Shown in pieces: positions 1 through 64,000 of a stretch of DNA of 64,000 bases. Made by a program: the position numbers and the translations under genes. The notes beneath the pieces are model-generated. The model had not been told where the DNA came from. It saw only the letters and a program-made list of their open reading frames with translations, and did no database searches. The number at the start of each line of letters is the position of its first letter. Within the stretch, counting starts at the first letter, position 1. This DNA comes from Deroplatys truncata (taxonomy: Eukaryota; Arthropoda; Insecta; Mantodea; Mantidae): contig CM060978.1 in NCBI GenBank assembly GCA_030765065.1, positions 218,321,498 through 218,385,497 on the forward strand, given 5' to 3'.

Positions 1-776
1 TAACTTTGTGATTTGAATGTTTCTTTAAATATTATTTATTTAGGTTTGCCTCGGCTGCACCAGTATTAATGTGTAGATACATGTTTCTATTTGTAGGGGA
101 TGGTGCGACTGAAGAATGTAGGCTTACACAAATTATAATTCTTTTACTTCACTTCTTTTATTAATCCTTGACACGATTAAATAACACTTCACTGATATAG
201 AGAGCTGTGAGATTATTTATTAATTACTTGCACTTTTTAAACACGTAAACTTAATAATATCCTCGCCGTAAAGAATTTTTGTCTCACACTGAATACGTAT
301 TAAACTTCTCGAGAACGCGTCTCGCGTCCGGTTAGGAAGGCTGTCTACTAGCAACTGAGTTCTGAATTTGTACAATTTGCTCTATTTCAGTTTCTGATTG
401 GCTAATTCTACTCCAATAGAATACTTATATTTAACTTAAGCTTGTTCTGGTTGTTGATTGGCTATTTTATAAACTGTTTAAAAAATTACATTATTGTTCC
501 AAGAATTACTAGTAGCATTATTAAACTTTGCAATTCATTATTGCCTCAAGGTTACCTCATTGTTAGCAACTTTTGACCTATATTCTCACAGCTTCAACAT
601 TATTAAATTACGTAATACATTCACATAATATTATTATACATCTATACACATTAATACCATGACAGTTGCATACATTTTATGTTATTTTATACACACGTTG
701 CTTTAAGGCGGGCTGTTATTATATTTTATATTATTTAATTAGACTAAAATCATTTAAGTGTTAAAATACTGCCTCA
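1..776 (-). repeat. LTR-like repeat family A, copy 1 (cut by window edge)
   Basis: The first of four copies of a roughly 0.9-kb repeat in this window (others at 25124-26033, 47651-48567 and 49987-50862). On its sense (minus) strand it begins TGAGGCAGTA at 776. It shares with the other copies the blocks AACAGCCCGC, AGCCAATCA (twice, CCAAT-like) and the stretch around CTCTATATCAGTGAAGTG. Its far end lies outside the window. Other copies end in CA just before a primer-binding-site-like motif, which is why I infer LTRs. No polypurine tract precedes it, so whether this is a full element or a fragment is unknown. Confidence 0.55.
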
Positions 777-1485
777 GTTAACAATGGCTGAAACAGTAAA
801 TTTTAGTACGGACTACAGCTAACCAGTCTGCTAAATATTTAAAACGTTTAGCCTGCTCAATGATTTTTCCATTTTAATATGGTTTGCCTTGCAAAGCTAT
901 TGCACTGGTAACAACTTCGCCAAATGTTTGGAAATAAGACTAACCACATTTTCTTTAATTCCGGATAAATGCAAGTTAGGAAACATCGTCTTCTGTTTGT
1001 CCAGGCTTGAATCATGTTCCAAAACTGTATGGTATAGATCATCTGGAGAAATTGAACAAGAGCGGTTAGTACTTTAGATGCAAGAAGAACAATTTAAATG
1101 TGTTATAATCACATTACTTTGTCTATGTACTCTTCTACAAGCTATTCTTACAAATGCTTCTTATGTATATTTCTTGCTCTTAATGGAGATTGGCATTTCT
1201 CGGCTGCAGAAATGCTTTAATTACACGTTTGGATGAAAGTATAAAAGACATATGGCTGGCTTAAGCGATAGTCAAATCTTTATAAAGCGGGTCGCTACGT
1301 GACAGCTTTGAAATTCCACTCTTTGCACGACAGGGTGACAACAAACAATAACATCATAGAGCTTGGGATAAACATAAAGTATTTGAAAGTTCAAAACAAT
1401 AACTATTTGAGATAAAGTGTGTACTTTAAGGAGATCTACTAGTTTTGTGTAGTTAGCTTACACAGACACGTGTATCTTTTTCTAA
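777..1485. other. No recognisable feature
   Basis: AT-rich DNA without a convincing coding region. The stretch at about 1258-1335 weakly resembles part of dispersed family C (1486-1665 and 30236-30500), with the shared words TTAAGCGATAGTCAAAT and CACTCTTTGCA. Confidence 0.4.
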
Positions 1486-1665
1486 AAATCTGATGTGGTA
1501 CACTCACCTGACTTTCTCTACTCTTGTACATCTTATTGCTAATTTTCTTGTAGGTGATGCAAGGGGAATATGGTAGGCTTTAAGCGATATTCAAATGTTT
1601 TAAGAGCTGGTTGCTATGTGGAGCATTCTATTCTCTTTGCATTCTCTTTGAAGAATACTTTTGGA
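1486..1665 (+). repeat. Dispersed repeat family C, copy 1
   Basis: Matches 30236-30500 in reverse orientation: both have TCTGATGTG, GACTTTCTCTACTCTTGTAC, AATTTTCTTGTAG, ATGCAAGGGGAAT and GAGCTGGTTGCTATGTGGAG in the same order. This copy lacks about 80 bases present in the other one. Class unknown and no coding potential. Confidence 0.6.
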
Positions 1666-1679
1666 GACATTCCCAGAGA

Positions 1680-1917
1680 ATTTGAGATATACATTTCATT
1701 TGTCATGAAAATATCTTAAACATATGATATTTTAATCAAAATCGTTAGAGCCATTTTTGAGATATTTAAAATTTTCGAAAAATGTTTTATATAAAGGGTA
1801 ATCTGGGGTGGGGGATTTTCTTGAAAACCTTTGTGTCGCATCTCTGGAAGATACTGAACCTAAATACCAAGTTTGGTGTTTATCCGACTGTTCGTTTCTG
1901 AGTTATGCTGTTCACAG

Positions 1918-1952
<35 letters not shown>

Positions 1953-2095
1953 CATGTTTCCAAAAATGCTTTTTTAGGATTCAGGGGGCCTCAAAACATA
2001 CATTTCCGCTAAAATCTCGGTATTGAATGTTTGGGTGGAATACAATACTTCCCCTACTTACTATACGTGTTAGAGGAAGTAAAAATGGTTTTATG
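1680..2095 (-). repeat. Dispersed repeat family B, copy 1, with an internal (CA)n tract
   Basis: Reverse-oriented relative of the repeats at 33560-34060 and 45006-45560. Shared landmarks are the AAATTTTCGAAAAAT-type block, a phrase around AAGATGCGACA/TGTCGCATCT, ACCAAACTTGGT/ACCAAGTTTGGT, and a GT/CA run at the same place (here 1920-1949). Probably a non-coding transposon family of unknown class. Confidence 0.6.
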
Positions 2096-2099
2096 ATTC

Positions 2100-2790
2100 A
2101 GATATTTTCAAAACGTGTATTTCCGGTGAAATCTCGATATAGAATTTTTTAAATGTCACACAATAACTTACAACAGTAAACAGTAGAGAAAATAAAAATA
2201 TAGGATCTGTAATGTGCTTTCAGAATGTACGATTTTTATGTATTTTCAAAGGAATACGTGTAACATATCTTATCCTGAGGTTGGAAACCCCAAACCTCGA
2301 AAGCCGCTTGCGGAATTCAATTGAGAAGCACACCCTTGGTGTTTGACGCATGTTGACGTCAATGAGTTCCTTTGTGCCCCAGATACCGCAATATAAACAA
2401 AGCCACAACTTAACCACATTTGATTGTCTCCTAATGTCTGCAACACTTCATACCAAAATTGATTTGTTTGCAAACTAAGCATTTATGTCTTTTCCTAGCC
2501 GAGCCGTTGTTTTATTACCTGTACTAACAAGGGAGTTTCAAACTCTCAATACCAATATATATCGACAGTTTTCCTACAATAACAATTAGTCATAACTTAG
2601 CTGCTAGTTTTAACTTGGCTCAGAAATTGCGCACCATATCTTCCGTTTAAAATAAGGGCTGTCCCATATTAAACACCTTTAGAATTGAGCCCCTCTGTTG
2701 GTTTGTTAAGTTGCCCGGCCTGAAGTTTTACAGACTTTTATCTTTTATATTGCAATTAATGATTATCATTTATGTGTACTGTTATAATCG
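2100..2790. other. No recognisable feature
   Basis: Only short random open frames on both strands. From about 2640 the DNA may be the 5' end of the transposon whose decayed transposase follows. Confidence 0.35.
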
Positions 2791-2793
2791 ATA

Positions 2794-3600
2794 ATGAAGC
2801 GATACATAAAGTATCAACGCGTCCAGATTCTGAAACTGCATTTTAAGTACAGAGAATGTTATGCAGAGACGAAATGCACCTAACGTTTCAACAGTGCAGC
2901 GGCTGGTAAGAAAATAAATTTGAAGATACTGGATCGACAGAGAACTTCTATTCGCCTGGACGTCCACGTTCACGTCGATCGGTAGAGAATGTTGCAACGA
3001 GCCCAGTGAAGTCTATTCGCCGCGTTCTTAACAATTAACCATTCCGAGAAGTAGTTAGCAGCAAATTTTAACAAAAGATCTGAAAATTTATGCGTTTAAG
3101 ACCCAACTAACAGAAGAGTTGACAATTTGCTGCGTCGACCATTTACCGATTGTGGATAATGAGACAAAATATTGAATGATGATTTTCATAAGAAAATAAT
3201 CTTCAGTGATGAGGCACGCTTTTAGCTTAATAGTCATGTAAACAACATTTCAGTATTTGGGGCACCAAGAATCCGAGCATGATCCATGAGAATTAGCTGT
3301 ATCCAGAATGAGTCACCGTTTGGGTCGGATTATTATGGGCTAGCATGCTGATTGCGCCATACTTTTATGAACGAGACTGGAAAAGCAGTGACAGTGAATG
3401 GTGATTGTTATTGTAACTTAATAATAGAGCTTTTACGGCTGCAATTGCAAGAACTGAGTGTGAAAGACTTGTGGTTCCAACAGGTTTGAGCGACCAGCCA
3501 CACTACCTTCTGAGAGAAAGAATTCCCTTGTGATTTGACATCAGTGACTATTTTTGTGGGGTTATGTAATATCTTGTGTTTATGTGGACAATCCATGAAC
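2794..3600 (+). pseudogene. Decayed IS630/Tc1/mariner-type transposase
   Basis: From the ATG at 2794 the reading MKRYIKYQRVQILKLH looks like the N-terminal helix-turn-helix of insect IS630/Tc1/mariner transposases. Around 3195-3225 a frame reads KIIFSDEARF, the setting of the first catalytic Asp. Downstream short pieces (NETGKAVTVNGD near 3370, LWFQQ near 3470) follow the expected order of this family. At least six stops or frame changes break it. The complete transposon at 42462-43806 encodes a related but different protein. It ends just before the palindromic element; whether that element inserted into it cannot be told. Confidence 0.6.
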
Positions 3601-3632
3601 CATTCCTCAACTCAAAGTAGAAATTAGACTAT

Positions 3633-3638
3633 CATATG
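3633..3638. repeat. Left target-site duplication CATATG
   Basis: CATATG occurs immediately outside both ends of the palindromic element (here and at 20576-20581). Six bases is the duplication length known for Mavericks/Polintons. CATATG is its own reverse complement, so it could equally be the outermost six bases of the inverted repeat. Confidence 0.6.
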
Positions 3639-3704
3639 AGTAGGGGGGAAATAAGAGAGCTGGCACAGTTAATTTATGCATGGCTATTCATATGCAAATG
3701 AGCT

Positions 3705-3749
3705 CCCCCACCTCCTCTCTCCCCCACCTCCTCCCTCCCCCTCCCCCCG
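3705..3749 (-). other. Subterminal G-rich tract (left)
   Basis: The plus strand is almost pure C/T; the minus strand has more than four runs of three to six G within 45 bases. This meets the usual pattern for a G-quadruplex or, as a purine/pyrimidine mirror tract, a triplex. The mirror copy is at 20471-20516. Confidence 0.6.
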
Positions 3750-4361
3750 CTGTGCCTTGGTAGTTTTAGCTGCACCTGCGGTCGTAAATCATGTTGAGTA
3801 CAATGGAGGCTTGACAGTTAGGTAATTAAAGCTGTCAATCAACTGTCAGAACGAACAAAGGGGTCATAAATTTAAGGTTCTGTAACAAAGGCGAGATGTT
3901 TTTCCTACCCATTCCACATCCGGCCACTTCTGCACCTGGTCAGTTACCCGCCCCCACTTCCATTGTGTGTGTCGAACACGTGGCATACTCGTTCCACTAG
4001 CTTTTAACAAAAGAACAATGCTTGCCCTTCAGCTGTCAAAATGAACAAAGCCCATGATGAATTAGGGTTGTAACAAAGCCTGACCCTTTCCATTGTGTAA
4101 GAGATTCTATTGTGTGTGCCTTTCTATTGTCCGATGCAAGCATTCTTTAGAAAGACCACCTGGCAACCCAATAACAAAGCCTGACCCTTTCCATTGTGTA
4201 AGAGATTCTATTGTCCTTGGCAAGGCTAGTTTAGAAAGACACCTGCAGCGTTCCCATTGTTTGGCCACCTGCTAGTTTAACAAAAGAATTCGAGGGTTGC
4301 TTTATACTCGTCCTGTCCTTGTTTGTGTGAAAGAGAGAGAAACTTGTTTACCAACTCTGCG

Positions 4362-4369
4362 TGACGTCA
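4362..4369. promoter_or_regulatory. CRE-type palindrome TGACGTCA
   Basis: Perfect CREB/ATF consensus at the end of the first promoter-like unit, in the context CTGCGTGACGTCA. Confidence 0.45.
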
Positions 4370-4600
4370 TACTTTAGAAAGACACCTGCTCCATAACAAA
4401 GCCTGACCCTTTCCATTGTGTAAGAGATTCTATTGTGTGTGCCTTTCTATTGTTCTGTGCAAGGCTAGTTTAGAAAGACACCTGCAGCGTTCCCATTGTT
4501 TGGCCACCTGCTAGTTTAACAAAAGAATTCGAGGGCTGCTTTATACTCGTCCTCTCCTTGTTGGTGTGAAAGAGAGAGAAACTTGTTTACCAACTCTGCG

Positions 4601-4608
4601 TGACGTCA
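4601..4608. promoter_or_regulatory. CRE-type palindrome TGACGTCA
   Basis: Second perfect CRE, 239 bp after the first and in the same context, so it was copied with the tandem unit. Confidence 0.45.
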
Positions 4609-4856
4609 GGTCGGCCATCATGATTTTGCCTGAGGGAGTTCTCCCCGATGTTTTACGACCTCCTACGAATATACCCGAGCATAGTTAACAAGCATTCTGT
4701 TTCAGCCAACGACTCCGAAAAAAGCGTCTAATATACATTTCATTACGTGCATTAAACCTCTGAGTGATATACATAGATCGGTGTTCGATTCTTACTGTAA
4801 TCAAAAGTTTATTGCTAATGAGAAATTAATGATTGATATTATTATATCATTACCCT

Positions 4857-5380
4857 AATTAATAAAAAGGCGTTCAGAGAATTCTAGCTCGAATCTTACC
4901 CAACGAAACTCTAATGCTTAATAAATATTAAACTATGCAAGGTCAGATTAAAATGCATTTAACAAATTTAATTTTTATATATCATTACAATAATTAATAA
5001 AAGGGTGTTCAGTGGGTTCTAGATCGAATCTCTAATGCTTAATAAATATTAAACTATCTGAGTATTGCGCGGCCAGATTAAAACGTGTTTAACGAATATA
5101 ATTTAATTAATGAAACGGTGTTCAGGGGGATCCTAGATCGAATCTGCGAAACTCTAATGCTTAATAAATATTAAACTATGCACGACCAGATTAAAATGTG
5201 TTTAACAAATATAATTTAATATACACGACATTACAATGTTTAACGATCTGTATTCTTAGGAACCAGAGGTCCATAGTTCGAATCCAACCCTGTGAAACGC
5301 TATAATAACTATTAAGTTATTGAAGCAGCGGGCGGTCGGATTAAAATTGCATTTAACAACTATAATTATTTATATTAAAC
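4857..5380 (+). repeat. Tandem array of 110-130-bp units, each with a B-box-like motif (left, about 4 units)
   Basis: Each unit has TTAATAAA..GTTCAG, then CTAGNTCGAATC (close to the Pol III B-box GWTCRANNC), then AAACTCTAATGC, AATAAATATTAAACTAT and CAGATTAAAA. The bases around the motif do not pair as a tRNA T-stem, so these are not tRNAs. The right arm has about six units (18590-19370). Confidence 0.65.
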
Positions 5381-5469
5381 CCTGATGCATACTTAGATAT
5401 CCCGAAGCCTAGACAACATTCTTTCTTCTTCTCCTCTCTTTTTCTTTCTATCTATCTCTTTCTTTCTCC

Positions 5470-5960
5470 ACGACTTGTACACATTCAGGCGTTCACATAT
5501 ACACGAGCGCTTGTACACACATCAGCAAACATACACTGGTGCACGCATGCACACACACTCACATACATACAATAGTACACACACATACACGCATTCACAC
5601 AACTCATGCGTATACATACATACACCAGTGCTCTTACACACATACATACACATGGACACACACACACATGCACACACATACACCAGTGCACACACGCATA
5701 CACGCACATGTAAGTACACACACGCACACACGTACATTCAAGTACACACACAATCACCTACATACACCGGCCCATACACAATGCACATACATACACCAGT
5801 ACACACACGCATTCACGCACCTCATGCGTATACATACATACACCAGTGCTCTTACACTCACACATACATATACATGGACAAACACACACACGTGCAAGCA
5901 CATATGCCTGTTCACTTACACCCAACAGCAGCAACCCACACACGTACACACCAACTCACG
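5470..5960 (+). repeat. CA/CACATA-rich tract (left arm)
   Basis: Degenerate ACACAC/ACATACA repeat about 490 bp long. Every frame is open and gives Thr/His- or Val/Cys-rich strings with no protein character, so the frames are not genes. Alternating purine/pyrimidine DNA of this type can adopt Z-form. Mirror copy at about 18010-18480. Confidence 0.85.
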
Positions 5961-6079
5961 CGCATGTCCTGAATGAAAAGAGACAAAATGATGCAATAAA
6001 AACTAATTATAGCTCGGGATGCAAGGCTCCATTTACGATTGCTCGAAACCGGTCTTCTAATAACTCCAAAACTAATTAA

Positions 6080-6790
6080 AATAAAGACAGTAAATAAACT
6101 TTATTACTTTTATGCCATTAGCTCGTTTCTTGTGCATGTATATTAGAGTCCGGGTGTCATGGGTTCGATCCTTAACTTTAAATCTCAATTATCTCAGAAA
6201 CTAGCAGGGATTAAGGTGCGGACCAAAGCACGATTTTTAGTTCCTACGATGAACAATTAATGCTTTATATAATTTCCAATCAGTGTCCCTAGCTCGAATC
6301 CCGATCTTTCAGTGACTTCCTTAATTTTCCACTGTGTTCTAGAATATATCACTTAGATCAATGTTGCAACTGCATACAGGTCTTTTAAACACATCAAACT
6401 AATATTATAAATAATTTTGTTTCTGGCGTTCTGAGTTCGAATACCGATTCAATGAAGTTTACTTATAAATTTAATAACAGTAAATAATTAAGACAAAGGT
6501 ACCAAATAAACCTATTACGTTTATGTCATCAGATAATATCTTGCGGGCGTATATTAGGGTACCTGACATCCAGGGTTCGATCCTTAAGTTTAAATCTCAA
6601 TTATCGCAGAAACAGGCAGAGATAGAGCTGTAGACGAAAGCATGTTTGATAGCTCATACAATGAACAATTAATGCTGTATATAATTTTCAATCAGTTGCC
6701 CCTAGTTCGAACCCCGATCTTTCAATGACTTCACTGATTTTCCTCTGTACTCTAGAATACATCACTTAGATTGATGCTTTAACTGCATGC
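6080..6790 (+). repeat. Diverged direct duplication (about 420 bp) with paired B-box-like motifs (left)
   Basis: The blocks at 6080-6370 and 6480-6790 share TATATTAG, GGGTTCGATCCTTAA, TAAATCTCAATTAT, GAACAATTAATGCT, CCGATCTTTCA and TAGAATA. Each carries two GTTCGANNC-like motifs (6163 and 6292; 6574 and 6704), with another at 6434. A GA-rich run follows at 6797-6832. The mirror is at 17215-17925. Confidence 0.65.
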
Positions 6791-6967
6791 AGCTGTGTGA
6801 GAGAGAGCGAGAGAGGGAGAGGAAGTGAAACAAGCAGGGATAGAAGTGCTGAGGGCCTCTGCGCATGCGTAGCAAGAGATGATGCCATTGGCTGCAATAA
6901 TCACGTGAAGTGTAAGCATCACAGCCATGATGACGTGCAGGCATCGCCTGGAGGGGGTTTAGATCCC

Positions 6968-6975
6968 TATATAAA
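6968..6975 (+). promoter_or_regulatory. TATA box of the left OB-fold-like gene
   Basis: TATATAAA, 125 bp upstream of the ATG in the first exon. Transcription would be expected to start about 25-30 bp downstream, near 7000. The same box is kept in the right arm at 16974-16981. Confidence 0.6.
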
Positions 6976-7099
6976 CAGACATCTGTCCCATGTTAGAACT
7001 GTTGTGTACTTATTAACTTTACATTCAAGTTTTAAAGAGCTTTAAAAGCAACGTGAGCTACAGGCCGTCTACACATTCAGCACATATCAAAACGGGGCA

Positions 7100-8222
7100 A
7101 TGCAAGGTGAGTTTTAAATAACTATACAAAATCACTGTTGGCTTTTACAATACATTTAATTTTATTTAAACGTTACAGTACATGAAAGACGATTCGTTAC
7201 AAAGAGCATCATATTTTCTAATCTGTGCTTTACATTAACATGGATTTCGCTGCATACTCTTCTTCAGTTCACATGATTTTCGCCACACATTCTTCTTACA
7301 TAAACATTCATACGACTTTCCCCTCATTCTTTGTTTCACTATACACTCACATGATTTCCTCTACTCATTCTTTATTCCACCTACAGGTTCATGCTTTGTT
7401 AACATTCACATGACTTTCTCTTCACATTCTTTGCTTCCATTAACATTCACATGATTTTCGCCACACCTTCTTCTTACATAAACATTCATACGACTTTACC
7501 CTCATTCTTTGTTTCACTATACACTCACATGATTTCCTCTACTCATTCTTTGTCCCCCTGCAGGTTCATGCTTTGTTAACATTCACACGACGTTCTCAGC
7601 TCATTTCTCTATTGACATTCACATGATCTTCTCAACACATTCTTCTTACTTAAACATTCATACGATTTTCCCCCTCATTCTTTGTTTCACTATACATTCG
7701 CACACGATTTCCTCTACTCATTCTTTGGTTCTCTGCTGGCTCATCTTCAATGAACATTCACATGATTTCTGTACTTATTCTTTATTTCTCTACACCCTCA
7801 TAGGCTTACTTACAAAACATACACACCCTAGTTCTTCAACTTGAATAATGTAGTGAAAATAATAATTCATGACAATGTCTGTTACAGATTGTTTAGCTGA
7901 TAGACTTAACAAGATGGTGGAAGAGCGTAGTTTCCTACCGACTCGCCGAGTTCAAGATCTCGAAATAGGTCTTAACTATGAGATAAAGTCCTTAAAGAGA
8001 GTTCAAACAAGATATGGTACCAGGATCGTATCTTCGCTGGAGGATTGTCAAGTGTTCTTGCCAGAGCGCTATAATTCGTTAACCGATCAAGAGATTGCAG
8101 AAATACCTGGGAGCGTATACCTACAGTATAATGGCATGGCAGAGAAGGGGAAATTTAAGACATGTAAATTGTCTTTTTTACATGCAAAGAAGGTGCGTAG
8201 AAGTGTCAAACTTAAGTATTGA
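7100..8222 (+). CDS. Small OB-fold-like (ssDNA-binding-type) protein, two exons, left copy
   Basis: I read exon 1 as 7100-7106 (ATGCAAG) followed by a perfect donor GTGAGT at 7107, and exon 2 as 7888-8222 after the acceptor TCTGTTACAG. The join is in frame and gives a 113-aa product starting MQDCLADRLNKMV. Without splicing an ATG at 7869 would also open the frame. The region LKRVQTRYGTRIV followed by QVFLPERY and SLTDQEI looks like an OB-fold single-stranded-DNA-binding protein of the kind I associate with arthropod mobile elements; this is inference from pattern. A poly(A) signal AATAAA is at 8255. The TATA box at 6968 supports an intact transcription unit. The right-arm copy differs at three residues. 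Confidence 0.6.
7205..7845 (+). repeat. Degenerate minisatellite inside the intron (left arm)
   Basis: Short phrases such as CATTCACATGA, TTTCCTCTACTCATTCTTTG, TTCTTCTTACATAAACATTC and CATACGACTTT recur at 30-60-bp intervals, nested in a larger period of about 180-200 bp. It fills nearly all of the intron. Open frames through it are incidental. The mirror is at about 16110-16760. Confidence 0.75.
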
Positions 8223-8260
8223 ATGTTCTCCCATTTCACAATGAAAAATTCATAAATAAA

Positions 8261-9390
8261 ACAACTGACTCATTGATATTACATATAAAGATACAAAAGA
8301 TGCATATTATAGAATTTTATAAAAAATTAACGAAATTACAATATCACATGCTTGAGTTTAATTATATCTAGCGCATTGAAATAACTCTAAATATCCGAAT
8401 GTTTATACAAATCTTTGTGCCCCTTTTTACATGTGCCATATGCTTCATTTTACATGTATCATAACAAAAAATGTAATTCTTTCCAGGTTGCCTTTACTTG
8501 ACCAAGATAGTTTTCTAAGACTTTCATTGTGCAATGTTTCAGGGTGTGCAATAAGAGGAAGAAGAAGAAGAGGAATAGCCTGCTGGCATGCAAAGGATGC
8601 TGACGCTATGGGAGGGTAGAATACCTACAAGAAACATTTCGGCAAGAAACGGGTGCTGAGACATCTACATCACCGAAACACATTAAGACAGGATCCTTAT
8701 ATAACATTACAGGGTATACAATGAAAAACTACGGTCAATTTTGTATACAATTCAATGCATTGCTGAGAGTTAGCTCGAACTAGTCTCCCTATATTCACTG
8801 AAATTAAGCATTGTGAGCAATAATTTAAGTGACTTTGAAAATACTTTAAGTAATGGTGAAATTTGTATCCTAAAAGACTTGAGCCCTGTATACATTAACA
8901 GCATTAAGGCTGTTTGCCACGCTGGAATACAAATTATGAAAATAAAAAGACTTTCATTTAAATAATAAGGAAATTTGCATAACCTGCTGTTACAAGTGTA
9001 ATGACATATACAGAAACAATGAGTCGGACGAGAAAGTGATGGAAATGTAAGATAAATAATAACAATAAAAGAATTAAGGTATGCTTTTACATAGTGTTTT
9101 TATTCATTAAAAATCCTTGTATTCCTAATGAAAAATAAATCATTACAATGATTAGTTTAAGTTATATCACAATGATCAAAAAGAGAACCGTCTTTAGATG
9201 CATTACTCGATCTTAAGTCAGAGCACCAAAAAATGACAAATCACGGCTTCTCCATTTTAGATGTGGTGTCACTATTCAGGTAAATTCATGTAACACAACA
9301 GGTTGAGTATGCAGATCTGTGGTCCTAAATGGGTGAAACAGAGTCTTATCCAGCTTAACAGTCTTGAGATCTCACCATCAGAAAGTCGAA
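8261..9390. other. Arm DNA without a recognised gene (left)
   Basis: The sequence is conserved between arms. A pyrimidine tract with acceptor-like CAG near 8486 precedes a 62-codon open frame (8431-8619) with a run of Arg, but I see no family signal. No promoter or structural motif stands out. Confidence 0.4.
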
Positions 9391-9597
9391 TCACAAACCT
9401 TCTCTACTCGCTGAGCACAGGTTTAACAACAGCATTCTCTTCACCCTGAGACGATGTAAAGTATATAAATGTTCAACTTGACAAGGGATTCTAAACTGGT
9501 TGTTAGAGTCCAGAACTGATGTATTATATGGTGAAAACACATGTTCCTCTTCTTAGCGATCTTGTCGTCGAATCTCGATAACATTGAAGATGCCCAT
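9391..9597 (-). pseudogene. Capsid-like N-terminal remnant (left copy)
   Basis: From an ATG at 9597 the frame reads MGIFNVI, then meets an in-frame TAA after about 14 codons, then continues in the same frame through an FSPYN and an RIPCQ segment and stops at 9391. The shape of this segment resembles the start of capsid-type proteins of Maverick/Polinton and related elements (family inference, moderate). The right-arm copy at 14346 has two extra codons and the same stop. Confidence 0.45.
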
Positions 9598-9599
9598 GA

Positions 9600-9749
9600 T
9601 TATAGGATTCTGAAGCCCAAAAACTGTAGGAACTGCTGATTGCGTGATGTTAACCTGATGGGCGTCAAGGGCAGAGCATGATGTGTGCGTCGAATCATTC
9701 CATTATTATATCCTCGACGTCGTTGACTTCTTCTAAAAACTATAGGCAT
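9600..9749 (-). CDS. Short Arg-rich protein, pX/core-like (left copy)
   Basis: ATG at 9749, stop at 9600, 49 aa. It opens with MPIVFRRSQRRRG, has a second basic patch and ends FLQFLGFRIL. The frame stays open upstream to 9833 and beyond without another ATG. The basic N-terminus and short length recall adenovirus pX-like or core proteins carried by Maverick/Polinton elements; I hold this loosely. The right-arm copy differs at one residue (K for Q near the end). The ATG of the broken capsid-like frame starts 3 bp downstream, an order that fits a virion gene cluster. Confidence 0.45.
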   Translation of the reverse strand: MPIVFRRSQRRRGYNNGMIRRTHHALPLTPIRLTSRNQQFLQFLGFRIL

Positions 9750-10131
9750 TATGCTTATATCCTTGTTTCTAAAGGCAATGATATTGCTGTTAGGCCCCCC
9801 TGTTTGCTCTATGAAGCGGATGTTTATGAACAACAGGTAAAATTTGATTTGATGGTTCCTGTGAAATACGTTATCCAGCCGTAACAGATGGGAAAACTGG
9901 TAGATGGAGTGTCCACTTTTACTATAGAGGAAGGAGACTGATGCAATACTGCGCTAAATTCGTATGATGCTCAACTTAAATATATTCACTAGGAAATCAG
10001 ATTCAGATAGCTGATTAGATGGAATAACTTTGTCACTGAAGGGCCACAGAACGTTCCTATAGAACAATCACTGGAAAAAATCAAGAGTGAAAGGAGTGAA
10101 ACGACATTTTTATTATTATTATTATTATTAT

Positions 10132-10781
10132 TCACTGATCTAATAAAGAAGACATTCGCATCCTAATATGAGGAATCTTTAAACGTCGGGCGTCCAAGTC
10201 AAGGTCTATGTTACTCAATGTTTTTTTCCGGGACAAGTATAGTCCTCTGCCAGAGTTTTTTGAATTCCCTTTCAGGCTCTGTCTCCTCTTCGTTTCTGTG
10301 TTTCTTCCCTTATTCTTCTTCACTCGAAAACTTCTCCCTCTTGCTTCAATTTCTCTGTTACGTCTCATCATTTCAGCAAGTTGTTTATCTGCAGCTTTTT
10401 CGTATTTACAGCTGAGGCAATTTGGGCCGCACATCCAGCAGCAGCGTCTAGAGCTGCAATAATTGGTATGAAAGGTAGAAATCCCCCTCGTTTCTTCTTC
10501 ATGGTTACTGCACCTGGAGCCACCTTTCCCTTCATAATTGCTGTTACTAGTCACGCTGCCAACTTTTCCCCCTAATGTAACATCAGATTGCACGCTTTTC
10601 CAAGTCGTTTCAGTCAGATCTTGGCAGCAATGTTTCTCGAAGCAGAGACCTTATGCTGAGCGTTGGCAATGCCGCTAAGATTACACGAATCGTCTAACGG
10701 AATAATTCCAGGGTCTCCTCTCTTTAATTTTTCTCTAGCTTTACCACAGTTCCTCAGCCTATGTAACCAGGTAAATGTACT
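10132..10781 (-). pseudogene. Broken virion-type gene: phospholipase-like, hydrophobic and protease-start segments
   Basis: Reading leftward on the minus strand: 10781-10614 is an open frame with a CGKAREKLKRGDPG segment and a Cys-containing segment resembling viral phospholipase-A2-type domains, but the expected His-Asp pair is replaced by Ser-Gly, and a TGA ends it. At 10495-10407 a different frame encodes a hydrophobic, Ala/Ile/Pro-rich stretch. At about 10400-10132 a third reading has KAADKQLAEM, GLYL and LKIPH, the last being where the adenain-type protease of Polintons would begin. Stops and frame changes separate the three. The palindrome's inner edge (10180) cuts the last part. No product can be made as it stands. 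Confidence 0.55.
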
Positions 10782-11073
10782 TCAACGATTGCAGGCTAGT
10801 GAGAGAGTTAATTAAACCGAAGCCTTTTGCGAGCTTAACCCCTTAGCTCTCACGTTATACTAATCGATTTTATTCAGGATAGTTTTTATACTTTCTCATT
10901 AGCGTATATACATTAAGAGCAATTTATTTTATTTTAGCCGTCAAGCTAGAGAGGATGAAACAAGAATGCTCACAGCCTATTCCTATGTTAGACTTTGAAA
11001 GCGACTTTAGATGTGAACTTAGTGGAAAACTGTTTCATGTCAACGTTATATACGTTCCCATCATGTAACCCAT

Positions 11074-12856
11074 TCAGGGAAAAGGTGACCAGCAAAGGGA
11101 AAAATGTTACCAGCAAAGGGAAAAAGGTTACCAGCAAAGGGAAAAAGGTGACCAGCAAAGGGAAAATGGTGACCAGCAAAGGGAAAAAGGTGACCAGCAA
11201 AGGGAAAAAGGTGACCAGCAAAGGGAAAAAGGTGACCAGCAAAGGGAAAAAGGTGACCAGGAAAGGGAAAAAGGTGACCAGCAAAGGGAAAAAGGTGACC
11301 AGCAAAGGGAAAAAGGTGACCAGCAAAGGGAAAAAGGTGACCAGCAAAGGGAAAAAGGTGACCAGCAAAGGGAAAAAGGTGACCAGCAAAGGGAAAAAGG
11401 TGACCAGCAAAGGGAAAAAGGTGACCAGCAAAGGGAAAAAGGTGACCAGCAAAGGGAAGAAGGTGACCAGCAAAGGGAAAAAGGTGACCAGCAAAGGGAA
11501 AAAGGTGACCAGGAAAGGGAAAAAGGTGACCAGCAAAGGGAAAAAGGTGACCAGGAAAGGGAAAAAGGTGACCAGCAAAGGGAAAAAGGTGACCAGGAAA
11601 GGGAAAAAGGTGACCAGCAAAGGGAAAAAGGTGACCAGCAACGGGAAAAAGGTGACCAGCAAAGGGAAAAAGGTGACCAGCAAAGGGAAAAAGGTGACCA
11701 GCAAAGGGAAAAAGGTGACCAGCAAAGGGAAAAAGGTGACCAGCAAAGGGAAAAAGGTGACCAGGAAAGGGAAAAAGGTGACCAGCAAAGGGAAAAAGGT
11801 GACCAGGAAAGGGAAAAAGGTGCCCAGCAAAGGGAAAAACGTGACCAGGAAAGGGAAAAAGGTGACCAGCAAAGGGAAAAAGGTGACCAGGAAAGGGAAA
11901 AAGGTGACCAGCAAAGGGAAAAAGGTGACCAGCAAAGGGAAAAAGGTGACCAGGAAAGGGAAAAAGGTGACCAGCAAAAGGAAAAAGGTGACCAGGAAAG
12001 GGAAAAAGGTGACCAGCAAAGGGAAAAAGGTGACCAGCAAAGGGAAAAAGGTGACCAGCAAAGGGAAAAAGGTGACCAGCACAGGGAAAAACGTGACCAG
12101 CAAAGAGAAAAAGGTGACCAGCAAAGGGAAAAAGGTGAGCAGCAAAGGGAAAAAGGTGACCAGCAAAGGGAAAAAGGTGACCAGGAAAGGGAAAAAGGTG
12201 ACCAGGAAAGGGAAAAAGGTGACCAGCAAAGGGAAAAAGGTGACCAGCAAAGGGAAAAAGGTGACCAGGAAAGGGAAAAAGGTGACCAGCAAAGGAAAAA
12301 ACGTGACCAGCAAAGGGAAAAAGGTGACCAGCAAAGGGAAAAAGGTGACCAGCAAAGGGAAAAAGGTTACCAGCAAAGGGAAAAAGGTGACCAGGAAAGG
12401 GAAAAAGGTGACCAGCAAAGGGAAAAAGGTGACCAGCAAAGGGAAAAAGGTGACCAGCAAAGGGAAAAAGGTGACCAGCAAAGGGAAAAAGGTGACCAGG
12501 AAAGGGAAAAATGTGATCAGCAAAGGGAAAAAGGTGACCAGGAAAGGGAAAAAAGGTGACCAGCAATGGGAAAAACGTGACCAGCAAAGGGAAAAATGTG
12601 ACCAGCAAAGGGAAAAATGCGACCAGCAAAGGGAAAAAAGTGACCAGCAAAGGGAAAAAATGTTACCAGCAAAGGGAAAAATGTGACCAGCAAAGGGAAA
12701 AATGTGACCAGCAAAGGGAAAAGGTGATCAGTAAAGGGAAAAATGGGACCAGAAGAGGGAAAAAGGTGACCAGCAAAGGGGAAAAGGTGACCAGGAAAGG
12801 GAAAAAGGTGGCCAGCAAAGGGAAAAAAAGGTGACCTGCAAAGGGAAAATGACCAG
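11074..12856. repeat. 21-bp minisatellite, about 85 copies, at the centre of the palindrome
   Basis: The unit is GTGACCAGCAAAGGG followed by five A and a G. Variants are mainly CAGC/CAGG and single substitutions. From about 11100 to 12545 some 70 units keep exact 21-bp register; later units contain one-base indels. Because 21 is a multiple of three, several frames are open on both strands: an ATG frame at 11037-12686 would encode VTSKGKK repeats, and minus frames encode LLVTFFP or GHLFPFA repeats. Each GGTGACC is a palindrome. I call it satellite-like, not a gene. Confidence 0.9.
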
Positions 12857-13169
12857 TATCTCCCTCAACTCTCGCATTCTCTGTGCTAACTATCAAGAAA
12901 ACTTGTACTCTTACCTCTATGAATCCATTTCTAGCTACTGGAATCTGCTTGTGCTTAATGAGATAGTTATAATTAACGAAATTACAACTATTATGTGCGA
13001 ATGCTACAATATTTTGCTTAGTCTAATTCGGGCATGGCTGTTTATATGCATCAAAACCTGAGTACATATATAAATACATAAATGTTAAAAAATAGCTCAG
13101 TCTCGTGTTATCGTATACGAATTCAACATCTACAGTATACATTGACTAGTTTATATATACTGCTTGAGC

Positions 13170-13718
13170 ATGAACACTCACAAAGACGGTCAATTACAGT
13201 CAATTTACGACAATCTTGATTTTTCGTATGTTTCCCAAGGGGGGAGTAATCGCTTTGTTAAGTGCTGCATATGTAATAGAACTTTAAAGAACAGGACAAT
13301 TTCAAGGCTTAAACAACATAGGAGACGATGCTGTAAAGCAATGGCCAGCTGTGCATTGACTACAACACCCAAACGAGATCCTGAAATCTTCTCAAGTCCC
13401 GAAGAGCGGGATTCAAGGTGTACCGTACTTGGAACCAGTTCAAGCGACCCTGTAATAACGTCAAGAGCTACCACTGATGAAGCAATGACAGCAGTTTCTT
13501 TGAATGAGCAAGCTCTGAATAAGCACACCAATGAAAGCAAGCATACTAGTGTCAAATCACCTAGATTAGAAGATATATCCAAAGCGAATACAGAGGAGAT
13601 GCTATACCGCTACACCGATCCTAATGATTTGGTAAACATGCTAAGGGTACTCATGATGCTTCATACACCAGATAAAATGACTTTTCCGATGCGATTAACG
13701 ACATTATTCAGGATTTAA
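13170..13718 (+). pseudogene. BED-type zinc-finger protein, frame broken near the C-terminus
   Basis: ATG at 13170; 182 codons to the stop at 13716. Residues about 27-55 hold CCICNRTLKNR followed by HRRRCC, a C-x2-C ... H-x3-C arrangement like a BED finger. The rest is Ser/Thr/Lys-rich with a C-terminal MLRVLMMLHTPDK segment. At an A-run near 13670 the frame apparently slips: the adjacent frame continues with an amphipathic helix-like tail to a stop at 13739, more protein-like than the current end. It lies in the unique spacer, 52 bp from the right arm. A DNA-binding role is inferred from the finger. Confidence 0.5.
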
Positions 13719-14193
13719 AGCTGGGTGGTTTTATAGCGTGATTAGCATTTGCAAAACCATGAAAGAGTTAGAAAGATTCGTCATATTAGGATGCGAATGT
13801 CTTCTTTATTAGATCAGTGAATAATAATAATAATAATAATTAAAATGTCCTTTCACTCTTGATTTTTTCCAGTGATTGTTCTATAGAAACGTTCTGCGAC
13901 CCTTCAGTGACAAAGTTATTCCATCTAATCAGCTGTCTGAATCTGATTTCCTAGTGAATATATTTAAGTTGAGCATCATACGAATTTAGCGCAGTATTGT
14001 ATCAGTCTCCTTCCTCTATAGTAAAAGTGGACACTCCATCTACCAGTTTTCCCATCTGTTACGGCTGGATAACGTATTTCACAGGAACCATCAAATCAAA
14101 TTTTACCTGTTGTTCATAAAGATCCGCTTCATAGAGCAAACAGGGGAGCCTAACAGCAATATCATTGCCTTTAGAAACAAGGATATAAGCATA

Positions 14194-14343
14194 ATGCCTA
14201 TAGTTTTTAGAAGAAGTCAACGACGTCGAGGATATAATAATGGAATGATTCGACGCACACATCATGCTCTGCCCTTGACGCCCATCAGGTTAACATCACG
14301 CAATCAGCAGTTCCTAAAGTTTTTGGGCTTCAGAATCCTATAA
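14194..14343 (+). CDS. Short Arg-rich protein, pX/core-like (right copy)
   Basis: Mirror of 9600-9749: 49 aa from the ATG at 14194, starting MPIVFRRSQRRRG and ending FLKFLGFRIL. The frame is open upstream to at least 14050 without an ATG, so a spliced or longer form is possible. The capsid-like remnant follows 3 bp downstream on the same strand. Confidence 0.45.
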   Translation: MPIVFRRSQRRRGYNNGMIRRTHHALPLTPIRLTSRNQQFLKFLGFRIL

Positions 14344-14345
14344 TC

Positions 14346-14558
14346 ATGGGCATCTTCAATGTTATCGACACCGAGATTCGACGACAAGATCGCTAAGAAG
14401 AGGAACATGTGTTTTCACCATATAATACATCAGTTCTGGACTCTAACAACCAGTTTAGAATCCCTTGTCAAGTTGAACATTTATATACTTTACATCGTCT
14501 CAGGGTGAAGAGAATGCTGTTGTTAAACCTGTACTCATCGAGTGGAGAAGGCTTGTGA
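14346..14558 (+). pseudogene. Capsid-like N-terminal remnant (right copy)
   Basis: ATG at 14346, in-frame TAA at 14394, then the same frame stays open to TGA at 14556. It contains QFRIPCQ and EHLYTL, a layout like the start of capsid-type proteins in Maverick/Polinton-like elements. No clear homology continues beyond 14560. Confidence 0.45.
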
Positions 14559-14589
14559 TTCGACTTTCTGATGCTGAGATCTCAAGACT

Positions 14590-15690
14590 GTTAAGCTGGA
14601 TAAGACTCTGTTTCACCCATTTAGGACCACAGATCTGCATACTCAACCTGTTGTGTTACATGAATTTACCTGAATAGTGACACCACATCTAAAATGGAGA
14701 AGCCGTGATTTGTCATTTTTTGGTGCTCTGACTTAAGATCGAGTAATGCATCTAAAGACGGTTCTCTTTTTGATCATTGTGATATAACTTAAACTAATCA
14801 TTGTAATGATTTATTTTTCATTAGGAATACAAGGATTTTTAATGAATAAAAACACTATGTAAAAGCATACCTTAATTCTTTTATTGTTATTATTTATCTT
14901 ACATTTCCATCACTTTCTCGTCCGACTCATTGTTTCTGTATATGTCATTACACTTGTAACAGCAGGTTATGCAAATTTCCTTATTATTTAAATGAAAGTC
15001 TTTTTATTTTCATAATTTGTATTCCAGCGTGGCAAACAGCCTTAATGCTGTTAATGTATACAGGGCTCAAGTCTTTTAGGATACAAATTTCACCATTACT
15101 TAAAGTATTTTCAAAGTCACTTAAATTATTGCTCACAATGCTTAATTTCAGTGAATATAGGGAGACTAGTTCGAGCTAACTCTCAGCAATGCATTGAATT
15201 GTATACAAAATTGACCGTAGTTTTTCATTGTATACCCTGTAATGTTATATAAGGATCCTGTCTTAATGTGTTTCGGTGATGTAGATGTCTCAGCACCCGT
15301 TTCTTGCCGAAATGTTTCTTGTAGGTATTCTACCCTCCCATAGCGTCAGCATCCTTTGCATGCCAGCAGGCTATTCCTCTTCTTCTTCTTCCTCTTATTG
15401 CACACCCTGAAACATTGCACAATGAAAGTCTTAGAAAACTATCTTGGTCAAGTAAAGGCAACCTGTAAAGAATTACATTTTTTGTTATGATACATGTAAA
15501 ATGAAGCATATGGCACATGTAAAAAGGGGCACAAAGATTTGTATAAACATTCGGATATTTAGAGTTATTTCAATGCGCTAGATATAATTAAACTCAAGCA
15601 TGTGATATTGTAATTTCGTTAATTTTTTATAAAATTCTATAATATGCATCTTTTGTATCTTTATATGTAATATCAATGAGTCAGTTGTTT
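14590..15690. other. Arm DNA without a recognised gene (right)
   Basis: Mirror of 8261-9390, with the same 62-codon open frame on the minus strand (15330-15518) and no recognised family. Confidence 0.4.
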
Positions 15691-15726
15691 TATTTATGAA
15701 TTTTTCATTGTGAAATGGGAGAACAT

Positions 15727-16849
15727 TCAATACTTAAGTTTGACACTTCTACGCACCTTCTTTGCATGTAAAAAAGACAATTTAAATGTCTTAAATTTCC
15801 TCTTCTCTGCCATGCCATTATACTGTAGGTATACGCTCCCAGGTATTTCTGCAATCTCTTGATCGGTTAACGAATTATAGCGCTCTGGCAAGAACACTTG
15901 ACAATCCTCCAGCGAAGATACGATCCTGGTACCATATCTTGTTTGAACTCTCTTTAAGGACTTTATCTCATAGTTAAGACCTATTTCGAGATCTTGAACT
16001 CGACGAGTCGGTAGGAACCTACGCTCTTCCACCATCTTGTTAAGTCTATCAGCTAAACAATCTGTAACAGACATTGCCATGAATTATTATTTTCACTACA
16101 TTATTCAAGTTGAAGAACTAGGGTGTGTATGTTTTGTAAGTAAGCCTATGAGGGTGTAGAGAAATAAAGAATAAGTACAGAAATCATGTGAATGTTCATT
16201 GAAGATGAGCCAGCAGAGAACCAAAGAATGAGTAGAGGAAATCGTGTGCGAATGTATAGTGAAACAAAGAATGAGGGGGAAAATCGTATGAATGTTTAAG
16301 TAAGAAGAATGTGTTGAGAAGATCATGTGAATGTCAATAGAGAAATGAGCTGAGAACGTCGTGTGAATGTTAACAAAGCATGAACCTGCAGCGGGACAAA
16401 GAATGAGTAGAGGAAATCATGTGAGTGTATAGTGAAACAAAGAATGAGGGTAAAGTCGTATGAATGTTTATGTAAGAAGAAGGTGTGGCGAAAATCATGT
16501 GAATGTTAATGGAAGCAAAGAATGTGAAGAGAAAGTCATGTGAATGTTAACAGAGCATGAACCTGTAGGTGGAATAAAGAATGAGTAGAGGAAATCATGT
16601 GAGTGTATAGTGAAACAAAGAATGAGGGGAAAGTCGTATGAATGTTTATGTAAGAAGAATATGTGGCGAAAATCATGTGAACTGAAGAAGAGCATGCAGT
16701 GAAATCCATGTGAATGTAAAGCACAGATTATAAAATATGATGCTCTTTGTAACGAATCGTCTTTCATGTACTGTAACGTTTAAATAAAATTAAATGTATT
16801 GTAAAAGCCAACAGTGATTTTGTATAGTTATTTAAAACTCACCTTGCAT
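15727..16849 (-). CDS. Small OB-fold-like (ssDNA-binding-type) protein, two exons, right copy
   Basis: Mirror of the left gene: exon 1 at 16849-16843 (ATGCAAG, donor GTGAGT kept), exon 2 at 16061-15727 after the acceptor TCTGTTACAG. It differs from the left copy by S to R, G to R and C to F, plus one silent change. Both copies keep the frame, both splice sites and the TATA box, so both could be expressed. Confidence 0.6.
16110..16760 (-). repeat. Degenerate minisatellite inside the intron (right arm)
   Basis: Mirror of 7205-7845, with the same nested phrases in reverse complement (TCATGTGAATGT, CAAAGAATGAGTAGAGGAAA, GTATGAATGTTTA). Confidence 0.75.
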
Positions 16850-16973
16850 TGCCCCCGTTTTGATATGTGCTGAATGTGTAGACGGCCTGTAGCTCACGTT
16901 GCTTTTAAAGCTCTTTAAACTTGAATGTAAAGTTAATAAGTACACAACAGTTCTAACATGGGACAGATGTCTG

Positions 16974-16981
16974 TTTATATA
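16974..16981 (-). promoter_or_regulatory. TATA box of the right OB-fold-like gene
   Basis: TATATAAA on the minus strand, 125 bp upstream of the exon 1 ATG, identical in context to the left arm. Confidence 0.6.
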
Positions 16982-17128
16982 GGGATCTAAACCCCCTCCA
17001 GGCGATGCCTGCACGTCATCATGGCTGTGATGCTTACACGTCACGTGATTATTGCAGCCAATGACATCATCTCTTGCTACGCATACGCAGAGGCCCTCAG
17101 CACTTCTATCCCTGCTTGGTTCACTTCC

Positions 17129-17176
17129 TCTCCCTCTCTCGCTCTCTCTCTCGCTCTCTCGCTCTCTCTCACACAG
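17129..17176. repeat. CT/GA-rich microsatellite
   Basis: TCTCTCGCTCTC-type run. The left-arm counterpart (6797-6832) is shorter, so it is one of the length-variable sites between arms. Confidence 0.8.
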
Positions 17177-17214
17177 AGTACATCCATAATGTCGTTACAC
17201 AAAGCTGCATGCAG

Positions 17215-17925
17215 TTAAAGCATCAATCTAAGTGATGTGTTCTAGAGTACAGAGGAAAATCAGTGAAGTCATTGAAAGATCGGGATTCGAACTAGGGGCA
17301 ACTGATTGAAAATTATATACAGCATTAATTGTTCATTGTATGAGCTATCAAACATGCTTTCGTCTACAGCTCTATCTCTGCTAGTTTCTGCGATAATTGA
17401 GATTTAAACTTAAGGATCGAACCCTGGACGTCAGGTACGCTAATATACGCCCGCAAGATATTATCTGATGACATAAACGTAATAGGTTTATTTGGTACCT
17501 TTGTCTTAATTATTTACTGTTATTAAATTTATAAGTAAACTTCATTGAATCGGTATTCGAACTCAGAACGCCAGAAACAAAATTATTTATAATATTAGTT
17601 TGATGTGTTTAAAAGACCTGTATGCAGTTGCAACATTGATCTAAGTGATATATTCTAGAACACAGTGGAAAATTAAGGAAGTCACTGAAAGATCGGGATT
17701 CAAGCTAGGGACACTGATTGGAAATTATATAAAGCATTAATTGTTCATCGTAGGAACTAAAAATCGTGCTTTGGTCCGCACCTTAATCCCTGCTAGTTTC
17801 TGAGATAATTGAGATTTAAAGTTAAGGATCGAACCCATGACACCCGGACTCTAATATACATGCACAAGAAACGAGCTAATGGCATAAAAGTAATAAAGTT
17901 TATTTACTGTCTTTATTTTAATTAG
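17215..17925 (-). repeat. Diverged direct duplication with B-box-like motifs (right)
   Basis: Mirror of 6080-6790, with the same two blocks and paired GTTCGANNC-like motifs on the minus strand. Confidence 0.65.
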
Positions 17926-18009
17926 TTTTGGAGTTATTAGAAGACCGGTTTCGAGCAATCGTAAATGGAGCCTTGCATCCCGAGCTATAATTAGTTTTTA
18001 TTGCATCAT

Positions 18010-18480
18010 TTTGTCTCTTTTCATTCAGGACATGCGCGTGAGTTGGTATGTGCGTGTGTGGGTTGGTGCTGTTGGGTGTAAGTGAACAGGCATATGTGCT
18101 TGCACGTGTGTGTGTTTGTCCATGTATATGTATGTGTGAGTGTAAGAGCACTGGTGTATGTGTGTATGTATACGCATGAGGTGCGTGAATGTGTGAGTGT
18201 AAGAGCACTGGTGTATGTGTGTATGTATACGCATGAGGTGCGTGAATGCGTGTGTGTACTGGTGTATGTATGTGTGTGTGTGTACTGTTGTATGTATGTG
18301 CATGTGTGTGTGTGTATGTGCTGGTGTATGTATATGCGTGTGTGTATGTGCTTGCGTGTGTGCGTGTGTGTACTTACATGTGCGTGTGTGTATGTGCTTG
18401 CATGCGTGCACCAGTGTATGTTTGCTGATGTGTGTACAAGCGCTCGTGTATATGCGAACGCCTGAATGTGTACAAGTCGT
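18010..18480 (-). repeat. CA/CACATA-rich tract (right arm)
   Basis: Mirror of 5470-5960, read here as GT-rich. A stretch of about 55 bp containing GAGTGTAAGAGCACTGGTG and GCATGAGGTGCGTGAATG is tandemly duplicated at 18133-18250 in this arm only. Confidence 0.85.
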
Positions 18481-18589
18481 GGAGAAAGAAAGAGGAGAAG
18501 AAGAAAGAATGTTGTCTAGGCTTCGGGATATCTAAGTATGCATCAGGGTTTAATATAAATAATTATAGTTGTTAAATGCAATTTTAATC

Positions 18590-19370
18590 CGACCGTCCGC
18601 TGCTTCAATAACTTAATAGTTATTATAGCATTTCACAGGGTTGGATTCGAACTAGGGGCCTCTGGTTCCTAACAATACAGATCGTTAAACATTGTAATGT
18701 TGTATAAATTAAATTATATTTGTTAAACACGTTTTAATCTGACCGCCCAATACTCACATAGTTTAATATTTATTAAGCATTAGAGTTTCGCAGATTCGAT
18801 CTAGAATCCTCTGAACACCGTTTCATTAATTAAATTATATTTGTTAAATACATTTTAATCTAACCGTGCATAGTTTAATAGTTATTGGGTATTAGGGTTT
18901 CGCAGATTCGATCTAGGACCCTGTGAACACCCTTTTTATTAATTATTGTAATGATATATAAAATTAAATTATATTTGTTAAATACATTTTAATCTGACCT
19001 TACATAGTTTAATATTTATTAAGCATTAGAGTTTCGCTGCGTAAGATTCGAACTAGGGTCCTCTGAACGGTCTTTCATTAATCAGGGTAATGATGTATAA
19101 AAAATTATATTTGATAAATACATTTTTAAATCTGACCTTGCATAGTTTAATATTTATTAAGCATTAGAGTTTCGTTTGGTAAGATTCGAACTAGAACCCT
19201 CTGAACACCCTTTCATTAATTTGGGTAATGATGTATAAAAATTAAATTATATTTGTTAAATACATTTTCAATCTGGTCTTGCATAGTTTAATAGTTATTT
19301 CGAGTTAGAGTTTCACTTGGTAAGAGTCGAGCTACAATCCTCTGAACGCCGTTTTTATTATTTAAGGTAA
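18590..19370 (-). repeat. Tandem array of B-box-like units (right, about 6 units)
   Basis: Mirror of 4857-5380 with about two additional units. Each unit has ATTCGAACTAG or ATTCGATCTAG in the plus strand, between CATTAGAGTTTCG and CTCTGAACACC. Confidence 0.65.
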
Positions 19371-19609
19371 TGATATAATAATATCAATCATTAATTTCTC
19401 ATTAGCAATAAACTTTTGATTACAGTAAGAATCGAACACCGATCTATGGATATCACTCACACGTTTAATGCACGTAATGAAATGTATATTAGATGCTTTT
19501 CGGAGTCGTTGGCTGAAACAGAATGCTTGTTAACTATGCTCGGATATATTCGTAGGAGGTCGTAAAACATCGGGGAGAACTCCCTCAGGCAAAATCATGA
19601 TGGCCGACC

Positions 19610-19617
19610 TGACGTCA
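19610..19617. promoter_or_regulatory. CRE-type palindrome TGACGTCA
   Basis: Counterpart of the site at 4601-4608. Confidence 0.45.
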
Positions 19618-19848
19618 CGCAGAGTTGGTAAACAAGTTTCTCTCTCTTTCACACAAACAAGGAGAGGACGAGTATAAAGCAGCCCTCGAATTCTTTTGTT
19701 AAACTAGCATGTGGCCAAACAATGGGAACGCTGCAGGTGTCTTTCTAAACTAGCCTTGCACAGAACAATAGAAAGGCACACACAATAGAATCTCTTACAC
19801 AATGGAAAGGGTCAGGCTTTGTTATGGAGCAGGTGTCTTTCTAAAGTA

Positions 19849-19856
19849 TGACGTCA
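19849..19856. promoter_or_regulatory. CRE-type palindrome TGACGTCA
   Basis: Counterpart of the site at 4362-4369; 239 bp from its neighbour, as in the left arm. Confidence 0.45.
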
Positions 19857-20470
19857 CGCAGAGTTGGTAAACAAGTTTCTCTCTCTTTCACACAAACAAG
19901 GACAGAACGAGTATAAAGCAACCCTCGAATTCTTTTGTTAAACTAGCAGGTGGCCAAACAATGGGAACGCTGCAGGTGTCTTTCTAAACTAGCCTTGCCA
20001 AGGACAATAGAATCTCTTACACAATGGAAAGGGTCAGGCTTTGTTATTGGGTTGCCAGGTGGTCTTTCTAAAGAATGCTTGCATCGAACAATAGAAAGGC
20101 ACACACAATAGAATCTCTTACACAATGGAAAGGGTCAGGCTTTGTTACAACCCTAATTCATCATGGGCTTTGTTCATTTTGACAGCTGAAGGGCAAGCAT
20201 TGTTCTTTTGTTAAAAGCTAGTGGAACGAGTATGCCACGTGTTCGACACACACAATGGAAGTGGGGGGCGGGTAACTGACCAGGTGCAGAAGTGGCCGGA
20301 TGTGGAATGGGTAGGAAAAACATCTCGCCTTTGTTACAGAACCTTAAATTTATGACCCCTTTGTTCGTTTTGACAGTTGATTGACAGCCTTAATTACCTA
20401 ACTGTCAAGCCTCCATTGTACTCAACATGATTTACGACCGCAGGTGCAGCTAAAACTACCAAGGCACAGC

Positions 20471-20516
20471 GGGGGGAGGGGGAGGGAGGAGGTGGGGGAG
20501 GGAGGAGGTGGGGGAG
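20471..20516 (+). other. Subterminal G-rich tract (right)
   Basis: Runs of three to six G separated by one or two bases on the plus strand; at least six runs in 46 bases. It is slightly longer than its left-arm mirror. Confidence 0.6.
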
Positions 20517-20575
20517 CTCATTTGCATATGAATAGCCATGCATAAATTAACTGTGCCAGCTCTCTTATTTCTACT

Positions 20576-20581
20576 CATATG
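20576..20581. repeat. Right target-site duplication CATATG
   Basis: Partner of 3633-3638. Bases further out (ACTAT on the left, TGAAG on the right) do not match in either orientation, so the unit ends here. Confidence 0.6.
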
Positions 20582-21396
20582 TGAAGTTCAGCCGGAAATT
20601 TGCTCTAAAATAGTTGACATTTTTGCCTACAGAGTGAATGTGTGCCAACGAAACTGCAGAGAACATTTGCCTAATGTTTTGTTTCATGTTGAATGGTAGT
20701 GTTTGTGCTTCATATTGACCTAAAAATACTATTCATTTCAAATATATAAGTTTCAAAAATATTAATTTCAAATACACTACTGAAACAAAACTTGGGTTCA
20801 TTATGGGACGCCGTATACAATACTTGAATTAACTAATTGAATTGGGCGTTCGCAAGTATTGACGACCAAGGAAATCTTGGGAGGCACCTAGAATATCCAG
20901 ACGACCTGGAGCATCCAAACCCGGAAAGAAAAATTTGACGTTCTTCCCGTAAGGAAATAATCAACTGACCAGATTGATGATTGGATCAGCCAATTAACCC
21001 ATTGAATGAGAATAGTCACTAATGTACTAGACTAAGGCATGATAACGTAGCAAGACATAGGCACTTTCTTGCACGAATAGTACTCCAACACTAATGGTAG
21101 ATAAATGTACTAATTGCAAGCACATTAAACGACTAACCACCCGGGATTGCTCAGGGCAACTGCTATGTGTAATTCCTGGTAAGCAACATAGGACGTGCTT
21201 GCATGCATTACATGCCAGCTATTTATCTTTCACTGACTAACCGGGTTGCTATGCGGGACCGGACTAAGCTGCACGGATACAAATATACAACGCGTTATAA
21301 CACGCGGAGGAGATTTTTAGTGGGTATTCCGCGACTGAGTGCGAGCCCAGCACAACGGCTAGGGATAGGATGCAGTAATGCATTTTTCCTCTCCAC
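20582..21396. other. No recognisable gene
   Basis: AT-rich, with a short open frame (21203-21433) that resembles nothing I know. A frame from an ATG near 20802 (MGRRIQYLN) is short and broken by stops. Confidence 0.35.
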
Positions 21397-22399
21397 TGAA
21401 ACGGCAACTCTAGGCCAAGCCCGAGAACTGTAATTATAGATAATTTGATTAATTAATTTTTATTGATGTTAATTCATGCTATCTACATATCTTTTTCTTT
21501 TTACTACTTGTATAGTTTAAGAAGGGTGATTTAACGATATGTATGTATTTAGGTTACTAATATTAGAGGAGTTATGAATTGTTTAATGTAAATAATTTAA
21601 GCGCTATGTTAAAATACTGTCCACGACGAAATGTTTTAGCTACAGGAATAGTATCTTCGAAGGCAGAAAATATAGTTTTACGATGTCTCTCTGGTCGCAG
21701 GGGCATTGTTCATACAGCGAGGGTGTAGAGTCTTTGTTCCTTTATACGATAATTCGCCGTGACCAAGTGAGAGAGACAACTAGCTTAACGGTAAATTTAG
21801 GAAAAGCCGTGATTAATGTTAAACTTGGACCAATGAGATCCCTGTAAGTTTATATGAAATAGTGAGACGCGTCGAGTGGCGCTAAAAATGGACCAATAGG
21901 AAAGGAAGCAGCCCCAGAAGCCTGCGACTGGATCTGCTAGGAACAAATTCGAGGCATTTTGTCATTTTTGGGTCATTTGTCATGTGGTCAGGGAACATTT
22001 TGCTAAACTACAGGCAGGGAGAGATGCTGCAGGATGTTTGAGAGATATCGCGAAAAAAGGGAATGAAGACAGTTTTCGAAACACACATAAGAATCGCTAC
22101 TCGTAAAGAGATAATAAGCATATTTAAACTTCGCGTCATATCCGCGCAGTGTTTCAACAGCGGTGGACGGTATTTTAACGGCGGCAATATCAGTGTGGTG
22201 TACTACGTGGATTAGCTAAATAAAAGAAACTGCGGTGTCATCTTTTCGTAACCAAAGCACGTCTATTTCTCCTTTTACCACCACCCGAGATCTACGCTTC
22301 CTTTACCAAGGATAAGTCCATGCTCCCACATAGTTTAAAGAAAATTACTGCAGCTAGCCGAGGATAAAAAAGATGTAGAGAACCAGCACACTGCGAACA
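21397..22399 (+). repeat. LTR-like repeat family B, copy 1
   Basis: About 1 kb, starting TGAAACGGCAACTC and ending GCGAACA, with an inverted copy at 51406-52393. TG...CA ends, CCAAT-like ACCAATGAG and a late AATAAA (22220) fit an LTR. A primer-binding-site-like motif follows two bases after the CA. No second LTR in direct orientation is present, so only one end of an element is here. Confidence 0.55.
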
Positions 22400-22401
22400 T
22401 C

Positions 22402-22421
22402 TGGAGCCAACATGGAGGATG
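22402..22421 (+). other. Primer-binding-site-like motif after LTR B
   Basis: TGGAGCCAACATGGAGGATG, similar in layout to the TGG...CCAACGTGG primer-binding sites of many insect LTR elements. A donor-like CAAGGTAAG follows. The copy at 51384-51403 has CCAACGTGG. Confidence 0.45.
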
Positions 22422-22511
22422 CAGCAAGGTAAGCCGCGAGCAACGGGCATCAACAAGAACCACGACATCGGACAGGAGGTGACTGCCGCACCACGAACCA
22501 AACAAAAAACA

Positions 22512-22530
22512 AAAAAAAAAAAAAAAAAAA
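22512..22530 (+). repeat. Poly(A) tract
   Basis: Nineteen A after an A-rich AACAAAAAAC stretch, perhaps the tail of a retroposed copy that ends here. Confidence 0.7.
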
Positions 22531-22779
22531 CATTTACACAAAATAAAATGACCTGAAACAACACTTAATCCAGTAATGTGAGAAATATAATTTCAAAATA
22601 TCAATAAGAAACAAAAATCATGTTATTCAGAAGAAAATACCCTGTACGTTCTAATATTAGGCTGCCATATAAAATAAGAAAGAGAAAATTATATAAACAA
22701 TAAACATAACTTACAAATAATGTGTGGCACAATACAAAGAACACTAAAAAATAAAACAAAGGAGAAGACAAAATTAAAA

Positions 22780-23200
22780 TTCTAGAAGGTAATGGCTACA
22801 CCAGTGTTAACCTATGAAAGTGAGTCGTGGAGAATAACAACAAATAACAGCAAAATATGCAGACAGCAGATATGAACTTTTTAGGAAAAGTAAAGCGTTG
22901 TACAACATGTATCAAATAAACGAATAATTATGAGCAGAATTAAAATTAGCTCCTTTAACGAACGTAGACAAGAAAATAAACAAGCATATAACATATTCAA
23001 AATGGGAAATGTAAAAAATAGTAAGACAAATAAACTGCAAACCAAAAGGAATACGAGAAGAGGGAAGACCTAGGAAGAGACGGCTGAGTGAAGATGGAAC
23101 AGGCTGTCAGCCTTGATAGTGAAGAAAATAATTAGAAGAATTGGGCAGTACTGAAAGCCTACTGTAGGGTAGCAATGGTCACGAGAGCAGTTAGTGTACG
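22780..23200 (+). pseudogene. LINE reverse-transcriptase C-terminal scrap
   Basis: Frames with stops read MATPVLTYESESWRI and further on RNTRRGKT. The Pro-x-Leu-x-Tyr-x-Ser-Glu-x-Trp layout is typical of the region after the palm domain in insect LINE polymerases. Heavily decayed; clade not assignable. Confidence 0.4.
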
Positions 23201-24036
23201 AGGAGGGAATACGTCGCTCTACTTAAAGCCGTGATATTCATCTGCGTTGGTTACCGCAACGCTATTGAAGATTTTTGGCTTCAGTTTCATAATTAACATT
23301 TAAAATTGGTAACTAATTCACTTTATATGTCCTTATTATCCCACATTGATTCTCTCATAGGAATTTCAAGGTAGGTTTTGGCATGAAGAGTTTTATACTT
23401 CCCTTGTAAGTGTAACCTAAACTGTGATAAAAGCATAGGACTAAAAACGAGAAAAGCTATATTCAACAGTACACTTCCTTGGTAGATTCGGTAATAGTGA
23501 TAAAGTCGGGCCCGTGCGCTTACCCGTCATTCTCCTCGCACGAACGGGAAGAGTGCCCCCACCACTCTTAACCACGTGATAGCCCCCACCATAATGATCA
23601 CGTGATTACCTTTTCCCCTAATTTAGTTCTTCACCTCTGCGTTTGAAAACTTTAGCGCGAATGCCTCATTCTGCTAGCACATTTAGACCTGTTCGTTCGA
23701 CATGAATCTTTTCGAAGTTACAAGTCAATTTGCTACCATAGAAGGTGCAGTGGCATTTCTTTGGCCAGAGATCCGCCGCGATGCACTATAGTTGGCTGCG
23801 GCAGAGAAATGACGGAGGTTCGACGTGCGGATGCCCAGGATGGATTGGTGTGGCGGTGTCCCAGCCACAAAGGGCACTAGAAGTCAATTCGAAGTGGCTC
23901 TTTTTTAGACCACCAAAACATCAATCTCAACATATTCTGCCTTTTGATGTACTGCTGGGCCTACTCCATTCCAGTTGGAGTTGCAGAGGAGTGGGCCAAA
24001 GTATCGAACAGAACAGCGATTCAGTATTATCAGTAT
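23201..24036. other. No recognisable gene
   Basis: The words GTCGGGCCCGTGCGCTTACC (23506) and, inverted or direct, GGTAAGCGCAGGGACCCGAC (24501) and CAGGGTCCCGAC (24187) recur, suggesting an unclassified local repeat. Confidence 0.35.
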
Positions 24037-24158
24037 TTCTTTTGCGTGCAAACTATTCCTTCTTTGCCCCAATTCTTTGGAATAAAATAAATTAGATTTC
24101 TTTTGCGTGCAAACTATTCCTTCTTTGCCCCAATTCTTTGAAATAAAATAAATTGCAT
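24037..24158 (+). repeat. 61-62-bp tandem duplication
   Basis: TTTCTTTTGCGTGCAAACTA through GAATAAAATAAATT occurs twice in succession with a one-base difference. Confidence 0.85.
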
Positions 24159-24402
24159 GTCATTCACGTGGATATGGCAGGCAAGCACAGGGTCCCGACA
24201 ATTTCACGTATCAGTGCGTGGTGCTCCTACACACCGATATGCCTAAAGATTATAACTGAACTGCAATTGGCTAATAAAACGCGCCAACATTAGCGTCTAT
24301 TTTTATATCCAATGAAAATTATGAATACGTTCCCAATAATGATAAACAGCTCACCCCCTCGCTGCATTATTGCACGCTATTATTGTCAGTTTCAGTAAGG
24401 CA

Positions 24403-24468
24403 GTATAAGGCAGTGGTGGGGGAACCATGTTGCGTGTATAAGGCAGTGGTGGGGGAACCATGTTGCGT
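24403..24468 (+). repeat. 33-bp tandem duplication
   Basis: GTATAAGGCAGTGGTGGGGG plus AACCATGTTGCGT, twice in a row and identical, so recent. Confidence 0.85.
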
Positions 24469-24989
24469 GGAGGGGAAGGTGGAATTTGGTGGATATGGAA
24501 GGTAAGCGCAGGGACCCGACTTTATCACGTAAGCCGTAGATTCTTTACACGCTAAGTAATGCATTTTGTAATACAAGATCAAAATAAAGCCAATATAATT
24601 AAAGTTACAGATATGGGATTTTGACAAGCATTTAAATCACCTACAAGGAATGAACCTTAGCTAAAAACCCATAATCTATTAATGCCATATGTAAAATATA
24701 AAAATAATACTCTTCTCAAGTATAGTTGTCTGAATCAGCTTCGTGCAAATCTATGACGAGTACCCACATTTATTTTGATGTTCATTTATAGTCCAGAGAA
24801 ATGAAGCAGGGTTAAAACTTAACTGTTAATTTCCCATTAAGTGTCGCAAAACTCCTTCCTAGAATAATCAGCTGTAATTTGATTTGCTGCGCAGTATTGT
24901 CTAAATCGAGCCTTGGCTTTGCATGCTGTTCTAGTTTTTCTCAGTTGTTACCATATATTTATTATGGTTATAGCTTGCTTCATAGTGAA
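24469..24989. other. No recognisable gene
   Basis: AT-rich, with scattered stops in all frames. It leads into the primer-site-like repeats of LTR A copy 2. Confidence 0.4.
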
Positions 24990-25123
24990 GTAGTTATTTT
25001 TTTACGTTTTTTAGCACCACGATTTGGGCGTAAATTTGAAGTAGGTAGTTGCTGCTACGTATTGAAAGCCAGTTTAAAGATGTATTTCTGTTACGACGTT
25101 TGCACCACGCTTTGGCGTCAATT

Positions 25124-26033
25124 TGAAGTAGATCGTATTGAAGGAGTTGTATTATATTTCAACTGTTGGGGAGACGAACTTTAAGGAGTTGCAACTGCAC
25201 GTATGGTACTCGGTAGCCTTCGTCAAAAAATTTAAAAACATGAACTTTGTAATTTGACTGCTTCTTTAAATATTATATATTTGTGTTTGCCTAGGCTGCG
25301 TCAGTATTATTGATGGAGACATGGAAGTCTTGGCAGGGTTGTGATGCGACAAGAATGTAGGCTACCACAGATTTTAAGTTTTAATTCACTCCTTTTTTTA
25401 TTAATCCTTGACACAAATTAAATAGCACTTCACTGATATAGAGAGCTGTGAGATTCTTTTATTTAATACTTGCACTTTATAACACGTAAACTATTTTCGT
25501 CTCACATGAATACGTATTTGATTTCTTGAGAACACATCTCGCGTCTGGTTATGAGCGCGGTCTAGAAACAACACGTCTGGTTATGAGCACTGTTTGGAGG
25601 CAACTGAATTGATTTCAACGGTATAAACTTATAAATTTCTGTATTTCAAGTCTTTGATTGGCTAATCCTAGTCCAATAGAATACCTTCATTTAACTAAAG
25701 CTTTTTTTGGTTGTTGATTTGCTATTTTTAAACTGCCTCAAAATTTACATTATGACTAGTAGCATTTAAAGTTTCAAATTCATTATTGTCTCAAGGTTAC
25801 CTCATTGTTAGCAACTTTAATTTATTATTCTCCGAGCTCCTACATTATTAAATTACGTAATGCATTCACATAACATTATTGAACATGTATACAATAATAT
25901 AAGCATATGCAATGACTGTTAAATACATTTTACAAATTATTACATACACATATTGCTTCAAGGCGGGCTGTTATTGAATTTACACATTATATAATTTGGC
26001 TGAAATCGTTTAAGTGTTACAAATACTGCCTCA
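25124..26033 (-). repeat. LTR-like repeat family A, copy 2
   Basis: On the minus strand it begins TGAGGCAGTATTTG at 26033 and ends TTCA at 25124, followed by two primer-site-like motifs (near 25100-25120 and 25009-25032). About 910 bp. Aligns by eye along its whole length with the other copies. Confidence 0.6.
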
Positions 26034-27950
26034 ATAGCACCTAGGTATTAGGAGTTTAGTTTCCTATTCTAACAATCTACTTATTGTTTTATTATATTGC
26101 TTTTTTAAAAATAATAAACTCTTTTAAGTTGGCTTTCATTCTGTTTGTCTCTGCCATCTGTTGAACACGGGTGATTCTGTTTTGTTTTATATAACTACTT
26201 TGTTTGAGCTAATAACATTTAATTGCCTTGCGTGTTCAGTTTTCCTTTAATCACTTGCTTGATGTACCTTCGCGGTAGTTTTTAGAATAGAAAATCAAAT
26301 ACTTCATAATTTCTCTTTCTTTTGAGTACCCAATTTTCTGTGCCACAAGCACATACTAGTATAAAGATAGTTTAAATAACAAAGAAACAATTGACACAAA
26401 TCTAACTCTTGTTTCCTATTGCTTGTTTTTATGAGCATTGTTATATTATCGTTTCTAAGCTATTTTATGTTAATTAGCATTTAATTTCACGGATATTTAT
26501 AGAGAAAGATTACTTTAGTATTCGTATATGTCAATTATATTATTACATTGTTTAACAACTTTATGTAATTCCTCCAGTAAAAATACTCTTACTATTTACT
26601 ACCATAATCTGTTCACCTTAGGAATTATATTCACTACTTTAAGGCTAGCGATTTACATTTTCAGAGACTTCAGTAACGCTGTTCTCTATTATTTGGAATA
26701 AAATTGGAAGTATTAAGAGAAACTCGTAGCAGAACTTATAATCAAGCGTTGTAGATATTGATATTGCAGTTATTAACAGTTTTGTTCTTACAATCAATGT
26801 TAATTGCATATATTTTATGTGTATATCGACTATGCGTGAAATTGCAAATTATTATGTGACGCTTGGAAACTTCCCTACGAATATTTCCGTGTAATTAATC
26901 CTGGGTCTGAGATGGATCGTTACGCGCAACTAACATAATTGAATTTATTGAACCTACGTTTGCTCCTCCAAAGTCCTCAGATCTACAGCAAGTGGATTTC
27001 TTTCTATAGGGACATGTAAATTTACTCGCTACTAGACTCCGTAGAGGTTTAATTTATCCCTTAGCCAGAATCGTGTTAGCCAACACAGAAATCACCAAGA
27101 TGGTGTAGCGATATTTCCGACGGAGTACACCTGCACAAAAGGAAAACCCAAATTATTTATTGTTTATGAATGATCAGTGATTAATTAACACGCAACTTGA
27201 TAATTTTCTACAATTTTAAAGTAATTGGATTCAAAGTAATATTAAAAAAATCTCTTCAAAAAGTGTAAATAATTTGTTCTAGGTTTCATAAATATTCTTA
27301 AATAAATAAAGGCGTAGTTGCGTAGGAAAATCTGCAAGAATTAGGCGAAATAGAGTACTTTTGCTTCAAAATGTTCATTGTATCTTTCCGAGCCTGGGAC
27401 CATAAAACTCCAACGTTTCCTTGTATTTCAAGGGAATGAACCAAGTTTCAAGAGAAAGTACACGTTACGAGCAACGACCTCTTCTTACCGTTTATGCTTC
27501 GAATTTTCAACCGGAGAGCCAATAAAGATACAGAATGATTGTTTTCACCAATAAGAAGACAGAAAGACGTGGCTTCATATACAGAAATCCGGAGGTAAGT
27601 ATTAACTTTATATATGTGAACATAAGCGTGGATTTTAGATACTTCGTCATTATTTCTCTCTAAGGGAACTCATAGTACGTCGAGTGACAAAAGGTCGCTA
27701 AGTTCCTAAATTTGTTACGTGCCGCGCGATTATGTAATTACAAAGTGATTTGTGTGGAACATTTATCTATTGTGTTAATAGATAGTCGGCATAAACTTTA
27801 TCCAAGCTTATAAATAATTTAATATTTGTCAAGAGGCAATTTCAAGTTCATGCGAGACTTAAGTAATGGTGATAGAGCACCGAGTATTGAGTAACTAGCC
27901 GGGGCAAACGTTAGTGAACCAGGTGATAATCGTGGAAATGCGAGGGGCAC
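26034..27950. other. No recognisable feature
   Basis: Nearly 2 kb of AT-rich DNA with frequent stops on both strands and no repeat shared with the rest of the window that I could see. Confidence 0.4.
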
Positions 27951-27952
27951 TA

Positions 27953-29132
27953 TTCATATTTTGAGCCTAACAATTAAATCAAAGTAATTTATGATTGAAA
28001 ACTGCTTTATTGTTTTTTGGTTTTTGAAGGCATCAACGACTTCTTCTGCCGTTGATCAACGCAAATCTTGTCCACGCAATTTATTCATGATGCTTGGGTA
28101 CAAAAAGAAGTTATTGGGTGCCAAATCAGAGCTGTATGGCGGATGACCCATCAATTCGATTTTTTGAACCTTCAAATACTCTGTTGTTAGACTAGATGTG
28201 TGTGCGCTCGCATTGTCTTGATGAAGAACGATCCTACGGTTCTTGTTGGTTTTCCTTACTGCACCGAAGACTTCCGGCAAACAAATGGTTGTGTACCATT
28301 CGGCATTGACCGTTTTACGTTCCTCTAAAGGCACTGTTGCCACATGGCCAGTTTTGCTGAAAAAGTAGGCGACCATTTGCTTCGAAGTGCTTCGAGTGCG
28401 AGCAACTTTTGTTGGATTTGCTTCATCTTAAAACACCCATACAGTCGACTGCTGTTTACGTTCCGGCTCATACTCATAGATCCATGATTCGTCACCTGTT
28501 ACAATCTTATATACGTCTTTTGAGGCACCGTCATTGTATTTCTTGGGCACTTTTGTACACCAATCGACACGAGCATCTTTTTGAGATTGCGTCAAATTAT
28601 GTGGGATCCAACAAGAGCAAAACCTTTTCACGGCTAAATAATCATGTAATATTTTATATATGCTAGTGGAACTAATGCCTAGTGTTACCTCAATCTCACA
28701 ATATGTCGCATGACGATCTTTCATTATTAGTGTTTTGCACAGCATCAATGTTTTGTGGCACAGTAACTGATTTTGGACGACCTTCACGAACTTCATCATT
28801 GAGCGAACGGCGGCCACGATTAAATTCGTTATACCAGCGTTTCACAGTGGCAAAGGATGGAGCTTCGTCGCCAAATGTGGAAGTTAGTTCATCGATGCAC
28901 TCTTGTCTTGATAATCCACGTCGAAATTCGTAATATATGAGTGCACGAACATTTTCACGAGTTAATTCCATGTTTTTGTTGACACACAATTTTGAAGTTA
29001 GTGTAAACAAAACAAATGCCGCTCTATTAACAAAATGTTTGAAGTAGATTATGGTCAAAAATGTCAAACGTTCCATTGGAAACGTCAAATGGCACCTACA
29101 ACATTCAGGGTTGTCAAGGCTCAAAATATAAA
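27953..29132 (-). mobile_element. Mariner-type transposon, inactive
   Basis: A 1,180-bp element with imperfect terminal inverted repeats (left TTCATATTTTGAGCC; right, inverted, TTTATATTTTGAGCC) flanked by TA on both sides, the mariner target duplication. It encodes a broken transposase. The length is slightly below the usual 1.25-1.3 kb because the 3' part of the gene is missing. Confidence 0.85.
28010..28971 (-). pseudogene. Mariner transposase, broken
   Basis: Starts at ATG 28971 (MELTRENVRALIYYEF), with an N-terminal helix-turn-helix (SRQECIDELTSTFGDEA, VKRWYNEFNRGR). First catalytic Asp in VTGDESWIYEYEPE, second in VLHQDNASAHT. The third should sit 34 residues later in the LAPN-x-FF context, but Asn (AAC) is there, so the DD34D triad is lost. 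Frame changes lie near 28720-28780 and 28400-28430, and an in-frame TGA at 28056 follows GQDLR, after which the frame reads on for about 12 residues before the gene is cut by the terminal repeat. Confidence 0.85.
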
Positions 29133-29134
29133 TA

Positions 29135-29600
29135 CTTACTGCGTTAAAGAATCGCACGTGTTATTAATAAAACGGAATCTTGAAGGATTTCTAGCATAAA
29201 GAGTGAGAAAAGTGAAAACAGTGTTTCTTTCTAGACAATATTCTGGTGTTATCATTCCCTCATCCTATCCTGACATAATCACCATAGGTAACTTCAGATC
29301 AATTGGCCGACAGTTGAGCACTGAGATAACGACGTGTGCTTCCTTACTGACATCGGTGACATCAATGCTTGAAGACGACCCCTAAGACGTAGCGGTGAGA
29401 TCTACAACGACGCAGGTAAGAAGAAGTCGACTACGAGGGCGACGAGAACCACTAAAAGAGTTGAGATCATAGCTCATGCTATCAACGAAGAGCTGTACAA
29501 CCAGGTCAGTTGCAGGCATTCTTAGCAAGCGTAAAAAAAACGTACTATGGATAACGCATTATTTTTATTACAATCAATAAACAGTAATTTAAAAACGAAC
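29135..29600. other. No recognisable gene
   Basis: No coding family seen. A short AT-rich run leads into the SINE. Confidence 0.4.
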
Positions 29601-29603
29601 AAC

Positions 29604-29800
29604 CGAGTGAGATGGCACCGCGGTAACGTGTGCCACTTGCATTCAGGAGTACCCGGGTTCGATTGCCTCGACCGTCCACTAAGACCCACGCGTTTTTCTG
29701 GTTTCCCCGGGTCGACAGGCGATTGCTAGGGGTGGTTTCTCTTCTACCACGGCTTTCCTGTCCCTCATTTCCTGTATATCATCTCCGTCATGGTCATCTG
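29604..29800 (+). mobile_element. tRNA-derived SINE, family 1, copy 1
   Basis: The head GAGTGAGATGGCACCGCGG is followed by a Pol III B-box GGTTCGATTGC at 29655 and a body with TCTTCTACCACGGCTTTCCT. The same family lies at 32580-32755, 52480-52675 and 54120-54330, all with the head ending near a GGTTCRATTCC-like box. Confidence 0.6.
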
Positions 29801-30235
29801 TTTCAGGATGTAGGACTAGACGGTGTTCGGCGGGTTGCAGCTGGGCGGTGATGCGCGTTTTGTAGAGGTGTCGTTGGGGGACTGCTCAGTTAGGACTGCC
29901 TCCGAGTGGGCCCCAACAGAGGGCGTCGCCGGGGGTTCGGAAGTGGGTGGGTCCAGACAGCGTCGGATGCGTTCGAACTGGAAATGTTAGGGACCTCGTC
30001 CATGCTTGCGCTCGTCGTCATCCGGATCTGGTCGCCCTTCAAATCTCTCCCCTCATCTCTTCCTCCCAGGGGTCGCGGTATAAGCAAAAAGGGCAAATGA
30101 AATGTATATCTCAAATTGTGAACGACTTTTGCATAACTGGTAAATCATAAGAGATAGACAAAGTTTTACTACACAAAAAATGTTATTGCTTGTTATTCCC
30201 TTAAATTTTCCAATACTTATACTTTTTCTCAAATG
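29801..30235. other. GC-richer stretch, no gene assigned
   Basis: 29800-30090 is richer in G and C than its surroundings, with open frames on both strands but no recognisable domain; perhaps the distal part of a longer SINE or another transposon. Confidence 0.35.
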
Positions 30236-30500
30236 GAAATTCATTAGTGACTTTTTTGTCCTGGTAATGCAAAGAGAATGGAATACTCCACATAGCAACC
30301 AGCTCTTAAAATATTTGACTTTCGCTTAAAGCCTCCAATTCCCCTTGCATCTACAAGAAAATTAACAATAAGATTAACATTTTGATATCTCGATTAACAT
30401 GAAGCATATGGAGAATAACCGTCTGTAAAAATAGTTTGTACAAGAGTAGAGAAAGTCATGTGAGTGGAACACATCAGATTTTTGTTTTTTTATTTGTTTT
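30236..30500 (-). repeat. Dispersed repeat family C, copy 2
   Basis: Inverted copy of 1486-1665, with about 80 extra bases between the CTCTTGTAC and TTTTCTTGTAG blocks. Confidence 0.6.
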
Positions 30501-32575
30501 CTCCAGTGTTCCGTGGTTTGAGGTGAATTGTGCACACTGTCACATGTTATCCTCCAACAAATTTTACATTTTTACCTTTTGGATTTCAATACAACAAAAT
30601 ACACCTCTCTAATCCTTACTCAAGTAAGTTAAGGATAATAGGAGAGATATTTACGGTTCTCAAGTGAGTGTGAAGCAATATATACTCTAGCTAAATTTAC
30701 GTTCGGTGTGTGTAACTCCAAAGTGTGCATTGTTTATAGCTACACCCTCAGTAAGAGCAGACCTAGAAAAAAGACAAGGGAAGCAAATCAGCAGTACGAA
30801 GAAGTGATTCAGAAGTATTTTGAAATACTCTGTGTAGACGTATTTGTACTCCGGCACTCACAAAGAGATCCTTGATTTCATTCCTGGAATAAACCAGTGT
30901 TAAGATAAACAGAAATATAACTGGGCATCAAGTTACGGCTTTGTTTTCCTACACCCTAGCAAATGTCTTATTCTCCAAGACCATTTTCCTAGCCATGTGT
31001 CTCTAAGGTAGGGCCTTTATCCATAAATTAATATTAAGTTTATATTGCCGAGTATGCGACACTAGTATCACCTCCGGAAAGTGCACCTATTTCGCTGACA
31101 CTGTGTAGTTTTCATTTTCTTTCGCGTATCGTCACAAAATGGAGATACATTTTGTTTCAAATCTAACTCTTGTTATATTTTACTCACGAATCAGCAGCAC
31201 CGTGCTCTCCGATAGTAATTTCTAAGCAGCATCTCTCCTTTACTGTTGAAGTAACAATAACAAATTGGAGTTCTTTCAGTTCAGACCTTGGTCTCTGAAG
31301 TGAAATAAGAACTGAGTTACATGGGTAGAATGTGATGTTAACACTACTATTTCCTCTCTTAAGGTGCAAAAAGCCCTTTCAGTTTGAAGTGGCTCAGAAG
31401 AGAAGGAAAAGCTCTTTGCCAGGATATTTAGTGGAGAAGTGCCAAAGAAGAAGGAGTGTTATGGAAGAAGCTGCTCTCCCTCTTTTTCCCACGTCAACTT
31501 TCCTTAGGATTACTGGCGAATATTTTCTTTCTGCTGTAGAAAAGAGAGAAATCTGAGCTTGAAGGTTTCCATTTTTCTTTTTATTTCTTCCGCTATCGAA
31601 TAGAAAACTGCTGGTCCACATGTTCAATTGTTCCGTCTCTCTGGTGCCTCAAAATCTTGGGGTCGGTTGCTAATTCTCCTGTTCGCTTCCTCATCATATT
31701 CCCATTTTTATCGTAATGATGGAATACACATATCTTTAAACGAATAGCAGAAGCAAATGAAGCCAACGGTTGTAAATACTGATAAACGCAATAAATATTC
31801 AAACATTTACTATGTTTGCTCAGACAATAAATATTCCTGTAAACATCTTCAAGTAAGCAATATTCTCTACCTGAAAAGAGAACCTCTTATGCTGAAACTT
31901 CCTTTGCAATTCTTGTAGGAGAAGTCCAGCGATGTAAATAAAGCTTATATCAAAGATTAATTGTCATTTCAGATGCAAACTATCGAAATCAAAGCAGAAA
32001 TATGGCAACAGCAATGCAATATGCCATGTATCGGGACATCCCTACTATTGGAGCTTTAAGAACACTGCCGCACGATTCACTCTCCTCTCACGTTCTGAAA
32101 CCACGAAATTTAAAGCAGACATTGAGGGCATCCATATATATTTAGTTCAATTTCGGAATCAATGCAGTTGAAACCGAGAGACTTTTTTGCGCAGGCCTAT
32201 TTGGTTCATTCACCTGTTTGTTAAGAGTTAGGAGGACTGAGAACTGAGGGTTCTAACCAACTAACTGGAGCACAGCATCGCAGTTAAACCATTACGGATT
32301 CTTTGTGCCTCCAATGTGACTCGTGGGAGGAAGGGATGAAGGGAAGCCCCGAAGGGCGATCAGATGCGCTAACAAGGACGGAGAGGTTCCTAATGGCAGG
32401 CACCAACATTTCACCAATCCTGGCGCAGCCTAGCCCTGCCTTTGCCATTCCTCCCGGGAATTGACGAGGCAGCTCCTTGAAGGAAGGGAGTCTCAGCAGT
32501 CCCGAAAAAGCACCAGGAAGAAGTCTTTGCAGAGCGCACGTTCCACGTCTTGCCACAACTCACCGGGTCCTAAAA
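30501..32575. other. No recognisable feature
   Basis: Two kilobases without convincing coding signal or repeat. Open frames at 31332-31556 and 31394-31627 are short and oppose each other. Confidence 0.4.
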
Positions 32576-32579
32576 CACT

Positions 32580-32755
32580 GAAGCAGATGAAAGGAAATAA
32601 TGGAAAGGAAATCTGCGTTACAAGAGAAAGCCCTCCAGTATTCACCTACCGATTCAGGGTTAGAGTGGTCGGCCCGACAGGAATTGAACCCGTGACTTCC
32701 CGAATGCGAGTCCCACACATTATTGCGGAGCCATCTACCTCGATGCGGTGACGTG
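32580..32755 (-). mobile_element. tRNA-derived SINE, family 1, copy 2
   Basis: On the minus strand: GAGGTAGATGGCTCCGCAAT, then GTGGGACTCGCATTCGGGA and the B-box GGTTCAATTCC, then a body with GATTTCCTTTCCATTATTTC. Confidence 0.65.
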
Positions 32756-32759
32756 TTAC

Positions 32760-33555
32760 AAATTGAAACAAGAGTATCATAAGAAAACAACATAAACTCA
32801 AATGTCATAGAGAATATCAATTTCATATAGTATTGCTATATGTTACCGAAGAACAGAAGAGATCACACATCAGCTAAGTTATACCTAAGAGAAAATAGTT
32901 TCCATTAATTTGCACTTTAAACCCACAAGCATTAGTCTTTACTATATAAATCTAATATGCTGTATTGTAAATAGTTATTCCAAGGATTTAAAATCCCCAA
33001 ATAAACAAATATTAAAAACCAACTGCTAACTTAAACTCCTTCCTTTGTGTTAGAAATCAATTTGGAAGCCATAGTTCGGGTAGCTTCCATTATATTTCTG
33101 ATAGCTGGAAAGTTTTATTGCATGTCCTCTTTCTTGACATTTGACAGTTTGTAGAAATACCGACTATGAAATGGTTCCTTAATATAGAGATAGGCTGCGA
33201 AGTGTTTGAACTTCGGTACTTACTCTGTATGTTAATGAGAGTAAGTACCGAAGAGAGAGAGAAAGAGAGAGAGAGAGTACGTTCTTCATTTTGTACTGCC
33301 ATGTTTCATATTACAGGGATCGACCCTTCTGAAACATAAACATGAGTGTTTTGAGGCTAGCACAGATATCAATTTTAGAAATTCATTTTGCTGCTATTAC
33401 CTTTTGCCCCACTTTGGAGCTGCTCTGTTTTGGAGCTAATAATTTATAAGCCTGCAGCTCTTAGGCATAAAGTTTGAATTGAAATAAAAATCGGTCAACA
33501 TTGCTTGCAGGCAAAAATATTTTATAAAAATTAATCGAAATAAAATAGATAGAGG
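32760..33555. other. No recognisable gene; GA microsatellite
   Basis: AGAGAGAGA run at 33254-33277. Near 33218-33251, ACTTACTCT..AGAGTAAGT with TTCGGTAC/GTACCGAA forms a short near-perfect hairpin with about 16 paired bases per side. Confidence 0.4.
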
Positions 33556-33559
33556 ATTC

Positions 33560-34060
33560 TTTTTACCTTCTCCACCACTTGCATATAGGTAGAGAAGGTA
33601 CGGTAATACATAAACTTGAAAACGAAAAGTCGGATAAACAGTAAACTTGGTATTTAGGTTCAGCAACTTCTAAAGATGCGACACGAAGGTTTTTAAGAAA
33701 ATCACCCTACCCCAAACTACCCTTTTGCAGTTTTTTCGAAGTTTTTTATTTTCTAAAAAAAATGGCTCTAACTATTTTGATTAAAATACCACTTATTAAT
33801 GATATTTTGATGGAAAGTAAACTGTATATCTTGAATTTTATAGTAATAGCCTTTGAAGTCTTCTTCATTTGGAAGAAATTTTATATAAACTTGTATAACT
33901 ACTAAACGTTAAGCGATAGACGGATATGTACTACCCAAGAAATTTAGACCTTTAAATCAAAATTTATTTCAAATAACTTTTACTGTGGCATAAGCCGTTT
34001 CCGAGATAACCGTTATCATTGGTTCGAATTGTTCATTACTTGGTCATTCTTTTAAGCCCT
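33560..34060 (+). repeat. Dispersed repeat family B, copy 2
   Basis: Aligns with 45006-45560: AGAAGGTA start, AACTTGGTAT, AAAGATGCGACA, CTACCCTT, TTGGAAGA, AAACGTTAAGCGATA, CAAAATTTATTTCAAATAA and GTGGCATAAGCC in the same order. Confidence 0.65.
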
Positions 34061-34074
34061 TTCAACATTGCCGG

Positions 34075-34172
34075 TCCTCGTAGCCGTGGTCGCTGAGTGT
34101 ATAGCTTCGGCGCTCCGCCAAGCTGAGGGTCGCTGGTTCGACTCCCGCCATGGGCGTGTGTGTGTGTGTGTG
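34075..34172 (+). mobile_element. tRNA-like SINE head with GT tract
   Basis: CCTCGTAGCCGTGGTCGCTG (A-box-like) and CTGGTTCGACTCCCGCCATG (B-box) spaced as in a tRNA-derived Pol III promoter, then (GT)n at 34155-34172. Not a functional tRNA: no acceptor stem closes. Confidence 0.55.
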
Positions 34173-34179
34173 TGAATTG

Positions 34180-35700
34180 AAATAATAAGCGGTAATGCAA
34201 AACAGTAAAAACGCAGTCATGATAAACTGGGTAGCCAATGGAACTTTAAAAAGGAAAAAAAATTCGTTGCGATTGCAGGGAAACAGTATGGAATTTTAAA
34301 GATTTTCCACGTAGACATGACTGCGACTGTAATTGTCACTGCAGTTGCATACCGGTTTGCTGTTGCCGGCCTTGTAAGATGGGAAGAGCAAAAGAGAGGG
34401 AAATTGACTCTAGTTCACTACTTACACACGTAAGTAGTGGCTTGCGCCAGGTTCCTGTCCATTCATTCAGACTTATTCATTTCAAGAGTACAGGGGAAAA
34501 ACAATCAAGATCTGCTTTGGTAAAATGCAGAATTTTGGGGCTGCAATTTTAAGGACGTAGTATTGCGTATCCCAATATAATAATGCATTGGGACAACATG
34601 TATTATTTCCTAAAATTGTAGTCCGAAATAAATTACAGAAAGGGGAAGCCAAAAAAGCAAAAGTCAGTATTATATTGCATCTTTTATAAAGACTCATAAA
34701 TTGGATTTCGATTGCTTTTGTACTCCTAAAGTATTTCCAATGGTAAGCTTCCCTCATCACAGCGGCATTAATGGTGGTTATTACAGTGCCCTTCTGTAAG
34801 ATTAATGAAAACATTTCAGTGTTTGCAAACAGAGGTTTGTAGCTGGTAATCTCCCAATTTGGAACTGCGTATATGGAATCATATGAGAGCATTAACACTC
34901 AAGTAAGGATCAAGCGGTTGTACATTTGAAACTGGAATCCTACCGCAACTCTCGACATGCTTCAGTCGTCTGTAAGTGCGAACACAGCACACCATGAAGC
35001 ATCACTTGGAATACTCGAGTCGTTCGGTATGATGGAGCACCACTTTTGCTCCCAGAAAATTCAATGAATGACTCATGATCGCATTACGTCCGTCATATGC
35101 ATCATTCATGAACACCTACTTCCGTAGCTGCTATAACTAATACACTTTGACTCTGCGCTGGTATACTAGGCATTGTGTGTGTGTGCTGAAAAATATATGC
35201 GATTCCGCCCTCTAGCAAATCATTTTCGGAGCTACTGTAGCTTCTCTAGGTTTCGATAATAGCGACAAAAACATAAAATGGAGTTATGGTTTTGAACACT
35301 TGGGGTGAATTATCCCTAATCAGCATCGCAGCAGCAACAGCTTCAGGTATTACATCTATAACCCGTTGTGGTCTTCTGTACGATTTACTAGTCTATCCAC
35401 CTCTTTCTTGGTCTTCGTGGATCTCCACGTCCATTTGGTTTATGTCTTAAAACTATATTGGTTATAGAATATTATTATTACTATTATTATTTGGCTGTCC
35501 CTTCATATATTCCATACGTTCTTTGGGTTCATCTATATCTTTCACTTAAATAAAAACGTTTAATTCTTCTTTTATTTCTGTTTTCCTTTTGTTTTTCAAA
35601 ATGTATCCCGTCACTGATCTTAAACGTTTCATCTCCGGAGCTTATATCCTGATTTTTCCTTTCTTACTTTATCTGCCACCTACTTATAGTGGTCAAGAGG
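34180..35700. other. No recognisable gene
   Basis: A 138-codon frame on the minus strand (34482-34898) has no recognised domain and unremarkable composition; I do not call it a gene. Confidence 0.4.
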
Positions 35701-35702
35701 AG

Positions 35703-36090
35703 GTATTGGTCATTTATGTATTATTATTGTATTATATTGTTGGAGGCTATTGTTTGCGAATATTGTTGTCGGATGTGTAATTGCGTGTCAAACTAGTGTC
35801 GGGGACTCATTGATAGATTGCTAATTTTCGGATTGTGCGCATGCGCGGTGGGTTAACTACTAAACCTGCGTCGGTTAGTATAGGGACGCGTCAGTCGACC
35901 CTTGAAATCTTGGAAGTGTGGATGTAGAGTAGGTTCTTCCGACCCCTGGTGCAGAGGCATCGGCCATGGCGGAATCGAGACTATCACACCTCAACATGTA
36001 ATTTGAAGGTGAGATACATTTACAATAAATCTCTTAAGTGAGGGTTCCTACTTTCTAACTATCGTTCTTTTCATTCTTCCCATGTGAAAA
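35703..36090 (+). repeat. 5' LTR of the Gypsy relic
   Basis: About 390 bp, with a poly(A) signal AATAAA near 36026. Ends are not sharp. The 3' copy begins TGTAGCATTTG at 38759, right after the purine-rich GGTGAAA. Confidence 0.5.
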
Positions 36091-36261
36091 TTCAGATTTT
36101 CCAACCAACTACCTTTTCCTTTCTACCTTTTGCAGGCAACTTCAGGTAAAGTTCAAAACCTCAACCTGATAAGCAGAGCTCGTGACGCGAGAAATATATA
36201 TAAGAGTAGGCATTTCCAGGATTTCACCAGTTCCTGAGTCGGGGACCAGATGTCACAGAGT

Positions 36262-36460
36262 CAATCTGCGTGCTCTAGGGGTACCATGCTAGCCTCTAGT
36301 TCCCGAGGTCATGGGTTCAAACCTGGCGAAGGACGATAAACCCTTCTGGCGAAAAAAAATCCCTTAGCATGGCTTCCTTGGGAAGGGAAGTAAAGTCGCT
36401 GGTCTCGTATCTCAGATTTGCGACACGTAAGAGAACCGCAAGCCTAACAGAAAATTGATA
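36262..36460 (+). mobile_element. SINE family 2, copy 1
   Basis: GTGCTCTAGGGGTACCATGC, then TAGCCTCTAGTTCCCGAGGT, then B-box GGTTCAAACC, and a body with TCCCTTAGCATGGCTTCCTT. It lies where Gypsy protease/RT coding should be, at a deletion. Confidence 0.65.
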
Positions 36461-36480
36461 GAAACTAATAGAAAACGTGT

Positions 36481-36921
36481 TAGAAAACTTAGAGTGTGTG
36501 TTTCAAAGATTGGAATCCCATAATTTATAACTCAGGCCTGATAAGTGCTACTTCACTGTGAATAAAGCAAAGCTCTTGGGCTTTGAAGTATCAAAAAATG
36601 GTATCTCGCCAGATGCAGATAAAGCCTTCGTTATACAAACCTTGCCTATACCTAAGAATGTAAGAGATGTTCATAGAACCCTTGGACTGTTTAAGTTTTA
36701 CAGGAAGTTTATATGTAATTATTCGCAGATTCCTGGTCACTTATATTACCAACAAAGGAGAACCAAGATTTCTTGTGGGGGACCGCCTCAACCGGAAACT
36801 TTTGAGAGAATTAAACGTCTTCTATCTTCTGCTCCGTCTTAGCTTATTTTGCTTCAGGTGCTCCAACATACGGATGCACATGTAGGCCTCGGGAGTTGGT
36901 ATTGGCTACATACTACTTCAA
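36481..36921 (+). pseudogene. Gypsy pol fragment: end of reverse transcriptase
   Basis: From 36481 the frame reads ENLECVFQRLESHNL, a TAA, then LRPDKCYFTVNKAKLLGFEV and IPKNVRDVHRTLGLFKFYRK, the thumb/connection segment of Ty3/Gypsy RT. It runs out of frame near 36840, and the SINE at 36932 interrupts the RNase H start. Confidence 0.8.
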
Positions 36922-36931
36922 TCTCAAAATG

Positions 36932-37224
36932 TCGTCCTCCGTGGTCTAGAGATATTATGCTAGCCTCTAGTTCCCGAGATCGACAGTTCAAACGCGGTGG
37001 GGGCGATGAAAATCCTTAGTTTTATCGGGCGTAAAAATCCTTAGCATGGCTTCGTTCGCAAGGGAAGTAAGCCGGTGGTCCCGTGTCGTAAATTTGCGGC
37101 ATATAAAAGAACCTCAAGCCTGATAAAAAGGCCTCTAGGAAAATTTCCGCCCAGTATAGAACGAGACTCCAAGAACCATAGTAGTTATAGAGGGTCCATA
37201 AATAAAACTTAATTTAATTTTTAG
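36932..37224 (+). mobile_element. SINE family 2, copy 2, with 10-bp target duplication
   Basis: Full-length copy bounded by TCTCAAAATG at 36922-36931 and 37225-37234. A-box TGGTCTAGAG, a B-box-like AGTTCAAACG and a tail ending AAACTTAATTTAATTTTTAG. It splits the RNase H region cleanly, so it inserted after the Gypsy element. Confidence 0.85.
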
Positions 37225-37770
37225 TCTCAAAATGGAGTTATGCAACCTATAGCTTTTGTTAGTACCACTTTATCCAAATGTGAGAAAGACTACAGTGTTC
37301 CTGAACTTGAGCTTTAGCTATTTTGTTCAGTTTGTATAATTTTTGTTCATTTGTATATGGCCAGAAGGTTTGTCTCTGATCGTCATTCTTTATGTTACGT
37401 AAATAATTTAAAGAATCTTACAGGTCGTCTAGTTCGATGGAGCCTACAGCTTCAGGAATTTGACTATGATGTTTGTTACAAGCCAGGCAAGAAGAACACC
37501 GATTCTGCCTTATTACACCTTTCGGTGTTGGAACCTGAACAGCAACAACTCGATCAATTCTATGCAATACCTACTTGTTTTCTTTCTCCAGTACAGGATG
37601 CACAACAGCAAGCTACTGATCGAACCCTAGTGGACATTACGCATTCACTGAAGGATCCAGCGAAAGCAACACCTAAGGTACAACGCCAGGCTTCTTTACA
37701 TCTTCTAAAACCTGATTTTTTTTATCGCAAAACGCTGGGGAATCTGGGGTACTTCATTTACTTGTAATTC
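37225..37770 (+). pseudogene. Gypsy pol fragment: RNase H region
   Basis: Broken frames read QPIAFVSTTLSKCEKDYSV, then GRLVRWSLQLQEFDYDV and YKPGKKNTDSALLHLSVLEP, the usual end of the Gypsy RNase H domain (the expected Asp-Ala-Leu-Ser-Arg segment is altered). At least two frame changes and a stop near 37316. Confidence 0.8.
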
Positions 37771-38700
37771 CGGAAACCTTAAAACATAAAGTTCTTGCTT
37801 TGTCTCACCAAGACCCTTTGTCTGGTCGCTTAGGTTTTAGTAAAACTTTCAGGAAGATCCATGATAGATACTATGGGATAGTCATGAAGAAGGACATTGA
37901 AAACTTTGTGAAAACATGTCAAAGTTTCCAAATTTATAAAGGTCCTATTAATCAGATGCCTACAGGGTTATTACAGCCCATTCCTGTTAAGGTATTGGAG
38001 AACGTTGGGGCATTGACGTCTTAGGGCCATTGACAAAGTCTAAATTTGGTAATAATCATATTATAGTAGCCACGCAGTATACTAACCGTTGGGTCGAGGT
38101 CTCGACGCTGCCAAGCGCTACCATACTTCATGTTGCCAAGTTCATTCTTCGTGTTATTTGTCGGCATGTAACCCCTGCAATTTTGCTTTCAGATCGTTGA
38201 GCTGTGTTCCTCAGAAATGTTACTCAAGAGCTGCTCAGATTCATGGGCACCACTCCCAAATACAGCAGTGCATATGACCTGGCTTGTAACGGCCTCACAG
38301 AAAGTTTTAATCAAACCTTAGTTAAGATGTTAAGCCATTTTGAGATGATAGACAAAAGAATTGGGATAGAGTGTTATCACAGGCAGCTTTCTCCTATAAT
38401 AGTACAGGAGACCACTAAACATACCCCATTTTACGTACTTTATCTCACCAGATGCAGCTTCAGGCTACGTCAAACGATCTGTGTGTAAAACAAAAGCTGG
38501 AAGATATCCAGAAAGCTTGTTAGCAGGTGATTAACAGCAATCTGTTCAGAAGCGTAATTTTGATAGAAAGCATAGAGACATTTCTTTACAGGTTGGTCTA
38601 GTAGTGAAATTTTTCACCCCAATTCGTAAAAACGGAAAATGCACCAAGCTGTTGCATAGATTTTTGGCACCGTTTGAGATAGTGCTACAAGTTTTTTTCT
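37771..38700 (+). pseudogene. Gypsy pol fragment: integrase
   Basis: Zinc-binding part: LSHQDPLSGRLGFSK and DIENFVKTCQSFQ, where the second His and second Cys of the HHCC set have become Arg and Phe. Core: GIDVLGP (first Asp), AILLSDR followed by a TGA (second Asp), and NGLTESFNQTL (Glu). Stops and shifts break it into four pieces. Confidence 0.8.
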
Positions 38701-38758
38701 TTCTCTTTTTTTTCTCTCTTTAGGCACCCAGGTCTTCGCCTTATGGGCCGCGGTGAAA

Positions 38759-38898
38759 TGTAGCATTTGTATATATTTATTATGATATTATATTGTTGAA
38801 ACCCATTGCTTGCAACTATTGCGTGTCAAACCAGTGTCGAGGAGCTCTTTTATAAATTGATATTTTCGAATTGTGCGCATGCGCGGTGACAATGTAAG
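38759..38898 (+). repeat. 3' LTR of the Gypsy relic, truncated
   Basis: Starts TGTAGCATTTGTATATATTT; loses similarity to the 5' copy after GCGCATGCGCGGTG. Confidence 0.55.
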
Positions 38899-38899
38899 A

Positions 38900-40794
38900 T
38901 ACCTGTTAAAACCCCAGTATCCGTAAGTTGAACATGAATTTGATGTATGACATTTGTCTAAAAGTCTAATGAAGAAAATTAAAATGGTAGAAGCTATACC
39001 CACAGCTGACGACATAGAAGGCCAGTATAAATAACCATTTATGGCGGGCTGCGCAAAACTGTAATGGGAACGGTAACATATTAATTGAAAGATTCACATC
39101 AATTCTCCATCATATAAAAATGAACATAAATGGCTAGAAAGCGGTGAATGGAAATTTGTAACATGATGAATTGTTGGAGGAAGAACAATGAAATAAATTA
39201 TGCATTAAAGGCCAACCAATCGACTATCATGCTCAGAAGAAAATTATTTTGGAAAGCACCTTTTTAAAAAACCGATTACTCTTTCTCGACATCCTATACA
39301 TACTGGCAGTTTAGAAAGTCATCACTTCTTCATCTGAGACATGCTCCGAATAGAATACATTTTTCATATAATGGCCTTCAACTTAGATCCATGATAGCAG
39401 CGCTAGATCACAATTTCAATGTAATTAAAAAAAACTGGTGTCAAAACTCAGTACTCCAGAGCATCTGGGTCTGGGATCGTGAAAAATGAATATGAAGGAT
39501 CTAACGAAGACTGGAAACTGCTGACAATTGTGAAATAAACAAATCTCTGCACGCACATTGTATAGATCCATTACCGGACGCAGCAATTGATCTGTCACTG
39601 CCGAAGAAATAGCTCCCAGGCTTGACCTCCATTAGAGTCACTACGATTGAAGCACTTCTCATGTTTTCAGTCAACATAAGAAGGTTGGTCACAGACACGT
39701 TATACCATTTTAAATAATAATAATATAATAATAGTTGAATTTAAAACTTACTATTTTTTATTTGTGTGTTCATTAGTGAAGTTCAAAGCCTACATATACT
39801 CCGCTGGGTTCTGCAAAAGTATTTCTAATTCTAAGCACTACACATGATGCTGTGACAACTCTTCTTCTGTTTTCAAAATAGCAGTCCATGAATTAATCCA
39901 CGCTGTAATTTGTTTGTAGCAGGAATATCCCAGGTCTTATCAGCAGGATTGTTGGCGGTGAGCTCAATTGTTTGTTTTCAGCGCTAAGTTATGCCTGGCT
40001 ATATTCGAAACATCACGATCTATACCTAATTTGTGAAAGTTAGGATGCTTTGTGATACAGAGAAAACCACCCTTCACCAATTTTGTGTTTACATAGTCCG
40101 AGCAACACACACTTTACTCATCATTATTCATAGGAACATTCCTTACACTTACAACAATTGGATGGAACCACCACGGTTTTCGGTGTTCACACTGTCTCGG
40201 AATCGCTGTCAGAATTGTGTAAATCCTCAAAATCGCTCTTTTTTGGTTCAACCAATAAGGTCGAATACCGCATTCACTCATTTTCAAAGCAGACGTTGGA
40301 ATACTCACTTTTTATCACCTAGTAGGTATTAACTGATTATGAAAAATGATTGGCTAGCTTTATCTCTACTCTTTGTTATTGAGAGAAGTTATGAACTTTT
40401 AGTGAGACTAACACGTAAACTTGTAAGCCATTTAAAGCACATATGCTGCGTACCTCTTGTCTGGGTGCAGTGTGGCTCTCATGACATCAACTCAACAACA
40501 GCCGTAACCCTATAATCATTCACCTTGGGATGATGAAACTGCATGCGTTGTTATTTATACCTGACGACAAATAAACTAATGCGGTGAATGAAACATTCGT
40601 TTTTATTGTTTCGTTTCCTTTAAGCTGACCGAATTGCAATCACAGGGGAGATCACCCCAAGACTTGATACGGAACATCTCTGTGCTGTTTGAACTCGAGA
40701 CGAATCCTTTTGTAATGTGCATATAAGAAACAACACTAGCCAGGTATATAACAAGACTTAAAGACTGGGCCGTAGACTCTTGAGCTAGGACAAA
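38900..40794. other. No recognisable feature
   Basis: AT-rich DNA; open frames at 39501-39698 and 40033-40332 have no recognised domain. Confidence 0.4.
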
Positions 40795-40799
40795 ATGAA

Positions 40800-40990
40800 A
40801 ATGAAATTGAGTTTTATTTATGGACGCTCTTTAACTACTGTGATTCTTAGCGTCCCATTCTATATTGGGCGTGAAAGACCGGAAATTTTGCCCAGAGGCC
40901 TCTTATAAGGCTTGAGATTCTTTTACGTGCCGTAAATCTACGACACGGGCAGAAACGTTACCCGGAGTTTTCTTTGCCACTGCAACCCTT
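40800..40990 (-). mobile_element. SINE family 2, copy 3 (3' half)
   Basis: Reverse complement of the tail of 36932-37224: shared GTTTTATTTATGGAC, ACTACTGTGATTCTT and GGCTTGAGATTCTTTTA-type blocks. The tRNA-like head is missing. Confidence 0.6.
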
Positions 40991-42460
40991 CCAGGCGGAT
41001 ATTCTATCCCTGAGCTGCATCAACCTGTAGCACTCGGTATTTCCCAGGTCGTTACGATATGATTTCGATTCTTATGTTCACCTTTGTGCTTTACTGTGCA
41101 AGGATTTCGCCTTTCTTTCTACATTCCTCCTTTAGATTTCTCCACAAGAAAGTATCCCAAGCTGCTACCTCTAGGGACGAAGGGATATAGAGCAGCGTTG
41201 ATCGCTTTAGAACACTCATAGGGAGAGCTTTGAGCACTTAAATTGAAACCACATCTCTTCCGAAGAGCTTATAAGCTTTTACCTAATTACACCGCACAAC
41301 TTGCGGGTCGTCTGGTTTTGAGCAGGAGTACTTATACTCGTGCTCTATTTTTTTTTTTTTTTTTTTTTACGTACACTGTAGTGGCAGATTAAGATTTGTG
41401 CACAGGTCGTAAGTTTTGGCTTTAAATTAGAGGATTTATTAGGAAATTTCTTAACTTCTGCAAGACAAAGCTATGTTCCACTCGATTTAACAGTTGATGG
41501 ATGCGTGTATATTACTTGAGGTTATCAGGGAGCAATGTCATAAAGCGTTGTCTGCTGCGATACATGTAGTAGTCGAGTTATAAAACACCACGTAAATGAC
41601 CAGTTCTTACAGGTACGAGTAAAATTGGATACACAGAGGACACCGATGGAGCACATCTCAAAGATGTAGAGGTAGCGTGTTAGATTTTTAATATGGGGAG
41701 GGTTGCGTTTTGGAATATTGGTTGGGGCAAGTTATCTCGATAAGGCTTCATCCGAGGCTGAGGCAACAAAAGACAGGTGCAGTATTTAGGTGTAGGTGAA
41801 AAAAAGTGTGTGCGCATGCGAGTGTGTGTTGATCTCGGAGTACTGAAAAAACAAACAAAAGAGAAGGAAGGGAAAAATAATGGAAAATGAGAGGGAGAAA
41901 CAGGGAGAGGGAAACAGAGAGGGAAAGGGTGATGTGCTGTAAAACTTAAAATAGAGAAGTTGCATAAGCATAATGCATTATACCGAAAATCAACTTTGTC
42001 AACTATGAAAATACTTAATGGCAAAACGCTGTACAATCCACGTCGACCTTCCTCATACCCTGGAAATTGACCATATTCGTAAGTTCAGAATTATATAGAT
42101 ACTCTGCATAGGACGTATCTTATAGTCCTTAGAATACACTGAGCACGGATAACAGAGGGTGTATAATTCTGAGCAATTTTCAAACACTTCGCGCAACCAA
42201 CGATTAGGACGTCCTATTTATCCATTTTCCATCCTATTTGCAATCACAAAAAGCAAATTCCTGTCATGTCCACACTCAGCAGAGTATAAGACTTATCGGA
42301 TATAAACACGGGCACTTTTCTGTATAAATAGTGAAATCTAAAACGATATCATAATCCAAAATATTAGTCAGAAACGGAGTACATAAAAGAATACATCCTG
42401 GAGAATTTAGATTCATGAGGGAAAATCCAAACATAAATGCAGAAGACGGAAAGAATACAG
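40991..42460. other. No recognisable gene; poly(T) at 41348
   Basis: A run of more than 20 T at about 41348-41369 may be the tail of an inverted retroposed copy. A purine-rich stretch at 41850-41930. No coding family seen. Confidence 0.4.
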
Positions 42461-42461
42461 T

Positions 42462-43803
42462 TTGGGTGATTTTAAATGATGGACCCGTTTTATAAAATTG
42501 GTATTTATTAAAGCACAAATCCAACATGAACCATATGCATAACAAGTTTTTTCGCGGGCGGTATGGTTTTAGAAGCGGCCGGTAGAGTGCTCGCGTAATA
42601 GGCCGCCATTGCGTTTCACTGTCAGTACGTAGTGAGATGGCTACTGTGGAGCACAAGGTTTTCTGCGTTATTGAGTTTGCAAAAAATGAGTCGCAAATTG
42701 TAGTGCAGCGGGAATTTGGTAGCAAATTCGGTATTGAACCACAAACTAGAGAAAGCATTAGTCGTTGGTTTAGGTAATTTAAACAGACTGGAAGTGTGTG
42801 TAAAGGAAAAAGCACCGGCCGACCGCATGTGTCAGAGGAGGACTTCAGACGGATTGAAGACAGTTTTGTTCGCAGTCCACGTAAGTCTACCCATAGAGCT
42901 GGTAGAGAACTTGGAATACCCCAACTAGCTGTATGGAAAGTTCTGAGACGGCGTTTGCTGTACCAGCCCTACGGATTACAACTTGTGCAGGTTCTTAAAC
43001 CTAAAGACAAAGAGAAGCGTCTCGAATGTTGTGGTTATGTGCTAGGAATGATGGAGGATGACGCGTTTCTACAGCCTATCATTTTTAGCGATGAAGCGAC
43101 TTGCCACCTTAGTGGAAAAGTCAACAGACACAATGTTCGCAAATGTGGTTTGAAAAATCCACATCCAACATTGCAACACGAAAGAGACTCACCGAAGGTA
43201 AACGTGTTCTGTGCCTTATCCCGTATAAGGGTTAATGGACCATTTTGTTTGCGGAAAAACTGTAACTGGAATAACGTACCTACACATGTTGAAACAATGG
43301 CTGTTCCCTCAAATTATGGAAGATTAACAGGACCTCATTTTCCAACAGGATGGAGCTCCACCCCATTGGCACAGCGATGTTCGAGGCTTTTTGAATGAAT
43401 CCCTTCCTCAGTGCTGGATAGGTCGCAGGGTAAATGAAGACCTGGCTCTACACTTCTGGTCACCGAGATCTCCTGATCTCACCCCCATGTATTATTTCTA
43501 ATGGGGTTATGTTAAGGAAGCTGTTTACGTCCCGCCTCTACCTACAACTCTGGACGATCTGCGGAACCGTATCACTGCTGCCGTGCACTCAGTAACACAA
43601 GATACGCTTGCTCGTGTGTGGGACGAGTTTGGCTATCGCGTAGATGTTTGCCGTGCAGCAAACGGTGGACACACTGAACATTTATAATGTATTAAACAAA
43701 ACTTTGAAAATTCCTCTGTTTATTGGTATAAAGATGGTTCATTTTGGATTTGTAGTTTAATAAATACGAAATTTATAAAATGCGTCCATCATTTAAAATC
43801 ATC

Positions 43804-43806
<3 letters not shown>
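42462..43806 (+). mobile_element. IS630/Tc1/mariner-superfamily transposon, inactive
   Basis: Terminal inverted repeats of about 70-80 bp, imperfect: left GGGTGATTTTAAATGATGGA, right (inverted) GGATGATTTTAAATGATGGA, then shared TTATAAA and GTATTTATTAAA blocks and CAAATCCAA. About 1.34 kb. The right end abuts a (TA)n run at 43806-43846, consistent with TA insertion. It encodes a broken transposase. Confidence 0.8.
42637..43687 (+). pseudogene. Transposase with DUF4817-type N-terminal HTH, broken
   Basis: ATG at 42637, MATVEHKVFCVIEFAKNES; TAA at 42775 after SISRWFR; the same frame continues KQTGSVCKGKSTGRPHVSEE, a spacer helix region, then IIFSDEATCHLSGKVN (first Asp). Near 43290 it shifts; the other frame carries FQQDGAPPHW (second Asp) and SPRSPDLTPMYYF, where the third catalytic Asp is replaced by Tyr, followed by a TAA. 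The C-terminal part is readable to 43687. N-terminal HTH plus DD-type core is typical of a family common in insects. Confidence 0.8.

Positions 43807-43846
<40 letters not shown>
43806..43846. repeat. (TA)n microsatellite
   Basis: About 20 TA repeats next to the transposon's right end. Confidence 0.9.
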
Positions 43847-43847
<1 letters not shown>

Positions 43848-43849
43848 GT

Positions 43850-44690
43850 CGTTAATAAAGCATAGTGAATGTGTGATCTTATCGTTCACCTTACTGCACC
43901 TATTGTAACTTGAAAACCACCCAAACCTAAAGCAAATCATTAAGTTTATTTTTTATTTAAGTTTATTTATTTAAAATAACCTAGCAAAACTGTAGTTCAA
44001 CGAGGACGTAATACAATGAAACTGTCTATAATAACGTTAAAACGTTTTACAGGTCCAGAACAGGATATCTGCATTTATAAGCTAAAGAGTAAAAGCTCGA
44101 CCCTTTTCTGCTCATCGTAAACTTACTGTTCTTATGGGCAAGTACTGCTAATAATGTCTTCGTTACGACTAATGGAAATCTGATCCTAATGCTCTTCTAA
44201 GAAAGTTCCTTCACTCACTGATCCCATAGATGACAATAAAAGAACATAAAAGACTGTGTTCAAGTTTTTTTTTGTGCTCTTCTTCTAGCTTAAACAACTG
44301 CACGTGGTAGAACAACTTCGGGGATTGGATCTCTCAGGGGAATAAACGAGTCTCGGCTCCAGATATTTATTTTCTATCTCCTAGATGACCAGAGAAGGAC
44401 AGAGCATGGGATTATGCGGATTTATGTGACCTCTTAAAAACTGCAGTAACGCTCATAAATGTTTTCTTGGATGAAACTCGAATCAGATCCCTGGTTTATA
44501 CTTCGAAAGAGCGTGAGCAATGAAGTACGAAAATATTGCGAATTGTTGTTTAATCCTGATATTTGAACTACATTTATAATTTTGATTGCCACTGTTTGAC
44601 ACTCCTTCTTGAACCATAACTAAGGTGCATGAAATACTGTATATTCAGTTGCAAAATTCGATATCCGATTTTTGACGTCACGTGTATAAG
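43850..44690. other. No recognisable feature
   Basis: AT-rich, no long open frame, no repeat seen. Confidence 0.4.
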
Positions 44691-45005
44691 AAAAAATCTG
44701 ATGTCTTCTACTCACATGACTACCTCCACTCACTCTTTTATCGACTTTTCTCACAAAAACTTATTCTTCTATCTACTTCTTGTTAATCCAAATAAACTTT
44801 AAATTCACATATACACATTTCGTTGTATGATACCTGGGTAAGCCGATTAAAACATTTTAAATAGCATGTCGCTGTATGATAGCTTTTAAATTCCATGCTT
44901 TTACATGATCATTAGAAAAAAATTTGCTGTGATACATTCACATGGCCTTCTTTACTCTCTATCGTTTATTAGTGTCTATAAAAACTAATCTTACTAAATC
45001 TTATT
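44690..45005 (+). repeat. Dispersed CACATGACT-type repeat fragments
   Basis: TCTGATGTCTTCTACTCACA (44697) and CATTCACATGGCCTTC (44936), each followed by a TATCGTTTATTAGT- or CTTATTCTTC-like stretch. Related pieces are at 1486, 30480 (inverted) and 45730. Confidence 0.5.
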
Positions 45006-45560
45006 ACCTTCTCTACTACGTATAGTAAGTAGGGAAAGTATTGTATTCCACCCATATCGTGATTTCACCGGAAATACATGTTTTGAGGCCCTTGAATACA
45101 AAAAAGGCATTTTTAGAAAAAGGTCTGTGTGTATGTGTGTGTGTCTGTGAACAGCATAACTCAAAAACGAAACGTGCGATGAATACCAAACTTGGTATCT
45201 AAGTTCTACTAAAGATGCGACATGAAGATTTTAAAGAAAATCCCCCAACCCCAAAACTACCCTATGCATAAACGATTTTTCGAAAATTTTGATTTTCTAT
45301 AAAATAGCTCTAACAACTATTCTGAATATATTGAATTTTGGGGGAATAGCGCGTAAAGCCCCCTTCATTTGGAAGACATTTTGTATAATCTTATATAAAC
45401 GGTAAACGTTAAGCGATACACGAAAACGTACCACACAAAAAATGTAGATCCCTTTAAAACACAAAATTTATTTCAAATAATTTTTTGTGGCATAAGCCTT
45501 TTCCGAGATATGAACCATTAATGGTTTGAACTGTTCAATACTTAGCCATTTTTTAGTCTT
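45006..45560 (+). repeat. Dispersed repeat family B, copy 3
   Basis: The most complete copy: ACCTTCTCTACTACGTATAG start, GT-rich run at 45120-45150, AACTTGGTATC, AAAGATGCGACA, AAACGTTAAGCGATA and GTGGCATAAGCC in order. No coding potential. Confidence 0.65.
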
Positions 45561-45729
45561 GTCAATAGCAGTTGTTCTCGCGATTCCATTGAAACAGTAT
45601 GGAATTTTAAGACCGGCGTAGAACGTCCAGTTATTAAACAATTGACTATCGCTGTTCTCCTTATATCTATAACGAAATGTGTAATGAGAATTTATGTAAA
45701 AGTTTAGTTGGATATAAAACATGTCTGAT

Positions 45730-45900
45730 GTGTTAAGTTCACATGACTTTCTCTACCCTTTATCGCTTACTAGTGGGTATATAGACTATTCCTGCTAAAG
45801 TTTATTTTTCTATCTACTTCATTTTAGTATAAATAAACCTTTGCAGAAATAGCTGCATTACACATTTCGTTATATATATATAGAAAAGGAACAGTGAAAG
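45730..45900 (+). repeat. Dispersed CACATGACT-type repeat, second piece
   Basis: GTTCACATGACTTTCTCTAC, then TATCGCTTACTAGTG and TTCTATCTACTTC, matching the 44690-45005 pieces. Confidence 0.5.
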
Positions 45901-47650
45901 TCAAATGTTTAAGAACTGGACGCTAAATGCTGGCCTTAGAATTCCATACTGTTTCCATGCAATTACGAGAAACAACTACTTAGTAGAGAAAGTAAAAATG
46001 TACATGTTGATCCAGATGAGCTGCCCATCGAACGAATTTTGGTCATTACTTTGTACCATTCGATCACAAATTAGCTCGTGCATACGGGCAAGTTGGTGTA
46101 CTGGAGTTCGAGCGGTGTCCCACTCTTCAGTCCATTCCGTTTGTTATACGAAACGAGTTGGTGTATCACTTTTTGTTAGAATACCCAGTGTGGCCAGTTG
46201 CGAGGCAAAGCCTCAATATGTTTACTTCACTGGCGTTGTTCCGCAGCCTTAGTTCTCCCGATATTGCGGTATAGAATCCAGTGATACAAGGGAAATGTTT
46301 TCTTAAAATTAAATGAAAGGGTTATCAATTAGAACATAAAACCGGAATAAGCGACATATGGAACAGCTTCGGGATTATTGTCGATAAAACGACAATAATA
46401 ATAATAATATAAAATGATAATCATAATAAATCATGTTAATAATAACGAGTGTTGAAGTATTCTTATATTGTAGCGTATGTGTGTGTACTGTTGCGTCGGA
46501 CACATTATTACTGTGTATAATATTATTGAGCTAATTGTTGTGTTTGTGTGTTAAGTTCTTGTCCGGCGTGGCAATTCCATCTTCCTTTTTTGGGGGTGAA
46601 GGCAAGTCGAGGACAGAGTCTCTTGTGTGGCAGCTTGGCGTCACTTGTAGCCAGAGTCTAATGTAGGTTTTCAGAGATGTTTGCGTGTGTGTGATGGGTG
46701 TGTGAGCGTGGGACATCACCCCCAGTGTTCTTCTGTAACCCTTTGTGTATAATGTAGGGTACCTTGTTAAGTATAATAAATCAGAGGTAAATGTGAATTT
46801 ATGTATTTTTGGATGTTCTAAATATCCCACGCCCGCTTAGCTTTGCGCAGCAGATTCCTGCTATCTTTCGTTGGCCACTGATACTACGTCCCCAAATGTT
46901 TATGCCGGGGTAACTAATTTTAATATTTTAGCTGCAAACCCTTTGGCCTCACGCCGGTATATAACAATATTTAGTTATAAGAAAACTCTCTTTGGTTTCA
47001 TGTTTATAATATTTGTGTTTTCGTATTGTAAAACATTCAAGTACTCTCAAGTATCGTTAGTTTTCCATTAGAGATTTTTTCCATTACGGAGTTCATTCTC
47101 AGGTTTGTTAATTTGGGTCGCGTTACACCAAAACGGAATTTTAAGTACAACATTTTTATGAGTAGTGAACTTAATGGTATAAATTTTTAATATAAAGCAA
47201 CAACTTTTGAATTAATTAATCTTATTTATGTTAAATTTTGGTGGTACTATAATTTTTAATGAGTGTTGTGGAATTTATCGAGTTCAAAGAATAAGCATAA
47301 TTTAATTTATTATAATTTTATATTTATAAAATTCGTAATGCTCATTCAACTACATGTTTATACGCATTACTCTGAATTATGTGTATAAACATGAGTGAAA
47401 TTGTATGTGGAACTTGTGTAATATTTATTTTGCAACAGATTTTAAAGTATGTTTTGCTTAGGGGATGGCAGATAGAAGAATGAGCTTTTGTAAGAATAGC
47501 TTGTAGAAGAGTGAGAAGACAAAGTAATATGAGTGTAACAATTAAGATTGATTTATCTATATCCTTTGATGTAAGTCTTGTTCATAACATAAATTGTTTT
47601 ACTTTGTTTTGTTTTCTTATGAATGAAATATTTAATGATAAAGTGTGCTT
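45901..47650. other. No recognisable gene
   Basis: An (AAT)n run at about 46389-46411. A 115-codon frame at 45905-46252 has no recognised domain. Confidence 0.4.
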
Positions 47651-48567
47651 TGAGGCAGTATTTTTAACACTTAAATAATTTCAGTCTAATTATATAATAT
47701 ATATAAATTCAATAACAGCCCGCTTTAAAGCAATATGTGTATGTAACAATATATAAAGGTGTATATTACAGTGATTGTATATGTTTATATTATTGTATCC
47801 ATGTGTAATAATGTTATGTGAATATATTACATGATTTAATAATGTAGGAGCTGTGAGAATAATAAGTTAAAAAGTTGCTAACAATGAGGTAACCTTGAGG
47901 AAATAATGAGTAAGATAGTTTAATAATGCTATTAGTCATTATTGGAGCAACGATAATGTAATTTTTGTGACAGTTTATAAAATAGCCAATCAAAAACCAG
48001 TAAAAGCTTTAGTTAAATGAAGGTATTCTATTGGAGTAGGATTAGCCAATCAGAAACTGAAAAGGAGAAAATTTTACAAATTTAGAGTTTAGTTGGTTGC
48101 AGACAGCGTTACTAACCACACGCAAAAAGTGTCCACAAGAAATTTAATACGTATTCATGTGAGACGAAAAATAGTTTACGTGTTAAAAAGTGCAAGTAAT
48201 TAATTAAAGAATCTCACAGCTCTCTATATCAGTGAAGTGTTATTTAAATCGTGTCAAGCATTAATAAAAGGAGTGAAGTAAAATTATAATGTGTGTAAGC
48301 CTACATCCTTGTCGCACCACAACCCTGCTAAGAGAAACGTGTCTCTAACAATAATACTGACGCAGCCGAGGCAAACATAAATATTTAATACTTAAATAAA
48401 CAGTCAAATTACAAAGTTTATATTTTTAAATTTGGGATGAAGGCTACCGGGTACCATACATGCGGTTGCAACTACTTCAAGTTCGGCTCCCCAACAATTC
48501 AACTACAATACAACTCCTACTTCAAATCGGCTTTTCCACATGTAGCAGAAATAAACTATCAAGTTCA
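47651..48567 (+). repeat. LTR-like repeat family A, copy 3
   Basis: Starts TGAGGCAGTATTTTTAACAC, ends AAGTTCA. CCAAT-like AGCCAATCA twice, then GTGTGAGAC-like and CTCTATATCAGTGAAGTG blocks and AATAAAAGG near 48262. Primer-site-like motifs follow. Confidence 0.6.
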
Positions 48568-48570
48568 AAT

Positions 48571-48590
48571 TGGTGCCCAAAACGTGGGGC
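48571..48590 (+). other. Primer-binding-site-like motif after LTR A
   Basis: TGGTGCCCAAAACGTGGGGC three bases after the LTR end. It recurs as TGGTGCGCAAAACGTGGGGC at 48615-48634, and a weaker relative (CGGCTCCCCAACA) lies at 48483. Confidence 0.55.
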
Positions 48591-48849
48591 TAATAAAATA
48601 CTTTCTTCATTTTGGTGCGCAAAACGTGGGGCAAACTATAACAATAAGGATAAAACAACAACTTCAGTTTCTAACTGGATCGCTTTAGAATTTATATTAA
48701 TTTCTACCTTTAACTCGTCAGTGTTTCAAAGCTGTTATGGCATAACGCGCTTACTAGTTATTGTTATAGATAATATTTAAGTACTGAAAAACAGAAGTTC
48801 ACTTGATCCCTCACTTGTTTCCGCTTAGAGTTTGTATACCACTGTGCTC

Positions 48850-49165
48850 CTAGCCGTATGCAACTTCTGTCGATAATAAAATTTAACAAAGCCATGACGA
48901 TACCAACCTTAATACTCGTATATGGATCGGAAACACTGATTCTTTAAAGAGACAAATCTGAACTGCTGGAGGCAGAAATGAGGCTTTTGAGGTTAACAAC
49001 CACATATAATAAAAAACACAATCCGTAATGGGACAAAAAAGAAATAAATCATACAACTCATACGTTCAGAGAGAATTTTAAAAATCATTTGGATAAAATG
49101 GCAGTTAATAAAATTCTTAGAATGGCACTTAAAGGAAATACGAGTAGACCAATGGGCCGAACTTG
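48850..49165 (+). pseudogene. LINE reverse-transcriptase C-terminal scrap
   Basis: KIKFNKAMTIPTLI then YGSETL, then LEAEMRLLRLTT and later KMAVNKILRMALKGNTSRP, broken by stops and shifts. This is the layout found after the palm domain of insect LINEs. Clade not assigned. Confidence 0.55.
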
Positions 49166-49169
49166 AAAT

Positions 49170-49986
49170 TTTTGAAGGTCTTTAATAAGAAGGAGAAGAG
49201 AAGGAGGAAGAGGATTGCAATAACCGAAAAGTACCTCAGTCGGAGAGTAGATTCCGCCGGAATTCACACCGGACAACTCCTATTCTTTTTTATGACGCTT
49301 TGTCGGTAAAGTATAACAAATAAATGAATAACACGGAGTTCTACAGATGCTTTCATGGATTCTTATTGGTTTCTGAGAACAAACTTGATTTATGAACATC
49401 TATCGTAAACACTCTTGTTTGAAGAGACAGAAAATACTTATGTTCGTCTTGTTACATTTCATGGAATGCACTCTGTGTTTAACTTGTTGAAGGAGCGGGA
49501 CACATTCGGAGCTGTAAGACAAAGTAAACGTGGGGAATATAGGGACTGGCAGGAAGTAGAGATTAGCCCAAGGCAAATGACGCCACGCAGGAATTTGTGG
49601 TTTTGATTTTGGCAGAACCTGGCGCCACCCACGCTCCTCGCGCTTGTGTAAGCGAGGCACAAAGATGTTGCAGGCAGGAAGTCTGTGGGAGACAGCTCAT
49701 ATCTCGTTAGTACTACGGTTTCTAACACTTGCTCAAGTTTACCTCAAGAGAAACCTGATGATAACATTATCTATTGGCATGCGCGTGACAAAAGGGAAGC
49801 GTTTGGTGTTAATAGTCGTATCTAAACGCGGAGCTATAACATCTGCTTTTGTGATAGAGAAACGGTAACTTCGGTTTGTGTTCCAGCAGTATGCTTTTGT
49901 GTTTGATTTTTCAACAGCTTGTTCATTCAGTAACAATCGCCATTTTATGTCATTTTCTTCATTTCTTCTTATTCTTCTGCTACCTT
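49170..49986. other. No recognisable gene
   Basis: Short opposing open frames near 49400-49870 without recognised domains. Lies between two direct LTR A copies. Confidence 0.4.
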
Positions 49987-50862
49987 TGAGGCAGTATTTT
50001 TAACACTTAAACGATATCAGTCTAATTATATAATATAAAATATAATAACAGCCCGCCTTAAAGCAACATGTGTATAACATATAAAATGTAACAGTCATTG
50101 TATAATGTTTATATTACTATGCACATGTTTAATAATGTTATGTGAATGTATTACGTAATTTAACAATGTAGGAGCCGAAAGTTTCCAACAATGAGGTAAC
50201 AATGAGGTAACCTTGAGGCAATAATGAATTGGAAAGTTTAATAATGCTACTAGTAATTCTTGGAGCAATAATAATGTAATATTTAAAACAGTTTATAAAT
50301 AGCCAATCAACAACTAGAAAAACCTTAAGTTAAATAAAAATACTCTATTGGAGTAGGATTAGCCAATCAGAGACTTGAAATAGAGACATTTACAATTTTA
50401 AGCGGTAGAAGCCAGTTGCTAGAAGGAAACGTTCCTGAGGAGTTCGCTCGGTACGTATTAAGTGTGAGACATATAAAATTTCATTACGGCGAGAATATTA
50501 TAAAGTTTACTTATTAACAAGTGCAAGTAATTAATAAATAATCTCACAGCTATCTATATCAGTGAAGTGTTGTTTAATCGTGTGAAGGATTAATAAAAAG
50601 AGTGAAGTAAAAATTATAATTTCTGTTAAGCCTACATTGTTTAACCGCATCACCCCCTGATAAGAGATACATGTTTCTACAAATTAATAATGACGCAGCC
50701 GAGGCAAACAAATATATATATAATATTTAAAGAAACATAAAAATACAAAATTTATTCCTAAACGTTGGTGCGAAGGCCACCGGAAACTTTGTACCATACG
50801 TTGGGCAGTTACTTCATCAAGTTTGGCTCCCCAACAGTGGAACTATGATACACCCTTCTTCA
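49987..50862 (+). repeat. LTR-like repeat family A, copy 4
   Basis: Starts TGAGGCAGTATTTTTAACAC, ends CTTCTTCA, followed by the primer-site-like TGGCGGCCAAAGTGTGGTGC at 50866. In direct orientation to copy 3, 1.42 kb away, but no polypurine tract precedes it. Confidence 0.6.
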
Positions 50863-50899
50863 AATTGGCGGCCAAAGTGTGGTGCTAATAACGCAAAGA

Positions 50900-51290
50900 T
50901 AATCTATCTTCAGCTTCCACGTATTACATCCAAAGGCCTCTTCCGATGTTAATCCCATCTTTTAGCTCATTTACTTACATCTCTACCCGCTTAGGATATA
51001 TTGCAATACCCTCTTTGGGATATTTTATAATGCATCCTTTCAAGACGTTCTTCCTCCAGCTTTCATTGTCTAATTTTTTTAATTTACAAAGATTGTATTT
51101 AATTTGTCCCTAATTTCCTGATTTCCTTTACTCTAGCTTTTAGTACTACATCCTTTAACTCATCTAAAACAAAAGCATTTCGTTTGTTTGGACATGCTTT
51201 AAGCTGTTCTTTCTCACAACCCAGAATTCACTACCATAAAGTGGAACAGAGATAGAAACGATCATAAAAAATTGAAATTTAATCATTTGT
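50900..51290 (-). pseudogene. LINE polymerase C-terminal scrap
   Basis: On the minus strand SVPLYGSEFWVVRKN and later KKLDNESWRKNVLKG can be read between stops. Same protein region as the pieces at 22780 and 48850, but clearly diverged. Confidence 0.45.
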
Positions 51291-51405
51291 ATGAAATTAT
51301 TAAGTGTAGTTTGCGGCTGTATCTCCTCCTGTCCTTTGTTGTGGGTGTTTTTTAATGCCCGTTGCTCGCGGCTTACCTTGCTGCATCCTCCACGTTGGCT
51401 CCAGA

Positions 51406-52393
51406 TGTTCGCAGTATGCTGGTTCTCTGCATTTTTTATCCTCGGCTAGCTGCAGTAATTTTTAAACTATGTGGGAGCATGGACTTATCCTTGGTAAAGA
51501 AAACGTAGATCCCGGGTGGTGGTAAAGGGTAAAATAGGCGTGCTTTAGTTATGGAAAGACGACACTGCTGTTTCTTTTATTTTGCTACTTCTCGTAGTAC
51601 CCAATACTGATATTGCCGCCGTTAAAACACTGTCCAATGCTGTTGAAACACGGCGCGGATATGACGCGAAGTTTATATATGCTTATTAAATCTCTTTACG
51701 CGTAGCGATTCTTATGTGTGTTGCGAAAACTGTCTTAATACACTTTTGGCGCGATATCTCTTAAACATCCTGCAGCATCTCTCCCTACCTGTAGGTTTAG
51801 CAAAATGTCCCTCGACCAAATGACAAATGACCCCGAATTTGTTCCTCGCAGATCCATTTATAGTCGCAGTCTTCTGGGACTGCTTCCTTTCCTATTGGTC
51901 CAGTTTTAGCGCCACTCATCGAGTCTCACTATTTCATATAAACTTACAGGGATCTCATTGGTCTAAGTTTAACATAAATCGCGGCTTTTCCTAAATTTAC
52001 CGTTAAGATTGTTCTCTCTCTCACTTGGTCACGGCGAATTATCGTATAAAGGAACAAAGACTCTACACCCTCGCTGTATGAACAATGCCCCTGCGACCAG
52101 AGAGACATCGTAAAACTAGACTTTCTGCCTTCGAAGACACTATTCCTGTAGCTAAGACATTTCGTCGTGGACAGTATTTTAACATAGCGCTTAAATTATT
52201 TACATTAAACAATTCATAACTCCTCTAATATTAGTAACCTAAATACAGACATATCGTTAAATCACCCTTCTTAAACTATACAAGCAGTAAAAGAAAAAGA
52301 TATATACATAGTATGATTTAACATCAATAAAAATTAATAAATCAAATTATCTATAATTACATTTCTCGGGCTCGGCCTAGAGTTGCCGTTTCA
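51406..52393 (-). repeat. LTR-like repeat family B, copy 2
   Basis: Inverted copy of 21397-22399: begins TGAAACGGCAACTC at 52393 and ends GCGAACA at 51406. The primer-site-like TGGAGCCAACGTGGAGGATG follows at 51384-51403. 988 bp. Confidence 0.6.
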
Positions 52394-52479
52394 ATTTGTG
52401 TGCTTTGTCTTTTTAGTGGTGTTTAACACCGTTCTTACTACATAAGGCAACATAGGCCGTGGATACAATGATACATGCA

Positions 52480-52675
52480 ATGAAATGAAGGTTTGGGAAA
52501 GAAGATGTTCCAGGCCTATATTTAGGTTACTCCCCTGGAATTTGCCGTTATGAGAACTGAGGAAAATCTAGAAAAAACCTCAATCAAGGGAGATGGTCAT
52601 GGCGGGATTTGTACCGTAGATCCCCGAATACGAGTCTCACACGTTACCGGTGGAGCCATCTCACTCGGCCATAAT
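52480..52675 (-). mobile_element. tRNA-derived SINE, family 1, copy 3
   Basis: Minus strand: GAGTGAGATGGCTCCACCGG, ACGTGTGAGACTCGTATTCG, then a degraded B-box and a body ending near 52480. A GT/GA run follows at 52677-52698. Confidence 0.6.
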
Positions 52676-52699
52676 ATGTGTGTGTGTGTGTGAGAGAGA

Positions 52700-53090
52700 G
52701 TTAATCTAGTCCCGAAAACTACTTAATCAGTTTTGATAACTCTTTCACCGTTGTAAAGTAATGCTATTTCCTGCAGAGATACGCTACAGATTCCGACTCC
52801 AAATAGCTAAAATACTAAACAGGATTTACAAGGTCTGAATATTAGAATTCGAACGTCTTGGGATCATGAAAGAACACGCTTTTGAAGGTGGCCTTGACAT
52901 TGAGAATGACATGGAGAAGAAAATGATGGTTGTAACTCCACAACAAATACGTGTAAAAATGAAAGGAAGGTTGCTGTTATTTCATTCCACGCAATATACT
53001 GGATGAGTCGGTTAAGATATTAAGAGTAGGTTGGACGGCCTACCTGTTCAGGGGCATTGTCTCCTCGGGAACTGATATTACTGTGTAGTT
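52700..53090. other. No recognisable gene
   Basis: A short stretch without recognised repeats or coding signal. Confidence 0.4.
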
Positions 53091-53094
53091 ACAA

Positions 53095-53450
53095 CACGTA
53101 CTCCCACCGAGGCGGACCGGGTTCAATCCCAGGGACCTGCATGTAGGATTTGTGGTGGACGAAGCGGCGTCTGGGCGGGTTTTCTCCGGGTTCTCCGGTT
53201 TCCCCCGCCATTCATTCCACCAACTGCTCCATTATCACCTTTCCTTTCATCCATTTCACCAACATTTTGCTTCATCCACTTCCTTCATCCCATACCAGGC
53301 ATCGGGCTGATCACCCATCCTGGATGTTCTGTCTGATCCATGAGTGTCTGCTCCTCGACGGGCCTCTGACCCCAGGCGCCCGCCTGTAAGTTCTGGGGGG
53401 TGTAAGTCCTACATAAGAGGAGGGTAAACAGATAATGAATGAATGAATAC
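53095..53450 (+). mobile_element. SINE, family 3
   Basis: B-box-containing ACCGGGTTCAATCCCAGGGA at 53117, then TTTTCTCCGGGTTCTCCGG, a CCATTTCACCAA-type middle and a tail with (GAAT)n at 53436-53447. Open frames through it are incidental. Confidence 0.55.
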
Positions 53451-53654
53451 AACACGTAGCTTCCTGGAGGACACATGCTGAGGGTTGGTAACTATGTGAC
53501 TCGCGCTGCCTTATTATGACAGTTCTTACCCGTGTTACCATGGAGCGGTCACGATACGGAAGCAACAGATTTATATGTTTTTAAATAGGTCAACGTAATG
53601 ACAGACAAGCACAGAACTTTATAGCCAAAGGTTTCCAGTTGGATGACTGGACTA

Positions 53655-53677
53655 CTTTCTTCTTCTTCTTCTTCTTC

Positions 53678-53708
<31 letters not shown>

Positions 53709-53720
53709 TATCATCATCAC
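53655..53720. repeat. (CTT)n/(ATT)n compound microsatellite
   Basis: TTCTTCTTCTTC followed by TTATTATTATTA and a few ATC units. Confidence 0.9.
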
Positions 53721-54119
53721 TTGGAGCAACTAGCGAAACCGTGGTCGGCTGCATGAGTCAAATCGACCAGGGCGCGTGCGACAGAAAGCGCCCGTAGTTG
53801 TAAATGCCTTAAAAGTGCCTGTTGCCATAAATCCTCATAAAGCTGCAGAGCTGTTGCACATGAGTAGGACGGATCTTGTTTAGAAGATCATCCCTGAGTT
53901 TTCTGCCACTGTAGTGATCAGAGAATAGGCCACGCAAGCTACTCTCAGTATATATTGGAACCACCAGTCTCTAACAGATCCTGCCCGAAGACCCGTCCCA
54001 CTACTGGAGCTGCCCACATAGAACAATAAACGTCCCGCTGAACTAGACAGCTTACGGAACACTTTCCTTGGTGCGAGCATCCTCGCTATCGTCCCGAACC
54101 GCCTCTCATGAAACCTGGA

Positions 54120-54330
54120 AGCCTAGTTATAATATGAGAAGGAAACGAAATGAAAGAAAAACAGGGAAAGGAAATCCTGGTAGAAAGCAACCCCAGCTTC
54201 ACCTGCCGACCAGAGAAAATTATGAAAATCCCGAGGTGGGAGTGGACGGTCGACAGGAAGCGAATCCAGGACTTCCCGAGTGGATCTTCACAAATTATTA
54301 TGGAGCCATCTCCCTCGGTAATGATTGTTA
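54120..54330 (-). mobile_element. tRNA-derived SINE, family 1, copy 4
   Basis: Minus strand: CCGAGGGAGATGGCTCCATA, AAGATCCACTCGGGAAGTCC, B-box-like GGATTCGCTTCC, then a body with GATTTCCTTTCCCTG. Confidence 0.6.
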
Positions 54331-54334
54331 TTAA

Positions 54335-55330
54335 AATATTCAACCACTTTCCATTTTGGTTTTCAGTAGTGGTTCAGAGTTCTATAGCGACTTTCCTTAC
54401 AAAACGTAACTTTTATTTGATATTTTCAGGAAGGGTATATACGTTTATTTACAATATTGGACCTAAAGATGATTCATTTCCAAAATATTTGATTAAAAGC
54501 ATACTTCATTATATTTTATACACTGACAAATTATTGTACTTCCGGATCTGATCTCTTTCCTCACATATCATAAAAATGCCACAAGGCATTAAGTAACTTT
54601 GGAACTACAAGATTCAGCTTGTCACAGTTCTAAAACAGTCTCGCCTTTTGGCAGAAGGCCACAGAAGTACAACTAAAATAATATTGAGAAAGCTTTCTAA
54701 ACAAGTACGCGAGTTCAAAGTCCATATAATCGACACTAGCAACCAGCGTCAAAATTTAACAGGCAGAGGTACGGATGGCGTTATTGCGTAGTATATTTCA
54801 CTTCAGTTCACGTGTGTCACTTTCGGCAAGCTGCTACACTGGGCGGGATTCAGATAACAGCAATATGCGTTAAATAGCAAAATGATAGCTGTCAGTCATA
54901 ACTCATCACTTTATAGCACCTTTCCTGCAACTAAAATGAGAGATAGCTACTTCGGTCACGAAAGTAAGCCATATACAGAAATAATGGAATCGATATTACA
55001 GGCACAGCGCTATACTACCTTAACGACTTTCCTGGAGTAAACAATTGCACTTCATATTTTGTAGAACACTGAAATGGAAAAATAGTTTTCCAACATCCAA
55101 CCACATTGGTACAGATGAATAACATTTAGGGAATGTATATTTTTATGACTGGATCGATAATTATAAAGTATTTTATATGGTTCTGAAAATAAATTGTGGA
55201 ACATAATGAAATAAATTGGAATCCCGGTACATCTAGTAAGAATAATACAAAGTATGTACAAGAATAGGAGCATAACTACTAAAACAAATACATTAGACAC
55301 AGTTTACAGAATTAAAAGTTGTCCAGTACT
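54335..55330. other. No recognisable feature
   Basis: AT-rich, stops in all frames. Confidence 0.4.
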
Positions 55331-56060
55331 ATTTATATCGACATAGACAATGCCATAACGGAGTGCCAGATCCAGATAAAAAGTAGCCAACTGACAAAGA
55401 ATTTTATTCTGAATAGAGTTCTAAATGCAGACTACTAAGTGATTATTGCAAGATGGCAACAAGAATTACAAAAATCAGTATATTAAATCAGATGATAAAG
55501 ATGTATGATCTACATATATCTGTAAACAAAATAAGAATAATGGTATTTATTGTCAATGAATATAAGCGATCTAAAACAGTAATCAACAATAAACCAACTG
55601 AACAAGTTAGAATATTAAATTGTTTAGGATACAATATCACACTCATAGGAAATGAGAATTTGGAAATACAATTAAGTAAATAAAATAAAAAGGCAAGATA
55701 AGGGACGCAGATGAAGGTTTACAAAATGATTCCAATAGCTTTGGTGCTGAGAAATGAATAGTGACAAAAAATAGGAAAATGCGGTACAACCAGTGTCGAA
55801 ATATGATTTCTAAAGGAATTTGCAGGATACAATAAAATGGATAACAGGAGAAATAAAAATTCAGAGAAGAGCAAAAGATTTATAGTTTAAAAGGGAAAAA
55901 ATTGTATAAATAGAAACAATTGGAAAGAACATTTACTGAGAATGGAAGATTCAAGAATACCAGGAAAGATGTTAGACTATAACCCAAGATGGGAAAGAAG
56001 AGTAGGACATCCATATCAGAGATGGAGAGACCAGGTTTTTATTCAAGAGGGCGGGACATT
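55331..56060 (+). pseudogene. LINE polymerase C-terminal scrap
   Basis: Broken frames carry MATRITKISILNQMIKMYDL and VRILNCLGYNIT, later NWKEHLLRMEDSRIPGK and GHPYQRWRDQ, the last typical of the extreme C-terminus of many insect LINE polymerases. At least five stops or shifts. Confidence 0.6.
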
Positions 56061-56393
56061 TCAGTGATGGACCATGATGATAAATATGTAAATGTCACAC
56101 AATTCAGTTTACAGAGCATTTATTTAAGAAGCACTAAAAATATGAGGTTTTCAAGTTATAACCAAGGAGCATTCTCTTCCTTGTTGAACCAAGCTACAAA
56201 ACAATAGCTATGGTTTCCTTTAGAATTCCCCGCTATGGAAAGGCATAGCGAGTATATAATGTTTCTGTCTTCCAGAAGGTAGGAGGTGTTGAGGAATGGG
56301 TGTCATTTTAAACCCCCAGGATAAATGGAAAGCCTCATTATTAGCTGAACTGCACACCAGCGGTAAACAATTAAATACGTAACTGCGTTGACT

Positions 56394-57992
56394 TTAGCAG
56401 TAGCAATACTTAGTAGTACGTATTACTAGAAGTAATACTTTAATAGTAGTAATAGTAGTAGTTAGTATTAGTAGAGGTAATAATAGTAGTAATAACAGTA
56501 GTATTAGGTAGTAGTGGTACGTAGCAGTAATAGTACTTAGTTGTAGTAGTGATAGTAATAATAATAATAATAACAGTAACAGTAGTAGTACTTAGTGGTG
56601 TTAGCAGTAGTGCTAGTAACAGTAGTAAGAGTAGTAGTGCTAAGTAGTAGTACTTGGTGTAGTAGCAGTAATAGTAGTAATCATAGTAGTAGTACTTAGT
56701 GGTAGTAGTAATAATAGTAGTAGCACTTAGTAGTAGGAGCAACAGTACTAGTAATAGTAGTAATAATAGTACTTAGCTGTAGTACATAGTAGTAGTAATG
56801 GTAGTAGCAGTAATAATAGTAGTACTTAGTTGTGGTAGAAGTAATAGTAGTACTTAGTAGTAATAGTACTTAGCTGTAGTACTTAGTAGCAGTATCAGTA
56901 GTAGTACTTAGTTATAGTAGTAGCAGTAGTAGTACTTAGTAGTAGTAATGGTACTAGCAGTAATAGTAGTAGTACTTATTAGTGGTAGGAGTAATAATAG
57001 TAGTAATAGTACTTAGCTGTAGTACTCAGTAGTAGTAGCAGCAGTAGTAGTAGCAGTAATAGTAGTAGTACTTAGTAGTAATAATTGTAGTACTACTTAG
57101 TAGTAGCAGAAATAGTAGTAGTAGTACTTAGTTGTAGTAGTACTTAATAGTAGTAATATTAGTAGTACTTAGTAGTAGCAATAATAGTACTTAGTAGTGG
57201 TAGGAGTAATAGTAGTACTTAGTAGTAATAGTACTTAGCTGTAGTACTTAGTAGTAGTAGTAGCAGCAGTAGTAGTACTTAGTAGTAGTAATAATAGTAC
57301 TTAGTAGTGGTAGGAGTAATAGTAGTAGTAATAGTAGTACTTAGTAGTAATAATTGTAGTACTACTTAGTAGTAGCAGAAATAGTAGTAGTAGTACTTAG
57401 TTGTAGTAGTACTTAATAGTAGTAATATTAGTAGTACTTAGTAGTAGCAATAATAGTACTTAGTAGTGGTAGGAGTAATAGTAGTAGTAATAGTAGTACT
57501 TAGTAGTGGTAGGAGTAATAGTAGTAGTAATAGTAGTACTTAGTAGTAATAATTGTAGTACTACTTAGTAGTAGCAGAAATAGTAGTAGTAGTACTTAGT
57601 TGTAGTAGTACTTAATACTAGTAATATTAGTAGTACTTAGTAGTAGCAATAATAGTACTTAGTAGTGGTAGGAGTAATAGTAGTACTTAGTAGTAATAGT
57701 ACTTAGCTGTAGTACTTAGTAGTAGTAGTAGCAGCAGTAGTAGTACTTAGTAGTAGTAATGGTAGTAGCAGTAATAGTAGTAGTACTTAGTAGTGGTAGG
57801 AGTAATAGTAGTAGTAATAGTAGTACTTAGTAGTAGTAGCAGGAGTAGTAGTACTTAGTTATAGTAGTATTAGTACTTAGTAGTAGTAATGGTAGTAGCA
57901 GTAATAGTAGTAGTACTTAGTAGTCGTAGGAGTAATAGTAGCAGTAATAAAAGTAGTTAGTAGTAATAGTACTTAGCTGTAGTACTTAGTAG
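56394..57992 (+). repeat. TAG-rich satellite with AGTACT blocks, left part
   Basis: Degenerate (TAG)n with recurring GTAGTACTTAGTAGTAG blocks. A higher-order segment beginning CTTAGTAGTAATAATTGTAG is found at 57071, 57340 and 57539, about 145 bp of near identity each. The array resumes after the LINE at 63318. Confidence 0.9.
57980..57992. repeat. LINE target-site duplication, left
   Basis: TAGTACTTAGTAG next to the LINE poly(A) end; identical to 63318-63330. Because the satellite contains this word many times, a chance match is possible. Confidence 0.6.
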
Positions 57993-58003
57993 TTTTTTTT
58001 TTT

Positions 58004-58148
58004 AGAAAGAGGGGGAAAAACCCTCATGGGCACCAGGGGAGATGCCCTGATGTGCCGGACTCATACCGACTAAAAAAACCCCTCTTTTTCACTTAATCAC
58101 ATTTCGGAAACTGCCTCTCAGCATTACTTCACAATGAAGCAGTCATGT
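58004..58148 (-). other. 3' UTR of the LINE
   Basis: Contains GTCGGTATGAGTCCGGCACA and a G/C-rich hairpin-like CATCTCCCCTGGTG region before the pyrimidine-rich CCCCCTCTTTCT and the A-tail. In this group the 3' UTR normally recruits the element's own polymerase. Confidence 0.55.
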
Positions 58149-61039
58149 TTATCTCTCGTTTTCATCCATTTCTTTAGCCTTTATAATTTTGATTATCATG
58201 TCTTGAATAGTTTTCCATTTATTCTCAGTTTCCAGCATTAATGTTATAATATTTTCAACAGTTATTTCTTGTCCAATTTGTTTAATACCTGCTTGTCTTA
58301 TTGTATTCCATTTTTTACATTTTAGTACAGTATGTTCAGGTGTATCCTTTTCCTGACAATACAGACAGTTTTCACTATTAGTAATAGCCATTTTAAACAA
58401 ATAGGTTCTAAATCGTCTGTGCCCTGATAGAAATTGGGTAAAATAGTACTCAACTTGTCCATGTTTCCGGTTTATCCAGGGTTCTATATCTGGTATCAAT
58501 TTCTTGGTCCATTGAGCCGTCTTGATTTCCTGTGTCCATTCTTCTTGCCATGACTGTATCATTTTTCCTCTTATCTTGTCCTTTTGTGCGTTTCCATGTT
58601 TTTCAGTTGCGTGTACACGCTCCCGAGCCACTAGATGTATAGGTATAGTCCTGGCTATTACTTGAATTGCCCGTGTAGATACGGTCCTATACGCACTAGC
58701 AATTCGAATCGCAATCTTCCGCTGTACACTTTCCATAATTCTCCGGAAGGTCTCTATTTCCACCCATGTTTTCCAGGCAGGTACGCAGTACAACATTATT
58801 GAGTTTATTACACTACTCAGTAATCGCCTCTTTTCTGGTTTGGGTCCTCTCACATTTGGCATTAATCTTCCTAAAGCAGCAATACTTCTTTCTGCCTTTC
58901 CAGCTATATACTTAATGTGTGGCCACATGCTCAGATTGTGTCCCATTTGCATACCCAAATATTTTATGTTCTTACTGGATTTTATTTCTTGTTCACCGAA
59001 GTTAACCTTTATTTCCTTTAGAGATCTTCGTCCTTCCTGTATTATCATTTCCGTTTTGTCTGGTGCCAGGTATAATCCTTTTTTGGTCATCCATATTTCT
59101 ATTTTATTCATAGACCACACAATTTTTTCTTCCACTTCATCTTTTGTTTTGCCACATACTATTAGCGCTAAATCGTCAGCATATCCTATAGTTTTTACTC
59201 CAGTTGGTAATTCCTCTTTTAACACTGGATCATAGTATATATTCCATAGGGTGGGACCTACAACAGAACCTTGCGGGACACCACAACTCATACTCATTTT
59301 TGCATTATCACCAATCAGTATATTTCTGTCTTTTAAGTAACTGCAAATAACTTTAATTAAGTATGGAGCTACTTCCCTTCTTATAAGTTCATTTATTATA
59401 CCTCTCCAAGGTGTTGAATTAAAGGCATTCCTGACGTCCAGAGTAACCATAACAGCATACATGTGTTTTTCCTTTGCGTCCATCTGTACAATTTGTTTAA
59501 CTGTCTCTATTGCATCCAGGGTTGATTTGCCTTTTCTAAAGCCGAATTGCATTTGTGCAAGTCCTCCTTTTCTTTCAATTTCTTTTATCAATCTTGTATT
59601 TATAATTTGTTCATAAAGTTTTCCTATTACATTTAATAGGCATAAAGGTCGGTATGATACACTACCACAAGCTTTTTTGGGCTTTTCAATTAACATTAGC
59701 TTTGCTACCTTCCATTTTCTAGGGAAAATTCCTTTGACTAACAGCGTATTTATAACTTTTACAAACACTTCCGGATTTTGCGATGCAATAGCCTTTATAA
59801 CTTCTGGAGGGATACCATCGGGTCCCGCTGCTTTTCCTGATTTAATTCGTTTACCTGCCTCTTTTATTTCGTCTTCCTGACATAAAGGTATTTCTTCTTT
59901 ATTAATGTTAATCTCTGGCCATTCATTTATTTTATGTGCCGGAAACAGTGTTTTAGCAATATCTAATTGCTCTTCATCAGTAAGTTTTATTGATGTATTA
60001 ATCCCTATCTTACCCGTCACTATTTTATACCCTTTACCCCATGGATCAGCATCCACCTCATTGCATAGCTTATCCCATGCATCTTTTTTTGCTGTTTTTA
60101 TAGCTCTTTTAAGAGCATTTCGGCTTTCTCGATATTGATTTTGTGTGTCCATCTTTTCACATTCTGCGATGTTACTTCTCCGGTTTGTCCTCGTAACTTT
60201 TCTGCGTGCTGCAGTACATTGCTTCCTTAATTGGGCAATTGTTTCACTCCACCAATATGCCGGTTTCTGTTTGCGTAAACCATATACTTTTCTTTTAAAC
60301 GCATAATTGCATGCTCTTTCTAATATTAAATCTAATTGAACTGGTTGGTTTTTATATTCTATACATCTAACTTCCTGCTGTATCTTCCCAAGCATTAGTT
60401 CTTTATTTTCTTCTTTATATATCCATCCTTTTCTTTGGGTATTTATTTTCGATACCACCACAGGAGTTTGACTATATAGTTCAATATAAATGTTTTTATG
60501 GTAGCTTAAGTTCTCTTCGTCGTCCACATACCATTTATTTATTAACTTAGCTATTTCTTGTGAGCAAATTGTGATATCTATGGATGAGGATCCATCTTTT
60601 CTTTCGAATGTTGGTGTTTTTCTATCATTTAGTATATTGTAATCTTTTCCATTTATCCATTCAGCCAACGTCCTACCCTTTTTATCTTCGATTGGTGAGC
60701 CCCAGCAAAATCTCCACCTATTAACATATTTTTACGTTTCTCTCCGTGTTGGTCGATACTATATCCCATTTTATATAGGAATTGTTGTAATTCTTCTTCT
60801 TTTGCTGTGGGTGAAATATAACAAGAGTAAATTACCATCTCATCCGTTTCCATCCATGCATATCCATTTCCTTTTCCAGCTTTCTGTGACCTAGGCCCAT
60901 GAGCAGGAATATAAATAGCGGCATCATTTCTTTCATCCTTTATCCACCTTGGGTTAAATTTTATCATATTCTTATTTGGTTCCGCTATTACTGCTAAGTC
61001 TATGCAATGTACATTACATTTATGTATAAGAAGATCCAT
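58149..61039 (-). pseudogene. LINE ORF2: APE endonuclease and reverse transcriptase, one frameshift
   Basis: The first ATG is at 61039, but the frame is open to about 61110, reading STKIIQVNLDRSKRA before it, as in endonuclease N-termini. The first frame carries VIAEPNK and MLIGGDF and then shifts near 60706 at the catalytic GGDF box, where a few residues are also missing. The second frame (60700 to 58149) begins WGSPIEDKKGRTLAEWING, then DGSSSIDIT. RT: GPDGIPPEVIK, FGFRKGKSTLDA, LDVRNAFNS (first Asp), GVPQGSVVGP, GYADDLAL (catalytic Asp pair, about residue 497 of the second frame). A C-terminal CLYCQEKDTPEHTVLKC finger near residue 770. The RT frame is fully open. Confidence 0.85.
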
Positions 61040-61071
61040 TGCTCGTTTGCTTCTATCAAGATTTACTTGAA

Positions 61072-63159
61072 TTATTTTCGTGCTTGGTTCGTAAATACAC
61101 TCATTTTCTCCCTCTCATGCACTTTCACAAGTCTTCTATATTCAGGACATCTCATCGATTCTGCTTTATGTTCACTGGATTGGCAAAGATAACATTTAAT
61201 AGGGTTTTTACATTCTTTTGATTTGTGGCCTATTTCGCCACAACTATAGCACATTTGTACTATTTGTTCATTTTCATTGGAGCAATCTCTTGCTATATGT
61301 CCCACCTTGTAGCATTTATAGCAACGTTTTAAAACATTTACAGCCTTCACTCTCCACCTATCCCATCCATTTCCTATTTTCCTTTTATTTATCATCCTAT
61401 TTGCTGCTTCCGTGCTAATGGTTGCAAACGCGTACCTTACTCCTTGTGTATTCACCTTTTCTGCCAATTTAAGCTGTGAAATCTCTTCATTTTCTTTTAA
61501 TTCTTGTTTTAAAACAGCCTTAACTTCATCTTCCCGCACAGTCTCATCTATATCTAGGATCATGACTGTTTGATTTGCGGTCTTCAGTTTAACCTCTGCT
61601 TCGTTTTCCAGTTTAGTGGTTAGCAGCTGCTTGAAAGCTTGTCTATCACTTGTATTTTTCCCTTTTATTTTAAGCTGTACACTCCCATCACTATTTTTGT
61701 TTTTTTGATTTATAATTACCCCACTGGTATCTACATTTTGTCTGATATTCTTTATAATCTCTGCATATGTTACCTCTCCAATGGGTTTCAATATTATCGT
61801 GTCTTGATTTTTAAATTTTCTTTTCCCTACCTCACTTCCATCTTCCAATGTCTTGTTTTGTTTTACTTTATTGGTATACATTGGTATTTGGCAATCCATT
61901 TTCCTAGCAAAATACTCCAGGACTTTTCTTACGCTTCTTTCTGTTTCTTGATCTGTAGTTATACATGAGGTTTTTATTCTTCCTTTTTTTCTAGCCATGT
62001 TTAGGATCTTTTCTATATTAATCATCAAATTAACTTTGTCTACACTTGAGTTTCCACTATTTTCTGTACCTATAATGTAAATATATCTCTTATTTATACT
62101 GGTTTCTAGGTCATCACCCAAACTCTCGTTTGTTATTATATTAGTAACCATTTTCCCTGCACTTAGGTTGACTTCTAGCGATTTTCGAATTTGTGGATTT
62201 ATATACAAGATGTTTTCCATTATCTTCCCTTCACTATCATCTTTTCCTTTGGTGACTATGATTAAATCTTCATCCTCCCTCTTTAAGGCTTCTCCGCTTA
62301 TCAATTGACACCTTTGGAAAACTTCTTCAGGCCAATTTATGTTCAGTAATTTTTCCAATTCTTGCTCACTTAAGTCCTTGTTTAAGTTACTTTCTATTTC
62401 CCTGATCACCAACTCTTTTTCTTCTTGTTGTTTACTTATGGTCTGAGTACTTCTCTCGTTTGTTTCTTTAACTACCGATGAACGATTTTCCTCAGCAAAT
62501 TCCTCTATTATTTCTGTTATAAAGTTTATTGAACTTGGCTTTCTTTTCATATAACCGTCTAGCATGCTAATTGCAGTTTTAATTTCTTTCTTGGTATTGG
62601 GAATTTCTTTAATTATCCTCCGTAGTGTATATACCTCATTTTCCATTTTCTGTAACAGTTTCTTATGCATTTCGTGTTCCTTTTCGGCTCTCTGTAAGAA
62701 TAGAGTGCGATCCTCTTCACTCTTCATTATTTGTACATAGCTTTCAGTTCTTTTTCTTTTAACATCTCTACAGAGACCTTCCGTAGCATGTCTAGACTCA
62801 CTGTGTGGGCCCAGCTGACTGTCACTTGTATATTTGCTTGCCAAAGAGTAGGACTCTATACTTAGGCTTCTGGTAGAGCCTCGCCTTGGTCTAGGCGGTG
62901 ATCTCCTGATTAAGGGGCGTTTTTTAAAAGGATCTGATTCATCCATATTTTGTGCCTTTTCTGCTTCCATAGCTTGTACTTCACTTAGTTTTGTTCCAGT
63001 ATCATTTCCCTGCAACCCGGCCTGGTTCCCTACCACTGTTGCTTGGCAGTCGCTTGATAACGGTCGGTTGGGGCCTGCCCTCTCACCACCATCCCCGACC
63101 GGTTCTGGGGATCCGAAGCCCCTGTCCCGTAAACTACATTCCTGAATACCCTTATCCAT
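61072..63159 (-). CDS. LINE ORF1 (gag-like, zinc-knuckle protein)
   Basis: 695 aa, ATG at 63159, TAA at 61072, no interruptions. A Pro/Arg/Ser-rich N-terminus with a basic patch (KKRPLIRRSPPRPRRGS), a charged coiled-coil-prone region (about residues 130-280), then at residues 613-671 three knuckles: CYKCYKVGHIARDC, CYSCGEIGHKSKEC and CYLCQSSEHKAESMRC. This is the nucleic-acid-binding gag protein of R1/Jockey-type LINEs that packages the RNA. ORF2 overlaps its end in the -1 frame; the stop codon lies in CGAAAATAA, an A-run that could allow slippage. Confidence 0.88.
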   Translation of the reverse strand: MDKGIQECSLRDRGFGSPEPVGDGGERAGPNRPLSSDCQATVVGNQAGLQGNDTGTKLSEVQAMEAEKAQNMDESDPFKKRPLIRRSPPRPRRGSTRSLSIESYSLASKYTSDSQLGPHSESRHATEGLCRDVKRKRTESYVQIMKSEEDRTLFLQRAEKEHEMHKKLLQKMENEVYTLRRIIKEIPNTKKEIKTAISMLDGYMKRKPSSINFITEIIEEFAEENRSSVVKETNERSTQTISKQQEEKELVIREIESNLNKDLSEQELEKLLNINWPEEVFQRCQLISGEALKREDEDLIIVTKGKDDSEGKIMENILYINPQIRKSLEVNLSAGKMVTNIITNESLGDDLETSINKRYIYIIGTENSGNSSVDKVNLMINIEKILNMARKKGRIKTSCITTDQETERSVRKVLEYFARKMDCQIPMYTNKVKQNKTLEDGSEVGKRKFKNQDTIILKPIGEVTYAEIIKNIRQNVDTSGVIINQKNKNSDGSVQLKIKGKNTSDRQAFKQLLTTKLENEAEVKLKTANQTVMILDIDETVREDEVKAVLKQELKENEEISQLKLAEKVNTQGVRYAFATISTEAANRMINKRKIGNGWDRWRVKAVNVLKRCYKCYKVGHIARDCSNENEQIVQMCYSCGEIGHKSKECKNPIKCYLCQSSEHKAESMRCPEYRRLVKVHEREKMSVFTNQARK

Positions 63160-63317
63160 AATTGAAAATTAGAGTTTTACCAAGTCACAGCCAATCGGCA
63201 CCAATAAATCCTGCCTTGCCAGAGCCCTGTTTGCCGTCCAAGATCTCTTTTGGACGTTGCCCGCCCCACATGTGGCCGAATGTTACATGCCGGACGTAGG
63301 GTTGGTCTTTGTGGGGC
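63160..63317 (-). other. 5' UTR of the LINE
   Basis: Starts GCCCCACAAAGACCAACCCT at 63317. The words GGCCACATGTGG and GTCCAAAAGAGATCTTGGAC can form hairpins. Such 5' UTRs usually hold an internal promoter; none is proved here. Confidence 0.5.
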
Positions 63318-63330
63318 TAGTACTTAGTAG
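63318..63330. repeat. LINE target-site duplication, right
   Basis: TAGTACTTAGTAG, matching 57980-57992. Confidence 0.6.
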
Positions 63331-64000
63331 TAGCAGTAGCAGCAGTAGTAGTACTTAGCTGTAGTACTTAGTAGTAGCAGTAGCAGCAGTAGTAGTACTT
63401 AGCTGTAGTACTTAGTAGTAGCAGTAGTAGTACTTAGTAGTAGTAATAGTAGTAGCAGTAATAGTAGTATTACTTAGTTGTGGTAGGAGTAATAGTAGTA
63501 ATAGTAGTACTTAGTAGTAGTAATAACTGTAGTACTACTTAGTAGTAGCAGAAATAGTAGTAGTACTTAGTAGTAGTAATAGTAGTAGTACTTAGTATTA
63601 GTAGTAATAATTGTAGTACTACCTAGTGGTAGCAGTAATAGTAGTAGTACTTAGTAGTAGCAGTAATAGTAGTATTACTTAGTATTAGTAGTAGTAATAG
63701 TAGTAGTACTTAGTATTAGTAGTAGTAATAGTAGTAGTACTTAGTATTAGTAGTAGTAATAGTAGTAGTACTTAGTAGTAGCAGTAATAGTAGTAGTACT
63801 TAGTAGTAGCAGTAATAGTAGTATTACTTAGTATTAGTAATAATAATTGTACTACTACTTAGTAGTAGCAGTATTAGTAGTAGTACTTAGTTGTAGTAAT
63901 ACATAGCTGTAGTACTTAGTAGCAGTAACAGTAGTAGTACTTAGTAGTGGAAAGATTAATAGTTGTAGTAATAGTAATACTTAGTAGTAGTAATAATTGT
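63318..64000 (+). repeat. TAG-rich satellite, right part
   Basis: Continuation of the array: CAGTAGCAGCAGTAG and GTAGTACTTAGTAGTAGCAG units, the 145-bp segment in part near 63510, and short AGTATTAGTAGTAGTAATAG repeats at 63680-63780. Runs past the window end. Confidence 0.9.

Follow-up and report, generated by a model that had tools for sequence, protein, structure and literature searches.

A palindromic Polinton/Maverick derivative with a duplicated, inverted end in the genome of the mantis Deroplatys truncata

The analyzed window, a stretch of 64,000 nucleotides from contig CM060978.1 of the Deroplatys truncata assembly (GCA_030765065.1), contains a palindromic element of 16,937 bp (positions 3639-20575). 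The element has AGTAG...CTACT termini and is flanked by matching 6-bp target-site duplications, CATATG, on its left (3633-3638) and right (20576-20581), exactly as the original prediction, made from the sequence alone, had stated. In a self-comparison, the left arm (3639-10180, 6,542 bp, forward strand) pairs in inverted orientation with a right arm of 6,804 bp (20575-13772, reverse strand), leaving an unpaired center of 3.6 kb (10181-13771). The inner limit of the left arm, AAAGATTC, is common to the right arm in all seven palindromes that were read complete. The arms had been described as near-identical over more than 6 kb; this holds for the inner half, where 3.4 kb are 98.6% identical, but the outer half is looser, with blocks of 90.1% and 93.2% identity and indels. 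The terminal part of the left arm (3639-5031, forward strand) is homologous to the terminal inverted repeats of full-length Polintons (~97% over this stretch). Its outermost 0.9 kb is nearly identical to the termini of full-length Polintons of the same genome (98.6-100% identity with whichever of four full copies matches best). A search for RNA families found none within the window.

Between the termini, the palindrome carries mostly broken genes, which were located by tblastn with the proteins of full-length elements from the same genome (putative helpers). The major capsid protein gene survives in fragments (9160-9597, reverse strand), which cover helper-protein residues 1-50 and 184-287 in several frames and have a mirror copy in the right arm (14346-14789, forward strand). 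Next to them lies a fragment of a putative minor capsid gene (9750-10109, reverse strand; mirror copy at 13840-14193, forward strand), which has no match in Pfam and is named from its position and the gene order. The unpaired center holds a broken PLA2-like/AdenoPX gene fragment (10222-10757, reverse strand; Pfam and tblastn) and the start of the packaging ATPase gene (10895-11047, forward strand), which is cut off after ~50 codons. They are followed by an array of a 21-bp unit (11076-12858, forward strand; self-comparison), which is present in six of six palindromes and in none of the five full elements counted. Among the matches listed for helper proteins at E values up to 1e-3, none in the window element or in one other copy, C7, was to polymerase or integrase, and the same tblastn searches found capsid and packaging genes only as broken fragments, none of them intact. 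The predicted loss of polymerase and integrase is thus supported for these two copies, while the ATPase, also listed as lost, is truncated but retains its first ~50 residues. Because polymerase and integrase are unmatched here and present in full elements, we regard the palindrome as a non-autonomous derivative and not as a Polinton proper. The remnants follow the order of one half of a Polinton, the far end of which is replaced by the inverted near end.

A profile search of the 192-codon frame in the center (13164-13738, forward strand) gave a weak, BED-like zinc finger match below the Pfam cut-off, and relatives of its product were not found at E 0.01. It is open in six of the seven complete copies, with a frameshift near its end in the window copy, and in another copy its C-terminus resembles a helper Polinton protein. 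The 117-aa frame in the left arm (7869-8222, forward strand), mirrored in the right arm (15727-16080, reverse strand), was recognized by translation; visual inspection suggests a splice donor at 7105 and an acceptor at 7887. In the six copies translated, it is open in both arms of four, in one arm of one, and in neither arm of one. Its protein is unmatched in Pfam, PHROGs, NCBIfam, viral contigs and a large protein set; its matches among PDB sequences are no better than chance (E 0.6-0.8), and its single-sequence fold is poor (mean pLDDT 51). A 148-aa helper protein was considered as its counterpart and rejected (22-23% identity over 81 aa, E 0.4-2, not significant). It is the sole open gene in the arms and is not clearly any full-element gene. 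Of the terminal gene or genes that the original prediction expected to be kept in duplicate, two capsid genes do occur in both arms, as pieces, but the 117-aa gene is not clearly derived from full elements.

In the 4.29-Gb genome, 40 scored matches of 2,400 candidates form 12 inverted pairs and 16 single ends, together 28 elements with this end, so the further copies with these ends that had been called for do exist. By their arms, 19 are of the palindromic type and 9 of the full type. Twelve were read complete, namely seven palindromes, including the window copy, and five full elements; the other 16 were typed on one 1.5-kb stretch each (12 palindromic type, 4 full type). At nine of the 12 single palindromic-type ends, the far stretch is the near stretch inverted (eight at 99.6-100%, one at 93.7%); the remaining three far stretches are unlike the near one, two being inverted arm sequence and one center. 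Target-site duplications of 6 bp are perfect in all 12 elements with both ends read (seven palindromic and five full), an agreement that chance would not produce. Many insertions of the palindromic form bear Polinton ends and 6-bp duplications, and in this form the capsid-side end of a Polinton is present twice, inverted, flanking a unique center. Given that the inner arm boundaries are identical among all seven complete palindromes, these copies point to a single founder.

The full-type elements share AGT-type ends with the palindromes and, in the five read complete, have terminal repeats of 1.8-2.1 kb. They encode an rve integrase (Pfam), a PoxA32-like ATPase, and PLA2-like and double-jelly-roll capsid genes (capsid of one full element, E 1.9e-109, Pfam); an adenain-like match is weak and does not reach the Pfam cut-off. 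They also encode a protein of 1,207 aa that matches no polymerase family in Pfam and carries PolB motifs, and which we take to be PolB. Comparison of the full-element polymerase and capsid with PDB sequences found nothing. The named relatives of the capsid, 13 among the best 120 of 947 matches, are all from insects (bee, ants, beetles, fly). Full-length relatives with the same ends, carrying integrase, ATPase, capsid and PolB motifs, do exist, but in the coding remnants none of the five full copies compared is closer than ~80%, and the direct parent is therefore missing among them. Many 21-mers are common to the outer ~2 kb of an arm and one full element, and 51 are shared by the inner part; small-RNA targeting of the full element through such 21-mers is possible on sequence grounds.

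The two arms of a palindrome evolve together within a copy. Inner arms differ by 0.12-0.33% within six of the seven complete palindromes (1.04% in the window copy) and by 0.77-2.43% between copies. In the same six, the inner 3.4 kb are near-identical, in most of them right up to the final bases at the boundary. A tree places left and right arms as sisters in all seven copies, with a support of only 0.63 for the window pair, and in a smaller tree the window copy's arms are not sisters. Private substitutions occupy both arms in 61 cases and one arm in 44, and in one copy an identical 23-bp deletion is found in each arm. Because so many private changes occupy both arms, we conclude that the arms have been recopied from each other. 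The ends of the five full-length elements are similarly near-identical over their 1.8-2.1-kb repeats. Outer arms, in contrast, differ in 500-bp bins by up to ~12% in the window copy and up to ~20% in palindrome C10, and two palindromes retain diverged blocks next to near-identical ones. One C10 arm is 0.36-0.50% from palindrome C9, about as near as its own partner (0.33%); the arm comparison on end exchange took in all arms but the right arm of C10. Given the divergence of the outer arms, homogenization is imperfect and exchange with other elements occurs.

Taken together, the shared ends, the full-length relatives and the unmatched polymerase and integrase support the predicted fold-back, non-autonomous form, and we consider it probable that the element is a palindromic derivative of an insect-type Polinton/Maverick that behaves as a helper-dependent, copy-back-like satellite. 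We infer how the founder arose, its dependence on a helper and when its arms are copied as follows. The founder would have arisen in a single event during replication of a linear Polinton DNA: close to a short match, synthesis would have jumped to the strand that it had itself displaced and run back to its starting end, leaving both ends alike with a loop between them. Since it would have lost polymerase and integrase, the palindrome would be replicated and inserted by the enzymes of full-length elements, which would recognize the termini common to both. During replication, displaced strands may fold into a 6.5-kb stem, in which copying or repair would re-equalize the arms before each insertion, with drift afterwards.

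Copying back and the fusion of two elements in inverted orientation would yield an identical map, and the palindrome could have been born by chromosomal recombination, from two head-to-head Polintons followed by deletion, its arms being equalized by ordinary gene conversion after insertion. Conversion between arms is well known in chromosomal palindromes and could likewise equalize the arms here, and concordant private changes carry no date of their own. The near-identical ends of the five full elements, however, fit a resetting at replication, and conversion in place did not erase the diverged blocks that two palindromes still hold beside near-identical ones. Neither point is decisive, and we judge this origin unlikely but credible. 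It seems very doubtful that the element instead represents a distinct, ordinary Polinton-like family that has genes of its own and whose repeats are long by nature. The mostly open 192-codon and 117-aa frames would suit such a family, as neither matches full-element genes well except at the C-terminus of the former; yet polymerase and integrase are unmatched in the window element and C7, the capsid and ATPase pieces are broken, and the ratios of replacement to silent codon changes (9 to 5 and 22 to 15) indicate at most weak constraint. Long palindromes are also a classic problem for assembly, and a collapsed or mirrored contig could imitate one. However, the seven complete copies lie on seven contigs with their own flanks and matching duplications, the center is unique and non-palindromic, and real substitutions distinguish the arms. 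With perfect 6-bp duplications in 12 of 12 complete elements, an artefact is exceedingly improbable.

To our knowledge, Polinton replication has so far been argued mostly from polymerase sequence. The copy-back satellite that we favor seems to be a natural-experiment record of this replication, because near-identical inner arms in copies that have drifted apart are what one would expect of strand displacement if the displaced strand folds. Comparing the ages of arms with those of orthologous insertions could put the model to the test. Our observations suggest that Polintons, like RNA viruses, are able to spawn amplifying end-duplicated satellites. As a conjecture that we think quite unlikely to hold in full, such a heritable satellite might replicate as a self-folding hairpin with full-element enzymes, outnumber full elements and swap ends with them, and restrain its helper by 6.5-kb hairpin transcripts or competing termini, acting as the built-in interfering genome of an animal virus-like transposon.

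A palindromic satellite form of Polintons was not found in the open literature, in the accessible text of which truncated virophages with regenerated repeats come nearest. Among these, truncated EMALEs (endogenous mavirus-like elements; 3 of 33 elements) of Cafeteria differ in having repeats of 0.2-2.3 kb, and their accessible description mentions neither an amplified palindromic family nor concerted arms. The palindrome arms, at 6.5-6.8 kb, also exceed the 1.8-2.1-kb repeats of the five full elements here and those of 134 intact vertebrate Mavericks, given as 46-1,447 bp in the accessible part of that survey (PMC8097293). Copy-back or snap-back defective genomes of negative-strand RNA viruses resemble the palindrome in carrying one end twice, inverted, around a unique loop, and their enzymes come from a helper, a dependence that the missing enzymes suggest for the palindrome too; unlike them, the palindrome is heritable, chromosomally inserted DNA. 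Parvovirus turn-around forms and end-duplicated adenovirus DNAs likewise carry one end twice, inverted, around a unique loop. Foldback-type transposons (FB, Galileo and Tetris) share very long inverted repeats and a small coding capacity, but they belong to other superfamilies, whereas the ends and gene remnants of the palindrome are those of a Polinton. With autonomous Polintons/Mavericks, it shares AGT-type ends, 6-bp duplications, terminal sequence, and capsid, PLA2-like and ATPase remnants in the same order; unlike them, it shows neither polymerase nor integrase, and its capsid genes are not intact. Ends and remnant genes held in common with full elements of the same genome place the palindrome among Polinton-derived non-autonomous elements.

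The palindromic element (3639-20575) is flanked on both sides by the 6-bp duplication CATATG (3633-3638 and 20576-20581). Its left arm (3639-10180) is an inverted copy of its right arm (13772-20575), and the two arms enclose a non-palindromic centre (10181-13771). The arms are 98.6% identical over the inner 3.4 kb, nearest the centre, and 90.1% and 93.2% identical in the outer blocks. An array of a 21-bp unit lies at 11076-12858. The unit length is divisible by three, which leaves several reading frames of the array open; the number of exact units ranges from 20 to 98 per palindrome (six palindromes counted).

The palindromes form a multicopy group with one structure, shared ends, one inner boundary and arms that vary in concert. 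When the source genome (4.29 Gb) was searched with the terminal 468 bp of the window element, 40 of 2,400 candidates were scored as hits; these represent 28 elements (12 inverted pairs, 16.5-19.3 kb apart, and 16 single ends). Both ends were read in 12 elements (the window element and 11 others), seven of which are palindromic, while five have 1.8-2.1-kb repeats and represent the full type, i.e., full-length Polintons with the same ends. For sixteen further elements (one pair and 15 single ends), the type was read from a 1.5-kb stretch inside one end each, which matched the palindrome arm in 12 (96-99.5%) and the full type in four (94-99%). The read-through and the typing therefore assign 19 of the 28 elements to the palindromic type and nine to the full type, a ratio that may favour the palindromic type because the query was the window's own end and the best 40 of 2,400 candidates were scored. 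At the 12 single ends of palindromic type, sequence approximately 11-13 kb further inward was read as well. This inward stretch is an inverted match to the near stretch in nine of them (175-1,501 bp; 99.6-100% identity in eight and 93.7% in one); in the three without such a match, it is inverted arm sequence (two) or centre (one).

Each of the 12 elements with both ends read starts with AGTAG and has its own perfect 6-bp duplication, different from the others. AGT-type ends and 6-bp duplications are the Polinton/Maverick signature, according to a published account (PMC8097293). The first bases differ among the 12 elements (AGTAGGGGGG, AGTAGGGTAG, AGTAGTAGGG and others) and are the same at both ends in all but the window element. 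This variation between elements and agreement within them would be consistent with slippage at initiation and subsequent repair of the ends.

In all seven complete palindromes, both inner boundaries lie at the same 8 bases (AAAGATTC), and the arms agree in an adjoining C/G variant in every copy except the window copy. Over the inner 3.4 kb, the two arms of a copy differ by 0.12-0.33% in six copies and by 1.04% in the window, with fewer sites compared for C10, one arm of which lacks ~350 bp; different copies differ by 0.77-2.43%. Left and right arms are sisters in 7/7 copies of the resulting tree (support of 0.63 for the window pair); an earlier six-copy tree did not place the two window arms as sisters. 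In gap-free columns, to which the count was restricted, 61 private substitutions are shared by the two arms of a copy and 44 are confined to a single arm (68 and 40, respectively, in the six-copy count), and 16 of these 44 belong to the window copy. Additionally, a 23-bp deletion that breaks a 117-aa frame is present in both arms of one copy. We conclude from these sequence comparisons that the palindromes most probably descend from one founder and that their arms have been recopied from each other. The shared private substitutions and the two-arm deletion are not explained by arms that decayed independently once the founder had formed.

A Pfam scan of one full-type copy revealed an rve integrase (E = 8.7e-10), a Pox_A32-like ATPase (E = 6e-07), a PLA2-like protein (E = 1.2e-14), a double-jelly-roll capsid protein (E = 1.9e-109) and, weakly and below the cut-off, an adenain-like protein (E = 0.012). 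A 1,207-aa protein of the full element has PolB motifs at located positions and no polymerase family match in Pfam; on these motifs, we take it to be PolB. All eleven helper frames (those of full-element genes) that we compared are matched in 5/5 full copies, stop-free in some and with stops in others. Among the best 120 of 947 capsid relatives, an organism is named for 13, all of them insects, so the host is probably an insect. In 5/5 copies, the 137-aa accessory protein adjoins a second stretch that is 40-49% identical to it (3668-4421 in L013, one of the full elements).

The eleven helper proteins were compared with six records (tblastn, E up to 1e-3), and the matches given here are those to two of them, the window element and the palindromic copy C7. 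Both retain ATPase residues 4-54, broken pieces of the PLA2-like gene, minor capsid residues ~107-231 and, in several frames, major capsid residues 1-50 and 184-287. Two further matches are confined to C7: part of the C-terminus of one helper protein, located in the centre (E = 4e-06), and, only as weak traces, a 148-aa helper protein (E = 7e-04). The same search gave no match in either element to polymerase, integrase, protease, or the 137-aa accessory and 362-aa core proteins. Along the left arm and centre, the remnants keep the gene order of the full element's capsid half, and the piece leading toward integrase and polymerase ends at the inner boundary, where the inverted arm copy starts. 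Together, the remnant order and this break have the layout of a copy-back event.

Nine palindrome arms were compared with four full copies in 300-bp steps. Across the outer 0.9 kb, the closest full copy matched at 98% or more in 25 of the 27 steps (94.7% and 97.99% in the other two), whereas identity in the inner coding remnants is only ~80%. Full-type sequence reaches ~1.8 kb in one arm of C10 and not in the other, and in both arms of C3, where the match weakens to 93% at 0.9-1.2 kb; the C10 right arm was left out of the tree of ends. This pattern looks like exchange of ends, then copying between arms. However, blocks with between-arm differences of up to ~12% (window) and ~20% (C10) persist, and one C10 arm is about equally close to C9 and to its own partner in the six-copy comparison, both of which count against a clean picture of exchange and copying.

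The 117-aa frame, translated in six copies, is open in both arms of four (window, C7, C9 and C10), in one arm of C13 and in neither arm of C3. A 192-codon frame is open in 6/7 copies and frameshifted in the window copy. Replacement and silent changes number 9 to 5 and 22 to 15, respectively; uniform change, uncorrected for mutation bias, would give ~3.7 to 1. These ratios suggest constraint that is weak at best. Neither protein has relatives in the libraries searched; the 192-codon protein has a helper-like C-terminus and a zinc finger below threshold.

Elsewhere in the window, a minus-strand non-LTR retrotransposon (58149-63159), whose two long open frames encode a zinc-knuckle protein of 695 aa and a reverse-transcriptase-like protein of 839 aa, and a broken mariner-type transposase remnant (28428-29157, minus strand) were recognised by eye. 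Related tandem repeat blocks (56395-57993 and 63318-64000; copies roughly 75-82% alike) flank the retrotransposon. An inverted pair of ~1.1 kb with 90% identity, 29 kb apart (21397-22490 and 51312-52393), is perhaps another transposon family.

We propose that a template switch could have given rise to the palindrome, that its arms may be reset on the folded displaced strand, and that a full-length helper would supply polymerase and integrase. Among the open-access literature matches listed, titles and abstract openings mention no palindromic or end-duplicated Polinton. A polymerase of Polinton type that derives from a transposon and performs strand displacement has been described (PMC3511435), and truncated EMALEs with regenerated repeats offer a precedent for end repair (PMC8547959).
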